A DNA stretch of 64,000 nucleotides from Lysobacter alkalisoli (lineage in GTDB: Bacteria; Pseudomonadota; Gammaproteobacteria; Xanthomonadales; Xanthomonadaceae): positions 124,001 to 188,000 of the forward strand of contig NZ_CP041242.1 of NCBI RefSeq assembly GCF_006547045.1. The letters are read 5' to 3'. Of the stretch, positions 1-64,000 are shown piece by piece. Numbering within the stretch: the stretch's first letter is position 1; each line of letters opens with the position of its first letter. The position numbers and the translations under genes were made by a program. The notes under the pieces were generated by a model, which saw only the letters and a list, made by a program, of their open reading frames with translations, did no database searches and was not told the DNA's origin.

Positions 1-348
1 ACGGCCGAAGGCGAGCTCGCGCGCTACCAGCAGACCGTGCTGCGCGCGCTGGAGGACACCAGCAACGCACTGGTCCGCTACGCCCGTGCCCGCGAAGAGG
101 ATGCCCACCTGGCCCGGGCCGCCGAAGACAGCGCGCGCGCCGCCGGACTGGCGCGGGTGCGCTACGAGGCCGGTGCCACCGATCTGTTCGAGGTCCTCGA
201 TGCCGAGCGCAGCCAGCTGCAGGCACAGGACGCGCTGGCCGACGCCCGCACCCGCAGCGTCAATGGCGCGGTCGGCGTGTACCGAGCGCTGGCCGGCGGC
301 TGGCCGTCCCGGCAACCGTTGCGTGAGGGCATCGCCGGACGCGACTGA
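1..348 (+). CDS. Outer membrane efflux factor (TolC/OprM/NodT-like), C-terminal fragment
   Basis: The reading frame is open from the first base and ends with TGA at 346-348, so only about the last 115 residues are present. The segment is helix-rich and contains the pattern ARVRYEAGATDLFEVLDAERS. That pattern is typical of the last coiled-coil helices and equatorial turn of outer membrane factors of the OprM/NodT lipoprotein group. In this family the protein forms the trimeric outer-membrane exit duct of an RND or MFS efflux pump. The adaptor and pump genes are presumably upstream of the window. Nothing here shows the substrate. The family call is fairly secure and the specific pump is unknown. 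Confidence 0.8.
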   Translation, partial: TAEGELARYQQTVLRALEDTSNALVRYARAREEDAHLARAAEDSARAAGLARVRYEAGATDLFEVLDAERSQLQAQDALADARTRSVNGAVGVYRALAGGWPSRQPLREGIAGRD

Positions 349-455
349 TGCCCGCACCGGCAAGAGCGGCATTGGATGGCTTTCGTGCTCGTCGGAGCGC
401 GGTCCACTGACGGCCTGTGCTAGCGTGCGGGCCAACCGCATGCTCTCTCTGGCTG

Positions 456-1376
456 ATGCTTTTCAGCCCGGAAGGTTCGCGACATCGCGGCCCTCATTGC
501 CGCAGGAATCATCCCGGACTCATAACGTTGCCGCCGACCCCTGGAAGTCCGCCCGCATCCGCAACCCCGGCCGCCTCCGGCGTCGTGACGGGCCGGGCGG
601 CCCCGTGGTTGCGGCATGCGGCGGGTGGGCAGCAGCGCATCGAGGCCCATCTTTCGGGATTCCAGTTCGCGCCCCATCGCCACGACACCTATGCCGTGGC
701 GCTGACCCTGGAGGGCGTGCAGTGCTTCGACTACCGCGGCACCGCGCGCCATTCGCTTCCGGGTGGCGTGGTCGTGATCCACCCGGACGAGCGCCACGAT
801 GGCCGGCCCGGCACCAGCGACGGCTTCCGTTATCGCTCCATCCACATCGAGCCTGCCCGGATCCAGCGGATGCTCGGTGGCAGCGGGCTTCCGTTCATCG
901 CCGGGGGCACTTCGACCGATCCGCGCCTGATCGGCCCGGTACGGGCGCTGCTGGCAGACTACCGGCGACCGCTCGACGAGCTGGAACTCGACGACGCGCT
1001 GTACGACCTCTCCACTTCGCTCGACGCGCTGTCGATGCCGCGACGCCGGACCAGGCCCATCGACCACTGCGCCGCCGAGCGGGCACGCGGATACATGCTC
1101 GAGCACTGGAGCAGCGACGTGTCCCTGGCCTGTCTCGAAAGGGCGAGCGGGCGCGACCGCTGGAAGCTGTCGCGGGACTTCCGCGCGCTGTTCGGCACCA
1201 GTCCCTACCGCTACCTGCTCATGCGCAGGCTCGAACGCGCGCGGGACATGCTGGCCGACGGCCACGGGCCGGCCGAGGTCGCTGCGGCCTGTTGCTTCGC
1301 GGACCAGAGCCATCTCACCCGCCACTTCCGCAACGCCTTCGGGGTCACACCGGGGAAGTGGGCGCGTCCTGCCTGA
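456..1376 (+). CDS. AraC family transcriptional regulator
   Basis: The product is about 306 residues. The N-terminal half resembles an AraC-type cupin sensor, with the patterns FAPHRHDTYAVALTLEGV and PGGVVVIHPDERHDG. The C-terminal ~100 residues form the paired helix-turn-helix region, ending in CFADQSHLTRHFRNAFGVTP, a classic second AraC helix-turn-helix signature. It is expected to be a ligand-responsive DNA-binding regulator; the ligand is unknown. The start is uncertain. An in-frame GTG lies at 417, ATG at 456, and family length would also allow a start near 530-580, because the first ~50 residues look non-conserved. The gene lies between an efflux-component gene and a CPBP protease gene, which could be targets, but no operator was identified. 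Confidence 0.85.
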   Translation: MLFSPEGSRHRGPHCRRNHPGLITLPPTPGSPPASATPAASGVVTGRAAPWLRHAAGGQQRIEAHLSGFQFAPHRHDTYAVALTLEGVQCFDYRGTARHSLPGGVVVIHPDERHDGRPGTSDGFRYRSIHIEPARIQRMLGGSGLPFIAGGTSTDPRLIGPVRALLADYRRPLDELELDDALYDLSTSLDALSMPRRRTRPIDHCAAERARGYMLEHWSSDVSLACLERASGRDRWKLSRDFRALFGTSPYRYLLMRRLERARDMLADGHGPAEVAAACCFADQSHLTRHFRNAFGVTPGKWARPA

Positions 1377-1472
1377 GGACGGGCGCGCAGCACGCACGAT
1401 CGTTCTATCGCCTGGTCGGGGCCGGGGCGAGAATGCCGTCCTCCACCCGCGCTGACGCGCAATGAGCCCACG

Positions 1473-2537
1473 ATGACAGACAAGCCCTTCTCGCCCGCAG
1501 CGATCGCCGGGCGGCATCCGGTCCTCGTGTTCATCGTCCTCGCCTTCGCCATCACCTGGTCGGTGTGGTTCTGCGTGCCGTGGATCGCCGGACCAGACTG
1601 GGCCCTCGGCAAGATCGTCACCGGCCTGGCCTTCGGGCCTGCGCTGGCCGTGATCCTCATGGATCGCTGGCGCGGCACCGGCGCCACCCTGGGCAACAGG
1701 ACCTGGTGGATGCGCTTCTTCCCGGTGTTCGCGATCGTCGCCACCATCGATGTCTCCATCCTGCTGACCGGCGACGCCACCACCGCGGCCGCGTTCGCCG
1801 TCGCGCAGCCGCCGGGCCTGTCGCCGCTGGGCATCGCCAGCGCGCTGGCCGCCGCCGCGGTGGCCGGTTTCATCGTGGCCTCGCTTGCGGGCAGCCGGTC
1901 GCCGCAGCTGTCGTCCGTGTTCCGCTGGCGCGTTCCGTTGCGCTGGTGGCTGGCGGCGCTGTTCCTTCCGGCCGCCTGGATGTTGCTGGGCGTGCTGATC
2001 GCATGGCTGACCGGCTCGCCGATCGAGTCCGCCAGCGGGGGATTGCCGCTGTCGGTGTGGGGCCTGTTCGTGCTGCGCTCGATCCTGTTCACCCTGCTGG
2101 TCGTCGCGGTCGGCGAGGAAGCGGGCTGGCGCGGCTGGATGCTGCCGGAGCTGCAGAAACGCATGAGTCCGCTGGCGAGTACCGTATTGATCGGGATCGT
2201 GTGGGGGCTCTGGCACTACCCGCTGTTCGTCAACGGCCAGTATCCCGAAGACCCGCAGATGGTGTTCGCCAAAGTGGGCGTGTGCGTGCTGCTCGGCATC
2301 CTGTTCACCTGGCTCTACAACCGCAGCGGCGGCAACCTGCTGCTGGCGGTGGTCCTGCACACGGCATTGAACAACACGGTGCGCGTGGTTCCGTTCACCG
2401 AGCATGCCGGGCTCGGCATGATTGCCCTGCTGCTGGCGTTGGTGTTCATCGACCGGATGTGGCGTCGACGCGGACAGGGCCCGATCGGGAGCAGCCTGAC
2501 CGAACCCTCGGACATCGAACCTTCCCGTCCAGGCTGA
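1473..2537 (+). CDS. CPBP family intramembrane metalloprotease (Abi/Rce1-like)
   Basis: A 354-residue, strongly hydrophobic protein with about eight predicted membrane segments. The CPBP (CAAX protease and bacteriocin-processing) motifs are complete: EEAGWR at residues 215-220, the second motif with His248 in GLWHYP, and the third motif HTALNN near residue 290. These residues form the glutamate/histidine active site of type II CAAX-prenyl-endopeptidase-like enzymes. Bacterial members cleave inside membranes or act in bacteriocin self-immunity; the substrate here is unknown. The start ATG lies 96 bp after the AraC gene, so the two could be co-transcribed. Confidence 0.85.
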   Translation: MTDKPFSPAAIAGRHPVLVFIVLAFAITWSVWFCVPWIAGPDWALGKIVTGLAFGPALAVILMDRWRGTGATLGNRTWWMRFFPVFAIVATIDVSILLTGDATTAAAFAVAQPPGLSPLGIASALAAAAVAGFIVASLAGSRSPQLSSVFRWRVPLRWWLAALFLPAAWMLLGVLIAWLTGSPIESASGGLPLSVWGLFVLRSILFTLLVVAVGEEAGWRGWMLPELQKRMSPLASTVLIGIVWGLWHYPLFVNGQYPEDPQMVFAKVGVCVLLGILFTWLYNRSGGNLLLAVVLHTALNNTVRVVPFTEHAGLGMIALLLALVFIDRMWRRRGQGPIGSSLTEPSDIEPSRPG

Positions 2538-2632
2538 AGCACGGCGTCGGTGTGCCGCCCCTGCCTCACGGCCGCGGGCACCGATGCCCGTTCCGCCGCT
2601 AGACTGTCGGCTCTGACCGGAGGAGATCGCGG

Positions 2633-4345
2633 ATGCGGATCGTGCTGGCCCTGCTGCTGGCGTTCGCCGCCGTCGGCAGCGTATTGCCGGCTTGTGCGCA
2701 GGCGCAGCCGGCGCCGGTATTGAAGGTCGAGCTGCTGCTGACCGAGCAGGCGCTCGCGATGCCGCCAGCGCGTGCGCCGGTGCAGCAGCGTGCGCTTGCG
2801 GAGGGCGATGCGCCGGCACGGATCCTGTTGCCCCGGCGCGAGGCCGGCTACTGGCTGCGACTCACGAGCACCGGATCGCTCGAGCCCGGTTCGCGGCAGG
2901 TTCTGGTGCTGCGCGGCGCGCAGAACCTCGGTGTGGTGACCTTTCACCCGCCGTCGGCGCCGCCGGTGACGGTCGGGCAGGGCGTCCACGGCGAATCGGC
3001 GCTGTTGCGGCGCGGCTGGCAGTTGCCCCTGCCCAATGGCTGGCCCGCTGCCGCAGTGGCCTACTTGCATGTGGAAGGACATGCCGGCCAGGCTGTGCGG
3101 ATCGGCTTCACCCACGCCGATGAGCTGATCCTGCGCGAACGTGCCGACGCCCGTCTCGCCACCGCCGCGGTCACCGTGCTGGTGCTGGTCGCGATCTTCA
3201 TGTTCGGACTGTGGCTGGCGTTGCGCGACCTGCTCTACCTCAGTTTCGCCGCCTATCTGGCCTGCGCCTCGGCGTACTCGCTGCTGCTGTCCGGCGACGC
3301 CGCCGAGATACGCGCCCTGGCCTGGATGGCGACGGACAGCATGCTCGCGCGGCACGCTTTCGGGACCCTGGCGATCACCCTGCAACTGGTTTTCGCCGCG
3401 CGTTTCCTCGAGCTCGGCCGGCTGCTGCCGCGCGCATCCCGGACGATCAGCGCCATGGTCTGGCTGTTCTTCGGCCTGTTGGCCGTGCTGTTGGTCGGGC
3501 GCGAGCACGTGATCGGCTGGTATCCGCGCGTGGTACAGATGCTGCTACTGGTGTTGATGCCGGTAGGCATCGTCGTGGCGATCCTGGCCTGGCGCAAGGG
3601 CGCGGCCCATGCCGGCTATTTCCTGCTCGGATGGACGCCGCTGCTGGCGGTCGTCGCGCTGATGTCCGGACACCAGCTCGGCCTGGTCGACGCGCCGTGG
3701 GTCGAGCGCGTGCTGCCGTTGTGTGCGGTGCTGCAATCCGGGGTGTTGGCGCTGGCACTGGGCCAGCACGCCGCCAACCGTCATCGCATCACCCTGCTGG
3801 CACGGCAGTCGAACGAACGCGACACGATCACCGGTGCGCTCAATCGCCAGGCTCTCGAACGCATGCTGGCGGCGTGGAGCCAGATGGGCCACCTCGGCAG
3901 CAGTGGGTACGCGGTGCTGCTGATCGACCTCGACAACTTCAAGGAGGTCAACAACCGCCACGGCTACGTGGTCGGCGATACCGTGATGCAGCACGTGTAC
4001 ACGCGCCTGCACGGGCTTGTGCGACCGGACGATACCGTGGCACGGATGGAGTCGGACCTGTTCGCGGTGGTCAGCGAATGCAGTCGCGGCGATGGCGAAC
4101 GGCTGGCCCAGCGCGTGGTCGACGGTTTCCAGCAGCGGCCGTTCACCATCGACGGCCAGGACATCGCGGTCAGCGTCAGCATCGGCCTGGCGATGTCGCG
4201 CCGCGGCGAGGACGTGGATGCGCTGCTGCGCCGCGCCGGCGAGGCGCTGGCCGGAGTACGGATCGCCGGCCCCGGCAGCATCGGCGTTTCCTCCGGGCCG
4301 GAATCGGGCGGATCGAGGCGGCGGCCGGGTGTGGCGGCCGGATAG
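2633..4345 (+). CDS. 7TM-DISM-type membrane protein with degenerate GGDEF domain
   Basis: A 570-residue protein. It has a signal peptide (to about residue 23), a periplasmic beta-rich domain (about 25-165), seven transmembrane helices (about 175-385) and a C-terminal GGDEF domain (about 395-560). This is the usual order of 7TMR-DISM sensor cyclases. The domain keeps the LIDLDNFKEVNNRHG region that binds metal and nucleotide. However, the signature GGDEF loop reads ESDLF (residues 473-477), so the two glycines and the catalytic acidic residue are lost. An RxxD inhibitory-site motif (R464-D467, RPDD) is kept at the canonical five-residue spacing. It is therefore probably not an active diguanylate cyclase and may be a c-di-GMP receptor. 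The gene stands alone between the CPBP gene and folE. Confidence 0.85.
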   Translation: MRIVLALLLAFAAVGSVLPACAQAQPAPVLKVELLLTEQALAMPPARAPVQQRALAEGDAPARILLPRREAGYWLRLTSTGSLEPGSRQVLVLRGAQNLGVVTFHPPSAPPVTVGQGVHGESALLRRGWQLPLPNGWPAAAVAYLHVEGHAGQAVRIGFTHADELILRERADARLATAAVTVLVLVAIFMFGLWLALRDLLYLSFAAYLACASAYSLLLSGDAAEIRALAWMATDSMLARHAFGTLAITLQLVFAARFLELGRLLPRASRTISAMVWLFFGLLAVLLVGREHVIGWYPRVVQMLLLVLMPVGIVVAILAWRKGAAHAGYFLLGWTPLLAVVALMSGHQLGLVDAPWVERVLPLCAVLQSGVLALALGQHAANRHRITLLARQSNERDTITGALNRQALERMLAAWSQMGHLGSSGYAVLLIDLDNFKEVNNRHGYVVGDTVMQHVYTRLHGLVRPDDTVARMESDLFAVVSECSRGDGERLAQRVVDGFQQRPFTIDGQDIAVSVSIGLAMSRRGEDVDALLRRAGEALAGVRIAGPGSIGVSSGPESGGSRRRPGVAAG

Positions 4346-4627
4346 GCAGCCGGTCTGTGTCCGTGCCGCCGATGGCGTTGGCCACCACGGGAAGGCGTCG
4401 AAACGGCAGCTGAACCCCGGCGCATGAATGTGCGCGCGATCATTGCGATGCGTTGCGTGTGTGGCAAGGTTCGAACCAGCGCGCCGTCGAACGCGTGCGG
4501 TGAAAACAAACAGTGGCACATTGGCGGAGCCGGTCGCGGCTCCGTTCTTGTTTTCGCGGTACCCGTGCGCGAAGCGGGATGCGTGGAGTAGGATGCCCTT
4601 CCTGTTTCCCGCATCCAGAAGCGCACC

Positions 4628-5218
4628 ATGGCCGATCCAAGCAAGCCGTCCCGAGAGGAGGCCGAAGCCGCCGTCCGCACCCTGCTGCGCTGGGCCGGCG
4701 ACGATCCCGATCGTGAGGGCCTGCTCGATACGCCCACGCGGGTGGCCAAGGCCTATCGCGACTGGTTCAGCGGCTACAGCGAGGACCCGGCCGACTACCT
4801 CAAGCGCACCTTCGAGGAGGTCGAGGGCTACGACGAGATGATCGTGCTGCGCGACATCGAGTTCGAGAGCCACTGCGAGCACCACATGGCGCCGATCATC
4901 GGCAAGGCTCACGTCGGCTATCTGCCCGACGGCAAGGTGGTCGGGATCAGCAAGCTCGCGCGCGTTGTCGAGACCTACGCGCGACGGCTGCAGGTGCAGG
5001 AGAAGATGACCGCGCAGATCGCGCAGGTGATCCAGGACGTGCTGCAGCCGCGCGGGGTCGGCGTGGTGGTGATCGGCGCGCACGAATGCATGACCACCCG
5101 CGGGGTGCACAAGCGCGGGGTCAGCATGATCACCTCGACCATGCTCGGCAGCTTCCGCGAGGACGCCCGCACCCGCGCCGAATTCCTGCGCTTCATCGAG
5201 GCCAGCCCGGGGCGGTGA
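4628..5218 (+). CDS. folE: GTP cyclohydrolase I (FolE, type IA)
   Basis: The 196-residue product is the expected size. GTP cyclohydrolase I converts GTP to 7,8-dihydroneopterin triphosphate, the first step of tetrahydrofolate synthesis, and also feeds the queuosine precursor pathway that uses QueF (encoded near 41 kb). The zinc-binding residues are visible: Cys83 and His86 in SHCEHHMAP, and Cys154 in [11 protein letters not shown]. That makes it a canonical zinc-dependent FolE rather than the FolE2 type. The ATG at 4628 is the only well-placed start. The 282 bp upstream contain no credible gene and presumably hold the promoter. A repeat-rich gap follows the stop codon. Confidence 0.97.
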
Positions 5219-5287
5219 ACTTCATGGTCCTCCCCCTCAGGGGGAGGGTTGGGTGGGGGTGGGTTTTCCCTGGACAGATCTGCGTGG

Positions 5288-5477
5288 GAAGCCCGTGGCC
5301 ATGGCTTTGCGGGACACGCCGTAAACCCCCGCTTCGCGGGTCCGGCCCTCCGGCATAGCCTCCGGGCGTTCGGCAGCGCGCGAAGCAGTGCTTCGCAAAC
5401 GCGTTGCCTCACCCATGGGGGCTCTTCCGAAACATCCATGTTTCGTAGGATCCCGCAAAGCCATGGCCACGGGCTTC
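5288..5477. repeat. Composite palindromic element with 27-bp perfect inverted ends
   Basis: The gap after folE (5219-5602, 384 bp) has no gene. Bases 5288-5314 are the exact reverse complement of 5451-5477 (27/27). Between these arms are smaller hairpins, including CCCGCTTCGCGGG, CGAAGCAGTGCTTCG and CGAAACATCCATGTTTCG. Just upstream, around 5227-5246, a GC-rich hairpin (CCTCCCCCT/GGGGGAGG) is followed by a G-rich run. The structure resembles a non-autonomous dispersed palindromic element; no transposase is present. Transcribed, it would fold into one long cruciform-like RNA, which might also act as a transcription terminator for folE. Confidence 0.6.
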
Positions 5478-5515
5478 TGGAAAGTTGGCTGGCGCGCATG
5501 GAAAAGGCGCAATGC

Positions 5516-5593
5516 GTAGCCCGGGTAAGCGGAGCGCACCCGGGGCTGGACGGGTCAGGTTCTGTAGCCCGGGTAAGCGAAGCGCACCCGGGG
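5516..5593. repeat. Tandem pair of GTAG-REP palindromes (direct orientation)
   Basis: Two ~30-bp copies in the same orientation (5516-5545 and 5564-5593) start with GTAG, followed by an imperfect palindrome whose arms are CCCGGGT and ACCCGGG. The GTAG-plus-hairpin layout is that of REP sequences mobilised by RAYT transposases in gammaproteobacteria; no RAYT gene is in this window. The pair ends 9 bp before the stop codon of the convergent aminotransferase gene. The same element occurs near 12.45, 22.4 and 27.5 kb. Confidence 0.75.
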
Positions 5594-5602
5594 CCGGAAG
5601 GT

Positions 5603-6781
5603 TCAGGATTGCTGCACCGATCCGACAACGACCCCGCCAACCTCCCGCATCTGCGCCACCGTCACCTGCAGGTGCGGGGCAATGCGCAGCTGGCCGTGGC
5701 GGCGGGTGAATACCGCGCCGGCTTCGGTCAGCGCCTTGGCTACCGCATCCAGCCGTTCCGCGGGCGGGCGCAGGCCGAGCAGGTGCGGGGCGTGGTTGGG
5801 CGTGATCCAGTCGTCCAGGCCGTGTTCGCGCAGTACCGTATCGAAGGCGGCAGTGCGTGCCTGCAGTGCATCGCGCAGGTTCTCGATGCCCCACGCGTGC
5901 AGTTGCTCCAGTGCCGCGGCGGCCATCGCAAGCTTTTCCGCATGGGCGATTCCGCCGGCATCGAATCGACGTGCACCGGGCCGATATCGCGGCGGCCGCA
6001 GCGGCGAGGCCATCGCCGCGTCGTGTTCGCGGGCGAACCAGGTCTGTTCCAGCGGCTCGCCGTGTTCGCGCCAGTGCGGCGATGCCCACAGGTAGGCCAG
6101 CCCGTAGCTGCCGAGCATCCACTTGTGGCCGACGCTGATCACGAACGCCGGCCGCCAGCGTTCGATCGCGGTCGGCAGCGCGCCCAGGCTCTGGCTCAGG
6201 TCGAGGACCAGCGCGGCACCGCGCGCATGTGCGCATGCAGCGATGCGATCCAGGTCGAGCAGGGTGCCGTCGTGCCAGTACGCGTGCGGCAGGGCGAGGA
6301 TACGGATGCCGGGGTCGTCATCGAGTGCTGCGAGCACCGCATTGGTCCAGTCGTGCGCATGCGAGGAATGCTCGTACCCGCGCTGGACGTGGACCATGCG
6401 TGCACCGGTTTCCGCGCAGCGTTGCTGCCACGGCAGCAGGTTGGACGGGAATTGGCCGGCCAGCACCAGCACCGCCTCGTCGCGTGAGAGCGGCAGGTTG
6501 CGCGCGGCCAGCGACAATCCGTAGCCGGCCGACGGCACCATCGCGACCGCGTCGGCATCGCCGTCGAAGAAACCTGCAACGAGTGTACGTACATGCTCGA
6601 TCGAGGCGATCCATTCTTCCTCGCCAAGCCGCCACGGCGCGATGCCGGCCGCCACTGCCGTCTCGGCCGCGGCCTGCACGCTGCGCAGGCGCGGACCATG
6701 TGAGGCGGCATTCAGGTACAGCGTGCCGGGCGGGGTCGCGAACAGCGCGGCCAGTGCGATGTCGTCCAGATCGGAAGGCAT
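5603..6781 (-). CDS. Class V aminotransferase-fold PLP enzyme (possible EgtE-like lyase)
   Basis: A 392-residue protein of fold-type I PLP enzymes, class V family (NifS/kynureninase-like). The PLP lysine lies in VGHKWMLGSYG, and the aspartate pairing with the cofactor is in ALVLDLSQSLG. The N-terminal GTLYLNAASHGPR is a typical class V opening. It is divergent from egtB with a ~200-bp gap. In mycobacteria the last step of ergothioneine synthesis is a class-V-like PLP beta-lyase (EgtE) that cleaves hercynylcysteine sulfoxide, so EgtE-like activity is a reasonable inference from position. Sequence alone does not separate it from cysteine desulfurase-like or other class V enzymes. ATG at 6781 was chosen because the N-terminus fits the family. 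A much longer reading frame upstream is antisense to egtB and is not credible. Confidence 0.8.
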   Translation of the reverse strand: MPSDLDDIALAALFATPPGTLYLNAASHGPRLRSVQAAAETAVAAGIAPWRLGEEEWIASIEHVRTLVAGFFDGDADAVAMVPSAGYGLSLAARNLPLSRDEAVLVLAGQFPSNLLPWQQRCAETGARMVHVQRGYEHSSHAHDWTNAVLAALDDDPGIRILALPHAYWHDGTLLDLDRIAACAHARGAALVLDLSQSLGALPTAIERWRPAFVISVGHKWMLGSYGLAYLWASPHWREHGEPLEQTWFAREHDAAMASPLRPPRYRPGARRFDAGGIAHAEKLAMAAAALEQLHAWGIENLRDALQARTAAFDTVLREHGLDDWITPNHAPHLLGLRPPAERLDAVAKALTEAGAVFTRRHGQLRIAPHLQVTVAQMREVGGVVVGSVQQS

Positions 6782-6982
6782 GATGGGAGAAGTACTCCAC
6801 GGGCATGAAAAGGTGAGACGCAACTTCGTCATGTCCGCCGGCAGGGCATGACGGCGCAGGCATGACCGCACGATGATCAGGGAATCCATGTTCCGGCGAT
6901 CGCGACATCCTGCCACCGTTGCGTCAGCAGCGTGATGATCGTTGCATGGGCCGTCACTGTCGATGGAGTAAGCTTCGTGCCG

Positions 6983-8290
6983 ATGACGGCAACCACTGCC
7001 ACGTCCATGCAGGCGTTCCAGACGCACTCCGGCATGCCTGCTGCGGACACAGAAGCCGCCCTGGCCGAACGCTATCGGCAGGTGCGCGCGCGCAGCACCG
7101 CGCTGGCCACACCGCTCTCGGCCGAGGATGCGATGGTGCAGAGCATGGCGGACGCGAGTCCGGCCAAATGGCATCTCGCCCACACCACCTGGTTCTTCGA
7201 ACAGTTCGTGCTCGGCGCGCGGGCCGGCTACCGGCCGGTCAACGCCGACTGGCACTATCTGTTCAACAGCTACTACCAGAGCGTCGGGCCGATGCATGCA
7301 CGACCGCAACGCGGGTTGCTGACGCGGCCGTCGCTGGCCGAGGTACTCGCCTATCGCGAGGAGGTCGACTCGCGGATGGCGCGCGCGTTCGAGGCCGGCG
7401 ATTTCGATGGGCCCCTGCAGCAGGCCATCCTGCTGGGCACCCATCACGAACAACAGCACCAGGAACTGCTGTTGACCGACATCAAGCATGCGCTGTGGTG
7501 CAATCCGTTGCGTCCGGCGTATCGTGACGACCTTGCCGGAACCACCGGTGAAGCCACGCCGCAACGCTGGATCGAATTCGACGAGGCCATCCATGTGCTG
7601 GGCGCCGAACCATGGCCCGCACACGAAACCTTCGCCTACGACAACGAGTCGCCGCGCCACCGTGCGCTGGTGCCGGCGCATGCGCTGGCCTCACGTCCGG
7701 TCAGCAATGGTGAGTACCGTGCCTTCATCGACGATGGCGGTTATCGCAACCCGGCCCTGTGGATGAGCGAGGGCTGGGCGCGGGTGCAGACCGAAGGCTG
7801 GTGCGCGCCGCTGTACTGGGAAGACGACCTTGAACGCCACTTCACCCTCGCCGGCATGGGTGCGATCGATCCGCACGCGCCGGTCTGCCACCTGAGCTAT
7901 TACGAGGCCGATGCCTACGCGCGCTGGGTCGGCGCACGGCTGCCGACCGAGGCCGAATGGGAAAGCGCGGCCGCCGCGCTGCTGGTCGAGGGCGGCCTGG
8001 CCGACGACGCGGTGCTGCAACCGCGCGCCGCCAGCGACGGCCCCGGCCTGCGGCAGATGTTCGGCGATGTCTGGGAGTGGACCTCGACCGCCTACGGTCC
8101 GTATCCGGGCTTCCGGCCGCTGCCGGGTTCGCTCGGCGAATACAACGGCAAGTTCATGTGCGGGCAGTGGGTGTTGCGCGGCGGCAGCTGCGTGACGCCG
8201 CGCGACCACATCCGCGCGAGCTACCGCAATTTCTTCTATCCGCCCGACCGTTGGCAGTTCTCCGGCCTGCGGCTGGCGCGGGACATGTGA
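6983..8290 (+). CDS. egtB: Hercynine oxygenase EgtB (ergothioneine biosynthesis)
   Basis: About 435 residues with the EgtB architecture: an N-terminal DinB-like four-helix domain, then a C-terminal formylglycine-generating-enzyme/C-type-lectin domain. The non-haem iron triad is visible: a histidine in WHLAHTTWFFEQF and the HxxxH pair in THHEQQHQEL. The C-terminal domain shows GDVWEWTSTAYGPYPGF, VLRGGSCVTP and FSGLRLAR. EgtB couples hercynine with a thiol using O2 to form a sulfoxide. No EgtC amidohydrolase or EgtA ligase is nearby, so use of free cysteine instead of gamma-glutamylcysteine is likely but inferred. The start could be 6932, 6983 or 7007; 6983 is a compromise. egtD follows after 13 bp, so the two form an operon. 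Confidence 0.93.
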   Translation: MTATTATSMQAFQTHSGMPAADTEAALAERYRQVRARSTALATPLSAEDAMVQSMADASPAKWHLAHTTWFFEQFVLGARAGYRPVNADWHYLFNSYYQSVGPMHARPQRGLLTRPSLAEVLAYREEVDSRMARAFEAGDFDGPLQQAILLGTHHEQQHQELLLTDIKHALWCNPLRPAYRDDLAGTTGEATPQRWIEFDEAIHVLGAEPWPAHETFAYDNESPRHRALVPAHALASRPVSNGEYRAFIDDGGYRNPALWMSEGWARVQTEGWCAPLYWEDDLERHFTLAGMGAIDPHAPVCHLSYYEADAYARWVGARLPTEAEWESAAAALLVEGGLADDAVLQPRAASDGPGLRQMFGDVWEWTSTAYGPYPGFRPLPGSLGEYNGKFMCGQWVLRGGSCVTPRDHIRASYRNFFYPPDRWQFSGLRLARDM

Positions 8291-8303
8291 TGGACGCGAC
8301 ACG

Positions 8304-9284
8304 ATGAATGCACTTGCGGCCACGAAGGCCCGGCTCACCGACCTCCACCCGAGCCCGGACGACATCCTCGGCGATGCCCTCGCCGGGTTGTCGCAGGCAC
8401 CGAAGCGGCTGTCATCGAAGTACTTCTACGATGAAACCGGCTCGAAGCTGTTCGAGGACATCACCCGCCAGCCCGAGTACTACCTCACGCGCGTGGAGAT
8501 GGCGTTGCTCGACGCGCGACTGGACGCGATCGCCGATACGGTCGGGCCGGAGCTGCACGTGGTCGAGTACGGCAGCGGCAGCGGGCGCAAGACCGAACGC
8601 CTGCTCGAAAGCCTGCACGATCCGGTCGCCTACACCCCGATCGAGATCTCGCGCACGATGCTGCTGGCCAGCACCGCGCGGCTGGCGGAACGCTTCCCCG
8701 CGATCGAGATGCTGCCGGTCTGCGCCGACTTCACCCAGCCGGTGCCGTTGCCCGAGCCCGAGGCGGGGCATGGCGTGCACCGGACCCTGGTGTTCTTCCC
8801 CGGCTCGACCCTCGGCAACTTCACCCGTAACGAAGCCGTGCACCTGCTGCGCTCGATGCGCGCGACGATGGGCGCGCAGGGCCAGGCGCTGGTCGGCATC
8901 GATCTGGACAAGGATCCGGCGATCATCGAGGCCGCCTACAACGATGCCGCAGGCGTCACCGCCGCGTTCACCCATAACCTGCTGGTTCGACTGAACCGCG
9001 AGATCGGCAGCGACTTCGACCTCGATGGCTTCGAACATCGCGCGGTCTACGCACGCGAGCGCGGTCGCATCGAGACCTTCCTGGTCAGCCGCCGCGCGCA
9101 GGACGTGACCGTCGATGGTCGCGTGTTCCATTTCGCCGAAGGCGAGGCAATGAACGTCGAATACAGCCACAAGTACACCGAAGCCGGATTCGCCGCTCTG
9201 GTGGCCGAGGCCGGCCTGAAGGTCGTGCGCCGCTGGAACGACCCGCGCGACTGGTTCGGCCTGCGCCTGCTGCAGCCGGCCTGA
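8304..9284 (+). CDS. egtD: L-histidine N-alpha-methyltransferase EgtD
   Basis: The 326-residue product matches EgtD in length and signatures: SSKYFYDETGSKLFEDI near residue 38, the SAM-binding segment VVEYGSGSGRKTERLL (residues 87-101), and LVFFPGSTLGNFTRNEA. EgtD trimethylates histidine to hercynine with three SAM molecules, supplying the substrate of EgtB. It lies 13 bp after egtB and 21 bp before a flavodoxin gene, all on the same strand. Family identity is very secure. The short spacing implies one transcript from the egtB promoter. Confidence 0.95.
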   Translation: MNALAATKARLTDLHPSPDDILGDALAGLSQAPKRLSSKYFYDETGSKLFEDITRQPEYYLTRVEMALLDARLDAIADTVGPELHVVEYGSGSGRKTERLLESLHDPVAYTPIEISRTMLLASTARLAERFPAIEMLPVCADFTQPVPLPEPEAGHGVHRTLVFFPGSTLGNFTRNEAVHLLRSMRATMGAQGQALVGIDLDKDPAIIEAAYNDAAGVTAAFTHNLLVRLNREIGSDFDLDGFEHRAVYARERGRIETFLVSRRAQDVTVDGRVFHFAEGEAMNVEYSHKYTEAGFAALVAEAGLKVVRRWNDPRDWFGLRLLQPA

Positions 9285-9305
9285 ACCCGTATCGAGGACG
9301 CGACG

Positions 9306-10028
9306 ATGGCCAAAGAACCCGAACCGCCCGCGCGTTACGACGACCTGCGCGCATTGTTCCTCAACTGCACGCTCAAGCCCTCGGGCCTGGATTCGCACAC
9401 CGAGCGACTGATCGAGGTTGCGGCCGGCGTCATGCGCAAGCAGCGCGTGAAGGTCGATATCGTCCGTCCCGTGGACCTGGACCTCGCCCCGGGCGTGCAG
9501 CCCGACATGACCGGGCACGGCTTCGCGCGTGACGATTGGCCCGATCTGTGCGGCAAGGTGATGGCGGCCGACATCCTGGTGCTGTGCACGCCGATCTGGC
9601 TCGGCGAGGAGAGCTCGGTGTGCCGGCGGGTGATCGAGCGGCTGTACGCCGAGTCCGGCAAGCTCAACGACAAGGGGCAGTACGTCTATTACGGCCGCGT
9701 CGGCGGATGCCTGGTCACCGGCAACGAGGATGGGATCAAGCACTGCGCGATGACGGTGCTGTACGCGTTGCAGCACCTGGGCTACACGATCCCGCCGCAG
9801 GCCGACGCCGGCTGGATCGGCGAGGCCGGTCCGGGGCCCTCGTACGGCGACGATGGCGTCGGTTACGACAACGACTTCACCCAGCGCAACACCACGTTCA
9901 TGGCCTGGAACCTGATGCATTTCGCGCGGATGCTCAAGGACGCCGGCGGTATCCCGGCGCATGGCAACCAGCGCGACCAGTGGGACGCCGGCTGCCGTTT
10001 CGATCATCCGAACCCGGAATACCGCTGA
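9306..10028 (+). CDS. Flavodoxin family protein / NAD(P)H-dependent FMN reductase-like
   Basis: 240 residues with a flavodoxin-like fold. An N-terminal strand LRALFLNCTLKPSG leads into an FMN-phosphate loop region. The middle ADILVLCTPIWLGEESSVCRRVIERL is typical of NAD(P)H-dependent FMN reductase/flavodoxin_2 proteins. A GAGGAC ribosome-binding site precedes the ATG by a few bases. It is the third gene of the egtB-egtD transcript. It could supply electrons or deal with a redox by-product of thiol metabolism, but that is only positional inference. It converges with gltD, and no strong terminator is seen in the 69-bp gap. Confidence 0.82.
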   Translation: MAKEPEPPARYDDLRALFLNCTLKPSGLDSHTERLIEVAAGVMRKQRVKVDIVRPVDLDLAPGVQPDMTGHGFARDDWPDLCGKVMAADILVLCTPIWLGEESSVCRRVIERLYAESGKLNDKGQYVYYGRVGGCLVTGNEDGIKHCAMTVLYALQHLGYTIPPQADAGWIGEAGPGPSYGDDGVGYDNDFTQRNTTFMAWNLMHFARMLKDAGGIPAHGNQRDQWDAGCRFDHPNPEYR

Positions 10029-10097
10029 GGGCCTTCGCGGGCCACCGCCCGCGTGCGCCAACCCCGGTACGGCCAAAGGCCGCATCCGGGAAGCGGG

Positions 10098-16186
<6,089 letters not shown>

Positions 16187-16487
16187 AGGACGAAACTCCG
16201 TGGTGGCGTTGCCGGATGGCTCGAAAGACGGGGACGGAACAGCGCGGTTCGCTTGCGCGATCCGGCCGGCCTTGGAGCCAAGGGTCTCCCGACTAAAGCA
16301 CAGATTGTGCGCTGCCGCAAATGGTATTGTTCCAGCGTAAATAGTTGAAATTGAAACTGTTTTGTTTCTTCGCCTGCCGCCGGGATGGCGGCTTCGGATG
16401 ATCCCCGTGGACGGGCTCACGGCGTGTCCCGGTTCCTGGTCGTCGAACCGCTAGACTTTGCGCTCCCCCGCCGCCCTCCGGCACCGC
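16187..16487. promoter_or_regulatory. Divergent control region between gltB and an MFS transporter gene
   Basis: About 300 bp with no credible gene. Bases 16290-16380 form an AT-rich patch, unusual in this GC-rich window, with TTGAAATTGAAACTG and runs of T. This is the likely promoter area for gltB on the minus strand. The frame through 16187-16420 is open but encodes no recognisable glutamate synthase sequence, so it is treated as leader. Exact -35 and -10 boxes cannot be assigned with confidence. Confidence 0.4.
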
Positions 16488-17786
16488 ATGACCGACACCG
16501 ACCCCACCTCGGGCGCCTCCATCTCCGGCGTACGCCGCCGCGCCGCGCTGGCCTTCATCTTTGTCGTCGTCCTGATCGACATCCTGGCGTTCGGGCTGAT
16601 CATCCCGGTGCTGCCGCACCTGATCGAGGACTTCGCCGGCGGCGAAACCGCGCATGCGGCGTACTGGGTGGCGACCTTCGGTTTCGTGTTCGCGGCGATC
16701 CAGTTCGTCTGCTCGCCGATCCAGGGCACGCTGTCGGATCGTTTCGGGCGGCGGCCGGTGATCCTGCTGTCGTGCCTCGGGCTCGGGCTCGACTTCGTGT
16801 TCATGGCGCTGGCGCCGACCCTGGCGTGGTTGCTGGTCGGGCGGATCATCTCCGGCATCACCTCGGCCAGTTTCACCACCGCCAATGCCTATGTCGCCGA
16901 CGTGGTGCCGCCGGACCAGCGCGCGAAGAGCTACGGCATGCTCGGCGCCGCGTTCGGCATCGGCTTCGTGGTCGGACCGCTGCTCGGCGGCTGGCTCGGC
17001 GACATCGACCTGCGGCTTCCGTTCTGGTTCGCCGCCGGGCTGGCCCTGCTCAACTTCCTGTATGGCTGGTTCGTGCTGCCCGAGTCGCTGCCGAAGGAAA
17101 AGCGCAGTGCTCGCTTCGACTGGTCGCACGCCAACCCGGTCGGTTCGATCGGGCTGCTGCGGCGCTACCCGCAGGTGTTCGGGCTGGCGGCGGTGGTGTT
17201 CCTCGCCAACCTCGCGCACTACGTCTATCCGAGCGTATTCGTGCTGTTCGCCGACTACCGCTTCGGCTGGGGCCCGCGCGAGGTCGGCTGGGTGCTGGCC
17301 GCGGTCGGCGTGTGCAGCATCGTCGTCAACGCGGTGCTGGTTGGCCGGGTCGTGCGCTGGCTCGGCGAGCGCCGTACCCTGCTGCTCGGCTTGAGCTGCG
17401 GCGTGGCCGGCTTCGTGGTCTATGGGCTGGCCGGCAATGGCTGGGTGTGGCTGCTTGGCCTGCCGGTCAGTGCGTTGTGGGCGCTGGCGGCACCGGCCAC
17501 CCAGGCACTGATCACGCGCGAGGTCGGGCCGGAAGTACAGGGCCGTATCCAGGGCGCGCTGATGAGTCTGGTGTCGATGGCCGGCATCGTCGGGCCGGTG
17601 CTGTTCGCCGGCAGTTTCGGCTTCTTCATCAGCGATGCCGCGCCCGCGCACCTGCCGGGTGTGCCGTGGCTGATCGCGGCGGTGCTGCTCGGCAGCGCGG
17701 TCGGCATTGCCTGGTGGAAGGCGCCACGCGGGGTGGCCGCGCCGGCGGCCGAGCGCGCGGAAGCGGCTGCGGCCAAGGTCCGTTGA
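16488..17786 (+). CDS. MFS transporter, TetA/TCR (drug:H+ antiporter-1) type
   Basis: About 432 residues with 12 predicted transmembrane segments. Loop 2-3 carries the MFS signature as GTLSDRFGRRPVIL, and helix 5 shows the antiporter-type motif GAAFGIGFVVGPLLGG. The N-terminal LIDILAFGLIIPVLPHL is highly typical of TetA-like DHA1 tetracycline/multidrug exporters. Such proteins expel small molecules in exchange for protons, but chromosomal members often have unknown substrates. No TetR repressor gene is adjacent, so it should not be read as a resistance gene. ATG 16488 fits the family better than the in-frame start 30 bp upstream. Confidence 0.88.
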   Translation: MTDTDPTSGASISGVRRRAALAFIFVVVLIDILAFGLIIPVLPHLIEDFAGGETAHAAYWVATFGFVFAAIQFVCSPIQGTLSDRFGRRPVILLSCLGLGLDFVFMALAPTLAWLLVGRIISGITSASFTTANAYVADVVPPDQRAKSYGMLGAAFGIGFVVGPLLGGWLGDIDLRLPFWFAAGLALLNFLYGWFVLPESLPKEKRSARFDWSHANPVGSIGLLRRYPQVFGLAAVVFLANLAHYVYPSVFVLFADYRFGWGPREVGWVLAAVGVCSIVVNAVLVGRVVRWLGERRTLLLGLSCGVAGFVVYGLAGNGWVWLLGLPVSALWALAAPATQALITREVGPEVQGRIQGALMSLVSMAGIVGPVLFAGSFGFFISDAAPAHLPGVPWLIAAVLLGSAVGIAWWKAPRGVAAPAAERAEAAAAKVR

Positions 17787-17969
17787 CCGGGCACAGGCGG
17801 ACGATTCGGCGCATCCCTGCGCCTCACCTTCGCTCCGTGAAGGACGGCAGCGCCTTTCCGCGCGCGGCTCGTCGTTCCGTGATGGACGGGCGGTTGCGCG
17901 TCCGTTCCACCGTGCCGCCGTCCCTGGCAGCGCATGGCCGGGACCGGGTCCCGTGGCCCCGGCCGAGGC

Positions 17970-19928
17970 TCAGTTCTTGATCGTCACGTTGTCGATGTAG
18001 ACGTTGACGTCGTAGCTGGTCTGCGCGCGATACAGCCAGATCGCATCAAGGGTGACGGTGCTGGCGGTGATTGCACCATTGCCGCCGACCCAGGCGTTCC
18101 AGTGCGCGCTGTTGGTCAGGTTCCACTCGACATAGGTCCAGGTGTTGGCCGCCAGCGAACGCGTGGTCGAGCGCTCGGTGCCGTCGCTGTCGTCGATGCC
18201 GACCGCCACGCTCATGCCGCTGCCGGCTGCGTACACCCAGAAGCCGATGCGGCCGTTGCTGCGGCTGAGCTTGACGTTGTTGGACGGGCTGCCGGAGCCC
18301 GACAGCAGCCGGACCGCCCAGTTGGCCGAACTGTTGGGGTTGTCCTTCAGCAGCACCCGCAGCGAGCAGCTGCCGTTGTGGCGGATGGTGCAGTTGCGCG
18401 TCGCCGACGAGGCGGTGGAGATGCCGGTGGTGCTGCCGGAGTAGGCCGGGCTGGTGTTGAAGTGGCCGACGCTGCTCTCGAAGCTGTCGAGCACCTTGGT
18501 GGTGCCGCCGCTGCCCGGATTGAGCAGGGTGTAGTAGCGCTTCCAGTCCCAGTTGATGCCCGGGTCGGTGTGGGTCTGGCCGCTGAAGTGCTGGTGGCCC
18601 TTGATCTTGACACTGGTCGGCAACACGTTGATGCCGCTGCTGGCGGCGCCGTTGTAGGCGGCGCTGCAGCTGATTCCCGAGTACTTGGAGCAGAACGAGC
18701 GCACCAGTGCCGACGAGCTGTTGTACATCGCGGTGGTGTACCAGGAGCTGTTGTTGACGTAGCCCTCGTGCTCGATGCCGAGCGTATAGCTGTTGTGGTT
18801 GCGCACGTGCCAGCCGGTGTGCGCGTTGCGCACCATCTGGGTGACCTGGCCATCGGAGCTGCGGATCACGTAATGGGCGCTGACGTTGGCCGACGCGTTC
18901 TTGAACCAGGAAATGGTGCCGGCGTAGCTGCCCTGGGCGGTGTGGATGGTGACCGCACTGATCGCGGCGCTGCGCGAGGCGGTGTAGTTGGACGAGTGCG
19001 CCGGATTCCAGATCGCCGGGCCGTAGTCGGTGCTCATGATGCCGACGTCGCTGCTGGCCTGCAGCCGGTCGCCGTCCGCCGGGGCGGTGCGCTGCAGGGT
19101 TTCGCTGACCGGGTCGATCGCGTACTGGTCGGTGATCACGCGATCGCTCTCGACGTCGAGACGGACGAACGGCGCCTTCTGCTGGATCAGCTGGTCGGGC
19201 GTGAACGCGCGTTCCCAACGCACCGTGCGCTCGGGCACCACGATGCCGCGGTCGTTGACGCCGCGATCCTGGGCCAGCAGCACGTCATAGGCGAAGCTGG
19301 TGCGGGCGAAGTCCTGCACCTCGCCGTCCCCGGTCGCGAACCCGGCATAACGCGCCAGCGCCGGGGCGATCTCGTCCTGTTCCGACTTCGCCCGCGTGCC
19401 GCTGGCGCTGATCTGACTGGCGCTGATCTCGCGGTCGAGCAGGGCGGCGGCGGCGAGGATGTTGGTGCGCGGGTCGGCGATCACCTTCGAGGCCGGCACG
19501 CCGAGCAGCCGCGCCGCCTCGCCGACCTGGTCGGCGAAGCCTTCGCCGTGGTACAGGCCCATCACGCCGTAGGCGCGCGGCATGTGCAGGTGGCTGCCGC
19601 CCTCGTGGTCGGGTTCGGGCTGCAGGTGCATCCAGCGGCTCTGCACGTAGGCGATCGCCTCCAGGGTGCCGGCCGGAATCGACGGATAGCGTGCGTAGGC
19701 CTGGCGGAAATAGCCGGGGAACGCAGCGCGTTGCGGCCGCAGGCGCGTTTCCTCCTGCTGCAGGCGAAGGGCCAGCGCGGGGTCGGCGTCGGGTGCGGCG
19801 AAGTCGGGGGCGGCTGGCCTGGAAACGTCGGGCCGGGCCGTGGGTGGAGCCGCCGCCGCGGTGGTCGCGATCAGGCCGGCCAGCACGGTGGAAACCAGCC
19901 GCGCCGGAGTCATGTGTGGTGTCTTCAT
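17970..19928 (-). CDS. Secreted N-acetylmuramoyl-L-alanine amidase with C-terminal beta-sandwich
   Basis: 652 residues with a signal peptide (about 1-26, ending in ATTAAAA). Residues ~60-190 look lysozyme/transglycosylase-like (QAYARYPSIPAGTLEAIAYV and ALLDREISAS). A type-2 amidase (PGRP-like) domain spans roughly 290-490. It has zinc-ligand histidines in VTIHTAQG and in KGHQHFSGQTHTDPG, plus the NSYTLGIEHEG strand. The last ~150 residues form a jelly-roll, CBM-like module. It probably cleaves the amide bond between MurNAc and the stem peptide of peptidoglycan, either in the cell's own wall or in that of competing bacteria. It is convergent with the MFS gene and is followed downstream by a 183-bp gap with no gene. 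Confidence 0.85.
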   Translation of the reverse strand: MKTPHMTPARLVSTVLAGLIATTAAAAPPTARPDVSRPAAPDFAAPDADPALALRLQQEETRLRPQRAAFPGYFRQAYARYPSIPAGTLEAIAYVQSRWMHLQPEPDHEGGSHLHMPRAYGVMGLYHGEGFADQVGEAARLLGVPASKVIADPRTNILAAAALLDREISASQISASGTRAKSEQDEIAPALARYAGFATGDGEVQDFARTSFAYDVLLAQDRGVNDRGIVVPERTVRWERAFTPDQLIQQKAPFVRLDVESDRVITDQYAIDPVSETLQRTAPADGDRLQASSDVGIMSTDYGPAIWNPAHSSNYTASRSAAISAVTIHTAQGSYAGTISWFKNASANVSAHYVIRSSDGQVTQMVRNAHTGWHVRNHNSYTLGIEHEGYVNNSSWYTTAMYNSSSALVRSFCSKYSGISCSAAYNGAASSGINVLPTSVKIKGHQHFSGQTHTDPGINWDWKRYYTLLNPGSGGTTKVLDSFESSVGHFNTSPAYSGSTTGISTASSATRNCTIRHNGSCSLRVLLKDNPNSSANWAVRLLSGSGSPSNNVKLSRSNGRIGFWVYAAGSGMSVAVGIDDSDGTERSTTRSLAANTWTYVEWNLTNSAHWNAWVGGNGAITASTVTLDAIWLYRAQTSYDVNVYIDNVTIKN

Positions 19929-20132
19929 CGTCCGTGGTCCTTGACTGTTGAAAGTGGTCTTGTCGATGTTGCCCGGCCACTTCTACCGTCCTCAGGTTTC
20001 AGTAACCGCGGACCAGGTCGAAAAATAAAATATTCCTTGTCGGCGCGTGCCCATGCGCCGACGAATGGTGCGTCCGCCGGAGGCGAAACGTGATCGTTGT
20101 CGCGTATCGATCGTGGCGGGTCGGTGGCCCGC

Positions 20133-20573
20133 TCAGTCTTCCAGCCGTGCCAGCTGCTCGGCCGACAGTGGCAGCAGGGCCCAGAAGCCGGTGCCGGCCG
20201 CGGCCCAGCGCCGGGCGGTGTCATCGAGGATGTCGAGCAGGACCGCGAAGTCGTCGGCGTGGCTGTCGCGCCAGTCACCGCCATGCTCGATCAGCAGCAC
20301 ATAGCCCGGGGCCGGCCACCATGACAGGTCGGCGAGTGTGTCGGCCAGCGCGTCCCAGTTGCCACCGAACCAGTCCGGGAACCGACCGGCTGCGGCGAAG
20401 CACTCCATCAGGCCGGCCTTGTCCGGGCAGTCGGCCAGGTCGATGCGCAGCAGGGCGTAGTCGAGCGCGGTCGCAGCCCGGGTCAAAGCCGTGCTGTCGC
20501 GTGCGTCGACGAAATAGACGCCGGCCTGTGCGGGGTCGGCCAGCAGGCCGGTGAGTTCTTCGTCGGGGATCAT
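20133..20573 (-). CDS. Barstar family ribonuclease inhibitor
   Basis: 146 residues of the barstar (barnase inhibitor) family. The core pattern GRFPDWFGGNWDALADTLADLSWW matches the conserved barstar helix/loop that plugs the RNase active site, including FGGNWDAL. The acidic composition fits an inhibitor of a basic RNase. The ATG overlaps the stop of the upstream ribonuclease gene by ATGA (20570-20573), so the two are translationally coupled. It should bind and neutralise the barnase-like enzyme before export or on re-entry. The family call is secure; the physiological need for it is unknown. Confidence 0.92.
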   Translation of the reverse strand: MIPDEELTGLLADPAQAGVYFVDARDSTALTRAATALDYALLRIDLADCPDKAGLMECFAAAGRFPDWFGGNWDALADTLADLSWWPAPGYVLLIEHGGDWRDSHADDFAVLLDILDDTARRWAAAGTGFWALLPLSAEQLARLED

Positions 20574-21082
20574 CGCGCCGCCTCCGTGCCGGCCGCAGGC
20601 GCCCAGTCGAAGCGCCGGAAGCTGCGGTAATGATCGCGGGTGTACCAGTACTCGCTCGGCGGGTCGCCTCCGGTGACGATCCGGCGCGCGCCGCGATCGC
20701 GCGCGCCGGGAGTGGCGACGGTGTATTCGCGGTACCAGCCACGCGGTTGTTGTGGCAGCCGCCGTTCGCGATTCTGGAACACGCCGCCGTCCTGGCGGTG
20801 GGGATGCGGACCGCCTTTGGCGATGCGCACAAGCACCGGCCGCGCTTCCGGGGGCAGGAACGCCGGAAGCGCATCTGCCGTGCGTGGAGTGTCGACACCG
20901 ACGCCGACGCCGTCGCTGGCCGGAACCGGCAGCGCGCCGTCATTGCCGTGCTGCGCCCACAGCCACAGGCCGAGCAGGACGATGGCGGCAAGCAGCCAGA
21001 GCGGCCGGCGCATGCCGGTAGCGAGTCTGCTCGCGCCGTGTCGGTTGGCGCCGGGCCCGTTGGAGCCGGGCCTGCGGCTCAT
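20570..21082 (-). CDS. Barnase/RNase Sa-type guanyl-specific ribonuclease, membrane-anchored or secreted
   Basis: 170 residues from the ATG at 21082. A hydrophobic N-terminal stretch LWLLAAIVLLGLWLWA (about 29-44) is a signal anchor or signal peptide. The C-terminal domain has the microbial RNase N1/T1 pattern: the catalytic glutamate in WYREYTV, arginines in RDRGARRIVTGG, and the catalytic histidine in YTRDHYRSF. An in-frame ATG at 21013 would give a conventional short signal peptide. The ATG at 21082 overlaps the upstream stop as ATGA, which favours coupling. Together with the adjacent barstar it forms a complete RNase-inhibitor pair. It may scavenge nucleotides or act against competitors; the sequence does not decide. 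Confidence 0.9.
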   Translation of the reverse strand: MSRRPGSNGPGANRHGASRLATGMRRPLWLLAAIVLLGLWLWAQHGNDGALPVPASDGVGVGVDTPRTADALPAFLPPEARPVLVRIAKGGPHPHRQDGGVFQNRERRLPQQPRGWYREYTVATPGARDRGARRIVTGGDPPSEYWYTRDHYRSFRRFDWAPAAGTEAAR

Positions 21083-21369
21083 CCGCAGCGGATGCCGGTG
21101 ATCGCGCCGCGATCGTTGACGTCGATGTTCACCCGGTCGGCGCGGTAGTCCATCGTCGCCGCCATCCCGGGTTCGAGCACACGCACGTCGCGGCTGCCGG
21201 TATCGCGAAGCACGTCATCGATCAGGTTCTGGTCGGGCGCGCGGCCGATCGCCCAGCTCGCGGGCTCGGCATTGCATTGTCCGATCGTCTGCGGCGGCAG
21301 TGGTGTGGTGGTGCAGGCGGTGGCGAGCAGCAGGGTCGATGCCGCGATCAGGGTCAGAGTCGGGCGCAT
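21079..21369 (-). CDS. I78-family peptidase inhibitor, putative lipoprotein
   Basis: 96 residues. The N-terminus is a lipoprotein-like signal (LLLATAC, Cys at about 19). The remainder matches the I78 potato-inhibitor-like fold, with the N-terminal CNAEPASWAIGR and C-terminal DRVNIDVNDRGAITGIRCG, where the last strand and two cysteines are typical. Such inhibitors block serine proteases in the periplasm. Its stop overlaps the RNase start (ATGA), and it lies 35 bp after the MrfB-like gene. The inhibitor, RNase and barstar genes are thus probably one transcript. Confidence 0.87.
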   Translation of the reverse strand: MRPTLTLIAASTLLLATACTTTPLPPQTIGQCNAEPASWAIGRAPDQNLIDDVLRDTGSRDVRVLEPGMAATMDYRADRVNIDVNDRGAITGIRCG

Positions 21370-21404
21370 GATGGCATTCCTTCTGGAATTGTGTGCCGGG
21401 CAGG

Positions 21405-22301
21405 CTACACCGCGCGCGTTCGCGCGGCATGAAGACCCGGCAACGCGATCGCGGTGTCGTCGGCGCTGGACGCCAGCGCGAGCAGCAGTCGGGCCAGCGT
21501 CACCACGTCCTGATGATTGTGCGCACAGACGCGGCGCAGGTTGGTCGCCGGCCCACCGCGCAGCCAGGACAGCCACGCCGCCGGTGCCTGTGCGCCGGGC
21601 AGGTCGTCCTCGCGCACGATGCCGAGCAGTTCGCGTTCGACCGTGGCCAGCCGGCAGTCGGCCCAGCGACCCTTGTGAAAGCGCCGTGTCGGGAACAGCA
21701 GGTCAAGGTGGTCGAGCGGCGAGATCGGGTCGGGCAGCCGCGCCAGCCGGTAACGTGCCTTGAGCAGCGGGGCGTCGTAGCAGCGGCCGTTGTAGCTGCA
21801 CAGCACGGTGTCGGGCGCCAACCAGCCGGCGAACGCGCGCAACATCGCCGGCTCGGCGGCCATCGTCGTCATCAACAGCTGGCGCACGCGCAGGCCGGGG
21901 CCCTGCAGCGGATCGTCGTGCCAGTCGGCCGCGCCGATCTGGAACGCACGGGTGCCGGTGCCGCCGGCCAGACCGGTGGTTTCGGTGTCGAAGAACAGCA
22001 GATGCTGCGGCGCGATGCTGCTGTCGCGGCGGGCGAAGCCAAGTGGTATCGGCGTGGACGGTGGCGGTAACGGCAGGTGGCTGCTGATCAGGTGCAGGCC
22101 GGGGACGATCTCCTTGCCGGGAAGTGTGCGGTCCGCGGAGTGGGACTGCGACGATGCCTTGCGTTCGCGGATGCGGAGCAGGCGATGCAGCGAGGCGGGG
22201 TCCGCGGTACGCGCCGGGGTCGTGTCCGGCGTCGCTGCTGTCGGAGCGGACGTGCCCGCCTGTCGCTGCAATATCCGCAGGCGGTCAATCGCTGCGCTCA
22301 T
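21405..22301 (-). CDS. mrfB: YprB/MrfB-like RNase H-fold exonuclease
   Basis: 298 residues from the ATG at 22301. The C-terminal ~200 residues carry DEDD-type exonuclease motifs: FFDTETTGLAGG (motif I), CSYNGRCYDAPLLKARY (motif II) and CAHNHQDVVTLARL (motif III). This is the YprB / RNase_H_2 family. In Bacillus subtilis the partner genes mrfA (yprA, helicase) and mrfB (yprB, exonuclease) repair mitomycin C lesions outside UvrABC. Here the gene directly follows the MrfA-like helicase on the same strand, with a REP doublet in the 156-bp gap. The N-terminal ~100 residues are low-complexity and poorly conserved. Functional equivalence is inferred from family and neighbourhood. Confidence 0.85.
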   Translation of the reverse strand: MSAAIDRLRILQRQAGTSAPTAATPDTTPARTADPASLHRLLRIRERKASSQSHSADRTLPGKEIVPGLHLISSHLPLPPPSTPIPLGFARRDSSIAPQHLLFFDTETTGLAGGTGTRAFQIGAADWHDDPLQGPGLRVRQLLMTTMAAEPAMLRAFAGWLAPDTVLCSYNGRCYDAPLLKARYRLARLPDPISPLDHLDLLFPTRRFHKGRWADCRLATVERELLGIVREDDLPGAQAPAAWLSWLRGGPATNLRRVCAHNHQDVVTLARLLLALASSADDTAIALPGLHAARTRAV

Positions 22302-22386
22302 ATGAACTCGTGGAGTTCGCGGCGCGGGCAAGGTGGAGCCGAACCGGGGACGGGGTCTTGCGCTGTCCTTGCGCGCATGTGAATTC

Positions 22387-22461
22387 GTAGCCCGGGTAAG
22401 CGACGCGCACCCGGGGTTGGATGGCAATGGGTCCCGGGTGCGTTCCGCTTACCCGGGCTAC
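22387..22461. repeat. Inverted GTAG-REP doublet at the mrfA 3' end
   Basis: Two REP palindromes in opposite orientation with arms CCCGGGT/ACCCGGG; the outer ends are GTAG (22387) and CTAC (to 22461). The terminal CTA at 22458-22460 is the stop codon (TAG on the minus strand) of the helicase gene, so the REP element itself supplies the stop. It lies 86 bp upstream of the mrfB start. It may stabilise or attenuate the transcript between the two genes. Confidence 0.82.
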
Positions 22462-24947
22462 GGCGCATCGGCGCTGTCCCGCAGCAGGCCGAGCACGCGC
22501 CGGGCCAACGCCTTCGGTGTGGCCGCCGCGTTCTCGTCCGTCGCCGGCTCATCACGGGAAAGCTCATCGCCGGCCAGAATGGGCCCGACGCAGGCCGGGC
22601 AGCCGGCCCGGCAGTCGCACCCCTCGACCAGTTCGATCGCACGCTGCACGAGTTCCGCCTGCCGCGTCCACAACGGCTCACTGAGGCCGACGCCGCCGGG
22701 GAAGTTGTCGTACAGGTACACGGTCGGGGTGAAGCGGGCTTCGGATTCGATGTCGCGCGCCGCGCCGTCGAGGCCGCGCAACTGGCCGCGGCCATGGGCA
22801 TCGGCGCTCGCGAACCAGCTGCCGTCGCCGTTGCCGACCGACTTCTGCAGGTCGCGCGCGTCGGCCATCACCGCCACCGTCGCCACCACGTGCAGTGCGT
22901 ATGCGGCACCGAGGAAACCGTCCAGCGCCTCCTGCTTCGAGCCGAACCACGCCAGCAGCACCGCCTGCGGCAGCTGCCACCACGCGGCGGTGGTATGCAG
23001 CTCCTGGTCGGGCAGGTTGACCGGGCCGTAGCCGATGTTCTCGTGACTGTAGTAGCGGATCTTCTTGTAGCCTGACACGCGCCGGACCACGTGGACCTCG
23101 CCGTGCTGCGCATCGCCGCGACCCGCCGCGGTGGAATCGAAGCGCTCGAGTACCTTCAGCTTCGTATAGTCGATCGCGTCGGTGTAGTAGTCGACATGGG
23201 TGCGGGTGACGTAGGCCTTGCGACCGTCCCAGTCCAGCCGTTCGACCTGGTACGGCGTGCTCTGCACCATGTGGATCGCGCCTTCGTACAGGGTCAGCGC
23301 GGCGGCCGAGTAGTCGACCTCGGCGATGATCGTCTGGCGGCCGCCGGTGCGGTCGACGACGACGAAATTGCCGTCGGCCACCGAACGCAGCGACACCGCA
23401 TTGGCCGGGTAGCTGTCGGCGATCCATTCCCAGCGGTCGCCTTCGCGGTGCACGACCTCGGACTCGGCCAGTGCTTCCAGGTACAGCGACGGCTCGATCG
23501 GGCCGTATGGCTCGCCCGCCTCGAACGGCAGCTCGAATGCCGCGCAGCGGATGTGGTCGAACAGGATCAGTGGCTGGTCCGGCGCGATGCGGGCGTGTTC
23601 GGGCGGCGCCTCGCCGAAGAACTCCGGATGCCGGACCACGTACTGGTCGAGCGGTTGGGAGCTGGCGACCATCACTCCCAGCGACGGCTTCTGCCGGCGG
23701 CCGGCACGGCCGAAGCGCTGCCAGGTCGCGGCGACGCTGCCCGGATAGCCGTTGAGCACGACCACGTCGAGCGCGCCGATGTCCACGCCCAGCTCCAGCG
23801 CCGAGGTGCTGACGATGCCGTCGACGTGGCCGCCGCGCATGTCGCGCTCGGCGGCACGGCGCTCGGTCGGCAGGTAGCCGCCGCGGTAGGCGCGGATGCG
23901 CGCGGGCTTGCGCGGGTCGTGGTCGAACACGTCCTTGAGGTACTTGGTCAGCACCTCGACCATCGTTCGCGACTGCGCGAACACCAGCGTCTTCAGCCCG
24001 GTCTTGATCGCGATGCGGGCGATGCGGTTGCTCTGCGAGCGCGCCGAGGCGCGCAGGCCAAGATCGGGATTCACCACCGGCGGATTCCACAACAGCACGT
24101 GCTTGTCGCCGCTCGGGGCGCCGGACTGCTCGATTGCGGTCACCGGCGCTTCGATCAGCGCCTGCGCATGCGCCTTCGGGTTGCCGATCGTCGCCGAGCA
24201 CAGGATGAACTGCGGCGAGGCGCCATAGAACGCGCAGATCCGCTTGAGCCGGCGCAGCACGTTGGCGACGTGGCTGCCGAACACGCCGCGGTAGCTGTGG
24301 ACCTCGTCGATCACCACGTAGCGCAGGTTCTCGAAGAACTGCGCCCACTTGGTGTGATGCGGCAGGATCGCCTGGTGCAGCATGTCCGGGTTGCTGACCA
24401 CGATGTCGCCGTGCAGCCGGATCGCCTGGCGCGCGTCGCCGGGGGTGTCGCCGTCGAAGGTGAAGGCCTTCAGGCCGAGGTCGCCGGCACGGCTGAGTTC
24501 GAGCAGCTCGGCGACCTGGTCCTGCGCCAGCGCCTTGGTCGGGAACAGGAACAATGCCTTCGACGGACCGCCGCGTGTGCGCGCCTGCATCGCCGCCGCG
24601 GCGACCGGCAACGTGTAGCACAGCGACTTGCCCGAGGCGGTCGGGGTGACCACCGCGACATGCTCGCCGCGTCGCGTCGCCTCCCAGGCCTCGGCCTGAT
24701 GGCTGTAGAGCCGGTCGATGCCGCGTGCGCGCATGGCCGTCGCCAGCTCCGGTGGCAGTTCGACCGGCAGATCGGCATAGCGGCCTTCACGGCCCAGGAT
24801 CGTGAACCGGCCGGTGATGCGGTCGCGGTAGCGCAGGGCCAGCCGCCGGGCCAATGCGGCGCCGTCGCCGTCGCGGCGCACAGGCCGGCCGGCGCCACGG
24901 TCGGTGGCTTCGCCGCCGCCGTCGGCTCGCAATAGTGCCAGTTCCAT
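22458..24947 (-). CDS. mrfA: MrfA/YprA-like DEAD/DEAH-box helicase with DUF1998 zinc domain
   Basis: 829 residues. Helicase motifs are complete: Walker A VVTPTASGKSLCYTLP, motif II DEVH in YVVIDEVHSYRG, motif III CSATIGNP, and motif VI QRFGRAGR. The C-terminal DUF1998 domain ends with the four-cysteine cluster GCDCRAGCPACVG, as in B. subtilis MrfA, an ATP-dependent 3'-5' helicase of a UvrA-independent mitomycin repair pathway. ATG at 24947 has a GGAGG site just upstream and is preferred over the in-frame TTG at 24959. It heads a minus-strand run with the MrfB-like exonuclease. The stop codon lies inside a REP palindrome, so the last few residues may be altered relative to relatives. Confidence 0.9.
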   Translation of the reverse strand: MELALLRADGGGEATDRGAGRPVRRDGDGAALARRLALRYRDRITGRFTILGREGRYADLPVELPPELATAMRARGIDRLYSHQAEAWEATRRGEHVAVVTPTASGKSLCYTLPVAAAAMQARTRGGPSKALFLFPTKALAQDQVAELLELSRAGDLGLKAFTFDGDTPGDARQAIRLHGDIVVSNPDMLHQAILPHHTKWAQFFENLRYVVIDEVHSYRGVFGSHVANVLRRLKRICAFYGASPQFILCSATIGNPKAHAQALIEAPVTAIEQSGAPSGDKHVLLWNPPVVNPDLGLRASARSQSNRIARIAIKTGLKTLVFAQSRTMVEVLTKYLKDVFDHDPRKPARIRAYRGGYLPTERRAAERDMRGGHVDGIVSTSALELGVDIGALDVVVLNGYPGSVAATWQRFGRAGRRQKPSLGVMVASSQPLDQYVVRHPEFFGEAPPEHARIAPDQPLILFDHIRCAAFELPFEAGEPYGPIEPSLYLEALAESEVVHREGDRWEWIADSYPANAVSLRSVADGNFVVVDRTGGRQTIIAEVDYSAAALTLYEGAIHMVQSTPYQVERLDWDGRKAYVTRTHVDYYTDAIDYTKLKVLERFDSTAAGRGDAQHGEVHVVRRVSGYKKIRYYSHENIGYGPVNLPDQELHTTAAWWQLPQAVLLAWFGSKQEALDGFLGAAYALHVVATVAVMADARDLQKSVGNGDGSWFASADAHGRGQLRGLDGAARDIESEARFTPTVYLYDNFPGGVGLSEPLWTRQAELVQRAIELVEGCDCRAGCPACVGPILAGDELSRDEPATDENAAATPKALARRVLGLLRDSADAP

Positions 24948-25058
24948 CGCTGCCTCCAAATGGCGGCAGTGGGCCAGAACCGTGTCTCAGCCGGTGAGAC
25001 GATGGGCTGGGAGGTGGTGGACGATGGCTGGGACTGTCATCCGGAATACTTGCGACGC

Positions 25059-25751
25059 TTACCCATCGTGGATGTCTTGGACGAAGTCGCCGATCGCATG
25101 GGCGCACGGCCCGGGCGCGGCCTGGAGCAGCAAATGCGGACCTGCGATGTCGACCAGACGCGATTGAGGTATGGACGAACGGATGTGTTCGCCGGCCGAC
25201 GCAGCGAGCAGACGATCCCCGGTGGCGCGCAGGTAAAGGGTGGGCGCGGATATGGCGGCCAGATTGACCGCAGGCGGGCGCAGTGCGGCTGCGGCCCGGA
25301 AAGCCAGCACTGAGGAGGCCGCGGAATCCAAAGCATTCTTGAGAGAGCTTCGCAGCGCAGGGGTTGTCCACTGGCCCAGCAGCCACCAGGACAGCAGCGC
25401 GATGGGCGCTGCGCGGGCGGGCATGAAGCGGACCAATGGTGCGAATGGCGACAGCGCCGGGATCGCCGGCCTCGCAAAGGTGGTCGACAGGACAATCCCG
25501 ATCAGGCCAGGCGGTGGATCGGTTGCAACAGACAGCGCGATCGGGCCGGAAAACGACTCCCCCAGCAGGACGAACGGTGTCGACGGAAGTTCGGCACGAG
25601 CCAGGGTTTCGAGTTCGGCGTAGCCAAGCGGATGGTCCGGCGGATATGGAACGACCTTGATCGTGTCGAAGGTGAAGTTTGCGGCTGCGCAGAACGCCGA
25701 GTGCAGGGTGGCAGTGCCATCCAGGCCGGGAAGGACGACAAGTGCGGTCAT
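25059..25751 (-). CDS. Alpha/beta hydrolase
   Basis: 230 residues with an alpha/beta hydrolase fold. The opening LVVLPGLDGTATLHSAF supplies an oxyanion loop, the nucleophile elbow is GESFSGP (Ser near residue 66), and a late histidine is in DIAGPHLLLQAAP, the usual place for the catalytic base. The protein is shorter than typical 260-280-residue members, yet it holds the full core. No signal peptide is seen, so it is likely cytosolic. The substrate is unknown. It stands apart from its neighbours (about 110 bp from the helicase gene) and may be transcribed alone. Confidence 0.82.
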   Translation of the reverse strand: MTALVVLPGLDGTATLHSAFCAAANFTFDTIKVVPYPPDHPLGYAELETLARAELPSTPFVLLGESFSGPIALSVATDPPPGLIGIVLSTTFARPAIPALSPFAPLVRFMPARAAPIALLSWWLLGQWTTPALRSSLKNALDSAASSVLAFRAAAALRPPAVNLAAISAPTLYLRATGDRLLAASAGEHIRSSIPQSRLVDIAGPHLLLQAAPGPCAHAIGDFVQDIHDG

Positions 25752-25796
25752 GATCGTTGCAGGGTACTAGTCCAGGTCGAGTGAGGGCGTGCCGAT

Positions 25797-26171
25797 CTAC
25801 ATGTTGTCTTTCTCGCGCAGCATCGCCACCTGCAGCTCGATCCGCTTGAGCTCGCGCAGGGTGCGGTTGGCTTCCATGTGGGTGCCGAGGAACGACTTGA
25901 CCATGGCCGTGTACTGGAACAGCACTATCGCGACCACGCCCCAGCGCACCGCGAGCAGGGTTTCGGGCGTGGTCCAGGCCTGCCACAGCGCCCAGATGAA
26001 GCCGGCGAAGGCGGCGATGCTGGTCAGGTAGGCCAGCCACACCACCCAGCCCAGCGATCCGCGGAACAGGCCGAAGGCCTGGCTGAAGTAACCCGGCTCG
26101 GTGTGGCGGGCCAGCAGTTCGCGGTCCTCGGCCGACAACGCGCGTTCGATCAGTTCGTCAGTCTTGCTCAT
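25797..26171 (-). CDS. Small membrane protein linked to a sigma factor (possibly DUF6768-like)
   Basis: 124 residues with two transmembrane helices: about 45-65 (WVVWLAYLTSIAAFAGFIWAL) and 74-95 (VRWGVVAIVLFQYTAMVKS). A soluble N-terminus contains ELIERALSAEDRELLARH, and a C-terminal amphipathic helix is rich in E/R/K. The start lies inside the end of the upstream sigma factor gene (14-bp overlap), so the two are co-translated. Such a two-gene arrangement suggests a regulatory partner of the sigma factor, perhaps an anti-sigma-like membrane anchor. No zinc anti-sigma motif is present. The family name is offered tentatively. Confidence 0.65.
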   Translation of the reverse strand: MSKTDELIERALSAEDRELLARHTEPGYFSQAFGLFRGSLGWVVWLAYLTSIAAFAGFIWALWQAWTTPETLLAVRWGVVAIVLFQYTAMVKSFLGTHMEANRTLRELKRIELQVAMLREKDNM

Positions 26172-26754
26172 CGCTGGTTTCTCCAAGTCGTGCACGGATC
26201 TTGCGCCGCGCATGCATGAGCCGGGTCTTGACCGTGCCCGGCGGGATGTCGAGCGCGATGGAAATTTCCGCCACGCCCAGGTGTTCGAGATGAAACAGCG
26301 CCAGTGCCGCGCGCTGTGCTGGCGGCAGCTCGCGCATCGCGGCCAGCACGTTGGTGACCTCGGCTGCGTGCTCGCCGCCTTCGTGTGCCGCGGTCGCCAT
26401 CTCCATCGCGTCCGGCGGCTCGGCACCGTCGAGCGGATCGCGTCCGGCACGGCGGTACGCGCGCTGGCACAGCCGGGTGACGATGCGGAACGCCCAGGCC
26501 GGGAACGCGGCCACGTCGTCGAGCCGGCGCAGGCCGCGGAAGATCTCCAGCCAGGCCTCCTGCGTCCGGTCGCGGGCCTGCTCGGGATCGCCGCACAGGC
26601 GCCATGCATGGCGCAGCAGTCGCGGCTGCCAGCGCTCCACCAGCCGCTGCCAGGCGTCGCGGTCGCCCGCGCGCGCCGATGTGGCCAGGTATTCATCGAA
26701 GATTCTCTGCGTATCCCGCCGCACGCGCCGGCCCCCGTTTGTTCCACGTTGCAC
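26158..26754 (-). CDS. Sigma-70 family (ECF-type) RNA polymerase sigma factor
   Basis: About 198 residues with sigma region 2 (LVERWQPRLLRHAWRLCGD, then TQEAWLEIFRGL and FPAWAFRIVTRLC) and region 4 (LPPAQRAALALFHLEHLG, then PPGTVKTRLMHARRKI). Regions 1.1 and 3 are absent, as in ECF sigma factors. The start is uncertain, with GTG at 26754 or GTG at 26724; no good ATG is available. It is co-translated with the small membrane protein downstream. It is divergent from the DUF938 gene, and the ~100-bp gap between them presumably contains both promoters. Confidence 0.88.
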   Translation of the reverse strand: MQRGTNGGRRVRRDTQRIFDEYLATSARAGDRDAWQRLVERWQPRLLRHAWRLCGDPEQARDRTQEAWLEIFRGLRRLDDVAAFPAWAFRIVTRLCQRAYRRAGRDPLDGAEPPDAMEMATAAHEGGEHAAEVTNVLAAMRELPPAQRAALALFHLEHLGVAEISIALDIPPGTVKTRLMHARRKIRARLGETSDEQD

Positions 26755-26856
26755 ATATACAGGTGTCGCGGTCGTGGGAAACGGTTCAATTCGGGTTGTG
26801 GTCGCTTTGCGCGGCCCGGAGCGGCGCTCTGGCGGATGCGCGATCATGCGCGAATC

Positions 26857-27501
26857 ATGGAGACGACCGGAAAACCTTTCTCACCGGCCTGCGATCGCAA
26901 CCGCGGCCCGATCCTCGAAGTACTGCTGCGACATTTCGCCAACGCGCGCCACGTGCTGGAAATCGGCAGCGGCACCGGCCAGCATGCGGTGCACTTCGCC
27001 GCGGCGATGCCGTGGCTGGCCTGGCAGTGCGCCGACCGGGCCGAATACCTGCCGGGCATCGGCCAATGGCTGGACGAGGCCGGCCTGCCGAACACTCCGC
27101 CCGCCATTGAACTGGCCGCGGTGGCTGCACCGCTGCCGGGTTTCAGCCCGTCACCGCCGCTGCCCGACGCCGCGGGGTACGACGCCGTGTTCAGCGCCAA
27201 CACCCTGCACATCATGGGCTGGGCCGAGGTCGAGGCGTTCTTCGCCGGGCTGGCGACGGTGCTGGCTCCGGCCGCGACGGTCGTGGTCTACGGCCCGTTC
27301 AACTACGGCGGCGGCTACACCAGCGCCAGCAATCGCGAGTTCGACGGCTGGCTGAAGGCGCGCGACCCGCGTTCGGGCATCCGCGACTTCGAGGCGGTGA
27401 ATGCGCTGGCTGCCGGCATCGGTCTGCGACTCGTCGAGGATGTGGCGATGCCGGCCAACAACCGTTGCCTGGTCTGGCGCCGTCGCTGCGGAACCCCGTG
27501 A
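26857..27501 (+). CDS. DUF938 SAM-dependent methyltransferase-like protein
   Basis: 214 residues matching the DUF938 family. The N-terminal PFSPACDRNRGPILEVL leads to the SAM motif VLEIGSGTGQHAVHFA (about residues 30-45), later YDAVFSANTLHIMGW, and NYGGGYTSASNREFD. The class I methyltransferase fold is clear; the acceptor is unknown for the family. ATG at 26857 matches the family start. An inverted REP doublet lies between its stop and the end of the convergent ubiA gene. Confidence 0.87.
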   Translation: METTGKPFSPACDRNRGPILEVLLRHFANARHVLEIGSGTGQHAVHFAAAMPWLAWQCADRAEYLPGIGQWLDEAGLPNTPPAIELAAVAAPLPGFSPSPPLPDAAGYDAVFSANTLHIMGWAEVEAFFAGLATVLAPAATVVVYGPFNYGGGYTSASNREFDGWLKARDPRSGIRDFEAVNALAAGIGLRLVEDVAMPANNRCLVWRRRCGTP

Positions 27502-27522
27502 CTTCATAACTCCTGCAACGTC

Positions 27523-27596
27523 GTAGCCCGGGTAAGCGAAGCGCACCCGGGATCGGGCTGATGCATTCCCGGGTGCGCTTCGCTTACCCGGGCTAC
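27523..27596. repeat. Inverted GTAG-REP doublet between DUF938 gene and ubiA
   Basis: Two facing REP palindromes (outer GTAG at 27523 and CTAC ending at 27596) with arms CCCGGGTAAGCG / CGCTTACCCGGG that match each other almost perfectly. They fill the gap between two convergent genes and could act as a bidirectional transcription stop or mRNA-stabilising structure. This is the best-conserved copy of the family in the window. Confidence 0.85.
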
Positions 27597-27601
27597 GGGG
27601 A

Positions 27602-28510
27602 TCAGGCCGCGACAGGCTGCAACCACAATGCCAGCGCGATACCGATGAACAGCACCGCGCCGATCCAGTGGTTGTGCAGGAAGGCGCGGAAACAGGCCGC
27701 AGGCTGGCGCTTGCGGGCGAGCGCGAACTCCCATGCCACCAGCAGCGCGGCCACGAGCATCGCAGCCCAGTACCAGGAACCGAGCCCGGCGCGCTGGCCA
27801 ACCAGTGCCATTGCAACCAGGAACAGCGTGTACAGCACGCCCTGCGCGATCAGATCCATGTCGCCGAACAGGATCGCGGTCGACTTGCTGCCCATGCGCA
27901 GGTCGTCCTCGCGGTCGACCATCGCGTACCAGGTGTCGTAGCCGGTCGACCACAGGATGTTGGCCGCGTACAGCAGCCACGCCAGCGCCGGCACCTCGCC
28001 CTGCACCGCGGCGAAGCCCATCGGGATGCCCCAGCCGAACGCCATGCCCAGGTACACCTGCGGCAGGTAGGTGTAGCGCTTGAGGTACGGATAGCTCGCC
28101 GCCAGCACCACACCTACCAAGCTCAGGTACACGGTCAGCCGGTTCATCGTCAGCACCAGCGCGAACGCGGCCAGCATCAGCACTGCGAACACGGCCAGTG
28201 CCTCGCGCCCGGACACCGCGCCGGTTGCCAGCGGTCGGCCGCGGGTGCGCTCGACATGCGGATCCAGCCAGCGGTCGGCGTAGTCGTTGATCACGCAGCC
28301 GGCCGAGCGGGTCAGCCAGACCCCGGCGCTGAACACGAACAAGGTCCACAGCGGCGGCACCCCGCCGGCGGCCAGCCACAGGCCCCACCAGGTCGGCCAC
28401 AGCAGCAGCAGCCAGCCGATCGGGCGGTCGCCGCGCACCAGCTGCCAGTACAGCTGCAGCTTGCGCTTCCAGAGCGGGACGGACGGAGAGGCGTAGCGTT
28501 CGTAAGGCAT
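27602..28510 (-). CDS. ubiA: 4-hydroxybenzoate octaprenyltransferase UbiA
   Basis: 302 residues with about eight transmembrane helices. The two polyprenyl-diphosphate/Mg binding motifs are present: [15 protein letters not shown], and [12 protein letters not shown], together with RPLATGAVS. UbiA prenylates 4-hydroxybenzoate in the inner membrane at the start of ubiquinone biosynthesis. The XanB2-like enzyme encoded at 47.6-48.6 kb can make 4-hydroxybenzoate in relatives, linking the two loci metabolically. ATG at 28510 matches the family N-terminus. The next gene upstream is a divergent tRNA. Confidence 0.95.
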
Positions 28511-28672
28511 GTGGTGCGGGGCAGGGGAAGGGCGTGGGCCACGGGCGGACACGGCGCCGGCACGGGATTATCTACCGTTACTGTCGGGGAGGCGCCAAAA
28601 AACGCATTTGCCGCTAGAATGATCCGCCCCGCGCCATCCGATGTCCGCATCGGCGGCCGGGACACCAGCCAG

Positions 28673-28749
28673 GCGCCCGTAGCTCAGCCGGATAGAGTAG
28701 TGGCTTCCGAAGCCATTGGTCGGGGGTTCGAATCCCTCCGGGCGCGCCA
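28673..28749 (+). tRNA. tRNA-Arg (anticodon CCG)
   Basis: A 77-base cloverleaf with acceptor stem GCGCCCG (28673-28679) pairing with CGGGCGC (28739-28745), discriminator G and an encoded CCA end (28747-28749). The D stem is GCTC/GAGT. The anticodon stem-loop GTGGC-TTCCGAA-GCCAT puts the anticodon CCG at 28707-28709, decoding CGG (Arg). The T arm has the GTTCGAAT loop. All elements fit a functional tRNA. Confidence 0.96.
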
Positions 28750-28797
28750 TCTCCGTCACCGGGGGTGGCTCCAGTGACTGGCGACCGTATCTGGCAT

Positions 28798-28819
28798 GGG
28801 CCGCATGGGCGGCCCTTTT
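28798..28819 (+). terminator. Probable Rho-independent terminator after tRNA-Arg
   Basis: Hairpin GGGCCGC-ATGG-GCGGCCC followed by TTTT, 49 bp after the tRNA. It lies upstream of the cytochrome gene, so it probably separates the two transcription units. Confidence 0.7.
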
Positions 28820-28863
28820 GATGGCTTCGCGCGCCGCCCGATGGCGCGCCACACAGGTGGATC

Positions 28864-29379
28864 GTGCGCAACTACGACCTCGAATTCCTCAAGCACTTCT
28901 CGATGGTGATCGGCTTCCTGGTGCTGGTCACCCTCGGCCTGATCATCGGCGCCGTGGTCATCCACAAGCAGCTGCCGCGCGAAGCCGATCCGGCCGCCGC
29001 CCAGCGCACCGAGCGTCGCATCGCCCCGGTCGGCGCGGTCTATGCCGGCAGCACCGGTGCTGCCGCCCAGGCTGCGGCCGCGGCTGCAGCGGTGGCCAAG
29101 GCGGCCTCGCAGGTCGCCTATGGCGGCACTCTCGATGGCGAGGTGATCTACAACAGCCTGTGCGCCGGTTGCCACAACTCCGGTGCCGGTGGCGCGCCGA
29201 CCATGGCCCGCGCCCAGTGGACCGCGCGCCTCGGCCAGGGTGCCGAGACCCTGCACAGGCACGCCATCGAGGGCTACACCGGTGCCGACGGCATCATGCC
29301 GCCCAAGGGCGGCAACCCGGCCCTGACCGATGAGCAGGTCATCGCCACCGTCGACTGGATGGTCGACAACCTCCAGTAG
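28864..29379 (+). CDS. Membrane-anchored cytochrome c5-like protein
   Basis: 171 residues from a GTG start. An N-terminal membrane anchor (about residues 13-33, SMVIGFLVLVTLGLIIGAVV) precedes an alanine-rich linker (about 58-85). A single class I cytochrome c domain has the haem motif CAGCH (Cys100, Cys103, His104) and a likely axial Met145 in GIMPPKGG. It should carry electrons in the periplasm while tethered to the inner membrane, as cytochrome c5/c4-type partners of terminal oxidases do. The start is GTG with no competing ATG. A hairpin terminator follows ~30 bp after the stop. Confidence 0.9.
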   Translation: MRNYDLEFLKHFSMVIGFLVLVTLGLIIGAVVIHKQLPREADPAAAQRTERRIAPVGAVYAGSTGAAAQAAAAAAAVAKAASQVAYGGTLDGEVIYNSLCAGCHNSGAGGAPTMARAQWTARLGQGAETLHRHAIEGYTGADGIMPPKGGNPALTDEQVIATVDWMVDNLQ

Positions 29380-29409
29380 GCCCCGTGCGACCCCAGCCTG
29401 AATGATCCG

Positions 29410-29437
29410 ACGCCGCCTGCGGGCGGCGTTGTCATTT
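29410..29437 (+). terminator. Hairpin terminator after the cytochrome gene
   Basis: Stem ACGCCGCC / GGCGGCGT (8 bp, TGCG loop) followed by a T-rich stretch (TTGTCATTTT). It lies 30 bp after the cytochrome stop. The T tract is interrupted, so efficiency is uncertain. Confidence 0.6.
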
Positions 29438-29485
29438 TCCGGTCCGGGCTGTCGATACTGTCCGTATCCGCTTCCGAGTTCCTGC

Positions 29486-31342
29486 ATGCCAGTCGTCCCG
29501 CTCCGTTCCATCTTCCGCTCCGCCGCCGGTCCGGCGCTGCTGTTGGCGCTGCTGGCCGGCTGCGAAGGACCGCGGTCCGGGAGCGACGGAGCGGCAGGCA
29601 ATGGCACGAACGTCGCGGTCCTGCCGATCGGTGCCGTGCAGGGCGACCGTGCCCGCAGTCCGATGACCGGCCAGACAGTCCAGGTCAAGGGCGTGGTGAC
29701 CGCCGACTTCACTGGTGACTCCGGTCTGGGCGGGGTCTATCTGCAGGATGCCGGCGACGGCAATCCGGCCACCTCCGACGCGATCTTCGTCCAGGTCGGC
29801 GACGACGATCCCTGGCGCAACCAGCTGCGCCGTGGTGCTCATGTCAGTGTGCGGGGGCGGGTGGTCGAGCTCGATACCGGCGGCCAGGTGCGCCTGACCA
29901 CCCTGGTGCCGGAGAAGGTCGAACAGTTCGGCCTCGGCGAGGTCCGGGTCACCGAACTGCGCAATCCGCCCCAGGACTGGGAGCGCTACGAGGGCATGCG
30001 GGTGAAGATCGTCGCGCCCTTGACCGTAGCCAGCCTCGACGGCCTGGAGCGCCATGGCGAGATGCTGGTCAGTTTCGACGGCCGGCTGTGGCAGCCGGCC
30101 GAGCGTGCCACCCCCGGTACCGACGCCGCCCGCGCGATCGCCGCCGACAATGCCCGCCGCCGGCTGCTGCTCGACGACGGTCGCGCCGGCGACAACCGCC
30201 CATTGGCCGACAGCGTATGGCCAGAGCAGGCGGTGACCCTGCGCAGCGGCAGCACCATCACCGGCGCCGAGGGCATTCTCGACCACCGCCACGGTGCGTA
30301 CCGGCTGCAACTCGACGTGCCGCCGGCCCTGGCCGAGCAGCCGCGACCACGGGCGCCCGAGGTGCCCGGCAACCTGCGGCTGGCGGCGTTCAACCTGGAG
30401 AACCTGTTCAACGGCGACGGTCAGGGCGGTGGCTTCCCGACCGAGCGCGGCGCGGAAAGCCCGGAGCAGTACCGGCTCCAGCTGGCCAAACTGGTGGCGA
30501 CGATCCGCGCGCTCGACCCCGACATCGCTGCGCTGATGGAGCTGGAGAACGACGGCTACGGGCCGGATTCGAGCATCGCCGCCCTGGTCGATGCGCTCAA
30601 TGGCGGCCGAGGGGGGCATTGGCGCTTCGTCGATGCCTGCATCGAGCGCTGCCGGCGCAGCGGCCGCGGTCCCGGCGACGACGCGATCCGGGTCGGTCTG
30701 GTCTACCGCGGCGACCGCGTCCGCACCGAAGGCCGTCCGGCGATCCTCGAAGAAGGCCCGTTCGGCCCGCTCAGCCGGGTGCCGCTGGCCCAGGCGTTCG
30801 TATCGAAGGCGGGCGGTCCGGCGCTGGTGGTGGTTGCCAACCACTTCAAGTCCAAGGGCGGCTGTGCCGAGGCCGAACGCGGCGACCGCGACAATGGCGC
30901 CGGCTGCTGGAATGCTACCCGGGTCGAGTCGGCGGCCCGGCTGGCAGACTGGCTGCAGCAGGATCCAACCCGAAATGGCAGCAATCTTGCAGTGATCATC
31001 GGCGATATGAATGCCTACGCCGCCGAAGAGCCGCTGCGCGTGCTGACCGAGCGTGGTTGGCGAGATGCCTTTGCCATGGCCAGGGTCGAGGACCCTTACA
31101 ACTATGTCTACGCAGGTGAAGTCGGCCGCCTCGACCACGCCCTGCTCAGCCCGGCCCTGACCCGCCATCTGCGTGGCGCCGCCGTCTGGCACAGCAACGC
31201 CGATGAGCCGCGCCGCGCCGGCTATGCCGGCGCCCAGCGCAGCGATGGCCCCTGGCGCAGTTCCGACCACGACCCGCTGCTGCTGGGCTTCGATTGGGAT
31301 TCGGCGCGCGGCGTGACGGCTTCCAGCGCGACCTCCGACTGA
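29486..31342 (+). CDS. ExeM/NucH-family extracellular endonuclease, putative lipoprotein
   Basis: 618 residues from the ATG at 29486, which gives a clean lipoprotein signal (LLALLAGC, Cys near 25). The middle has an OB-fold-like nucleic acid-binding region (VQVKGVVTADFTGDSGLGGV). The C-terminal ~300 residues form an endonuclease/exonuclease/phosphatase domain: LRLAAFNLENLFN, the metal ligand in ALMELENDGYG, VVANHFKSKGG, VIIGDMNAYAAEEP, and the catalytic SSDHDPLLLGF. The order matches ExeM/NucH secreted DNases that degrade extracellular DNA in biofilms or for phosphate. Earlier in-frame starts (29402) give no signal peptide and are less likely. Confidence 0.9.
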   Translation: MPVVPLRSIFRSAAGPALLLALLAGCEGPRSGSDGAAGNGTNVAVLPIGAVQGDRARSPMTGQTVQVKGVVTADFTGDSGLGGVYLQDAGDGNPATSDAIFVQVGDDDPWRNQLRRGAHVSVRGRVVELDTGGQVRLTTLVPEKVEQFGLGEVRVTELRNPPQDWERYEGMRVKIVAPLTVASLDGLERHGEMLVSFDGRLWQPAERATPGTDAARAIAADNARRRLLLDDGRAGDNRPLADSVWPEQAVTLRSGSTITGAEGILDHRHGAYRLQLDVPPALAEQPRPRAPEVPGNLRLAAFNLENLFNGDGQGGGFPTERGAESPEQYRLQLAKLVATIRALDPDIAALMELENDGYGPDSSIAALVDALNGGRGGHWRFVDACIERCRRSGRGPGDDAIRVGLVYRGDRVRTEGRPAILEEGPFGPLSRVPLAQAFVSKAGGPALVVVANHFKSKGGCAEAERGDRDNGAGCWNATRVESAARLADWLQQDPTRNGSNLAVIIGDMNAYAAEEPLRVLTERGWRDAFAMARVEDPYNYVYAGEVGRLDHALLSPALTRHLRGAAVWHSNADEPRRAGYAGAQRSDGPWRSSDHDPLLLGFDWDSARGVTASSATSD

Positions 31343-31484
31343 GCGGTACGGTCGCCGCCATCGCGGATTGCCGACGTGTGGGTCCGCTCAATCCGTCTGC
31401 GTCAACCGTCAACGCCTCCAGCCGGGCCCTCGCTTGCACTTTGTCGAGGCGTGCCCACCTGCGGGTGGAAGTCTCTTTGCCGGC

Positions 31485-31507
31485 CGTGGCACGCGGCACG
31501 TGCCACG
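31485..31507. terminator. Strong 9-bp hairpin in a convergent gap
   Basis: CGTGGCACG and CGTGCCACG are perfect inverted arms around a 5-base loop, in the 230-bp gap between the nuclease gene and a convergent membrane protein gene. There is no T tract, so a factor-assisted or barrier role is only possible. Nothing else was recognised in the gap. Confidence 0.4.
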
Positions 31508-31572
31508 TCGTTGCGACGACGGCGGAAGACGGCGGCCAGGCGTCACTCCGGACGCCATGGCCGCCGCATGGA

Positions 31573-31905
31573 TCAACCGCGGTCGCGCTGCAGGAGGTGA
31601 TAACCGATCATGCCCAGGCCGATCGCGGCGAAGATCACGCCGTAGCTGGCGGCGTCCTCGTGGGTCAGGCCGGCGATGTCGATGATCCCGAACGCCATGC
31701 CGGTGAGCACCAGCACCATGCCCCACTTGAGCGAGGCCTGGCGGCGGTTCTCCTGGTCGGCCAGCAGCAGCGTGCGGATCAGATCCTCGCTGGCGTGGGT
31801 CTCGGCCAGGCGGCGGCGCAGGCGCGCTTCGACGACCACGCGGATCGCCAGCACCACACAGACCGCGAAGACAATCGGAATGAACAGGGCAATGATGTCT
31901 ACCAT
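31573..31905 (-). CDS. Small membrane protein of unknown function (possibly DUF6249-like)
   Basis: 110 residues. A first transmembrane helix lies at about 4-24 (IIALFIPIVFAVCVVLAIRV) and two more near 60-105 (WGMVLVLTGMAFGIIDIAG, then SYGVIFAAIGLGMIGYHLL). A cytoplasmic charged helix rich in R/E/L lies between. It is divergent from an ECF sigma factor gene 176 bp away; membrane proteins of this kind are often found beside such sigma factors. No enzymatic motif was found. The family name is tentative. Confidence 0.6.
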   Translation of the reverse strand: MVDIIALFIPIVFAVCVVLAIRVVVEARLRRRLAETHASEDLIRTLLLADQENRRQASLKWGMVLVLTGMAFGIIDIAGLTHEDAASYGVIFAAIGLGMIGYHLLQRDRG

Positions 31906-32081
31906 GGGGCATCTCCAGGGGGCACCATGCCCCGGTCGATGCAATGGAGACAGGCGGCGCACGAGCGGTTGCACCTCTGCTGGTTTCCATCCCGGAGTCT
32001 CCGCCGGCCAGCCCACCGCCGATCGTCGGGATGACGCCGGCCACGTGCAACCACCTGCCCGTCGGGTGTATCCATTGCGCA

Positions 32082-32654
32082 ATGGAACGCAGCCCGGGTG
32101 ACGACAGGACGATGGTGGCCGCCGTGATGGCGCGCCGCCCGGGCGCCTTTGAAGCCCTGGTCACGCGCTACCAGAAGCTGGTCTGGCACCTGGTGTACCG
32201 GGTCGTGCAGCAGCCGGAGGACACCCGCGATCTCGCCCAGGAGGTGTTCCTGCAGGTACATCGGCGCCTCGACCAGTTCCGCTTCGAAAGCGCGCTGGGC
32301 ACCTGGATCGGACGGATCGCCTTCAGCGTCGCCAGCCGCCACATGCAGCGCAGGCGGTTGCCGATGGTCGAGCCGGACATGGACGGCGTCTCACCAGTCG
32401 AGTGGGTCGACGACGGCTTCGACCTGGCCGCAAGCGTCGCCGATGCCGACCTGATGCGGCACCTGCATGCCGCGATCGAAGCGCTGCCGCCCTTGCAGCG
32501 GACCCTGATCACGCTGTACCACATGGAGGAACTGGGCATCGCCGAGGTGGCGCGCATCACCGACCTGCCCGAGGGCACGGTCAAGAACTACCTGTTCCGC
32601 GCCCGCCTGCGCCTGCGCCAGCACCTGGAAACCCTGGAGGCCTGTCCGTCATGA
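32082..32654 (+). CDS. Sigma-70 family (ECF, RpoE-like) sigma factor
   Basis: 190 residues from the ATG at 32082. Region 2 is seen in FEALVTRYQKLVWHLVYRVV, DTRDLAQEVFLQVHRRLDQF and ALGTWIGRIAFSVASRH. Region 4 is seen in LPPLQRTLITLYHMEELG and LPEGTVKNYLFRARLRL. It overlaps the next gene by ATGA, so a membrane-associated partner is co-translated. It is divergent from a small membrane protein gene. The target regulon is unknown. Confidence 0.92.
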   Translation: MERSPGDDRTMVAAVMARRPGAFEALVTRYQKLVWHLVYRVVQQPEDTRDLAQEVFLQVHRRLDQFRFESALGTWIGRIAFSVASRHMQRRRLPMVEPDMDGVSPVEWVDDGFDLAASVADADLMRHLHAAIEALPPLQRTLITLYHMEELGIAEVARITDLPEGTVKNYLFRARLRLRQHLETLEACPS

Positions 32655-33109
32655 ACATCCGCCACCCCGATCCGAACCCGGACCCGGCCCAGGTACGGGA
32701 AGCACGACGCCAGGCCGAGGCCGAACAGGCCCGCACCGGCACCGAACCCACCGATCCGGCCATCGACCGCTATCGCGCGGTCTACCATGCCGTGCGCTCG
32801 GCACCGCTGCCCGAGCCGCCGCCGACCTTCGCCCTGCAGATGGAGCGGCTGACGCGCGACCATGATGAACGCGCCGGCATCGAAGCCTGGCTGATGCGCC
32901 TGCTGCCCGTGCTGGCCCTGGCCGCCCTTGCGGCCTGGGGCGGGGGCGCGGTACTCGACGGGCTCCAGGCCAGCCTGGCCCAGTGGCGCGCACTCCCGTG
33001 GCCGATGCTGGTGGCCGCGGCTGCCGGGCTGGGCGGCGCCTGGGTGCTGGACCGCCTGCTGCAGGGTTCGCGGCCGGGCCCGGGTGGGCAGGCTTCAACA
33101 GGGAATTAA
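32651..33109 (+). CDS. Putative anti-sigma factor or sigma-partner membrane protein
   Basis: 152 residues. The N-terminal ~80 residues are soluble and charged (REARRQAEAEQARTGTE, then FALQMERLTRDHDERAG). Two hydrophobic helices lie at about 82-105 and 120-138. Translational coupling with the preceding ECF sigma gene (ATGA) suggests it holds or tunes that sigma factor at the membrane. There is no zinc anti-sigma CxxC motif. A function is inferred only from the operon; the family was not recognised. Confidence 0.6.
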   Translation: MNIRHPDPNPDPAQVREARRQAEAEQARTGTEPTDPAIDRYRAVYHAVRSAPLPEPPPTFALQMERLTRDHDERAGIEAWLMRLLPVLALAALAAWGGGAVLDGLQASLAQWRALPWPMLVAAAAGLGGAWVLDRLLQGSRPGPGGQASTGN

Positions 33110-33131
33110 CGCCGCGCCGTATCATGGTCGG

Positions 33132-33833
33132 ATGAACGCCCCCTCCGAGTTCCCGGTATTTCCGACCGATGAAGCCGCCACCCTGATCCTGCCGGGGCCG
33201 GCAGGCGCGATCGAGCTGATCGCCGAGCCGGCCGAGGGCCACCCGCGCCGCGCCGTCGCGATCGTTTGCCATCCGCTGCCGACCGAGGGCGGGACCATGC
33301 ACAACAAGGTGGTGACGATGGCCGCGCGCGCGCTGCGCGAATCCGGCATCGCCATCGTGCGCTTCAACTTCCGCGGCACCGGCGCGTCGGAAGGCGAGTT
33401 CGACGAAGGCCGCGGTGAGCGCGACGACCTGCGCGCGGTCGCCGCCTGGGTGCGCCAGCAGCGGCCCGGCCATGCGCTGTGGCTGGCCGGCTTCAGTTTC
33501 GGTGCCTATGTCTCGCTGTCGCTGGCGGCCGAACTGCAACCGGGGATGCTGGTCTCGATCGCGCCACCGGCCGGGCGCGGCTGGGACTTCGACGCGATCA
33601 CCCCGCCGGACTGTCCGTGGCTGGTGATCCAGGGCGACGCCGACGAGGTCGTCGACCCGGAAGCGGTCTACGCCTGGCTGGAAGGCCTCGATGGCCGCCG
33701 CAACCCGCCCGAACTGGTGCGCATGCCCGACACCAGCCACTTCTTCCATCGCCGGCTGATGGACCTGCGCGGCGCGATCAAGAACGGTATCCGCCCGTAC
33801 CTGCCCGCGGAGATCACCCCCACGCATGGCTGA
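33132..33833 (+). CDS. Alpha/beta hydrolase, COG2945-like
   Basis: 233 residues. Typical features of COG2945 hydrolases are seen: VAIVCHPLPTEGGTMHNKVV, FNFRGTGASEGEFDEGRGE, the nucleophile elbow LAGFSFGAYVSL (Ser near residue 122), the aspartate loop LVIQGDADEVVDP, and a late histidine in PDTSHFFHRR. The triad is complete, so it should be active on an unknown ester or amide substrate. The stop overlaps the start of zapE by 8 bp, implying co-translation. No signal peptide. Confidence 0.88.
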   Translation: MNAPSEFPVFPTDEAATLILPGPAGAIELIAEPAEGHPRRAVAIVCHPLPTEGGTMHNKVVTMAARALRESGIAIVRFNFRGTGASEGEFDEGRGERDDLRAVAAWVRQQRPGHALWLAGFSFGAYVSLSLAAELQPGMLVSIAPPAGRGWDFDAITPPDCPWLVIQGDADEVVDPEAVYAWLEGLDGRRNPPELVRMPDTSHFFHRRLMDLRGAIKNGIRPYLPAEITPTHG

Positions 33834-35022
33834 GCAGGCAGTGTTGCCGTCGCGCCGCTATGCCGACGGCGTCGCCCGTGGCGACTGGCAGGACGACCCG
33901 GCCCAGCGCGCGGTGCTGGCCGAACTCGACCGCCTGCACGCGGCGTTGCTCGATCCGCCCAGGCAGGGGCTGTTCGATCGCCTGCGCGGCAAGTCGCCCG
34001 ACGCACCGCAAGGCCTGTACCTGTGGGGCGGGGTCGGTCGCGGCAAGACCTTCCTGATCGACCTGTTCTTCGATGGGCTGCCCATGCGGAATGTCGCGGC
34101 CGCAGGCCGCGCCGCCGCCTCTCTCCCGAGCGGTGGCGGGAGAGAGGGGGACCGTTCGCGGCGCGAACGGTGGAGTGAGGGTGGCGAAGGTGGCAAACGC
34201 CGCACCCACTTCCACCGCTTCATGCGCGAGGTCCACGCCGAACTGCGCGCGCACAAGGGCGAGTCCGACCCGCTGAAGACGATCGCGCGGCAGTGGCGCC
34301 GCGATCTGCGGGTACTGGTGCTGGACGAGTTCTTCGTTCACGACATCGGCGACGCGATGCTGCTCGGGCGCCTGCTCGAACGCCTGTTCGCCGAGGGCGT
34401 GGCGCTGGTGACGACCTCCAACATCGAGCCGTCCGGGCTGTTCAAGGACGGATTGCAGCGCGAGCGCTTCCTGCCCGCGATCGCGCAACTGCAGGCGCAT
34501 TGCCACGTCATGCACATGGACAGCGCCACCGACTACCGCCTGCGCGCATTGACCCAGTCGCCGGTCTATCGCGCCCCGCTCGACGCCGGCTCGGAGGCCT
34601 GGCTCAGCGAGCGTTGGCACACCCTCTCCGATGCCTGTCCGCACGACGAGTCGCACCTGATCATCGACGGCCGCGAGATCCCGGTGCGTGGCCTCGCCGA
34701 AGGCCATGCCTGGTTCGACTTCGCCGCGCTGTGCGAGGGCCCGCGCGCGGCCGGCGACTACATCGAGATCGCCACCGAGCACCACACCGTGCTGGTGGGT
34801 GGAATTCCCGTCTTCGACGGCAGCAACGACGACCCGGCGCGCCGTTTCGTCCACCTCATCGACGAACTCTACGACCGCCACGTCAACCTGGTCTGCACCG
34901 CCGCCGCCGACCCGGTGTCGTTGTACCGCGGACAGAAACTCGCCCATGCCTTCGAACGCACCGCTTCGCGCCTGATCGAGATGCAGAGCGCGGAATATCT
35001 GGCGCTCGAACACCGGCCGTAA
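33826..35022 (+). CDS. zapE: Cell division ATPase ZapE (AFG1/LACE1-like) with in-frame repeat insertion
   Basis: 398 residues, slightly longer than the usual ~370. It is an AFG1-type P-loop ATPase: Walker A GGVGRGKT (residues 68-75), Walker B LRVLVLDEFFVHDIGDAMLL, and later VALVTTSNIEP. ZapE in Escherichia coli acts at the division ring during FtsZ constriction. Residues about 88-124, just after LFFDGLP and before KRRTHFHRFMREVH, are glycine/arginine-rich (ASLPSGGGREGD, RWSEGGEGG). They come from two adjacent DNA hairpins inserted without breaking the frame. Homologues go directly from the LP turn to the HFHRFM strand. Other parts look intact, so function may be kept. Confidence 0.92.
   Translation: MAEQAVLPSRRYADGVARGDWQDDPAQRAVLAELDRLHAALLDPPRQGLFDRLRGKSPDAPQGLYLWGGVGRGKTFLIDLFFDGLPMRNVAAAGRAAASLPSGGGREGDRSRRERWSEGGEGGKRRTHFHRFMREVHAELRAHKGESDPLKTIARQWRRDLRVLVLDEFFVHDIGDAMLLGRLLERLFAEGVALVTTSNIEPSGLFKDGLQRERFLPAIAQLQAHCHVMHMDSATDYRLRALTQSPVYRAPLDAGSEAWLSERWHTLSDACPHDESHLIIDGREIPVRGLAEGHAWFDFAALCEGPRAAGDYIEIATEHHTVLVGGIPVFDGSNDDPARRFVHLIDELYDRHVNLVCTAAADPVSLYRGQKLAHAFERTASRLIEMQSAEYLALEHRP
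34118..34171. repeat. Double hairpin inserted in zapE coding sequence
   Basis: Two adjacent perfect palindromes: CTCTCTCCCG / CGGGAGAGAG (34119-34128 / 34137-34146) and ACCGTTCGC / GCGAACGGT (34151-34159 / 34163-34171). They lie in the reading frame of zapE, where relatives have no residues. The GGGAGAG...ACCGTTCGC composition is like dispersed intergenic repeats in Xanthomonadaceae; no second copy was found in this window, so family membership is an inference. Confidence 0.7.
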
Positions 35023-35407
35023 GCGCCTACCGCCGATTGCAATGTGATCGTTGCGTGAAGGGTCGTTCCTGCAGCAGGCCCGCACGCGGCCGCTGCACGA
35101 CGCCGCCTGCGCCGTGTCCGCTTCCGCCGTTGCGCCGCGTTGCAAACAAGGCACGGAAGCGGCAACTGCCGCCGTCGTCCCGTTTTCAGACGGTACGGCC
35201 CGGCAGTTCGCTTACGTGCCGACCGGACCTGATCGCATCAGGCGCACTGGAGTGCGGCACCGCCGCAATGGAGCGGTTCAAGCGCGAAGGCAATGGAAGC
35301 AAAACAAAGGACTGCGGTTCCCGCACATCTCCCCAAGAACCCGCACATGGCGGCTGCCTCGAATCGGCGGCCGGTCGGGTTTGCATGACCGAAAAGGAAT
35401 GTCCGCA
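35023..35407. other. 385-bp intergenic stretch before the two-module protein gene
   Basis: No credible gene on either strand. An open frame runs through much of it into the next gene (from 35051), but it has no recognisable protein sequence and no good ribosome-binding site. An AAAAGGA element at about 35391-35397, close to ATG 35408, supports that start instead. No clear promoter boxes were assigned. Confidence 0.4.
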
Positions 35408-37540
35408 ATGAAAAGCAAAGCAAGCAAGTCCACGACCAGGACCAGCACCAAGACCAGCACCAAGACCGTCGCCGCCACCAGGGGCGCCTTCCTCAACGAG
35501 CGCACTGCGTTCAAGTCGTTGCTGCTGGCCAACCCCAACTACTTCGGCAACCTCGAAAAAAGCCCGTTCAAGCCGGTGCTGCCGATCAAGGGCAACACCC
35601 ACTATGAATCGCTCGGCTGCCTCGGCTACCACCCGCAGCACAAGCATCTCGAAGCGGTCGTCTACATCCATCAGCCGGCCGGTTACGGTACCGGTATCTG
35701 CGGTCCCGGCAGCCCGGAGTACGTGCGCTTCTACCTGTCCTACGACAACGGCGCGAGCTGGGAAGACCAGGGCCTGACCAGCTTCCAGGCCCACAACGTC
35801 CCCGAGGGCACCAGCGGCAGCAATCGGCTCGAGTACGCGGCGCAGCTCAAGGTCGACCCGAAGCGCAAGCTGTGCGTGTTCGCACCGCTGATCCGCGCGC
35901 GCGCGATCCTGTCCTGGAACAATCCGCCACCGGCCAACCAGCCGCACTGGTCCCCGGTGTGGGGCAATGTCCGCGACGCCAACATCCTCGTCGAGCCGCA
36001 GCGCTTCTGGTTCCCGAAGGACCTGTTCGAGGTCGCAAAGGTCAAGTTCCCGCCGCAGCTGGCAGAGCTGCTGTCGCCGGACCAGCCGATCGCGACCACG
36101 CCCAAGGCGCTCAGCGCGATGCAACTGGCCACGCTGTACCGCGGCCAGGACGTGCCGGTGCACCGCTTCGCGTTCAAGGAGCTGGCCGCGTTCACCCAGT
36201 CGAAGCTGGAGCTCGGCGCCGAGTCGTTCTCCGCGCTGCTGCCGGGCCTCAAGTTCGATCCCAAGATCGTCGATCTGCTGTACCCGAAGACCGACGGCGA
36301 CACCCGCTACGAGGAACTCAAGTGCATCGGTCTGGACCCGAACGCGCCCGACACCCTGGTCGGCGTGATCCAGGTGAAGAAGGCCTCCGGTTACTCCGGC
36401 GGTCCGTGTACCGACGGCAGCCGCGAGTACGTGACCTTCTGGGCCGACTTCGACGGTAATGGCAGCTTCGAGACCTGCCTCGGTACCGCCGACGTACGCG
36501 TCTACGACGTATCGGCCAGCCCGCAACAGGACGTGTACTACGCGGTACGGCTGCCGGTGAATCTCAACAAGTACCGGCGGCCGTGCAAGGACGGCCCGCG
36601 GCTGGTACGGGTCCGCGCGATCCTGTCGTGGAACGCGCCGGTACCGTGCAGCAACCCGAACTACGTGCCGGCCTGGGGCAACCGCGAGGAGACCCAGATC
36701 AACATCGCCCCCGCCGCGCAGGCGCCGGCCGGCAAGATCGCGATCCTCGGTGGCATCCCCGTGTCGATGATCGACAACGGCAGCGGCCTGACCACGCCGG
36801 ATGCGGTGTTCGCGACCAACAACCTGCCGCCCGATCCGTTCGGCCGGGCGTGCCCGTTCGCCAGGCGGGTCACCGCGCAGGGCGCACCGTTGCTCGGCCA
36901 CAGCTACAAGGTGGAAGTGATCCCGGCCGGTGGCGGCGCGCCGACCGCGGTGGTCAACAAGCTGGTCCTGACCCGCCAGAACGGCACCACCCACGAGCAT
37001 CTTGCCGACCCGGCCACCGGACGCTTCGACTACGTCGACTTCACCCAGAACGTCAACAGCGTGCTGGCGCAGTGGGACAGCACCGGCGACGACAAGTGGC
37101 AGGTGCGGCTGACCAGCTATGCCGGCGCAGCCTCCAACCCGGCTGCGCCCACGGTGGGCAGCCCGGACACGCACCTGGTCCAGCTCGACAACACCGGGCC
37201 GGAAGCGTCGATCGAGATCACCGCCGGCACCGGCGATTGCGGCAAGTTCAAGATCGGCGACATGCTGCTTGGCCGGTTCGTGGCGCGCGACGATCATCTG
37301 CGCAGCTACAGCCTCGGGGTGGAGCCGGCGGTCAACCCGGCCGGGGTGGGCGTGCCGAGCCCATCGTCCGGCCTGTCCAACACCGCACTGGCACCAGGCG
37401 ACAACTGGAGCCTCGACACCACGGGCATGAAGCCCTGCGGTTACGTGATTCGCGTGGTCGCGGTCGACCGGGCGATCGTCAACAGCCAGTCGGTCGGGCA
37501 AAAAGCCAGCCACAGCGCCGGCTTCTGCCTGGAGAAGTAG
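35408..37540 (+). CDS. Unrecognised 710-residue protein with two related modules
   Basis: Family not recognised. The N-terminal ~20 residues are Lys/Thr/Ser-rich, with no signal peptide. Two related modules lie at about residues 64-195 and 299-433. Each starts with a Y-E-x-L-x-C-[LI]-G pattern, has GYGTG/GYSGG with cysteine, an EYVxF strand, and ends with RARAILSWN / VRAILSWN plus a PxWGN motif. Residues 196-298 between them are helical and alpha-rich. The C-terminal ~270 residues have beta-strand-like patterns (GHSYKVEVIPAGGG, then GYVIRVVAVDRAIVN). An AAGGA site before ATG 35408 supports the start. It is followed by a hairpin and a convergent subtilase gene. It may be exported by a non-Sec route or be cytoplasmic. 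Confidence 0.8.
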   Translation: MKSKASKSTTRTSTKTSTKTVAATRGAFLNERTAFKSLLLANPNYFGNLEKSPFKPVLPIKGNTHYESLGCLGYHPQHKHLEAVVYIHQPAGYGTGICGPGSPEYVRFYLSYDNGASWEDQGLTSFQAHNVPEGTSGSNRLEYAAQLKVDPKRKLCVFAPLIRARAILSWNNPPPANQPHWSPVWGNVRDANILVEPQRFWFPKDLFEVAKVKFPPQLAELLSPDQPIATTPKALSAMQLATLYRGQDVPVHRFAFKELAAFTQSKLELGAESFSALLPGLKFDPKIVDLLYPKTDGDTRYEELKCIGLDPNAPDTLVGVIQVKKASGYSGGPCTDGSREYVTFWADFDGNGSFETCLGTADVRVYDVSASPQQDVYYAVRLPVNLNKYRRPCKDGPRLVRVRAILSWNAPVPCSNPNYVPAWGNREETQINIAPAAQAPAGKIAILGGIPVSMIDNGSGLTTPDAVFATNNLPPDPFGRACPFARRVTAQGAPLLGHSYKVEVIPAGGGAPTAVVNKLVLTRQNGTTHEHLADPATGRFDYVDFTQNVNSVLAQWDSTGDDKWQVRLTSYAGAASNPAAPTVGSPDTHLVQLDNTGPEASIEITAGTGDCGKFKIGDMLLGRFVARDDHLRSYSLGVEPAVNPAGVGVPSPSSGLSNTALAPGDNWSLDTTGMKPCGYVIRVVAVDRAIVNSQSVGQKASHSAGFCLEK

Positions 37541-37551
37541 CCGCCTCCATT

Positions 37552-37579
37552 GCCGGCGCACCAGCGAAGGTGCGCCGGC
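37552..37579 (+). terminator. Hairpin after the two-module protein gene
   Basis: Perfect 11-bp stem GCCGGCGCACC / GGTGCGCCGGC with a 6-base loop, 11 bp after the stop. There is no T tract downstream, so it may be only an mRNA 3' stabiliser or a weak terminator. Confidence 0.5.
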
Positions 37580-37580
37580 T

Positions 37581-37697
37581 CTGCCGCTCGCGTTCGATCT
37601 CTGGTTCTCTTCGCTACCTGGCTGTCCCGACGTGGCCTGCCGGCTTTGACGGCGAATGTCCCCCGGCGCCCCGGTCATTCAACAGGCCCGGCGCTTT
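37581..37697. repeat. Short form of a dispersed intergenic element (second copy near 42.9-43.2 kb)
   Basis: Shares long near-identical stretches with 42877-42967 (starting CTGCCGCT, containing GCTACCTGGCTGTCCC and GACGGCGAATGTCCCCCGG). The tail GGCGCCCCGGTCATTCAACA matches 43201-43220 with one change. The middle ~230 bp of the other copy are missing here. No protein is encoded. Confidence 0.65.
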
Positions 37698-37713
37698 GAT
37701 TGGGGAAAGAAAC

Positions 37714-37742
37714 AAAAAGGAAGGGCCCGCAGTGCGGGCCCT
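37714..37742 (-). terminator. Rho-independent terminator of the S8 protease gene
   Basis: On the minus strand: stem AGGGCCCGC / GCGGGCCCT with a 3-base loop, followed by TCCTTTTTG. It lies about 50 bp after the subtilase stop and is a classical intrinsic terminator for that gene. Confidence 0.8.
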
Positions 37743-37789
37743 CGAAAACCGGAGGACCTGGCCCCGCAGGGGGCCAGGTTGCTGCCGTC

Positions 37790-39286
37790 TTACTTCACCA
37801 GTTCCTGCACCGCCTCGAAGGCCCGTACCAGGCCATGGCCGTAGTAGTTGTCGCGGCCGGTCGCACCCAGGTCCAGCGCGGTACTGGTCATCGCATTGCG
37901 CACGGCCTGATTGGTCGCCGCCGGGTTGGCACTCCAGATGATCGCCGCCACGCCGGCCACGTGCGGGGTCGCCATCGAGGTGCCGTCCAGGTAGGCATAG
38001 CCGCTGGTGTCGGACTCGAAGACGCTGCTGACATTGGCGGTCGTGCCGATGCTGCCGGCCACCAGCGCCTGGCCATCTTCCTGGGTCATGCTGATCGCCG
38101 GGATGATCGAGCTGCCGCCCAGCGTTCCTGAGAAGCCGCCGGACACGTTGTTGTAGACCACCGCGGCCGCACCGCCGCCAGCGGTAACGTTGGCGACCTT
38201 GTCGGCGAAGCTGATGTCGCCGCGCTCGCACATCACCACCTTGCCGCTCCAGTTGCCGGCCGAGGTGCAGAGGCCGCCGTCGACCATCGCGCCGCTGGCG
38301 GTGGCCTGGATGCTGCCGTCCATCGCCGACACGATGTAGTCGCTGCCACCGGTGCTGAACGAGGCGCTCCTGGTCGGGTAGGTGCTCAGCACGCCCACGC
38401 CCGGGGCCGCAAGCTCGACCTGGTTGGTGTACTGCGAGAAGCTCGCGCGGACGTTGTTCTCGTCCACCGCGGCCACCGACACCACGCTGCTGTAAGAGGC
38501 CGGGTAGCTGTGGCGGTTGTTGCCGTCGTTGCCAGCCGCGGCGATGCTGAGCACGCCGCTGTTGTTGAGATTGTTGAAGGCGGTTTCCTCGCTCCTGTTC
38601 TTCATTCCGCCGCCCAGGCTCATGTTGATGACGCGGGCGCCGGCGCTGTGGCAGCGGTTGGCCGCGTCGACCAGCGAGGAGCTGTAGCTCCACTTGCACT
38701 CGCCGCCGTCGAACACCTTGATGATGTGCAGCGAGACCTTGCCCGGGCTGACGCCGACCACGCCGACGTTGTTGTTGGCTGCGGCAATCGTGCCGGCGAC
38801 ATGGGTGCCGTGGCCGCAGCTGTCGGTGTACCAGGTCTGGCCCGGGGAGGCGTAGCCGCTCATGCTGACGCCGGCGAAGTCCTCATGGTTGACGTTGATG
38901 CCGGAGTCGATCACGCAGACCTTGATGCCATCGCCTTCGGCGCCGACCGCCCAGGTCTGCGGCGCCTGCACGTTGTCGATGCCGTACGGCGTGACCTGCG
39001 CGTTCGCATAGCGCGGCACGTCCTGCTCGACGTACTCGATGTTCGGATTGCGGCCGAGGCCGTTCAATGCCTGCGACGGTACGCTGACCGCGAACGCATC
39101 GGCGCCGTGGATCTTCAGGTGGACCTTGCCGCCGGCCGCGCGCACCGCGGCTTCGGCCTGCGCGGCCGCACCGGGCTTGAACTTGATGATGACGCGGTTG
39201 GGGTCCGGTTGGCCGGCGAATGCGCTGGCGGACACGGCTACGGTCAATGCGGCCCCGAGGGCCAGCGCGAGTTGCTTGTGCTTCAT
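37790..39286 (-). CDS. Secreted S8 family (subtilisin-like) serine protease with PA insert
   Basis: 498 residues from the ATG at 39286: signal peptide (about 1-24, ending SASAFA), I9-type inhibitory propeptide (about 29-95), then the subtilase domain. The triad is clear: Asp127 in VCVIDSGIN, His159 in CGHGTHVAGT, Ser437 in DGTSMATPHVAG, with the oxyanion Asn253 in AAAGNDG. A protease-associated (PA) domain is inserted at about 330-420 (NWSGKVVMCERGDISF, then GGAAAVVYNN). Xanthomonadaceae secrete such proteases by type II secretion. The promoter lies in the 225-bp divergent gap shared with the M20 amidohydrolase gene. Confidence 0.94.
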   Translation of the reverse strand: MKHKQLALALGAALTVAVSASAFAGQPDPNRVIIKFKPGAAAQAEAAVRAAGGKVHLKIHGADAFAVSVPSQALNGLGRNPNIEYVEQDVPRYANAQVTPYGIDNVQAPQTWAVGAEGDGIKVCVIDSGINVNHEDFAGVSMSGYASPGQTWYTDSCGHGTHVAGTIAAANNNVGVVGVSPGKVSLHIIKVFDGGECKWSYSSSLVDAANRCHSAGARVINMSLGGGMKNRSEETAFNNLNNSGVLSIAAAGNDGNNRHSYPASYSSVVSVAAVDENNVRASFSQYTNQVELAAPGVGVLSTYPTRSASFSTGGSDYIVSAMDGSIQATASGAMVDGGLCTSAGNWSGKVVMCERGDISFADKVANVTAGGGAAAVVYNNVSGGFSGTLGGSSIIPAISMTQEDGQALVAGSIGTTANVSSVFESDTSGYAYLDGTSMATPHVAGVAAIIWSANPAATNQAVRNAMTSTALDLGATGRDNYYGHGLVRAFEAVQELVK

Positions 39287-39511
39287 GGAGTCTCTCATTG
39301 CAGTGAAGTTGCGAGAGCCTTGCCTGGCGGTGACTCGCCCCTGTATCCCCTTCGAGGCGAAGACGAAACCTAACAGGTGATGAACGTGTAAAAATGCGAT
39401 TACAGTCACATCGAGGGTTGCGCTGGCAACCGTCCCGAACACACCGATGGTGGGGTGCGGTCGCAGCCGCTTGGCGGCTAGGATCGGGCCCTGCCTTCAC
39501 CGGAGTCCGTC

Positions 39512-40846
39512 ATGCACGCATCGCCTTTCAATCTGCTTGCCATTTCTGTCGCGCTGGCAGCGGCGCTCGGCATCGTCCCGTCCTCTTTCGCACAGGACGC
39601 CCAGCACCCGAAAGTCGCCGCCGCGGCGCAGGCGGTGAACGCGAAGGTCGTCGCCTGGCGCCGTGACATCCACCAGCACCCCGAACTCGGCAATCGTGAA
39701 GTACGCACTGCTGCGCTGGTCGCCGAGCACCTGCGCGAGCTGGGGTTGGAGCCGAAGACCGGCATCGCCACCACCGGCGTGACCGCGGTGCTCAAGGGGG
39801 GCAAGCCGGGGCCGCGCATCGCGATCCGTGCCGACATGGATGCGCTGCCGGTGACCGAGCGCACCGGGCTGCCGTTCGCGTCCAAGGTGACCACCACCTT
39901 CCGTGGCGAAACCACCGGGGTCATGCACGCCTGCGGCCACGACGCCCACACCAGCGTGCTGATGGGCGTGGCCGAGGCGCTGGTGGCGATGAAGGACGAA
40001 CTGCCGGGCGAGGTGATGTTCATCTTCCAGCCCGCCGAGGAAGGCCCGCCGGACGGCGAGGAAGGCGGCGCCGAGGAAATGCTCGCGCAGGGCATCTTCC
40101 GCGATTTCAGGCCCGACGCGGTATTCGGCCTGCACGTGTTCTCGACCCTCAACGCCGGTCAGATCGGCGTGCGCGGCGGGCCGCTGATGGCGGCCTCGGA
40201 CCGCTTCAATATCGTGGTCAAGGGCCGGCAGACGCACGGTTCGCGACCGTGGGGCGGGGTCGACCCGATCGTTGCCGCGGCCGACGTGATCGGCAGCGCG
40301 CAGACGATCGTGAGCCGCCGCCAGGACATTTCGAAGCAGCCGGTGGTGGTGACTTTCGGAGCGATCAAGGGCGGCATCCGCTACAACATCATTCCCGACG
40401 AGGTCGAGCTGGTCGGCACCATCCGCACCTTCGACGAGGACATGCGCCAGCAGGTGTTCACCGACCTGACCCGGGTGGCCGAAAAGGTGGCCGAGGCCCA
40501 CGGCGCCATTGCCGACGCCCAGGTGCCCGACACCAAGGGCAACCCGGTCACCGTCAATGATCCCGATCTGACCGCGCGCATGATCCCGAGCCTGCAAAAG
40601 GTGGTCGGCGCCGGCAACGTGGTCGATCCCGGCCTGACCATGGGTGCGGAGGACTTCTCGTACTACGCCCGCGAGGTGCCGGGCCTGTTCTTCTTCGTCG
40701 GCTCGACGCCGAAGGGCAAGGACCCCAAGACCGCGCCGAGCAACCACTCGCCGGAATTCTTCCTCGACGAGTCCGCGCTCGACGTCGGCGTGCGCGCGTT
40801 GCTGCAGGTCGCGCTGGATTACCTCGACGATCCGCCGCAGGGCTGA
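39512..40846 (+). CDS. M20D family amidohydrolase (periplasmic hippuricase-like)
   Basis: 444 residues with a signal peptide (about 1-27, ending SSFAQ). M20 metallopeptidase features: RRDIHQHPELG, IRADMDALPV, GVMHACGHDAHTSVLMG with metal-binding Cys/His, and IFQPAEEGPPDGEEGGA with the catalytic Glu. Later comes a dimerisation domain and a final metal ligand in NHSPEFFLDES. M20D members hydrolyse N-acyl amino acids or amides; here the signal peptide suggests a periplasmic role. It is divergent from the secreted protease, possibly linked to peptide scavenging. The substrate is unknown. Confidence 0.9.
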   Translation: MHASPFNLLAISVALAAALGIVPSSFAQDAQHPKVAAAAQAVNAKVVAWRRDIHQHPELGNREVRTAALVAEHLRELGLEPKTGIATTGVTAVLKGGKPGPRIAIRADMDALPVTERTGLPFASKVTTTFRGETTGVMHACGHDAHTSVLMGVAEALVAMKDELPGEVMFIFQPAEEGPPDGEEGGAEEMLAQGIFRDFRPDAVFGLHVFSTLNAGQIGVRGGPLMAASDRFNIVVKGRQTHGSRPWGGVDPIVAAADVIGSAQTIVSRRQDISKQPVVVTFGAIKGGIRYNIIPDEVELVGTIRTFDEDMRQQVFTDLTRVAEKVAEAHGAIADAQVPDTKGNPVTVNDPDLTARMIPSLQKVVGAGNVVDPGLTMGAEDFSYYAREVPGLFFFVGSTPKGKDPKTAPSNHSPEFFLDESALDVGVRALLQVALDYLDDPPQG

Positions 40847-40884
40847 GCGCCGCGATGCCGGGGAGAAGAACCTAAAATGCGGTC

Positions 40885-41709
40885 ATGACCAACACCCCAC
40901 CCTCGGCCGGCCTCCCGCTCGGCCGCCATGTCGACTATCCACGCCTCTACGATGCCGGCCTGCTGTTCCCGATCGCGCGTTCGCTCGGCCGCCGCGAGAT
41001 CGGTATCGATGAAGCCGCGCTGCCGTTCGTCGGCATCGACCGCTGGCATGCCTACGAACTGAGCTGGCTGGATGCACGCGGCAAGCCGCGGATGGCGACC
41101 GCGACCTTCGAGGTACCGGCCGATTCGCCGTTCCTGATCGAATCCAAGTCGCTCAAGCTGTACCTGAACTCCTTCAATGCGACCCGCCTCGACGATGACG
41201 AGACGGTGCGCACGCGCATCGCCACCGATCTGTCGGCGGCAGCCGGCGCGCCGGTCGGGGTTGCGTTCGGACTGCCGCCAATGACGGTCGAGGGCGAGGG
41301 CGAATGCCTCGACGCGCTCGACATCGACATCGAGCACTACGGCCCGCCGCGTGCGGAACTGCTGTCCGCCGATGTCGGCAGGATTGTCGACGAGGTGTTG
41401 CACAGCGACCTGCTCAAGTCCAACTGCCCGGTTACCGGCCAGCCGGACTGGGCCACCGTCGTCATCGCGTACCGCGGGCCTAAGCTCGACCGCGCCGCGC
41501 TGTTGCGCTACCTGGTGTCGTTCCGCGACCACGCCGAGTTCCACGAGCAATGCGTGGAGCGCATCTTCACCGACCTGCTCGCACATGCCGCACCGCAGTC
41601 GCTGTCGGTGGAAGCGCGCTACACCCGTCGTGGCGGCCTCGACATCAATCCGTGGCGGGCCACGCCGGGCCATGATCGTCCAACTGCGACGCGCGACACA
41701 CGTCAATAG
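40885..41709 (+). CDS. queF: NADPH-dependent 7-cyano-7-deazaguanine reductase QueF (long type)
   Basis: 274 residues, the long unimodular QueF type found in gammaproteobacteria. Key residues: Cys181 in [13 protein letters not shown] forms the thioimide with the substrate, Asp188 is the proton donor, and the [11 protein letters not shown] motif lies near residue 86. QueF reduces preQ0 nitrile to preQ1 for queuosine tRNA modification. The upstream GTP-derived precursor comes from the FolE reaction encoded at 4.6 kb. ATG at 40885 is preceded by a 38-bp gap from the amidohydrolase gene. Confidence 0.96.
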
Positions 41710-41818
41710 GGGAAATCATTCAAGCGTCGAGCAAGGTCTTCACCCGGCCGCAATGATTCCTTAACAGGACGCGTGCGACTGTGCGCCCAACGACCCGCAT
41801 CGGCGAGGACCGTCCTGG

Positions 41819-42139
41819 ATGAGCACAGACAAGAAGCCCGACTTTTCCAACGTGAAGGGCGCGGTGAAAACCACCGAGGAGATCGTCAAGAAACCCGACT
41901 TCGGCAACGTGCAATCGTCGGTGCAATCGACCGAGGAGATCATCGATCCGGTCGAACAGGCCTACACGGTGGAGAAGGGCGACACGCTGTCGGCGATCGC
42001 CAGGCAGTTCTATGGCAAGGCCAACAAATGGCCGGTGATCTTCGAAGCCAACCGCGACCAGCTCGACAACCCTGACCGGATCATGCCGGGCCAGGTGTTG
42101 AAGATCCCGAGCATCGAACCCGAAAGCGGCGAGGCCTGA
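41819..42139 (+). CDS. LysM domain protein
   Basis: 106 residues. A C-terminal LysM domain (about 48-98) shows [33 protein letters not shown] and [13 protein letters not shown], as in the YgaU/Kbp K+-binding family. The N-terminal half has two short repeats ([19 protein letters not shown] / [19 protein letters not shown]). No signal peptide is seen. The classic Kbp protein also has a BON domain; here the repeat region replaces it. It probably binds peptidoglycan or acts in a cytoplasmic K+-sensing role; the family leaves both open. Confidence 0.85.
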
Positions 42140-42152
42140 GCCCGCGCGCTGC

Positions 42153-42205
42153 ATCTTCGAACCCCGATCTTCGAATCGGATCTTTGAATCCAGCTTCTTC
42201 GAATC
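42153..42205. repeat. Four short TTCGAA-type tandem repeats
   Basis: The motif [A/T]TCTTCGAATC, with variants, occurs at 42153, 42167, 42180 and 42195 (period 13-15 bp), just after the LysM gene and 20 bp before the lipoprotein start. Three copies contain the TTCGAA palindrome. It could be an operator array or simple slippage; no known regulator was matched. Confidence 0.55.
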
Positions 42206-42224
42206 GCTTCCCGAGGAGAACCGC

Positions 42225-42719
42225 ATGATGCGTTACCGCTCGACCCACGCCGTTGCCGCGGCCCTGGTAGCCACCCTGGCCGTTGCCGGCTGCAAGAAGT
42301 CCGAGCCCGCACCGGAGGCCGCCGCGCCGTCACCCGCGCCCACATTCGAACCCGCCGCGCCGGAAGCGCCGGTCATGACCACCGTCTCGGTCAGCGGGGT
42401 CGAGCTCGGCACCAGCATCGGCGCCGACATGAACATCGAATCGCCGGCGAGCACCTTCGCCACCGGTGACACCATCATTGCCGCAGTGGCAACCGCGACC
42501 AGCGATCCGGCCGCGAACGTCACCGGCAACCTCGGCGTCAGGTGGACCTACGAAGGCGACACCCCGGTCCACGAGGAGTCAAAGGACATCGACTTCAGCG
42601 GCAAGGGCGTGACCACCTTCGAGATCAGCAAGCCCGATGGCTGGCCGACCGGCAACTACAAGGTCGAGGTGCTGCTCAATGGCGCCGTGGCCCAGAGCCG
42701 CGAATTCGAGGTCAGATAA
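42225..42719 (+). CDS. Putative lipoprotein, unknown function
   Basis: 164 residues. N-terminal signal with lipobox AVAGC (Cys near 23), then a Pro/Ala-rich linker (residues 26-48). A beta-rich domain follows (residues ~50-164, with VSGVELGTSIGADMNI, LGVRWTYEGDTPVH, and GNYKVEVLLNG near the end) resembling an Ig-like or transthyretin-like fold. A GAGGAG ribosome-binding site lies upstream. A strong intrinsic terminator follows ~95 bp after the stop. Likely anchored in the outer or inner membrane; function unknown. Confidence 0.8.
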   Translation: MMRYRSTHAVAAALVATLAVAGCKKSEPAPEAAAPSPAPTFEPAAPEAPVMTTVSVSGVELGTSIGADMNIESPASTFATGDTIIAAVATATSDPAANVTGNLGVRWTYEGDTPVHEESKDIDFSGKGVTTFEISKPDGWPTGNYKVEVLLNGAVAQSREFEVR

Positions 42720-42814
42720 CCGGACGACGCGGTCGCACGGCGCCACCTCCCGCAATGTCGTGCGGCCGCTTCTTTCCATTCCCTCTCTCTCCGCCCGATT
42801 GGGTGGGCAAGCCC

Positions 42815-42843
42815 GGGCGCGATGCGAATCGCGCCCTTTTTTT
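42815..42843 (+). terminator. Strong Rho-independent terminator
   Basis: GGGCGCGAT-GCGA-ATCGCGCCC followed by TTTTTTT: a perfect 9-bp stem with a 7-T tail. It ends the lipoprotein transcript. Confidence 0.93.
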
Positions 42844-42876
42844 GGCTCTTCTGCCAAGTGAGGGAGAGCTCGCCTT

Positions 42877-43233
42877 CTGCCGCTTGCGTTCTGCGTTCGA
42901 TGCCGTTTCTCGCCGCTACCTGGCTGTCCCCACGCGACCTGCCGGCCTTGACGGCGAATGTCCCCCGGCCGCCGCCGATGGCGGCGGCCTCCTCCTTGAT
43001 TTCGCCGTCAAGGCCGGCAGGCCACGTCGGGATCGCGCGGCCACGCTGGAACGCCAAGCAGACCCTCCCTGGGAGTGCGCTTCTGGAACCACCGGTCATG
43101 TCGGAACGCCGGGGGCGAAGGTCCTTGGGTGCGAAATCAAGGAGGAGGCGCCGGCCCTGGCCGGTGCCGGGGACATTCGCATCCAAGGGCCTTCGCCCCC
43201 GGCGCCCCGGTCATCCAACAGGCCCGGTGCTTT
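42877..43233. repeat. Long nested inverted-repeat element (no gene)
   Basis: The 606-bp gap 42720-43325 has no gene. From 42877 to 43233 it holds a chain of palindromes: 42938-42958 and 43001-43021 are perfect 21-bp inverted repeats, with an inner GC hairpin (GGCCGCCGCC/GGCGGCGGCC). Bases 43111-43135 and 43176-43200 are 23/25 inverted repeats, with another GC hairpin between them. The outer flanks (42877-42967 and 43201-43233) match the short copy at 37581-37697. The whole looks like a non-autonomous mobile or structural-RNA-forming element. Confidence 0.65.
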
Positions 43234-43325
43234 CCCCTCGGTTGGGCGAAGAACCTTTTTTCCTTGCCCGGGCCACAGATGGACGGGCGCGCTACCATGC
43301 GCGTCCCGAACCGCTGTCCGTACCG

Positions 43326-44060
43326 ATGAAGATTCCCGCCTACCTCGACGACGACCAGATCGAACGCCTTGCCGGTCTGCTGGAGCAGCGCGCGGTACCG
43401 TTCCGCGGCTTCAACCTGGAGGCACTGGACGGCTACCTGAGCGCGCTGGTGGTCGGCCCTGACGAGGTGCCGGCGGCCGAGTGGATGCCGCCGGTCTGGG
43501 GCAAGCCGCCGCGCTGGGCCGACGAGGCCGAGCGCAGCGATGTCGAGGCGCTGCTGCTCGGCCACCACAACATGGCCGCCGCCCGCGTGCGCCACGGCGA
43601 CGACGACCTGCCCGACCACCTCGCCCCGCTGTTGTGGCTGCCGGAGGACCCTGAGGGAGGCCTGCCCGAAGAGGTCGACGAGCACGATCTCGACGTCGGC
43701 CGCGACTGGGCACTGGGGTTCTTCACCGGCGTGTCGCTGCGCGAGGAGGCCTGGGACCGCTGGCTGGACGAGAACGACTGGATGGAGCAGATCTTCGGCC
43801 TGTTCGACCAGCTCGCCAGCGGCGAGGTGCTGGGCGAGGACCCGACCCAGCCGGCCACCCCGATCGGCTATCGCGAACGGCTGGAAATCATCGCCAGCCT
43901 GCCCGGCATGCTCGCCGACCTGCACCACTACCGCATTGACGCGCTGACCCCGCACGAGCCGCTTCGCCGCGGCGACACCCCGGCCCGCAACGCACCCTGC
44001 CCCTGCGGCAGCGGCCGCAAGTACAAGAAGTGCTGCGGCGCCGCCGCCAACGACGATTGA
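43326..44060 (+). CDS. UPF0149 (YecA/YgfB) family protein with C-terminal SEC-C zinc motif
   Basis: 244 residues. The N-terminal ~190 residues match the UPF0149 helical domain (LEALDGYLSALVVGPDEV, then GRDWALGFFTGVSLREEAWD). The last ~25 residues form a SEC-C zinc-binding motif (NAPCPCGSGRKYKKCCG) like the SecA tail. Such hybrids are annotated as YecA-like; the SEC-C tail of E. coli YecA binds metal and ribosomes. Likely cytosolic. It converges with a YkgJ-like gene. Confidence 0.9.
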   Translation: MKIPAYLDDDQIERLAGLLEQRAVPFRGFNLEALDGYLSALVVGPDEVPAAEWMPPVWGKPPRWADEAERSDVEALLLGHHNMAAARVRHGDDDLPDHLAPLLWLPEDPEGGLPEEVDEHDLDVGRDWALGFFTGVSLREEAWDRWLDENDWMEQIFGLFDQLASGEVLGEDPTQPATPIGYRERLEIIASLPGMLADLHHYRIDALTPHEPLRRGDTPARNAPCPCGSGRKYKKCCGAAANDD

Positions 44061-44063
44061 GGA

Positions 44064-44318
44064 TCACGGCCGGGTCAGCCGTTCCAGCGCCGCCAGTGCC
44101 ACCATCGCTTCCCTGCGCGATGCGCCGCACATCTCCATCGAGGGTCGCAGCGAGACGCAGAACCCCGGTCGTTCCGGCTGGCCGAACAGCCGGCAACGCG
44201 AATCATCGTCCAGTTGCACGCAAGGCATGCCCGCGGGCTTTCCGTGCGGCATGCCCGGAATCGGCGAGTTGATCGACGGCGCGGTGCAGCACGCGCCACA
44301 CCCCGGGCGGCAGTCCAT
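44064..44318 (-). CDS. YkgJ family cysteine cluster protein
   Basis: 84 residues with the conserved cysteine cluster: CRPGCGACC at the N-terminus, then [16 protein letters not shown] and [16 protein letters not shown]. The pattern fits a zinc or Fe-S-binding YkgJ/CxxCxxCC protein. Function is unknown for the family. It starts 3 bp after the aroE stop, so the two are likely one transcript. Confidence 0.88.
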
Positions 44319-44321
44319 CGT

Positions 44322-45170
44322 TCAGTCGGCGGTCGTCAGCAGCGCATGCGAGGCGCGCAGCTCCTCGTAGACCGCGGTCGTGTCCGGGCGCACGCCGTGC
44401 CAGCGCAGGAACGCCTCGGCGGCCTGCTCGACCAGCATGCCGAGGCCGTCGATCACCACGTCGCCACCGGCCGCGCGCGCCCAGGCCAGGAACGGGATCG
44501 CGACTTCGCCATAGCTCAGGTCGACCGCATCGCCGCGCGGTGCGATCAGCGAGCTGGGCAGGAACGGCAGTGCCGCCTCGCGCGCGGCCGAGGTCGCGTT
44601 GATGACCAGGTCGAAGCCGCCAAGGCGGCGCAGGTCCTCGAAATTGCGCGGATGCACGCGGGCCGGTTCGCCCAGTGCATCGGCCAGCGCATCGGTCCGC
44701 GACGGTGTGCGGTTGACGATGTACAGCGACTTGATGCCGGCATCGAGCAATGCCGGCGCGACCCCGCGCGCGGCCCCGCCGGCCCCGATCAGCAGCACCT
44801 TTCGCCCGCGCAGGTCCTGTCCGTGGCGATCGGTCAGGTCGCGGACCAGGCCGAGGCCATCGGTGTTGTCGCCCAGCCAGCCGTGGTCCTGGCGGATCAG
44901 GGTGTTGGCGGCCCCGCAGCGGCGCGCGCGTTCGGTCAGCTCATTGCACAGCTCGGCCGCGCGCACCTTGTGCGGCAGGGTGATGTTGACGCCATCGCCG
45001 CCGCCGGCGGTGAATGCCTCCAGCGCGGCCTCGAACTGCTCCGGCGTGGCATCGATCGCGCTGTACTCCAGCGGGATCCTGCGCTGCTTGCTGAAGAAAG
45101 CATGGATGCGCGGCGACAACGAATGGGCGATGGGGTGGCCGATCACGGCAAAACGCTTGATCTCGGTCAT
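44322..45170 (-). CDS. aroE: Shikimate dehydrogenase AroE
   Basis: 282 residues from the ATG at 45170. Shikimate-binding residues appear in [12 protein letters not shown] and in GVNITLPHK, the latter with the catalytic Lys; NTDGLG follows. The NADP Rossmann motif is [16 protein letters not shown], and VNRTPSR gives the 2'-phosphate-binding arginines. AroE reduces 3-dehydroshikimate to shikimate, leading to chorismate, which XanB2 uses in the pigment locus. It is co-transcribed with the YkgJ-like gene and divergent from a beta-propeller gene 60 bp away. Confidence 0.95.
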
Positions 45171-45230
45171 GGGGGCCTCGCTTAGACTGGTGGAAGAAGA
45201 AACCTTGAACCAAAAATCCGAGGACATCCG

Positions 45231-46157
45231 ATGAGGGCCATCGCCGCCGCCGCCATCGCCGCCACTGCTGTGTTCAGTTTACTCCCGGCCATGGCATGGG
45301 CCGCGTCAATGCCGGTTGCGGTCGCCGCCAGCGGTCTGTCCGAATACGGCATCGAGGGCATCCGCATGGTCTCGACCCCGGCCGACGAGGAAGGCGCCAC
45401 GATCAGCGCCAATGGCCAACGCATCGTCTGGGCCGTGCGCGGCCGCGAAAGCGGCGCCGGTGGCAGCGACCTGTGGCAGGCCCGTCGGGTCGATGGACGC
45501 TGGCAGGACGCCGCCCCGCTCGCCATCAACACCGATGCCGATGAGGGCGACCCGGCCTTCAGCCCGGATGGCCACTGGCTGTATTTCAGCTCCAACCGCG
45601 ACGGCGGCGCCGGCGGCTTCGACCTTTATCGCGCCACGGTGCTCGACGACGGCCGCATCGGTGCGGTCGAGCACCTCGGCCCGGCCATCAACAGCGAAGG
45701 AAACGAGCGCGCGCCGATGCCCGGTCCCGACGGCAGCGTGCTGCTGTTCGCCAGCGATGGCCATGGCGGTGCCGGCGGCCTCGACCTGCTGCTCGCGCGC
45801 TGGGATGGCGACGCCTTCATCGAACCGGTGCCGCTGCCCGGCACGGTCAACACCGCCGCCGATGAAACCGATCCCGCCTGGCTCGCCGGCGGCGCGACCC
45901 TGCTGTTCACGCGTGGCAATGCCGGCGTATCGCAGATCCAGGTCGCCCATTGCGACGGCGCCACCTACGGCGAAGCGGAACCGCTGAAGCTGTCCTTCAA
46001 CAGCGCCGACGCCCGCACCTTCGCCCCGACCCCGGACTGGAGCAAACCGACCGAACTGCTGGTCGCCGGCAGCGCCCGTGCCCCGCGCGCCGGCGGCCTC
46101 GACCTCTATCGCGCGGTGTCGCCGAAGGTCGCCGGGCGGGCGGGGTGCCTGGATTGA
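45231..46157 (+). CDS. Secreted PD40/WD40-like beta-propeller protein
   Basis: 308 residues with a signal peptide (about 1-25, ending AMAWA). At least four TolB-like PD40 repeats follow, for example [20 protein letters not shown], then [19 protein letters not shown] and ATLLFTRGN. The fold should be a beta-propeller in the periplasm. PD40 proteins bind other proteins or glycans, or belong to prolyl peptidase-like enzymes, but no catalytic domain is present. Function unknown. It converges with hemB (3-bp gap). Confidence 0.82.
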
Positions 46158-46160
46158 GTC

Positions 46161-47159
<999 letters not shown>

Positions 47160-47199
47160 TTACGCCGATGGCCGGTGCCGCGCGTGGCGGCAGGGGAAT

Positions 47200-47448
47200 T
47201 CAGATCACGCCGCCGCCCATGCCGAGCCGGACGATGCCGACCACGATCACGATGCCGTTGAGCAGCAGCCCGGCCTTGGCACGGCCGTTGCGCTCGCTGC
47301 GGGTGAACAGCACCCCGATCGCGCCGATCACCGCGCCAATGGCGGCGAACGGGATCAGGAACCAGTTGCCCCAACCGAGCAGCGGGATCAGCGCGACCAC
47401 CATCCAGATCATCGCGACAATGCCCCAGAGCAGGCTGATCAGTCCCAT
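47200..47448 (-). CDS. Small membrane protein, unknown
   Basis: 82 residues with two to three hydrophobic helices (about 3-22, 29-48 and 62-81), glycine/isoleucine-rich, resembling small DUF4190-like membrane proteins. It starts 297 bp upstream of the hemB start and is on the same strand. No catalytic motif. Likely a real gene given codon use and a clear ATG, but function unknown. Confidence 0.6.
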   Translation of the reverse strand: MGLISLLWGIVAMIWMVVALIPLLGWGNWFLIPFAAIGAVIGAIGVLFTRSERNGRAKAGLLLNGIVIVVGIVRLGMGGGVI

Positions 47449-47606
47449 CGTGCGTTCCTCCCGGCCGGGGCGACATCGCCCATTGCCGGATAGAGTGGCC
47501 GAAGTGGCGCGGTCATGCCTGTCCCGGAGGTCACGCCGGCGTCCGCTACGGCGGTGCCGTCATGTCCGAGCCGCCATCCCGACCCAAGGCCGAAATGGCG
47601 ACATCG

Positions 47607-48632
47607 TCAGCCGTCATGCACGCCGTCGATCTCCATCAGCAGGTCGCGGCGGCAGATTGCGGCGTGCAGGACGATCCGCGGCACGTCCGGACCGAGCCGT
47701 TCGGCCAGCAGACGCTCGACCGTCGGGATCGCGTCGCGGTCGCGCACATAGACCTTGAGCCGGCTGCCGCCACCGAATCGGGGTGGCAGCGACGGACGTT
47801 GCTCGCGCGCGGTTGCGAACAGGCTGTCGAAGTTGGCGAAGGTCTCGGCGAGCTGGTCGGCGACCGATTCGGCGTGGCGGGTCTGGTGGCCGACCACCGC
47901 CGCGGTGCCCGACAACAGCAACGGCATCGTGCTGCCGGCCGGCGGCAACATCGCGCGGGCGAAGCTTGGAGGCTGCGGTCCGTACTGGCGTGGGTAGCGC
48001 CAGGCGCTGACCTGGCGCGGGTTCTCCAGTGGGCTGCCGGGGCGGCGCGCGGCCAGCCAGTAGACCTGCAGCCGGCGCACGCCATCGGTGCGGCCGATTG
48101 CGGTCGCCGCGGGCAGGGTGCCGGGGGCGATCACGCCGCCCGACGGGGCGATCCCGCGGGCGCGGCCGATGCAGAAGCGCCGGTAACGCTCGCTGTCGTC
48201 CTCGCCATGGGTGATGTCGGCGAGGTAGTTCCAGGACCGCAGCAGGTGCGGGTAGCCGCGGGCGTGGATGAAGGCTTCCATCCGCCGGTAGGTGTGTTCG
48301 GCGGCGGCCTCGATATCGGTGTCGTTGCCGACCAGCGGAGCCTCGTCTGTTTCCAGGGCGCCGAACAGCAGGGTGCCGTCCTCGGCCCATGCCAGCTCGC
48401 CGTCGCGGCCATGCCGGACCGGGCCGGTGCTGCGCCAGACTTCAAGCAATGCAGCGCCGTGCGGCTCCAGGCCGACCCGCAGGTAGCGCGGGTCGTCGCA
48501 GACGGGGGCATCACGGCCGAAGCCGAGTACCGCCAGCACAGCGTCATCGGTCAGCAGCGAAGCCGGGTCGGCCGCGACGTAGTCGACCGACAGCCGCGGG
48601 GCCCGGGTATCGAGGGCCACATTCGCGTTCAT
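47607..48632 (-). CDS. xanB2: Chorismatase, XanB2-like (3-/4-hydroxybenzoate synthase)
   Basis: 341 residues of the FkbO/Hyg5/XanB2 chorismatase family, often annotated as pteridine-dependent deoxygenase-like. Typical core patterns include MEAFIHARGYPHLLRSWNYL, FCIGRARG, VYWLAARRPG, SAWRYPRQYGP, and MLLFATR-like SLFATAREQ near the end. In Xanthomonas, XanB2 cleaves chorismate to 3- and 4-hydroxybenzoate, for xanthomonadin and ubiquinone respectively. The ATG overlaps the halogenase-like gene stop (ATGA). It sits at the edge of an aryl polyene cluster whose other members are divergent. Confidence 0.88.
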   Translation of the reverse strand: MNANVALDTRAPRLSVDYVAADPASLLTDDAVLAVLGFGRDAPVCDDPRYLRVGLEPHGAALLEVWRSTGPVRHGRDGELAWAEDGTLLFGALETDEAPLVGNDTDIEAAAEHTYRRMEAFIHARGYPHLLRSWNYLADITHGEDDSERYRRFCIGRARGIAPSGGVIAPGTLPAATAIGRTDGVRRLQVYWLAARRPGSPLENPRQVSAWRYPRQYGPQPPSFARAMLPPAGSTMPLLLSGTAAVVGHQTRHAESVADQLAETFANFDSLFATAREQRPSLPPRFGGGSRLKVYVRDRDAIPTVERLLAERLGPDVPRIVLHAAICRRDLLMEIDGVHDG

Positions 48633-50077
48633 CGGCCGGTCTCCTGCAGTGCCGGCCTGGCGGGCGTCGTGCCGGCGGCGGCATTGGCGGCGTCGGCTTC
48701 CGTGGTCAGGGGCGTGGCCTGGTACAGAGTGTCGCCCTCGAAGCGGATCCCTACCTGCCGGCGTCGGCGCAGCCAGCCCTGCAGCGCGGCAGGGGCGAGC
48801 CGCAGCGCGGTCAATGCGTAGACCAGCCGGAACGCGCGCAGCCGCCGCAGCACGGCCGGGTTGTCGAACACATCGCCGGCCAGCATCGAGATCACCGCCT
48901 GTTCGATCTGCCAGTAGTTGCGTGGTTGGTTGAACAGTCGCTGCATGACCGGGGTGGTGAAGCGATAGATGAACCACTGGAAGTGGCGCAGGCCGCGCTT
49001 GAGCCGCTTCTCCATCGCCTGTTGCTGCGCATGTTCGCGGCCCGGATCGCGCAGGCTGGCGTCGACCACGGCCGCAGCCTGCTCGGCACTGTTCATGCCC
49101 AGGTAGACGCCGGAGGAGAACACCGGGTCGACGAAGGCATAGGCATCGCCCACCATCACCCAGCCAGGGCCGGACATGCGTTTGCAGGTATAGGAGTAGT
49201 TGCCGGTGACGTGGACGTCGCCGACGCGCTGCGCGCCCTGCATGCGCTCGGCGACCTGCGGCACCGACAGCAGGGTCTGCATCAGGAAGCCCTCGCTGTC
49301 GCCGCGGCGCTGCTTGAGGTACTCGGGGAAACACACCGCGCCGACGCTCATCACCCCGTCCGGGAGCGGGATCAGCCACATCCAGCCGTGCTCGAAACGC
49401 TGAACGGTGATGTTGCCGGCATCCTCGCCGGCGCGCCGCTGTACGCCGCGGAAGTGGCTGAAGATCGCCGCCGACTGGTGCCTGTCGTTCTTGCGCTTGA
49501 GCTTGAGCCGACGCCCGAGCACGGTGTCGCGGCCGCTGGCGTCGACCAGGTAGCGCGGCGCGAATACCCGTACGCGGCCGTCCGTATCGCGCGCATGCAC
49601 GCGTGCGGGCCGGCCGTCATCGCCGAACTCGACCTGCTCCACCCGCACCCGCTCGCGCGCATCGACGCCACTGCTGCGGGCGTGGTCGAACAGCAGTTTG
49701 TCGAAATCCTCGCGCCTGACCTGGAACGCGTAGCCGAACTTCGCGTCGATCGCGCGATCGAAACGGAAGGTGTTCCAGTCGCCTGCGCGTCCGGGCTCGT
49801 CGATAATCGGAAAGTCGGCCCCCGGCTTGTGGACGCCGATCGCGCGCACCTGTTCGAGCACGCCGAGGCGTTCGAGGATCGGCAGGTTCATCGGCAGCAG
49901 CGATTCGCCGATGTGGAAGCGCGGGTGGGCGTCCTTCTCCAGCTGGACCACGCGCCAGCCGCGGCGGGCGAGCAGGGTGGCCGCGGTGCTGCCCGCCGGG
50001 CCGCCGCCGATCACCAGCACGTCGCAGGTTTCGGGGGCTGCGGCGGGCGGTGCATCCATGGCGGCGGGCTCGGTCAT
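48629..50077 (-). CDS. Tryptophan halogenase-like FAD-dependent oxidoreductase of the pigment cluster
   Basis: 482 residues. FAD loop VLVIGGGPAGSTAATLLARRG at the N-terminus, halogenase-type HGWMWLIPLPDG (W-x-W-x-x-P pattern), and GDAYAFVDPVFSSGV. Such a gene accompanies xanB2 in Xanthomonas pigment clusters (xanB1 in older naming) and may halogenate or hydroxylate the aryl head. It is translationally coupled to xanB2 and divergent from the ACP gene by ~107 bp, the likely shared promoter region. The exact reaction is not shown by the sequence. Confidence 0.85.
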   Translation of the reverse strand: MTEPAAMDAPPAAAPETCDVLVIGGGPAGSTAATLLARRGWRVVQLEKDAHPRFHIGESLLPMNLPILERLGVLEQVRAIGVHKPGADFPIIDEPGRAGDWNTFRFDRAIDAKFGYAFQVRREDFDKLLFDHARSSGVDARERVRVEQVEFGDDGRPARVHARDTDGRVRVFAPRYLVDASGRDTVLGRRLKLKRKNDRHQSAAIFSHFRGVQRRAGEDAGNITVQRFEHGWMWLIPLPDGVMSVGAVCFPEYLKQRRGDSEGFLMQTLLSVPQVAERMQGAQRVGDVHVTGNYSYTCKRMSGPGWVMVGDAYAFVDPVFSSGVYLGMNSAEQAAAVVDASLRDPGREHAQQQAMEKRLKRGLRHFQWFIYRFTTPVMQRLFNQPRNYWQIEQAVISMLAGDVFDNPAVLRRLRAFRLVYALTALRLAPAALQGWLRRRRQVGIRFEGDTLYQATPLTTEADAANAAAGTTPARPALQETGR

Positions 50078-50184
50078 CACGACATGATAGCCGGGCGGCC
50101 GATCGCGAAACATGGCTCCGGCTTGCGCCGACGCGCCCGATGCCGGATCGTTGCGTCCCTGTTCCGCTGTCATGAAGACGCCTG

Positions 50185-50454
50185 ATGTCCGTACAAACCG
50201 CCGCCGAACGCGAACTGGCCGAACTGCTGGTCGAGAGCCTGAACCTGGAAGAGGTGGCTCCCGAAGGGATCGACCCCGAGGCCCCGCTGTTCGGCGAGGG
50301 CCTGGGGCTGGATTCGATCGATGCGCTGGAGCTGGCGCTGGCGATCTCGAAGAAGCACGGCATCCAGCTGCGCTCGGACAGCGACGAGAACCGCCGCATC
50401 TTCGCCTCGCTACGCGCGCTGGCGGCGCACATCGACCAGCAGAAGGCGGCCTGA
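50185..50454 (+). CDS. xanC: Acyl carrier protein of the aryl polyene/xanthomonadin cluster
   Basis: 89 residues with an ACP fold. The phosphopantetheine attachment site is Ser44 in GLGLDSIDALELA. The N-terminal helix ELAELLVESLNLEEV and the acidic character fit. In Xanthomonas the cluster ACP (XanC) holds the growing polyene. It is the first gene of a long plus-strand operon, ~107 bp from the divergent halogenase-like gene. Assignment to XanC is from position and family. Confidence 0.85.
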   Translation: MSVQTAAERELAELLVESLNLEEVAPEGIDPEAPLFGEGLGLDSIDALELALAISKKHGIQLRSDSDENRRIFASLRALAAHIDQQKAA

Positions 50455-50486
50455 GCCGGCCTCGCGGCGGCCCGGGCTCAGTCACC

Positions 50487-51179
50487 ATGCACAGCCTCCT
50501 GCCGCGCCTGCTGCTGGCGCTGGCCTATCCATGGCTGGCGCACTGGGCCGCTGGCGGCAGCGATCTCGCCGCCTCCCTGGCACTGGCCGACCTGGTCCTG
50601 ATCGTGCTTGTCGAAGGGCTGTTATGCCGGCGGCTGCGGGCCTGGCTGGCCCTGGCCGCGGCGCTGGCGATGCTGGCCGCCCTGCATGGCACGGTGTGGC
50701 CGCGAGTGCTGCTGCTGGCGCCGCCGATGCTGTTCACCGGGCTGGTGGCGTGGTTCTTCGCCCGCAGCCTGGCGGACCCGCGCGGCGCCCTGATCACCCG
50801 CATCGTCGCTGCGCTGGACCGTTGCGAGCCGGCCGCGCTGCCGCCGCGGCTGCATCGCTATACCCGGCGCCTGACCGCCGCCTGGGCCGGGGTGATGACG
50901 CTGCTGTGCGTGGTCAACGGCCTGCTCGCCCTGATCGCGGTGCCGGACGGCGCCCTGGCCCTGCTGGGGACCCGCGCGCCGCTGACGGTGAGCCGCGAAC
51001 AGTGGTCGCTGTTCGCCAACCTGCTCAACTACGGCCTGGTCGGGCTGTTTTTCGTCGGCGAGTACGCGTTGCGCCGGCGCTGGTTCCCGGCCCGGCCATA
51101 CCGCAACTTCCTCGAGTTCATGCGGATGATGGGCCGGCTCGGCCCCGAGTTCTGGCGCGGGCTGTTCACCCGTCCCTGA
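50487..51179 (+). CDS. COG4648 membrane protein of the aryl polyene cluster
   Basis: 230 residues with four or more transmembrane helices (e.g. LADLVLIVLVEGLL, MLAALHGTVW, MLFTGLVAWFFARSL, FANLLNYGLVGLFFVGEYAL). It has the RPYRNFLEFMRMMGRLGPEFWRG tail typical of ketosynthase-cluster membrane proteins. These accompany aryl polyene operons; the molecular role is unknown. It follows the ACP by 32 bp. In relatives an AMP ligase gene usually follows, but here the next gene is a dehydratase. Confidence 0.8.
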   Translation: MHSLLPRLLLALAYPWLAHWAAGGSDLAASLALADLVLIVLVEGLLCRRLRAWLALAAALAMLAALHGTVWPRVLLLAPPMLFTGLVAWFFARSLADPRGALITRIVAALDRCEPAALPPRLHRYTRRLTAAWAGVMTLLCVVNGLLALIAVPDGALALLGTRAPLTVSREQWSLFANLLNYGLVGLFFVGEYALRRRWFPARPYRNFLEFMRMMGRLGPEFWRGLFTRP

Positions 51180-51251
51180 GCGCCCCCGCATCCACGAACA
51201 CTTGTGGACGCGGCTGGAGGTTTCTCCGTCCCGGCCCGGTATCCTGCGTGC

Positions 51252-51539
51252 ATGGAATTCACCATCGCCCACGACCATCCATGCCTGCCCGGCCATTTCC
51301 CGGGCCGGCCGCTGGTGCCCGGGGTGGTGATCCTCGAGCGCGTGGTCGAGGCCGCGGAAGCCGCCGGTGCGGCGCCCGGCACCTGCTGGCAGTGGCCGCA
51401 GGTGAAGTTCCTGCAACCATTGCTGCCGGGCCAGACGGCACGTATCGAGCTTGATCGCGACGGCAGGCGCTGGCGTTTCCGTGTGCTGCATGACGGAACG
51501 CCGCTTGCCAGCGGCGAGCTGAAGGCCGGCGGCACATGA
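51252..51539 (+). CDS. FabZ/ApeI-like hotdog dehydratase (short)
   Basis: 95 residues with the dehydratase signature HDHPCLPGHFPGRPLVPGV (His near 10 and 15, Gly-His-Phe-Pro). This is the small hotdog type that removes water from 3-hydroxyacyl-ACP in polyene building. It is coupled to the following acyltransferase gene by ATGA at 51536-51539. Length is short but normal for the ApeI group. Confidence 0.83.
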   Translation: MEFTIAHDHPCLPGHFPGRPLVPGVVILERVVEAAEAAGAAPGTCWQWPQVKFLQPLLPGQTARIELDRDGRRWRFRVLHDGTPLASGELKAGGT

Positions 51540-52534
51540 GCACGACCACGCCTGCATCGGGCAATGGCGACTGGACCCGGCGCCCGGAGGGTGGCGGTCG
51601 CGTCGCGTTCTGGCTGATCGGCACCTTCGCCCGCCGTTTCGGGCGTACCCCGGCACGGCTGCTGCTGTATCCGATCACCCTGTACTACCTGGCCATGCGC
51701 GGGCCGGAGCGGCGTGCCTCACGGGCCTACCTGGAGCGCATCCTCGGCCGTCGTGCGCGACTGCGCGATGTCGCCCGCCACATCCACACCTTTGCCGCCA
51801 CCATCCTCGACCGGGTGTTCCTGCTGTGCGGACGGTTCGATGACTTCGAGATCGCGATCGAGGGGCTGGAGGCGCTCGTGGGCCGGGCCCAGCGCGGCGA
51901 GGGGATGCTGCTGTTCGGCTCCCACCTGGGCAGTTTCGAGGCCCTGCGTGCGCTGGCCGCGAAACACTCCGAAGTCCAGTTGCGGATCGTGCTCGACAAG
52001 CAGCACAACCCTGCCTTGACCGGGATGCTCGACGCGCTCAATCCGGAGCTGGCGCGCAATATCATCGATGCCGGCCAGGACGGTCCTTCGATCGTCCTCG
52101 CGATCCGCCAGGCCATCGATGACGGTGCCATGGTCGCGGTGCTGGCCGACCGTGTGCGTCCGGGCGAGACGGTCGAGCCGGTGCCGTTCCTGGGCGCGCC
52201 GGCGCCATTCCCGCTGGCTCCGTGGCTAATCGCCGCAGTGCTCGGTGCGCCGGTGGTGCTGGTGTTCGGCCTGTATCAGGGCGGGCGCCGCTACCGGTTG
52301 GTGTTCGAACCGTTCAATGCGGGCGGCACGATCGCGCGACGCGAGCGGGAACGAACGCTGTCGCAATGGGTCCATCGCTACGCTGCGCGGTTGGAGTCGC
52401 ATGCCCGCAGCGCCCCCTTCAACTGGTTCAACTTCTACGATTTCTGGCAGAACGACGATGCGCGAATCCCGCCGACCGCTGTTGCTGGCGCTACTGCTCA
52501 CGACGACGCTTCCGTTGCACGCGGGGCCGATTGA
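51536..52534 (+). CDS. LpxL/HtrB-like acyltransferase of the pigment cluster
   Basis: 332 residues. The HxxxxE acyltransferase motif is HLGSFE in LLFGSHLGSFEALRALA (near residue 124). Surrounding patterns (VFLLCGRFDDFEI, AVLADRVRPGE, FPLAPWLIAAVLGAPVVLVFG) match lauroyl/lysophospholipid acyltransferases. In aryl polyene clusters it is thought to attach the polyene to a lipid. It overlaps the next gene by 77 bp. Confidence 0.85.
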   Translation: MSTTTPASGNGDWTRRPEGGGRVAFWLIGTFARRFGRTPARLLLYPITLYYLAMRGPERRASRAYLERILGRRARLRDVARHIHTFAATILDRVFLLCGRFDDFEIAIEGLEALVGRAQRGEGMLLFGSHLGSFEALRALAAKHSEVQLRIVLDKQHNPALTGMLDALNPELARNIIDAGQDGPSIVLAIRQAIDDGAMVAVLADRVRPGETVEPVPFLGAPAPFPLAPWLIAAVLGAPVVLVFGLYQGGRRYRLVFEPFNAGGTIARRERERTLSQWVHRYAARLESHARSAPFNWFNFYDFWQNDDARIPPTAVAGATAHDDASVARGAD

Positions 52535-53165
52535 GCAGGCGATCGAGCCGGCTGTCGACGTGCCCGGCAGCGTCGACAGCCCGGCCGGGGCCGATTGGGT
52601 GCTGGCGAAGATCGCGCGGCCGGCGCCGGCGCGCACGCCATTTCTCGAACTGCGCGGCTCGGCCTTGCTCAAGGCGCCGCTGCGGGTGGTCGGCGAGTAT
52701 CGGCGTGAAGCCGACGACGCCCTGATCCGGCAGGTGCTGTCGCCCTACACCGAAACCACCACGATCGCCGACGGCATGGTCAGGATCGAACGCGACGGTC
52801 GTGCCGCGCGACGCTTTTCGATGTCGCGCGCACCCGAACTGGCCGCGTTGCAGGCCAGTTTCGGCGCGTTGCTGGCCGGCGACCGCGAGCGGCTGGAGCA
52901 GCACTACGATCTCGAGGTCGAGGGCAGCCGTCGCGCCTGGTCGCTGCACCTGTCGCCGCACGATCCCGACCTCGCCGCCCGCGTTTCCGGCATGACCTTG
53001 TACGGCCGTGGCGCCGAACTGCGCTGCATCGAGAGCACGCCGGTCGATGGTGGGGTCCAGCGCAGTCTGCTGGCCGGCGCGGTCATCGATGCCGAGGGCG
53101 TCGATGACCCGGCCGCATTGCAGGCGCTGTGCCACGGCGATGCCGCGACGGAGGGCGGTGGATGA
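52458..53165 (+). CDS. LolA-like outer-membrane carrier protein of the pigment cluster
   Basis: 235 residues with a signal peptide (about 1-22, LLLALLLTTTLPLHAG). The rest resembles LolA-like beta-sheet carriers (ELRGSALLKAPLRVVGEYR, then LEVEGSRRAWSLHLSP). It likely ferries the finished lipid-linked pigment through the periplasm. The ATG lies 77 bp inside the acyltransferase gene, and the stop overlaps the MMPL start by ATGA, so expression is tightly coupled. Confidence 0.8.
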   Translation: MRESRRPLLLALLLTTTLPLHAGPIEQAIEPAVDVPGSVDSPAGADWVLAKIARPAPARTPFLELRGSALLKAPLRVVGEYRREADDALIRQVLSPYTETTTIADGMVRIERDGRAARRFSMSRAPELAALQASFGALLAGDRERLEQHYDLEVEGSRRAWSLHLSPHDPDLAARVSGMTLYGRGAELRCIESTPVDGGVQRSLLAGAVIDAEGVDDPAALQALCHGDAATEGGG

Positions 53166-55516
53166 CGGCGCCAAGGCGTCTGTTGCTGGTCCTGTTGTGG
53201 CTGGGCCTGCTGCTCGCGGCCGGGTTCTGGATCGGCCAGCAGTTGCAGCTCAGCGGCGACCTGCGCCGGTTCATGCCGGGCGCGCGCACCCCGGCGCAGA
53301 AGTTGTTGATCGAGGAATTGGGCGAAGGCCCGGGCGCGCGCCTGCTGCTGGTGGCGCTGTCGGGCGATGCGCCGGCCGAACTGGCGCGGCAGTCGCAGGC
53401 CTTGCGCGGGGCGCTTGCGGACAGCGAACCCGATGAAGCGCATTTCGACGTCGTCGCCAACGGTGACGATGGCGGCCTCGACGCCGTGCCCGAACGCCTG
53501 CGTCCGTATCGCTACCTGCTGTCGGCTACGGCCGACCGGCAATCCCTCGACCGCGCCTGGCTGGCCGACGAGCTGGCCCAGCGCGTGCAGGATCTCGGCT
53601 CGCCGGCGGCGGATCTGATCGAACCGCTGTTGGCCCGCGATCCGACCCTGGAAGCCCTGAAACTGGCCGAAGCCTGGCAGCCGCCGGTCGCACCGGAGAA
53701 GCGCCACGGGGTCTGGTTCGACCGCAACGGCAACCAGGCCCTGTTGCTGCTGGAAACCCGCGCCGCCGGCTTCGATCCCGCAGGCCAGCAGGCGGCGCTG
53801 GCTACCTTGCGTGAGGCCTTCGACACGGTCCGCGGCGACAGCCCATCCGAGCTCATCGTCAGCGGCACTGGTGCCTTCTCCGAGCAGATCGCCGCCAATA
53901 CCCGGCGCGAGGCGACCCTGTTCGGCAGCCTCGGTGGTTGTGGCTTCGCGCTGATCCTGCTGCTCGCCTTCCGTCGCTGGCAGGTGCCGCTGTTGGCCGC
54001 ACTGCCGGTTGCCAGCGCCGGTCTGGTCGGGCTGGCTGCGGTGGCGCTGCTGTTCGCCGACGGGGTGCACGGAATCACTCTCGCGTTCGGCTTCACCCTG
54101 ATCGGCGTCGCCGCCGACTACCCGATCCATCTCTTCAGTCACCTGCGTCCGCAGCAGCCGCCACGCGACAGCGCCCGCCTGATCTGGCGCACCCTCGCCA
54201 CCGGTGTCGCCTCGACCTGCCTGGCCTACCTGACCTTCTTCGTCTCCGGTGTCGATGGCCTGCGCCAGCTGGCGGTGTTCACCGTCACCGGCCTTGCCAC
54301 CGCCGCGCTGGGCACCCGTTTCCTGCTGCCCGCCCTGCTTGTGCCGGCGTCGAGCGACATTGCCGAAGGTCCACGCATGGCGCGCCTGCTCGAAACCATC
54401 GAACGGCTGCCCCGGCCGGCGATGCCGGTCGTGCTGGGCGTGGCGGCGCTGGCGGTCGCGGTGATCGTGTTCGTGCCCGGCACCTTCTGGCAGAACGACC
54501 TGGCCCGGCTGACCCCGGTGCCGGAAGATGCGCTGGCACGCGACCTGCAACTGCGCGAGGCGCTCGGAGCGCCGGACGTGCGTTATCTGATTGCGATCCA
54601 GGGCGAGGATGTCGAGTCGGTGCTGATCCGTTCCGAGCAGTTGCGTCCGGCGCTGGAAACCCTGCGCGCCACCCACGTGATCGTCGGCTACGACATGGCC
54701 GCGCGCTATCTGCCCAGTGCGGCCACCCAGCGCCAGCGCCAGGCGCGCCTGCCGGATCCGGCGACCCTGCGCCGCGAACTGGCCGCGGCATTGGCCGGCG
54801 GCCCGTTCCGTGCGGATGCTTTCGAAGGCTTCATCGAAGACGTCGAGCATGCGCGTACGGCCACACCGCTGCGGGCCGGCGACCTCGTCGGCACTCCGCT
54901 GGAGGCCACCCTGGCCGGCCTGCTGCTTACCGGCGAACGGTTGTCCGACGATGGCCGCGCCACCGCGCTGGTCTCGCTGGCCGGCCTGGCAGATCCGGAC
55001 AGTGTGGCCCAGGTTGCCCGGGCCCACGATGTGCAATTGCTCGACCTCAAGCAGGCGTCCGAGTCGCTGGTCGCCGAATACCGCACCCGGGTGCTGTGGG
55101 CGCTGGCGCTGGCGGTGCTGCTGATGGCCGGTGGCGTGTACGTGATGTTGCGCGACCTGCGCCGCACCCTGCGCGTGCTCGCGCCGATGCTGCTGTCGAC
55201 CGTGCTGGTGCTGGCGCTGTTGCGCGGCTTGGGAGTCGAGTTGAACCTGTTCCACCTGGTTGCGCTGATGCTGGCGGCCGGGCTTGGGCTGGATTACGCG
55301 CTGTTCTTCGACCATGCAGGCGGCGACCATGCCGAGCAGTGCCGCACCCTGCACGCGGTCATGGTCTGCGCGGCATCGACCCTGCTGGTGTTCAGCCTGC
55401 TTGCACTGTCGTCGATCCCGGTGCTGCGTGCGATCGGCACCACCGTCGCGCTGGGGGTGTTGTTCAACCTGGTGCTGGCGTTGCTGGTCACGCGTCGGTC
55501 GGCGTTGCGCGTATGA
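53162..55516 (+). CDS. MMPL/RND-type exporter of the aryl polyene cluster
   Basis: 784 residues with two repeats of a membrane anchor helix, a large periplasmic loop and a bundle of five helices (helices near 10-25, 255-420, 650-780). Motifs GVAADYPIHLFSH and GLGLDYALFFDH occupy the two GxxxDY proton-relay positions of the MMPL/RND superfamily. It probably extrudes the polyene lipid from the inner membrane to the LolA-like carrier. The stop overlaps the next gene start (ATGA at 55513-55516). Confidence 0.9.
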   Translation: MTAPRRLLLVLLWLGLLLAAGFWIGQQLQLSGDLRRFMPGARTPAQKLLIEELGEGPGARLLLVALSGDAPAELARQSQALRGALADSEPDEAHFDVVANGDDGGLDAVPERLRPYRYLLSATADRQSLDRAWLADELAQRVQDLGSPAADLIEPLLARDPTLEALKLAEAWQPPVAPEKRHGVWFDRNGNQALLLLETRAAGFDPAGQQAALATLREAFDTVRGDSPSELIVSGTGAFSEQIAANTRREATLFGSLGGCGFALILLLAFRRWQVPLLAALPVASAGLVGLAAVALLFADGVHGITLAFGFTLIGVAADYPIHLFSHLRPQQPPRDSARLIWRTLATGVASTCLAYLTFFVSGVDGLRQLAVFTVTGLATAALGTRFLLPALLVPASSDIAEGPRMARLLETIERLPRPAMPVVLGVAALAVAVIVFVPGTFWQNDLARLTPVPEDALARDLQLREALGAPDVRYLIAIQGEDVESVLIRSEQLRPALETLRATHVIVGYDMAARYLPSAATQRQRQARLPDPATLRRELAAALAGGPFRADAFEGFIEDVEHARTATPLRAGDLVGTPLEATLAGLLLTGERLSDDGRATALVSLAGLADPDSVAQVARAHDVQLLDLKQASESLVAEYRTRVLWALALAVLLMAGGVYVMLRDLRRTLRVLAPMLLSTVLVLALLRGLGVELNLFHLVALMLAAGLGLDYALFFDHAGGDHAEQCRTLHAVMVCAASTLLVFSLLALSSIPVLRAIGTTVALGVLFNLVLALLVTRRSALRV

Positions 55517-55986
55517 AGGCGCCCATACCCGTACGCGATGACATCCTTGCGCTGGTTCCGCACCAGGGTGCGATGTGCCTGTGGGATGAGGTGCTGGGCT
55601 GGGACGACGGCACGATCCGGTTGCTGGCCGGCAATCATCGCGACCCCGGCCATCCGCTGCGTCATCACGACAGTTTGTCCGCGGTGCACCTGTGCGAATA
55701 CGGCGCCCAGGCAATGGCCGTGCATGGAGGCCTGCTCGCCCGCCGCGACGCCCTGCCGGCGCGCGCCGGCATGCTGGTCGCATTGCGTGGTGTCGAACTG
55801 GCGGTCGCGCGCATCGACGACCTCGATGGCCCGCTCATCGGCGAAGCCGAACGCCTCGCCGACAGTCCGGCCAGCCAGCTCTACACCTTTCGCATCCTGC
55901 ACGCCGACCGCGTGATCGCGCAGGGCCGGGCGACGGTCGCCCTGGGCGAGCCGCGGCAAGATGATCAGGAGGGCCCCCGGCTGTGA
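55513..55986 (+). CDS. 3-hydroxyacyl-ACP dehydratase-like hotdog protein of the pigment cluster
   Basis: 157 residues with a hotdog dehydratase fold (ILALVPHQGAMCLWDEVLGW, then HLCEYGAQAMAVHGGLLA). ApeP-like dehydratase is typical in aryl polyene loci. It is the last recognisable gene of the cluster in this window; a ketoreductase and ketosynthases would normally follow but are absent before the next, unrelated block. Confidence 0.84.
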   Translation: MKAPIPVRDDILALVPHQGAMCLWDEVLGWDDGTIRLLAGNHRDPGHPLRHHDSLSAVHLCEYGAQAMAVHGGLLARRDALPARAGMLVALRGVELAVARIDDLDGPLIGEAERLADSPASQLYTFRILHADRVIAQGRATVALGEPRQDDQEGPRL

Positions 55987-56080
55987 GTCGCGAGGTCCAT
56001 GCGAGTGCTGAGGCGCGCGTGTAAGCTGCGACCTCCGCAAGCCTCGTGCTTTCCCATTTTTCCTCATAAGGACATGACCC

Positions 56081-56326
56081 ATGACCCAACCCCATAGCCA
56101 CCTCGAAATCGCACTGGCGTCGATTCGTGTGTTTGCCGACGACGGCCAGCTGGATGTCGCCGAGTTGAACGGCCTGCTGGACCTGGCCCTGCGCGACCAT
56201 GTCATCGACCCGGACGAGCGACGGGTGCTGGGCAACATCCTGGTCCAGGCCGAAAAGGGACCGGTGGCGCCCGAAGTGGCGCGGCGTATCGGCGAGGTCC
56301 GGCGCAGGCACGACATTCCGGCTTGA
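56081..56326 (+). CDS. Small helical protein, possibly TerB-like
   Basis: 81 residues, all-helical and acidic. The pattern FADDGQLDVAELNGLLDLAL, then DHVIDPDERRVLGNIL resembles the D-x-x-x-D/E TerB/EF-hand-like turns. An AAGGAC ribosome-binding site precedes the ATG. It lies between the pigment cluster and the PspA-flotillin block and might belong to the latter, though a 161-bp gap with operator-like repeats separates it from yjfI. Family not certain. Confidence 0.65.
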   Translation: MTQPHSHLEIALASIRVFADDGQLDVAELNGLLDLALRDHVIDPDERRVLGNILVQAEKGPVAPEVARRIGEVRRRHDIPA

Positions 56327-56424
56327 CCGGCCTCGCCGGTTTGCCGCCCCTGCGTTCCCTGGCTTCCTCAGGCAATGCGGCCTGGTCCGCGCAATGGGCC
56401 GAGCGGGCGCCACCGCGCCCGCAT

Positions 56425-56481
56425 GTTTACATGTAATGACAGAGAGGTTTACATGTGGGTATTGACACATGTGACATGTGA
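56425..56481 (+). promoter_or_regulatory. Cluster of ACATGT palindromes upstream of yjfI (operator-like)
   Basis: GTTTACATGT occurs at 56425-56434 and 56447-56456 (22-bp spacing, about two helical turns). It is followed by CACATGTG at 56466-56473 and ACATGTGA at 56474-56481. This is an AT-rich island in GC-rich DNA immediately before the yjfI-pspA operon. A TTGACA hexamer (56462-56467) lies within it. An operator for a dimeric regulator is likely; no regulator gene is adjacent. Confidence 0.55.
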
Positions 56482-56487
56482 GGGTTA

Positions 56488-57114
56488 ATGTCGATTCCCA
56501 TGGAACGCAAGACCTCCGCCTACTACCAGCGCCGTCACCGTGAAAAGTTGCGGGAGATGGGGTTGGTGAAGAAGGAGCTTTGGATCCTGCCCGAGTTCGG
56601 TGACGAGCTCGCGGCAGTGGAACGACGCATGCGCCAGCCCCGCGGCTCGGTGCCCACCCAGAAGGAGATTGGTATGAACGAGCCCAAGGTCTGGACAGCG
56701 CAGGCCCTCAACGAGGCGCTGGCGGCGACGGAGTCCTTCCGCAGCGGCGCGGTGTCGGTCGAGCTGCTCGACGGCGCCGAGCCCAGCCTGCACCTGGTCA
56801 TGCACGATTACGGCGACCTGCCGGTGTTCGTGGCCGTGGTCGGCGAGCAGATCATCGTCGAGGCACTGCTGTGGCCGGTGTCGCAGGTCAAGGACCCGGC
56901 CGCCTTCAACGAAGAGGTGCTGCGCACCCACAAACTGTTCCCGCTGTCGACCATCGGCATCGAGACCATCGACGGCGATCCGGTCTACATCATGTTCGGC
57001 GCGCTGGACGCGCACTCGTCGCTGTCCAACGTGGTGTTCGAGATCGACACCCTGGCCGACAACGTCATCAAGGTCACCGAGGCGTTCGAATCGCGCCTGC
57101 GTGACGCCGCTTGA
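56488..57114 (+). CDS. yjfI: YjfI family protein (DUF2170)
   Basis: 208 residues. The C-terminal ~140 residues match DUF2170/YjfI (WTAQALNEALAATESFR, then YGDLPVFVAVVGEQIIVEALLWPV and FELPL-like LFPLSTIGIETIDG). An extra N-terminal ~60 residues (TSAYYQRRHREKLREMGLVK and LWILPEF) are basic and may bind DNA or membrane. In E. coli yjfI is next to a pspA-like gene (yjfJ), as here. Function unknown but linked to PspA by context. The start at 56488 has AGGG just upstream; 56500 is an alternative. Confidence 0.85.
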   Translation: MSIPMERKTSAYYQRRHREKLREMGLVKKELWILPEFGDELAAVERRMRQPRGSVPTQKEIGMNEPKVWTAQALNEALAATESFRSGAVSVELLDGAEPSLHLVMHDYGDLPVFVAVVGEQIIVEALLWPVSQVKDPAAFNEEVLRTHKLFPLSTIGIETIDGDPVYIMFGALDAHSSLSNVVFEIDTLADNVIKVTEAFESRLRDAA

Positions 57115-57165
57115 TCCCGCCTGCATCAACGCACAGCACATGACAGACAGGAACGGAGAAACACG

Positions 57166-57858
57166 ATGAACATCTGGAGCAAGCTGTTGACCGCGCTGCG
57201 TGGCGGCGCGACCGAAGTGGGCGAGTCGATCATCGACGGCCACGCGCTGCGCATCCTCGACCAGGAGATCCGCGACTCGGACGTCGAACTGCGCCGGTCG
57301 AAGGAGGCGCTGGCCGAAATCATGGCCAAGCTCAAGCTGGCCGAAGGCCGGTTGGCGAAGTCGAACGAGAAAATCGCCGAGTACGAGGCCTACACGATCA
57401 AGGCGCTGGATTCCGGCGACGAGAACCTGGCCCGCGAAGTCGCCGGCAAGATCGCGACGCTGGAAACGGTGCGCGACGGCGAGCAGCAGCAGGTCGAGCA
57501 GTTCTTCGCCAGCGTGGCCGACCTGCGCAAGTCGATCACCCAGGCCGAGACCAACATCCGCCGGCTCAAGCAGCAGGTCGACACGGTCAAGGCCACCGAG
57601 AGCGTGCAGCGCGCACAGTCCACCGTTGCCCACCGCTACAGCGGCTCGCAGAGCAAGCTGCAGACGGCAGTGGACTCACTGGAACGGATCAAGCAGAAGC
57701 AGGCCGAGCGCGGCGCGCGCATGGAGGCCGCGGCCGAACTGGCCAAGGACGAGGGCCAGGACGCGGTCGACGCGAAATTGAAGGAAGCCGGCATCATCGC
57801 CGACGCGGTCAGTGCCGATTCGGTGCTGGAGCGGTTGAAGAAGAAACAAGCCGTTTGA
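57166..57858 (+). CDS. pspA: PspA/IM30 family protein
   Basis: 230 residues, almost wholly coiled-coil, with an N-terminal amphipathic helix (MNIWSKLLTALRGGATEVG) and the typical PspA/IM30 pattern (DSDVELRRSKEALAEIMA, then NIRRLKQQVDTVKATESVQ). Such proteins form ESCRT-III-like oligomers that protect the inner membrane under stress. It lies 51 bp after yjfI and ~125 bp before yqiJ. The YjfJ subgroup fits best. Confidence 0.93.
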   Translation: MNIWSKLLTALRGGATEVGESIIDGHALRILDQEIRDSDVELRRSKEALAEIMAKLKLAEGRLAKSNEKIAEYEAYTIKALDSGDENLAREVAGKIATLETVRDGEQQQVEQFFASVADLRKSITQAETNIRRLKQQVDTVKATESVQRAQSTVAHRYSGSQSKLQTAVDSLERIKQKQAERGARMEAAAELAKDEGQDAVDAKLKEAGIIADAVSADSVLERLKKKQAV

Positions 57859-57983
57859 ACCCAGGCCGGCTGAGCGTGCAGGTGACGGGACGGAACCCAT
57901 CGACCGGTCCGGGCAGGGAAGCCCGGCAGCCTGCCGCCATGGCAGGGCGCGACGTCGAGAGTTGACGGCATCGGGAGTGGGCG

Positions 57984-58628
57984 ATGGAGATTTTCCTGCA
58001 GATCGTTTTTTCCTATCCGACCGTGCTGTTCAGCATCCTGCTGGCCGTGGCGGTTGGCTACTGGCTGCTGGCGGCACTTGGCCTGGTCGAGATGGAAGCG
58101 CTGGATGGCTGGATTGCGCCGGATTTCGACACAGTCGAAGTCGATGGTTTCGCAGGAGCATTGATGAAGTTCGGACTCGGTGGCCTGCCACTGATGCTGG
58201 TATTCACCGTGCTGGTGTTCTTTGCCTGGCTGCTCAGTTACTTCGCCGACTATCTGGTGCTGCGCCATCTGCCGGGCGGCTGGCTGCGGCTGCTGACAGG
58301 CAGTGGCGTCATGCTGGGCGCGTTCGTCGCGGCAGTACCGGTGACCAGCGTGGTGTTGCGACCAGTGCGAAAGATGTTCGAAAAACTGCGTCCGGCGCCG
58401 ATACGCTCCTTGTTGGGCATGGCCGGGGTGGTGCGCAGCTCGGTGGTGGATGCCCGGCAGGGCACCGCCAATGTCGAGGACGGCGGTGCGGGTCTGATAC
58501 TGCAGGTCCGAAACGACAGCGACGGCGGCAGAACGTTCGGGCGAGGTGACCGGATCGTGCTGATCGAGTACCTGGAAACCGAGAACGCCTACCGCGTGAT
58601 CGGCGAGGACGAATTCAAGGGCCTGTGA
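57984..58628 (+). CDS. yqiJ: YqiJ family OB-fold membrane protein (DUF1449)
   Basis: 214 residues with three transmembrane segments (about 7-35, 70-95 and 108-127). A C-terminal OB-fold-like domain follows (GMAGVVRSSVVDARQGTANV, then FGRGDRIVLIEYLETENAYRV), as in NfeD-like partners of flotillins. It lies 63 bp before the flotillin gene, as in E. coli yqiJ-yqiK. It presumably anchors or assists the flotillin. Confidence 0.87.
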   Translation: MEIFLQIVFSYPTVLFSILLAVAVGYWLLAALGLVEMEALDGWIAPDFDTVEVDGFAGALMKFGLGGLPLMLVFTVLVFFAWLLSYFADYLVLRHLPGGWLRLLTGSGVMLGAFVAAVPVTSVVLRPVRKMFEKLRPAPIRSLLGMAGVVRSSVVDARQGTANVEDGGAGLILQVRNDSDGGRTFGRGDRIVLIEYLETENAYRVIGEDEFKGL

Positions 58629-58691
58629 CGTGCATTGGTTGCGCGATATCGGGACCGGCTTCTACAGAACGAGTCATACGGAGATGGGGTA

Positions 58692-60683
58692 ATGATGATT
58701 GAGCAAATACTGCCGTTCCTGATCGGCGCGGGCGTGCTGTTCGTGTTGATACTGGGCCTGTTCGGCCTGTTCAAGGCCTTCTACATCAAGGTGCCACAGG
58801 GCACCGCGTTGATCGTCAATGATCTGTCGTCGACGCCGAAGGTGCATTTCACCGGTGCGCTGGTCTACCCGGTGGTCTACAAGAAGGAGTTCATGAAGAT
58901 CTCCTTGATCACCCTGGAGGTCGACCGACGCGGCAAGGATGGGCTGATCTGCCGCGACAACATGCGCGCCGACATCACCGTGGCGTTCTACCTGCGTGTC
59001 AACGAGACCCAGCAGGACGTGCTCAAGGTGGCCAAGTCGATCGGTGTCGATCGCGCTTCGGAGAAGGGTGCGGTCAACGAACTGTTCAACGCCAAGTTCT
59101 CCGAGGCGCTGAAGACGGTCGGCAAGAAGATCGACTTCGTGAAGCTGTTCGAGAACCGGCAGGAATTCCGCGACAGCATCGTCGATGTGATCGGCAACGA
59201 CCTCAACGGCTACATCCTCGAGGACGTCGCGATCGACTACCTCGAGCAGACTCCGAAGTCGTCGCTGGACCCGAGCAACATCCTCGACGCCGAGGGCATC
59301 CGCAAGATCACCGAGCTGACCGCGGCGCAGAACGTCATCACCAACGAGCTCTCGCGCAACGAAGAGCTGGCGATCAAGAAGAAGAACGTAGAGACGAAAG
59401 AGGCGATGCTGGCGCTGGAGCGGCAGCAGGCCGACGCCGAGGCGCGGCAGAAGCGCGAGATCGAAACCATCAAGGCGCGCGAGGAAGCCGAGACCCTGAA
59501 GGTGCAGGAAGAGGAGCGTCTGAAGGCCGAACAGGCGCGCATCACGGTGCAGGAGCAGCTCGACATCCGCGAGGAGAACCGCCTGCGCGAGGTCGAGGTC
59601 GCCCAGCAGAACCGCCAGCGCGCGGTGGTGATCGAGGTCGAGAAGGTCACCCGCGCCAAGGACCTGGAGATCGTCTCGCGCGAGCGTGAGGTCGAGCTGC
59701 AGAAGATCGAGAAGGAAAAGGCGCTGGAGGTCGAGCGCAAGGAAATCGCCAACGTCATCCGCGAGCGGGTCGCGGTCGAGAAGACCGTCGCCCAGGAGGA
59801 GGAGCGTATCAAGGAAGTGCGCGAGGTGTCCGAGGCCGACCGCCACAAGCAGGTCATCATCCTCGAGGCGCAGGCCAAGGCCGAGCAGGAGCTGGTGCGC
59901 CAGGTCAAGCAGGCCGAGGCCGACGAGACCGCGTCCCGCCACAAGGCGGTCGAGGTCACGGTGATGGCGCAGGCCGACCTGGAGGCCGCAGCCAAGCAGG
60001 CCGAGGCCAAGAAGAAGCTGGCCGAAGGCATCGAAGCCGAGCGCGCGGCACCTGGCCTGGCCGATGCGCGGGTGCTCGAGGTCACGGCTGCGGCACAGGA
60101 GAAAGAGGGCCTGGCGCAGGCGCGCGTCGCCGCCGAGAAACTCATCGCCGAGGCGCGCGGCGGGCAGGAAAAGGGCCTGGCCGAAGCCAAGGTGCTGGAG
60201 GAGAAGCTGACGGCACAGGCGCGCGGCGAGCAGTCGCTCGGCGAGGCCAAGGCCAAGGCGACCCGCGACGTGGGCCTGTCCGAAGCCGACGTGCTGCTGC
60301 AGAAGCTCAAGGCCGAGGCCGAGGGCCTGGGCGAGAAGTTCGGCGCGCTGGAAGCGCTGACCGACGACGCCCGCGCCCACGAGGAGTTCCGCATGCAGCT
60401 GGAGAAGAACTTCGAGCAGGCGATCGCCTCGATCGAGGCCAACAAGGACGTCGCCAAGGAACAGGCCGACGTGCTGGCCGCCGCGCTCAGCAAGGCCAAC
60501 ATCGACATCGTCGGTGGCGAGGGCGAGTTCTTCAATTCCTTCGCCAAGGCGCTGTCGGTGGGCAAGGCGATCGAGGGCGTCGCCGGCAAGAGCCCGATCG
60601 TGCAGGACGTGCTGCAGCGGCTGATGGCGCTGGGCAAGGGCGACGGCGTGGCCAAGTCGGAAGGGCGGCCGCTGGATTCCTGA
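58692..60683 (+). CDS. yqiK: Flotillin family protein YqiK
   Basis: 663 residues. One N-terminal transmembrane helix (about 5-28), then a Band 7/SPFH domain (about 28-200, VKVPQG-like YIKVPQGTALIVND and VAIDYLEQTPKSSLDP). A very long charged coiled coil (about 210-560, with E/A/K/R-rich repeats) follows, then a C-terminal oligomerisation segment. It should form membrane microdomain scaffolds. ATG at 58692 follows a GGAG site. A hairpin and a REP-like palindrome lie between it and the next gene. Confidence 0.93.
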   Translation: MMIEQILPFLIGAGVLFVLILGLFGLFKAFYIKVPQGTALIVNDLSSTPKVHFTGALVYPVVYKKEFMKISLITLEVDRRGKDGLICRDNMRADITVAFYLRVNETQQDVLKVAKSIGVDRASEKGAVNELFNAKFSEALKTVGKKIDFVKLFENRQEFRDSIVDVIGNDLNGYILEDVAIDYLEQTPKSSLDPSNILDAEGIRKITELTAAQNVITNELSRNEELAIKKKNVETKEAMLALERQQADAEARQKREIETIKAREEAETLKVQEEERLKAEQARITVQEQLDIREENRLREVEVAQQNRQRAVVIEVEKVTRAKDLEIVSREREVELQKIEKEKALEVERKEIANVIRERVAVEKTVAQEEERIKEVREVSEADRHKQVIILEAQAKAEQELVRQVKQAEADETASRHKAVEVTVMAQADLEAAAKQAEAKKKLAEGIEAERAAPGLADARVLEVTAAAQEKEGLAQARVAAEKLIAEARGGQEKGLAEAKVLEEKLTAQARGEQSLGEAKAKATRDVGLSEADVLLQKLKAEAEGLGEKFGALEALTDDARAHEEFRMQLEKNFEQAIASIEANKDVAKEQADVLAAALSKANIDIVGGEGEFFNSFAKALSVGKAIEGVAGKSPIVQDVLQRLMALGKGDGVAKSEGRPLDS

Positions 60684-60689
60684 TGGCAT

Positions 60690-60718
60690 CGCCGGCCGGG
60701 CGCTGAGTCCGGCCGGCG
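60690..60718 (+). terminator. Hairpin after yqiK
   Basis: CGCCGGCC / GGCCGGCG stem with a 13-base loop, followed by TTCTT. It lies just after the yqiK stop and may attenuate transcription into the ATPase-like gene. Confidence 0.45.
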
Positions 60719-60772
60719 TTCTTCAACAACCCGTTGGAGCCTGTTCGTGGTCCCGGGATGCCTCGGAACAGC

Positions 60773-60800
60773 CGTCATTCCCGCTTTCGCGGGAGTGACG
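60773..60800. repeat. REP-like palindrome (GTCATTCCCGC type)
   Basis: CGTCATTCCCGC (60773-60784) pairs with GCGGGAGTGACG (60789-60800) around a TTTC loop; one G-U pair, otherwise perfect. It is a different repeat family from the GTAG-REPs. It sits in the 210-bp gap between yqiK and the giant gene. Confidence 0.7.
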
Positions 60801-60893
60801 AGCAGAAAATCGAAGATCGTGAACAGACATCTCTTGGATGCAACGGCCGCCGCGCCGCACTGATCGCCCCGTGCAGGGACAGGATGGAGACCC

Positions 60894-63800
60894 ATGGCGG
60901 AACAGACCGCGCAATCGACCGATCATGACGCACCCGGCAAGATGGCCGGGGCGGATAGCGCAGTGGACAAGGCCGTCGCCGAAGGCGGCGCCTATGAAGT
61001 CCTGCAGCGGCGACTGGCCGAACAGGGCCAGAATCTGCGTGGCCTGGCCGAGGCGCTCAACACGCAGCGCCTGCAGGAATTCGGCAGCAGCCGGATGGAA
61101 CTGGTCGGGCGCCTGCGCGTGCGCACCGAGAACAACTGCGTCGCCCGCGACCTGGTCCAGGTCGGCGACCGCCTGCTGTTCGGCTACAACGTCTTCATCG
61201 GGCTGAAGAAGGAAACCCGGGTCGAGGACGTGTTCTCGATGTACCAGCTGGTCGAGTCCGGCGACGGTCACGACGTCACCCCGATCAGGCTCGCCGACAG
61301 CTTCCTCGGCGACGCCGGGTTCGTTCGGGACTTCGCCGAGCTCTACGCCTACTACAAGGACACCCGGCTGCTGCAGCTGGCGGTGCGCAACGGCAAGCTG
61401 CTGGCGGCATTCCAGATCGGCGAGAGGCTCGACGACCTGCGCGTGTTCCGCTGGGCGATCAGCGACGAGGGCCGCGAGGTCCGCTACATCGATAACCGCG
61501 GCGAGCGCGACATCGCGCTGCCGGCGCCATACGACTTCGAGTGGACCGAGGCCACCCGCGAGATGGCGGTCAACGGCCGCCACCCGCATCTGAACATCCT
61601 CGACACCGTATTCGTCGAGACCATCGGCGGCGATCTGACCATCAAGATCGAGAACAACACCGACGACGGCGAGGGCATCCATCGCGAACCGGTCGAGGAC
61701 AAGACCCAGTCGCTGGACGACGCGAAGGTCGCATTCGCACGGCTCGGCAGCCTGATGCTGTTGAAGGTGCTGCCGTACCGCGAGACGCAGTGGCGGCACT
61801 TCGTTTACAACACGCTGACCCGCCAGGTCCGTCGTATCGACGAGATCGGCCAGGCCTGCATCCAGTTGCCGGAAGACCACGGCATCGTGTTCCCGGGTGG
61901 CTACTACCTGCAGAACGGCGAGTACCGGGCGTTCGAACAGTCGATGCAGGGCATGCGCTTCAAGCGCGCGCTGCGCTCGCCCAACGGCGAGGACGTGTTG
62001 TACGTGTTCTACGAGCCGGTCGCCGGCCGCATCGCGCTGTTCACCTACAACATGATCGAGCGACGGTTGCAGACGCCGATGTTCGGGCATGGCCATGCAC
62101 GCCTCGCCGATGGCCGCATGGTGATCTTCAGCTCGGAAAGCGACGATCCGACCCGCGTCCATCCGATGCAGGTCTGGCGGACCCCGTTCACCAGCGACGA
62201 GTTCGCCGCCCGCCAGCCGGCCGGCAACACCTTCATGGGCCGGATCGGCAACGCCGAGCTGGTGCGCGGCATTTCCGATCTCTACAACCTGGTGCGCGAG
62301 ATCGAGGCCGACGAAGTGTCGCTGCAGCGCTACGGCCAGCTGGCCCAGGACGCGCGCCGCCTGTTCGACCTGCACCACTGGCTGGCCGATCCGCAGGCCG
62401 GCGAGGTGGCGCCGCTGCTGCACGGCATCGTCGCCACCAGCGAATCGGTGCTCGACGAGTACGAGAAGGTCGAGAGCATCCGCCGGCAGTCGGCACAGGC
62501 CATGGCCGAAGCCGTTGTCGCGCAGAAGGCCCTGCTCGGCAGCCTGATGACGGACGACTGGGACACTGTGCAGCCATACGTGGAAGCGCTGGGCGCCCTG
62601 TCGCGGCAGCGCGGCCACCTGCTGACGCTGCGCGACTACCGCTACATGGATGTCGCTGCGATCGACGCGATGGAGGCGGCGCTGCTGGAGGCGCAGGACC
62701 GCATCGGCGTCGCGACCGGCGAGTTCCTGGCCGGTGAACGCGCACTGGCGCCGTTCACCGAACAACTCAAGCGACTCGACGAACAGGCCCAGGCGGCGGA
62801 AAGCGTCAGCGCGCTGGCCGAGCCATTGGCGTCGATGCAGGCAATGTCGGCCGACCTCGACATGCTGTCGGAACTGATGGCGACGTTGAAGGTCGACGAC
62901 GCGACCCGCCGGACCCATATCGTCGAGTCGATCTCGGAAATCTATGCGCGGCTGAACCAGGCCAAGGCGCGCGCCGAGCAGCGTCGCAAGTCGCTGGGCT
63001 CGGCCGAGTCGGTGGCGCAGTTCGGCGCCCAGTTCAGCCTGTTCTCCCAGAGCATCGCCAGCGCGCTGGCGCTCGCCCAGGACCCGGAGCGCTGCGACGA
63101 GCAATTGTCGCGGCTGATGGTGCAGCTGGAGGAGCTGGAGAGCCAGTTCGGCGAGCACGACCAGTTCCTCGCCGACATCCTCGCCAAGCGCGAGGAACTG
63201 CTGGAGACCTTCGAAAGCCACAAGCAGGCGCTGCTCGACGATCGCCAGCGCAAGGCGCAATCGGTGGCCGACGCGGCCACGCGCATCCTCGACGGCCTGT
63301 CACGGCGGACCGCGCGGCTGGCTTCGGCCGATGAACTCAACGCGTTCTTCGCCGGCGACCCGCTGATCCTCAAGCTGCGCGAGCTGGTCGAACGACTGCG
63401 CACGCTGCGCGACAACGTGCGCGCGGACGATGTCGAGGCGCGCCTCAAGGGCGCGCGCGACCAGGCCGTGCGCGGCCTGCGCGACCGCAGCGAACTGTTC
63501 GAGGCCGGCGGCGACGTCATCAAGCTCGGCCCGCGCCATCGTTTCAGCGTCAACACCCAGGAACTCGACCTGACCGTGATGCCGCGCGGCGACGGTCTGT
63601 CGCTGCACCTGACTGGCACCGACTACTTCGAACCGCTGCAGGACCCCACGCTGGAGGAACTGCGCGGGTTCTGGCAGGTGTCGCTGGATTCGGAATCACC
63701 GCAACTCTACCGTGGCGAGTACCTGGCCGGGCTGATGCTCGACGCCGCGCACGAGGGCCGCGACGGGCTCGACCGCGACCGGCTCCGGCAGGCGCTGGCG

Positions 63801-64000
63801 CAACCGGAAACCCTGTCGAAACGGGTGCGCGACTTCGCCGCCCCGCGCTATCGCGAGGGATACGAGAAGGGCATCCACGACCACGACGCCACCTTGATCC
63901 TGCAAGCCCTGCTGCCGCTGCAGGACAGCGCCGGCAGCCTGGTGCATGCGCCGGACGCGCGTGCGCTGGCGTGGCTGGCCTGGTCGTTGCTGCAGTCCGG
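60894..64000 (+). CDS. Giant coiled-coil 'DNA repair ATPase'-type protein, N-terminal part
   Basis: Open frame from ATG 60894 to the end of the window, at least 1035 codons, no stop. Residues ~1-150 are helical. Residues ~150-480 have repeated beta patterns reminiscent of a propeller (RVFRWAISDEGREVRYID, then GGYYLQNGEYRAFEQSMQG and RIALFTYNMIERRLQ). Residues ~500-900 are long coiled coils. Proteins of this layout are annotated DNA repair ATPases and have a C-terminal AAA+ domain, which would lie beyond this window. No Walker A is visible here. It follows pspA-yqiJ-yqiK on the same strand and probably belongs to that system. Confidence 0.8.
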   Translation, partial: MAEQTAQSTDHDAPGKMAGADSAVDKAVAEGGAYEVLQRRLAEQGQNLRGLAEALNTQRLQEFGSSRMELVGRLRVRTENNCVARDLVQVGDRLLFGYNVFIGLKKETRVEDVFSMYQLVESGDGHDVTPIRLADSFLGDAGFVRDFAELYAYYKDTRLLQLAVRNGKLLAAFQIGERLDDLRVFRWAISDEGREVRYIDNRGERDIALPAPYDFEWTEATREMAVNGRHPHLNILDTVFVETIGGDLTIKIENNTDDGEGIHREPVEDKTQSLDDAKVAFARLGSLMLLKVLPYRETQWRHFVYNTLTRQVRRIDEIGQACIQLPEDHGIVFPGGYYLQNGEYRAFEQSMQGMRFKRALRSPNGEDVLYVFYEPVAGRIALFTYNMIERRLQTPMFGHGHARLADGRMVIFSSESDDPTRVHPMQVWRTPFTSDEFAARQPAGNTFMGRIGNAELVRGISDLYNLVREIEADEVSLQRYGQLAQDARRLFDLHHWLADPQAGEVAPLLHGIVATSESVLDEYEKVESIRRQSAQAMAEAVVAQKALLGSLMTDDWDTVQPYVEALGALSRQRGHLLTLRDYRYMDVAAIDAMEAALLEAQDRIGVATGEFLAGERALAPFTEQLKRLDEQAQAAESVSALAEPLASMQAMSADLDMLSELMATLKVDDATRRTHIVESISEIYARLNQAKARAEQRRKSLGSAESVAQFGAQFSLFSQSIASALALAQDPERCDEQLSRLMVQLEELESQFGEHDQFLADILAKREELLETFESHKQALLDDRQRKAQSVADAATRILDGLSRRTARLASADELNAFFAGDPLILKLRELVERLRTLRDNVRADDVEARLKGARDQAVRGLRDRSELFEAGGDVIKLGPRHRFSVNTQELDLTVMPRGDGLSLHLTGTDYFEPLQDPTLEELRGFWQVSLDSESPQLYRGEYLAGLMLDAAHEGRDGLDRDRLRQALAQPETLSKRVRDFAAPRYREGYEKGIHDHDATLILQALLPLQDSAGSLVHAPDARALAWLAWSLLQS

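Follow-up and report, generated by a model that had tools for sequence, protein, structure and literature searches.

A Lysobacter copy of the bacABCDEF operon with a candidate autorepressor, BacA, and matching palindromes ahead of its first gene

The gene cluster described here is a Lysobacter-type copy of the already described bacABCDEF envelope-stress operon. It was analyzed in a window of 64,000 nt (NZ_CP041242.1, positions 124,001 to 188,000 of the forward strand, Lysobacter alkalisoli), and all coordinates given below are window positions. Our explanation of the whole, to which we assign a probability of roughly 0.65, is that a PSP operon of the bac type is kept repressed by the protein that its first gene encodes. 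What looks new is a DNA-binding-like head of BacA that has been overlooked so far, with matching DNA sites ahead of the operon. The features are as follows; the proposed operators carry no strand assignment.

56081 to 56326, + strand: small 81-aa gene with two motifs, D-G-x-L-D-x-x-E and R-D-x(3)-D-x-x-E
56427 to 56436, no strand: proposed BacA operator 1, TTACATGTAA, with ACATGT at -71 from the ATG at 56500
56449 to 56458, no strand: proposed BacA operator 2, TTACATGTGG, imperfect, at -49
56462 to 56467, + strand: TTGACA, a possible -35 element picked by eye, with no good -10 after it
56465 to 56481, no strand: proposed BacA operator 3, a pair of ACATGT that overlap, at -33 and -26
56500 to 57114, + strand: bacA/yjfI; residues 1-48 (56500 to 56643) form a basic N-terminal domain and the remainder is DUF2170 (CesT/Tir-like)
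57166 to 57858, + strand: bacB, PspA/Vipp1 family, PF04012 (PspA_IM30) at 179.5 bits
57984 to 58628, + strand: bacC, YqiJ-like membrane protein with three hydrophobic segments
58692 to 60683, + strand: bacD, flotillin-type SPFH protein matching E. coli YqiK; a TTG start at 58635 is also open
60894 to 64000 within the window, ending at 66188, + strand: bacE, 1764 aa, of which the first 1035 lie in the window
66199 to 66918, past the window end, + strand: bacF, PLD-family gene following bacE

The six genes run from bacA to bacF in that order on a single strand in Lysobacter alkalisoli. An earlier note on this DNA had proposed a five-gene series of yjfI, pspA, yqiJ, flotillin, and giant ATPase genes, and all five were found on the + strand in the order claimed. 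The gene identities agree as well, with BacA/YjfI a DUF2170 protein, BacB a PspA_IM30 protein, BacC and BacD similar to YqiJ and YqiK, and BacE a DUF3686 protein. A system limited to five genes did not stand, since it also takes in bacF, often a small extra gene, and sometimes a rhomboid protease. Position 56081, where the earlier note had its system begin, starts the separate 81-aa gene and not yjfI; the most likely start of BacA is the ATG at 56500, placed there because of a conserved Met and a fixed distance to the operator. The gene-neighborhood check that had been suggested came out in favor of the proposed order. Among 81 loci chosen by BacE similarity, genes A to E occur together in 55, where they are collinear and on the same strand in every case, C-D-E occur alone in 21, and bacD is present in 80.

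BacA matches DUF2170 in Pfam (177 bits) and the NCBIfam BacA equivalog (347 bits, cut-off 300). The basic N-terminal domain of ∼48 aa is conserved in 52 of 52 aligned BacA sequences and is missing from the crystal structure 8Q8O. A model of UrfF, the plasmid repression protein F, matches 21 of 25 BacA N termini (best 3.8e-6, far under the model cut-off), and the window N terminus scores 13.3 bits, below the NCBIfam cut-off of 100 bits; we therefore propose that the domain works like the F repressor, not that it is a member of the family. Alignment of the two profiles with hhalign gave an E-value of 5.5e-5 over 41 columns, at a probability of only 66%. The AF2 model of the N terminus consists of a helix, a low-confidence stretch, and a second helix, and thus does not point to one fold class. 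Foldseek with the BacA model returned matches for the C-terminal domain only (8Q8O and CesT/YbjN-type folds), and the N-terminal profile gave only chance-level matches against the PDB. Based on these sequence comparisons, the BacA N-terminal domain is predicted to be DNA-binding-like and to resemble the RSF1010 F autorepressor.

Directly before bacA lie palindromes of the form TNACATGTNA or near it, mostly 22 to 24 bp apart. ACATGT sites occur at 46 of the 53 loci that encode the BacA N-terminal domain, TTTCATGTAA/TTACATGAAA at 6, and neither at 1 (L084); the -26 ACATGT of the window is the commonest site position in relatives. All seven domain-bearing loci lacking ACATGT have divergent BacA N termini, and such parallel change would be expected if BacA is the binder. 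Among DUF2170 loci, sites were found in 0 of 23 without the N-terminal domain and, under a preset rule, in 5 of 8 with it, the other three failing; L212, which is domain-like by eye and scores below threshold, was counted among those without the domain. The three loci that have the domain but failed the preset rule (L213, L214, and L217) show other palindromes in a post hoc look, and these were left uncounted. The strict motif is absent from all 24 loci without bacA, and the other 1.287 Mb of locus sequence holds 7 strict sites. Across 12 carrier genomes, the paired site is found at bacA in 9 and confined to bacA in 8, whereas 2 gave no match and 1 has the site only elsewhere. Relatedness among the loci inflates these site counts. 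In the window's own genome, the strict paired pattern had 0 matches because two of the window sites are imperfect. A looser pattern of triple ACATGT, adopted once the strict search had given none, finds the bacA promoter alone in that genome.

Taken together, we consider it very likely that BacA would act as the autorepressor of its operon via the ACATGT-type sites. Autorepression would account for a published finding in P. aeruginosa, where a bacA mutant overproduces all five remaining Bac proteins, 6.1- to 13.5-fold (PMC10948618). The palindromes could instead be operators of an unlinked regulator, with BacA acting on that regulator or post-transcriptionally. BacA is a putative binder of the palindromes, and paired sites do occur away from bacA (three further in G420 and one in G451); however, presence of the palindromes tracks presence of the BacA N-terminal domain, ACATGT is missing only where that domain diverges, and we regard an unlinked regulator as unlikely. 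Quite unlikely, in our estimate, is that sigma-54 drives the operon as in a classic PSP-like regulon and that BacA regulates through protein contacts only, as proposed for P. aeruginosa. The excerpts of PMC2587700 and PMC10948618 do give a putative RpoN site before bacA, and the latter discusses chaperone-type regulation for BacA, but both P. aeruginosa papers used the short bacA reading. At L162, a locus of the P. aeruginosa group, the sigma-54-like candidate that ranks highest under our rule agrees at 7 of 11 positions, and it runs into the codons that open the N-terminal domain. In the window, the stretch from the preceding gene to bacA has no sigma-54 match with up to two mismatches; sigma-54 control thus appears weak and stands as an alternative. 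Scanning 55950 to 57200 for a strict sigma-70 promoter gave no match either, and the promoter layout is therefore putative. At this locus, no PspB or PspC lies beside the pspA homolog, whose neighbors are BacA and BacC to BacF.

In a PDB comparison, BacB matches chains of the Vipp1/PspA type, with a best value of 5e-7. BacC has no match in Pfam, and its family profile finds E. coli YqiJ at 8.1e-12. BacD matches E. coli YqiK at 3.6e-40 and nothing in the PDB at 0.001; Band_7 is seen only when the first 269 residues are scanned alone, at 22.0 bits against a cut-off of 23.6. BacE matches DUF3686 at 680 bits and comprises PF12458 (48 to 495), DUF7902 (617 to 700), and AAA (∼1300 to 1430). When the giant gene was read past 64000, as the earlier note had advised, it ended at 66188 with a complete AAA+ core, and the Walker motifs sought there were found, ISPPGYGKTT (Walker A) and YVDDIQH (Walker B). 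These are conserved in 89 sequences along with GNPYTESG and LANRAD, which we take to be sensor 1 and the arginine finger. Weak PDB matches of the AAA+ region include ClpE, p97-type, and RuvB chains. A Vps4-type ESCRT ATPase was considered and rejected, as the Pfam table holds no MIT domain or Vps4 model for BacE. PF12458 had no match in 14 control genomes, including E. coli. BacF matches PF13091 at 86.8 bits, a PLD-like domain with an HxK motif. Its closest PDB relatives are mitochondrial cardiolipin hydrolases (MitoPLD/Zucchini; 1.3e-30, residues 85 to 229), and the nuclease NucT is also among its relatives (3.7e-5). The eukaryotic MitoPLD family itself includes nuclease members. Cardiolipin hydrolysis by BacF is putative, and whether BacF acts on lipid or on nucleic acid is, in our judgment, evenly poised. 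A rhomboid protease often adjoins bacF.

Two readings of this protein set were weighed against the autorepressed operon. The giant protein had been placed in a "DNA repair ATPase" class; its ATPase domain is real, and the "DNA repair" label comes solely from the family name. Joint action of BacE and BacF on nucleic acid would draw on that title of PF12458 ("ATPase involved in DNA repair"), on the weak RuvB similarity, and on the kinship with NucT. However, the RuvB similarity spans ∼45 residues around Walker A and the adjoining gene is that of a flotillin in 80 of 81 loci, which makes this reading highly improbable. A machine for membrane repair, built from PspA, flotillin, and the giant ATPase, is a plausible fit to the predicted parts list, given the likeness of BacB to Vipp1/PspA, the intact AAA+ core of BacE, the conserved gene order, and the accumulation of PA3731 upon osmotic shock (PMC2587700). 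The published bac mutant phenotypes, on the other hand, concern biofilm, swarming, rhamnolipids, and virulence (PMC2587700, PMC10948618), and with these reports the system no longer counts as undescribed. That repair is the chief role seems to us somewhat short of an even bet; it is compatible with the autorepressed operon and forms part of it.

In the mechanism that we propose for the autorepressed operon, BacA dimers would bind the palindromes side by side, approximately two helical turns apart, and thereby block transcription. The chaperone-like domain of BacA may hold free BacB (PspA), so that the repressor would gauge unused PspA; a BacA-BacB contact is predicted with a score of 0.981 (PMC13092808, excerpt), and we give BacB as co-regulator of BacA equal odds of being right or wrong. 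Envelope stress would draw BacB to the membrane, repression would ease, and BacB to BacF would be made. BacB polymers could then coat the damaged membrane while BacC and BacD form a flotillin-type scaffold. BacE may remodel or take apart BacB or BacD assemblies, a role that could as readily be wrong as right, and BacF may act on lipid at the BacB/BacD membrane site.

The small gene belongs to a family found at 27 of the 81 loci. In the window it precedes bacA; at 20 of those 27 loci it separates bacD from bacE. An alignment of 18 of the proteins has D21, G22, D25, E28, D39, D43, and E46 invariant. The window protein had 0 matches in Pfam, and its model gave no fold match with an E-value up to 0.001. 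Sub-threshold Pfam matches of its relatives are to NIR_SIR_ferr (14 of 18), EF-hand_7 (11 of 18), and TerB (9 of 18); a TerB or EF-hand identity was rejected, both being below the Pfam cut-off and NIR_SIR_ferr being the commonest such match.

We tentatively suggest that YjfI/BacA represents a regulator of a new type, in which a plasmid-repressor-like head is joined to a secretion-chaperone-like body that would read the state of the ESCRT-III-like PspA. This would be PSP control without PspF or sigma-54, guarding a set in which an SPFH scaffold is combined with an AAA+ ATPase and a MitoPLD-like hydrolase, often with a rhomboid protease as well. The set is reminiscent of the quality control that SPFH, rhomboid, and AAA proteins exert in mitochondrial membranes. 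If the proposal is correct, many YjfI-PspA operons gain a control circuit without sigma-54, and the PspA-flotillin-ATPase set gains a clean switch for its study. Published work on BacA, its structure included, appears to have used the short gene reading, so that the probable repressor part is missing from it. In the open-licence PMC literature, among the matches listed, we did not find the BacA head or its operators, the small gene, the BacF-MitoPLD kinship, or the rhomboid neighbor, and these look new.

The system itself is not new, since both the bac operon and a matching gene neighborhood have already been described. The bacABCDEF genes of P. aeruginosa (biofilm-associated cluster; PMC2587700, PMC10948618) are the same six in the same order, and RT-PCR found a single transcript over all of them (PMC10948618). 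The window differs in adding the small gene at 56081, and the excerpts of the P. aeruginosa papers have BacA in the short DUF2170 form with sigma-54 control proposed; L162, nearly identical to the P. aeruginosa bacA locus, has paired sites and the same N-terminal domain of BacA. Ravi et al. 2024 (PMC11237479, excerpts) describe a CesT/Tir-PspA-YqiJ-flotillin-AAA+-HKD neighborhood with the same domains as the window operon, naming an AAA+ protein with beta-propeller and coiled coil, a 3TM YqiJ-like protein, and an HKD hydrolase in some Proteobacteria neighborhoods. TerB and DUF3686 are absent from its main text, and its excerpts hold no operator or YjfI DNA-binding domain. E. coli K-12 has homologs of BacA to BacD but, as the earlier note had said, at two loci, yjfI-yjfJ and yqiJ-yqiK; its YjfI has no N-terminal domain, and the palindromes are missing from the yjfI promoter. 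The RSF1010 F repressor (urfF/repF) differs in being a stand-alone 68-aa protein with another site sequence, yet a 41-residue stretch of it is similar to the BacA N terminus. F represses the operon that encodes it by feedback (PMC6201506, excerpt), and paired palindrome-like sites, 24 bp apart by eye, precede urfF much as paired palindromes precede bacA.

The window spans positions 124001-188000 of its genome, a single 3.86 Mb contig. ORF calls and family searches place on its plus strand, in order, genes for an 81-aa protein, BacA/YjfI, BacB/PspA, BacC, BacD, and BacE, in agreement with the proposal in an earlier note that the five named genes share one strand. This locus corresponds to the bac operon known from P. 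aeruginosa and so belongs to an operon type that has already been described: PMC2587700 (excerpt) named it, and an excerpt of PMC11237479 presents it as one group among CesT/Tir-PspA operons. The genes flanking the central part are as follows.

56081-56326, + strand: small 81-aa protein gene (ORF call)
to 66188, + strand: bacE, 1764 aa, read beyond the window end
66199-66918: bacF, PLD-family, next after bacE

The giant protein's end and an ATPase domain had been expected past 64000, and both were located there. BacE contains DUF3686 (residues 48-495), DUF7902 (617-700), and an AAA+ core whose stretches ISPPGYGKTT, YVDDIQH, GNPYTESG, and LANRAD are kept across an 89-sequence alignment. BacB is similar to Vipp1/PspA chains, a profile of the BacC family recovers E. 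coli YqiJ (8.1e-12), and BacD matches E. coli YqiK at 3.6e-40. Among solved structures, BacF comes closest to cardiolipin hydrolases of mitochondria, with E-values of 1.3e-30 and 1.7e-26; NucT follows well behind (3.7e-5). Upstream, at approximately 48629-55986, the ORF translations resemble by eye an acyl-carrier protein, an acyltransferase, an MMPL-type exporter, and a dehydratase, perhaps an aryl-polyene/xanthomonadin-type cluster.

A set of 60 relatives includes 18 carriers of PF12458, and a phylum-wide sample of 299 genomes includes 8, the own genome counted in both. The locus sample comprised the own locus and the best 80 of 566 related stretches from a BacE scan of genome contigs; these 81 loci were chosen by BacE similarity and are not a census. 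Among the best 80, the closest named matches were Lysobacter species (78-81% identity in the best segment). BacA occurs in 55 of the 81, BacB in 56, BacC in 79, BacD in 80, BacE in 81, BacF in 45, and the small protein in 27. Conservation of the gene order was confirmed in this BacE-selected sample: A to E are collinear on a single strand in 55/55 loci having all five, and C-D-E stand alone in 21/81. The parts do lie at two loci in E. coli, as had been stated, whereas plasmid pQBR103 joins them in one row, in which yjfI, pspA, rhomboid, and polyamine genes are followed by those for a homologue of BacC, an SPFH-type protein, and a "DNA repair ATPase".

L194 (pQBR103, NC_009444.1) 8947-18132: yjfI-pspA-polyamine operon and yqiJ-like/flotillin/giant-ATPase genes
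L194 10388-10942: rhomboid gene, adjoining yjfI-pspA
L064 (one of the loci compared) 15187-15744, with similar loci: rhomboid gene, product in PF01694 (66.7 bits)

A gene for this rhomboid-family intramembrane protease is found in 26 of 89 loci compared, immediately between bacE and bacF in 16, and none lies near the window's bac copy. The small protein, with two acidic DG-type motifs and only weak and mixed family matches, is encoded before bacA in 6 of its 27 loci; in 20 its gene separates bacD from bacE, and in 1 it lies downstream on the opposite strand.

What makes the locus interesting is its proposed control circuit. A basic stretch opens all 52 aligned BacA sequences (consensus from 25 of them, MExKSSAxYQRxxRQRLREQGLVKKEVWILPE; computed pI of the window copy, 10.3). 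The alignment to 8Q8O (146 aa), deposited by PMC10948618 according to its excerpt, is confined to the portion downstream of this domain. In the P. aeruginosa-group locus L162, the DUF2170 part shares 99% identity with 8Q8O, and L162 carries the stretch upstream and in frame. Its computed masses are 15.9 kDa (short form) and 22.8 kDa (full form), and an excerpt of PMC2587700 states 16 kDa; published work thus seems to have used the short bacA reading. The UrfF model matches 21/25 N-termini (best 3.8e-6), every score far under its cut-off, compared with 139 and 127 bits for IncQ1 urfF proteins. Pfam MazE-like matches 19/25 below threshold (best 1e-3), and hhalign of the N-termini against the UrfF family gives E 5.5e-5 and 66% probability over 41 columns. 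AlphaFold2 predicts helices at 6-19 and 31-45 around a low-confidence stretch, a model that leaves the fold class unsettled.

Seven ACATGT occur in the 64 kb, which is the chance level, and four fall within 51 bp before bacA, a clustering beyond chance; a triple cluster exists in the own genome at the bacA promoter alone.

-71, -49, -33, -26 from ATG 56500: candidate sites before bacA

The last site lies 23-27 bp upstream of the ATG in 43/46 site-bearing relative loci, with gaps of 22-24 bp in 40/48 cases, and this fixed distance supports 56500 as the start. With 53 starts placed by script (own copy and L092 left out), 44 loci have at least one strict TNACATGTNA within 150 bp before bacA (35 have two or more), 2 have two ACATGT without the strict motif, 6 have TTTCATGTAA/TTACATGAAA instead of ACATGT, and L084 alone has no site. 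All seven loci without ACATGT have divergent N-termini; an eighth divergent N-terminus (L096) has TTACATGTAA before bacA. The remainder of the BacA loci holds 7 strict sites in 1.287 Mb. The strict motif precedes bacC in 0/24 loci without bacA (one has a single ACATGT), and L106, with bacB and without bacA, has no sites. Across 13 representatives, in which the six central bases are identical by construction, position -2 is always T and position +7 almost always A, the flanks being mostly at background identity (0.24-0.34 per block).

A genome-wide search of 12 genomes picked by us as carriers found paired sites at bacA in 9, exclusively there in 8. G420 has three additional pairs, G451 one pair elsewhere than bacA, and G001 and G003 none genome-wide; a reversed control pattern had zero matches in the 12. 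In a DUF2170 set (n = 31; 30 of 51 matches plus E. coli), sites accompany 0/23 loci lacking the domain versus 5/8 having it, the window and G246 included. In a further 59 loci, at least one ACATGT lies within 330 bp in 37/37 with a domain recognised by a simple expression (22 unclassified), some genomes being shared between locus sets.

Other variants were observed. In L092 (Pseudomonas sp. MF4836, 5500-6249), the domain is broken and the DUF2170 part open, behind two TCACGCGTGA. pQBR103 has TTTCATGTAA, TTACATGAAA, and TTACATGTAA before yjfI. Upstream of the DUF2170 genes in loci L211-L217, divergent domains accompany other palindromes near the start (22 bp in L214; TCACGCGTGA in L217), possibly changed operators.

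The simplest reading is that BacA autorepresses the bac operon through the candidate sites, because its N-terminal domain is similar to a known autorepressor, these sites directly precede bacA, domain and sites are gained and lost jointly, and the published bacA insertion mutant overproduces the five other Bac proteins (6.1- to 13.5-fold; PMC10948618, excerpt). The same excerpt reports RT-PCR products for every junction from bacA to bacF in P. aeruginosa, and reduced rhamnolipid, swarming, and biofilm in the mutant. An excerpt of PMC2587700 describes accumulation of PA3731 upon osmotic shock and a biofilm defect in its mutant. A sensing step in which BacA reads BacB is suggested by a predicted contact (0.981; PMC13092808, excerpt) and by an unpublished interaction mentioned in the PMC10948618 excerpt, which we take as support. 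The circuit is directly testable.

Within this step, BacB would act as a co-repressor of BacA rather than an anti-repressor; we prefer the former because in PspA-PspF unused PspA exerts negative feedback (PMC2587700, excerpt). Autorepression by BacA would parallel RSF1010 RepF, for which an excerpt of PMC6201506 describes feedback inhibition through binding to the P4 promoter. The four urfF loci inspected by eye also have paired palindrome-like sites, 24 bp apart and varying with the protein.
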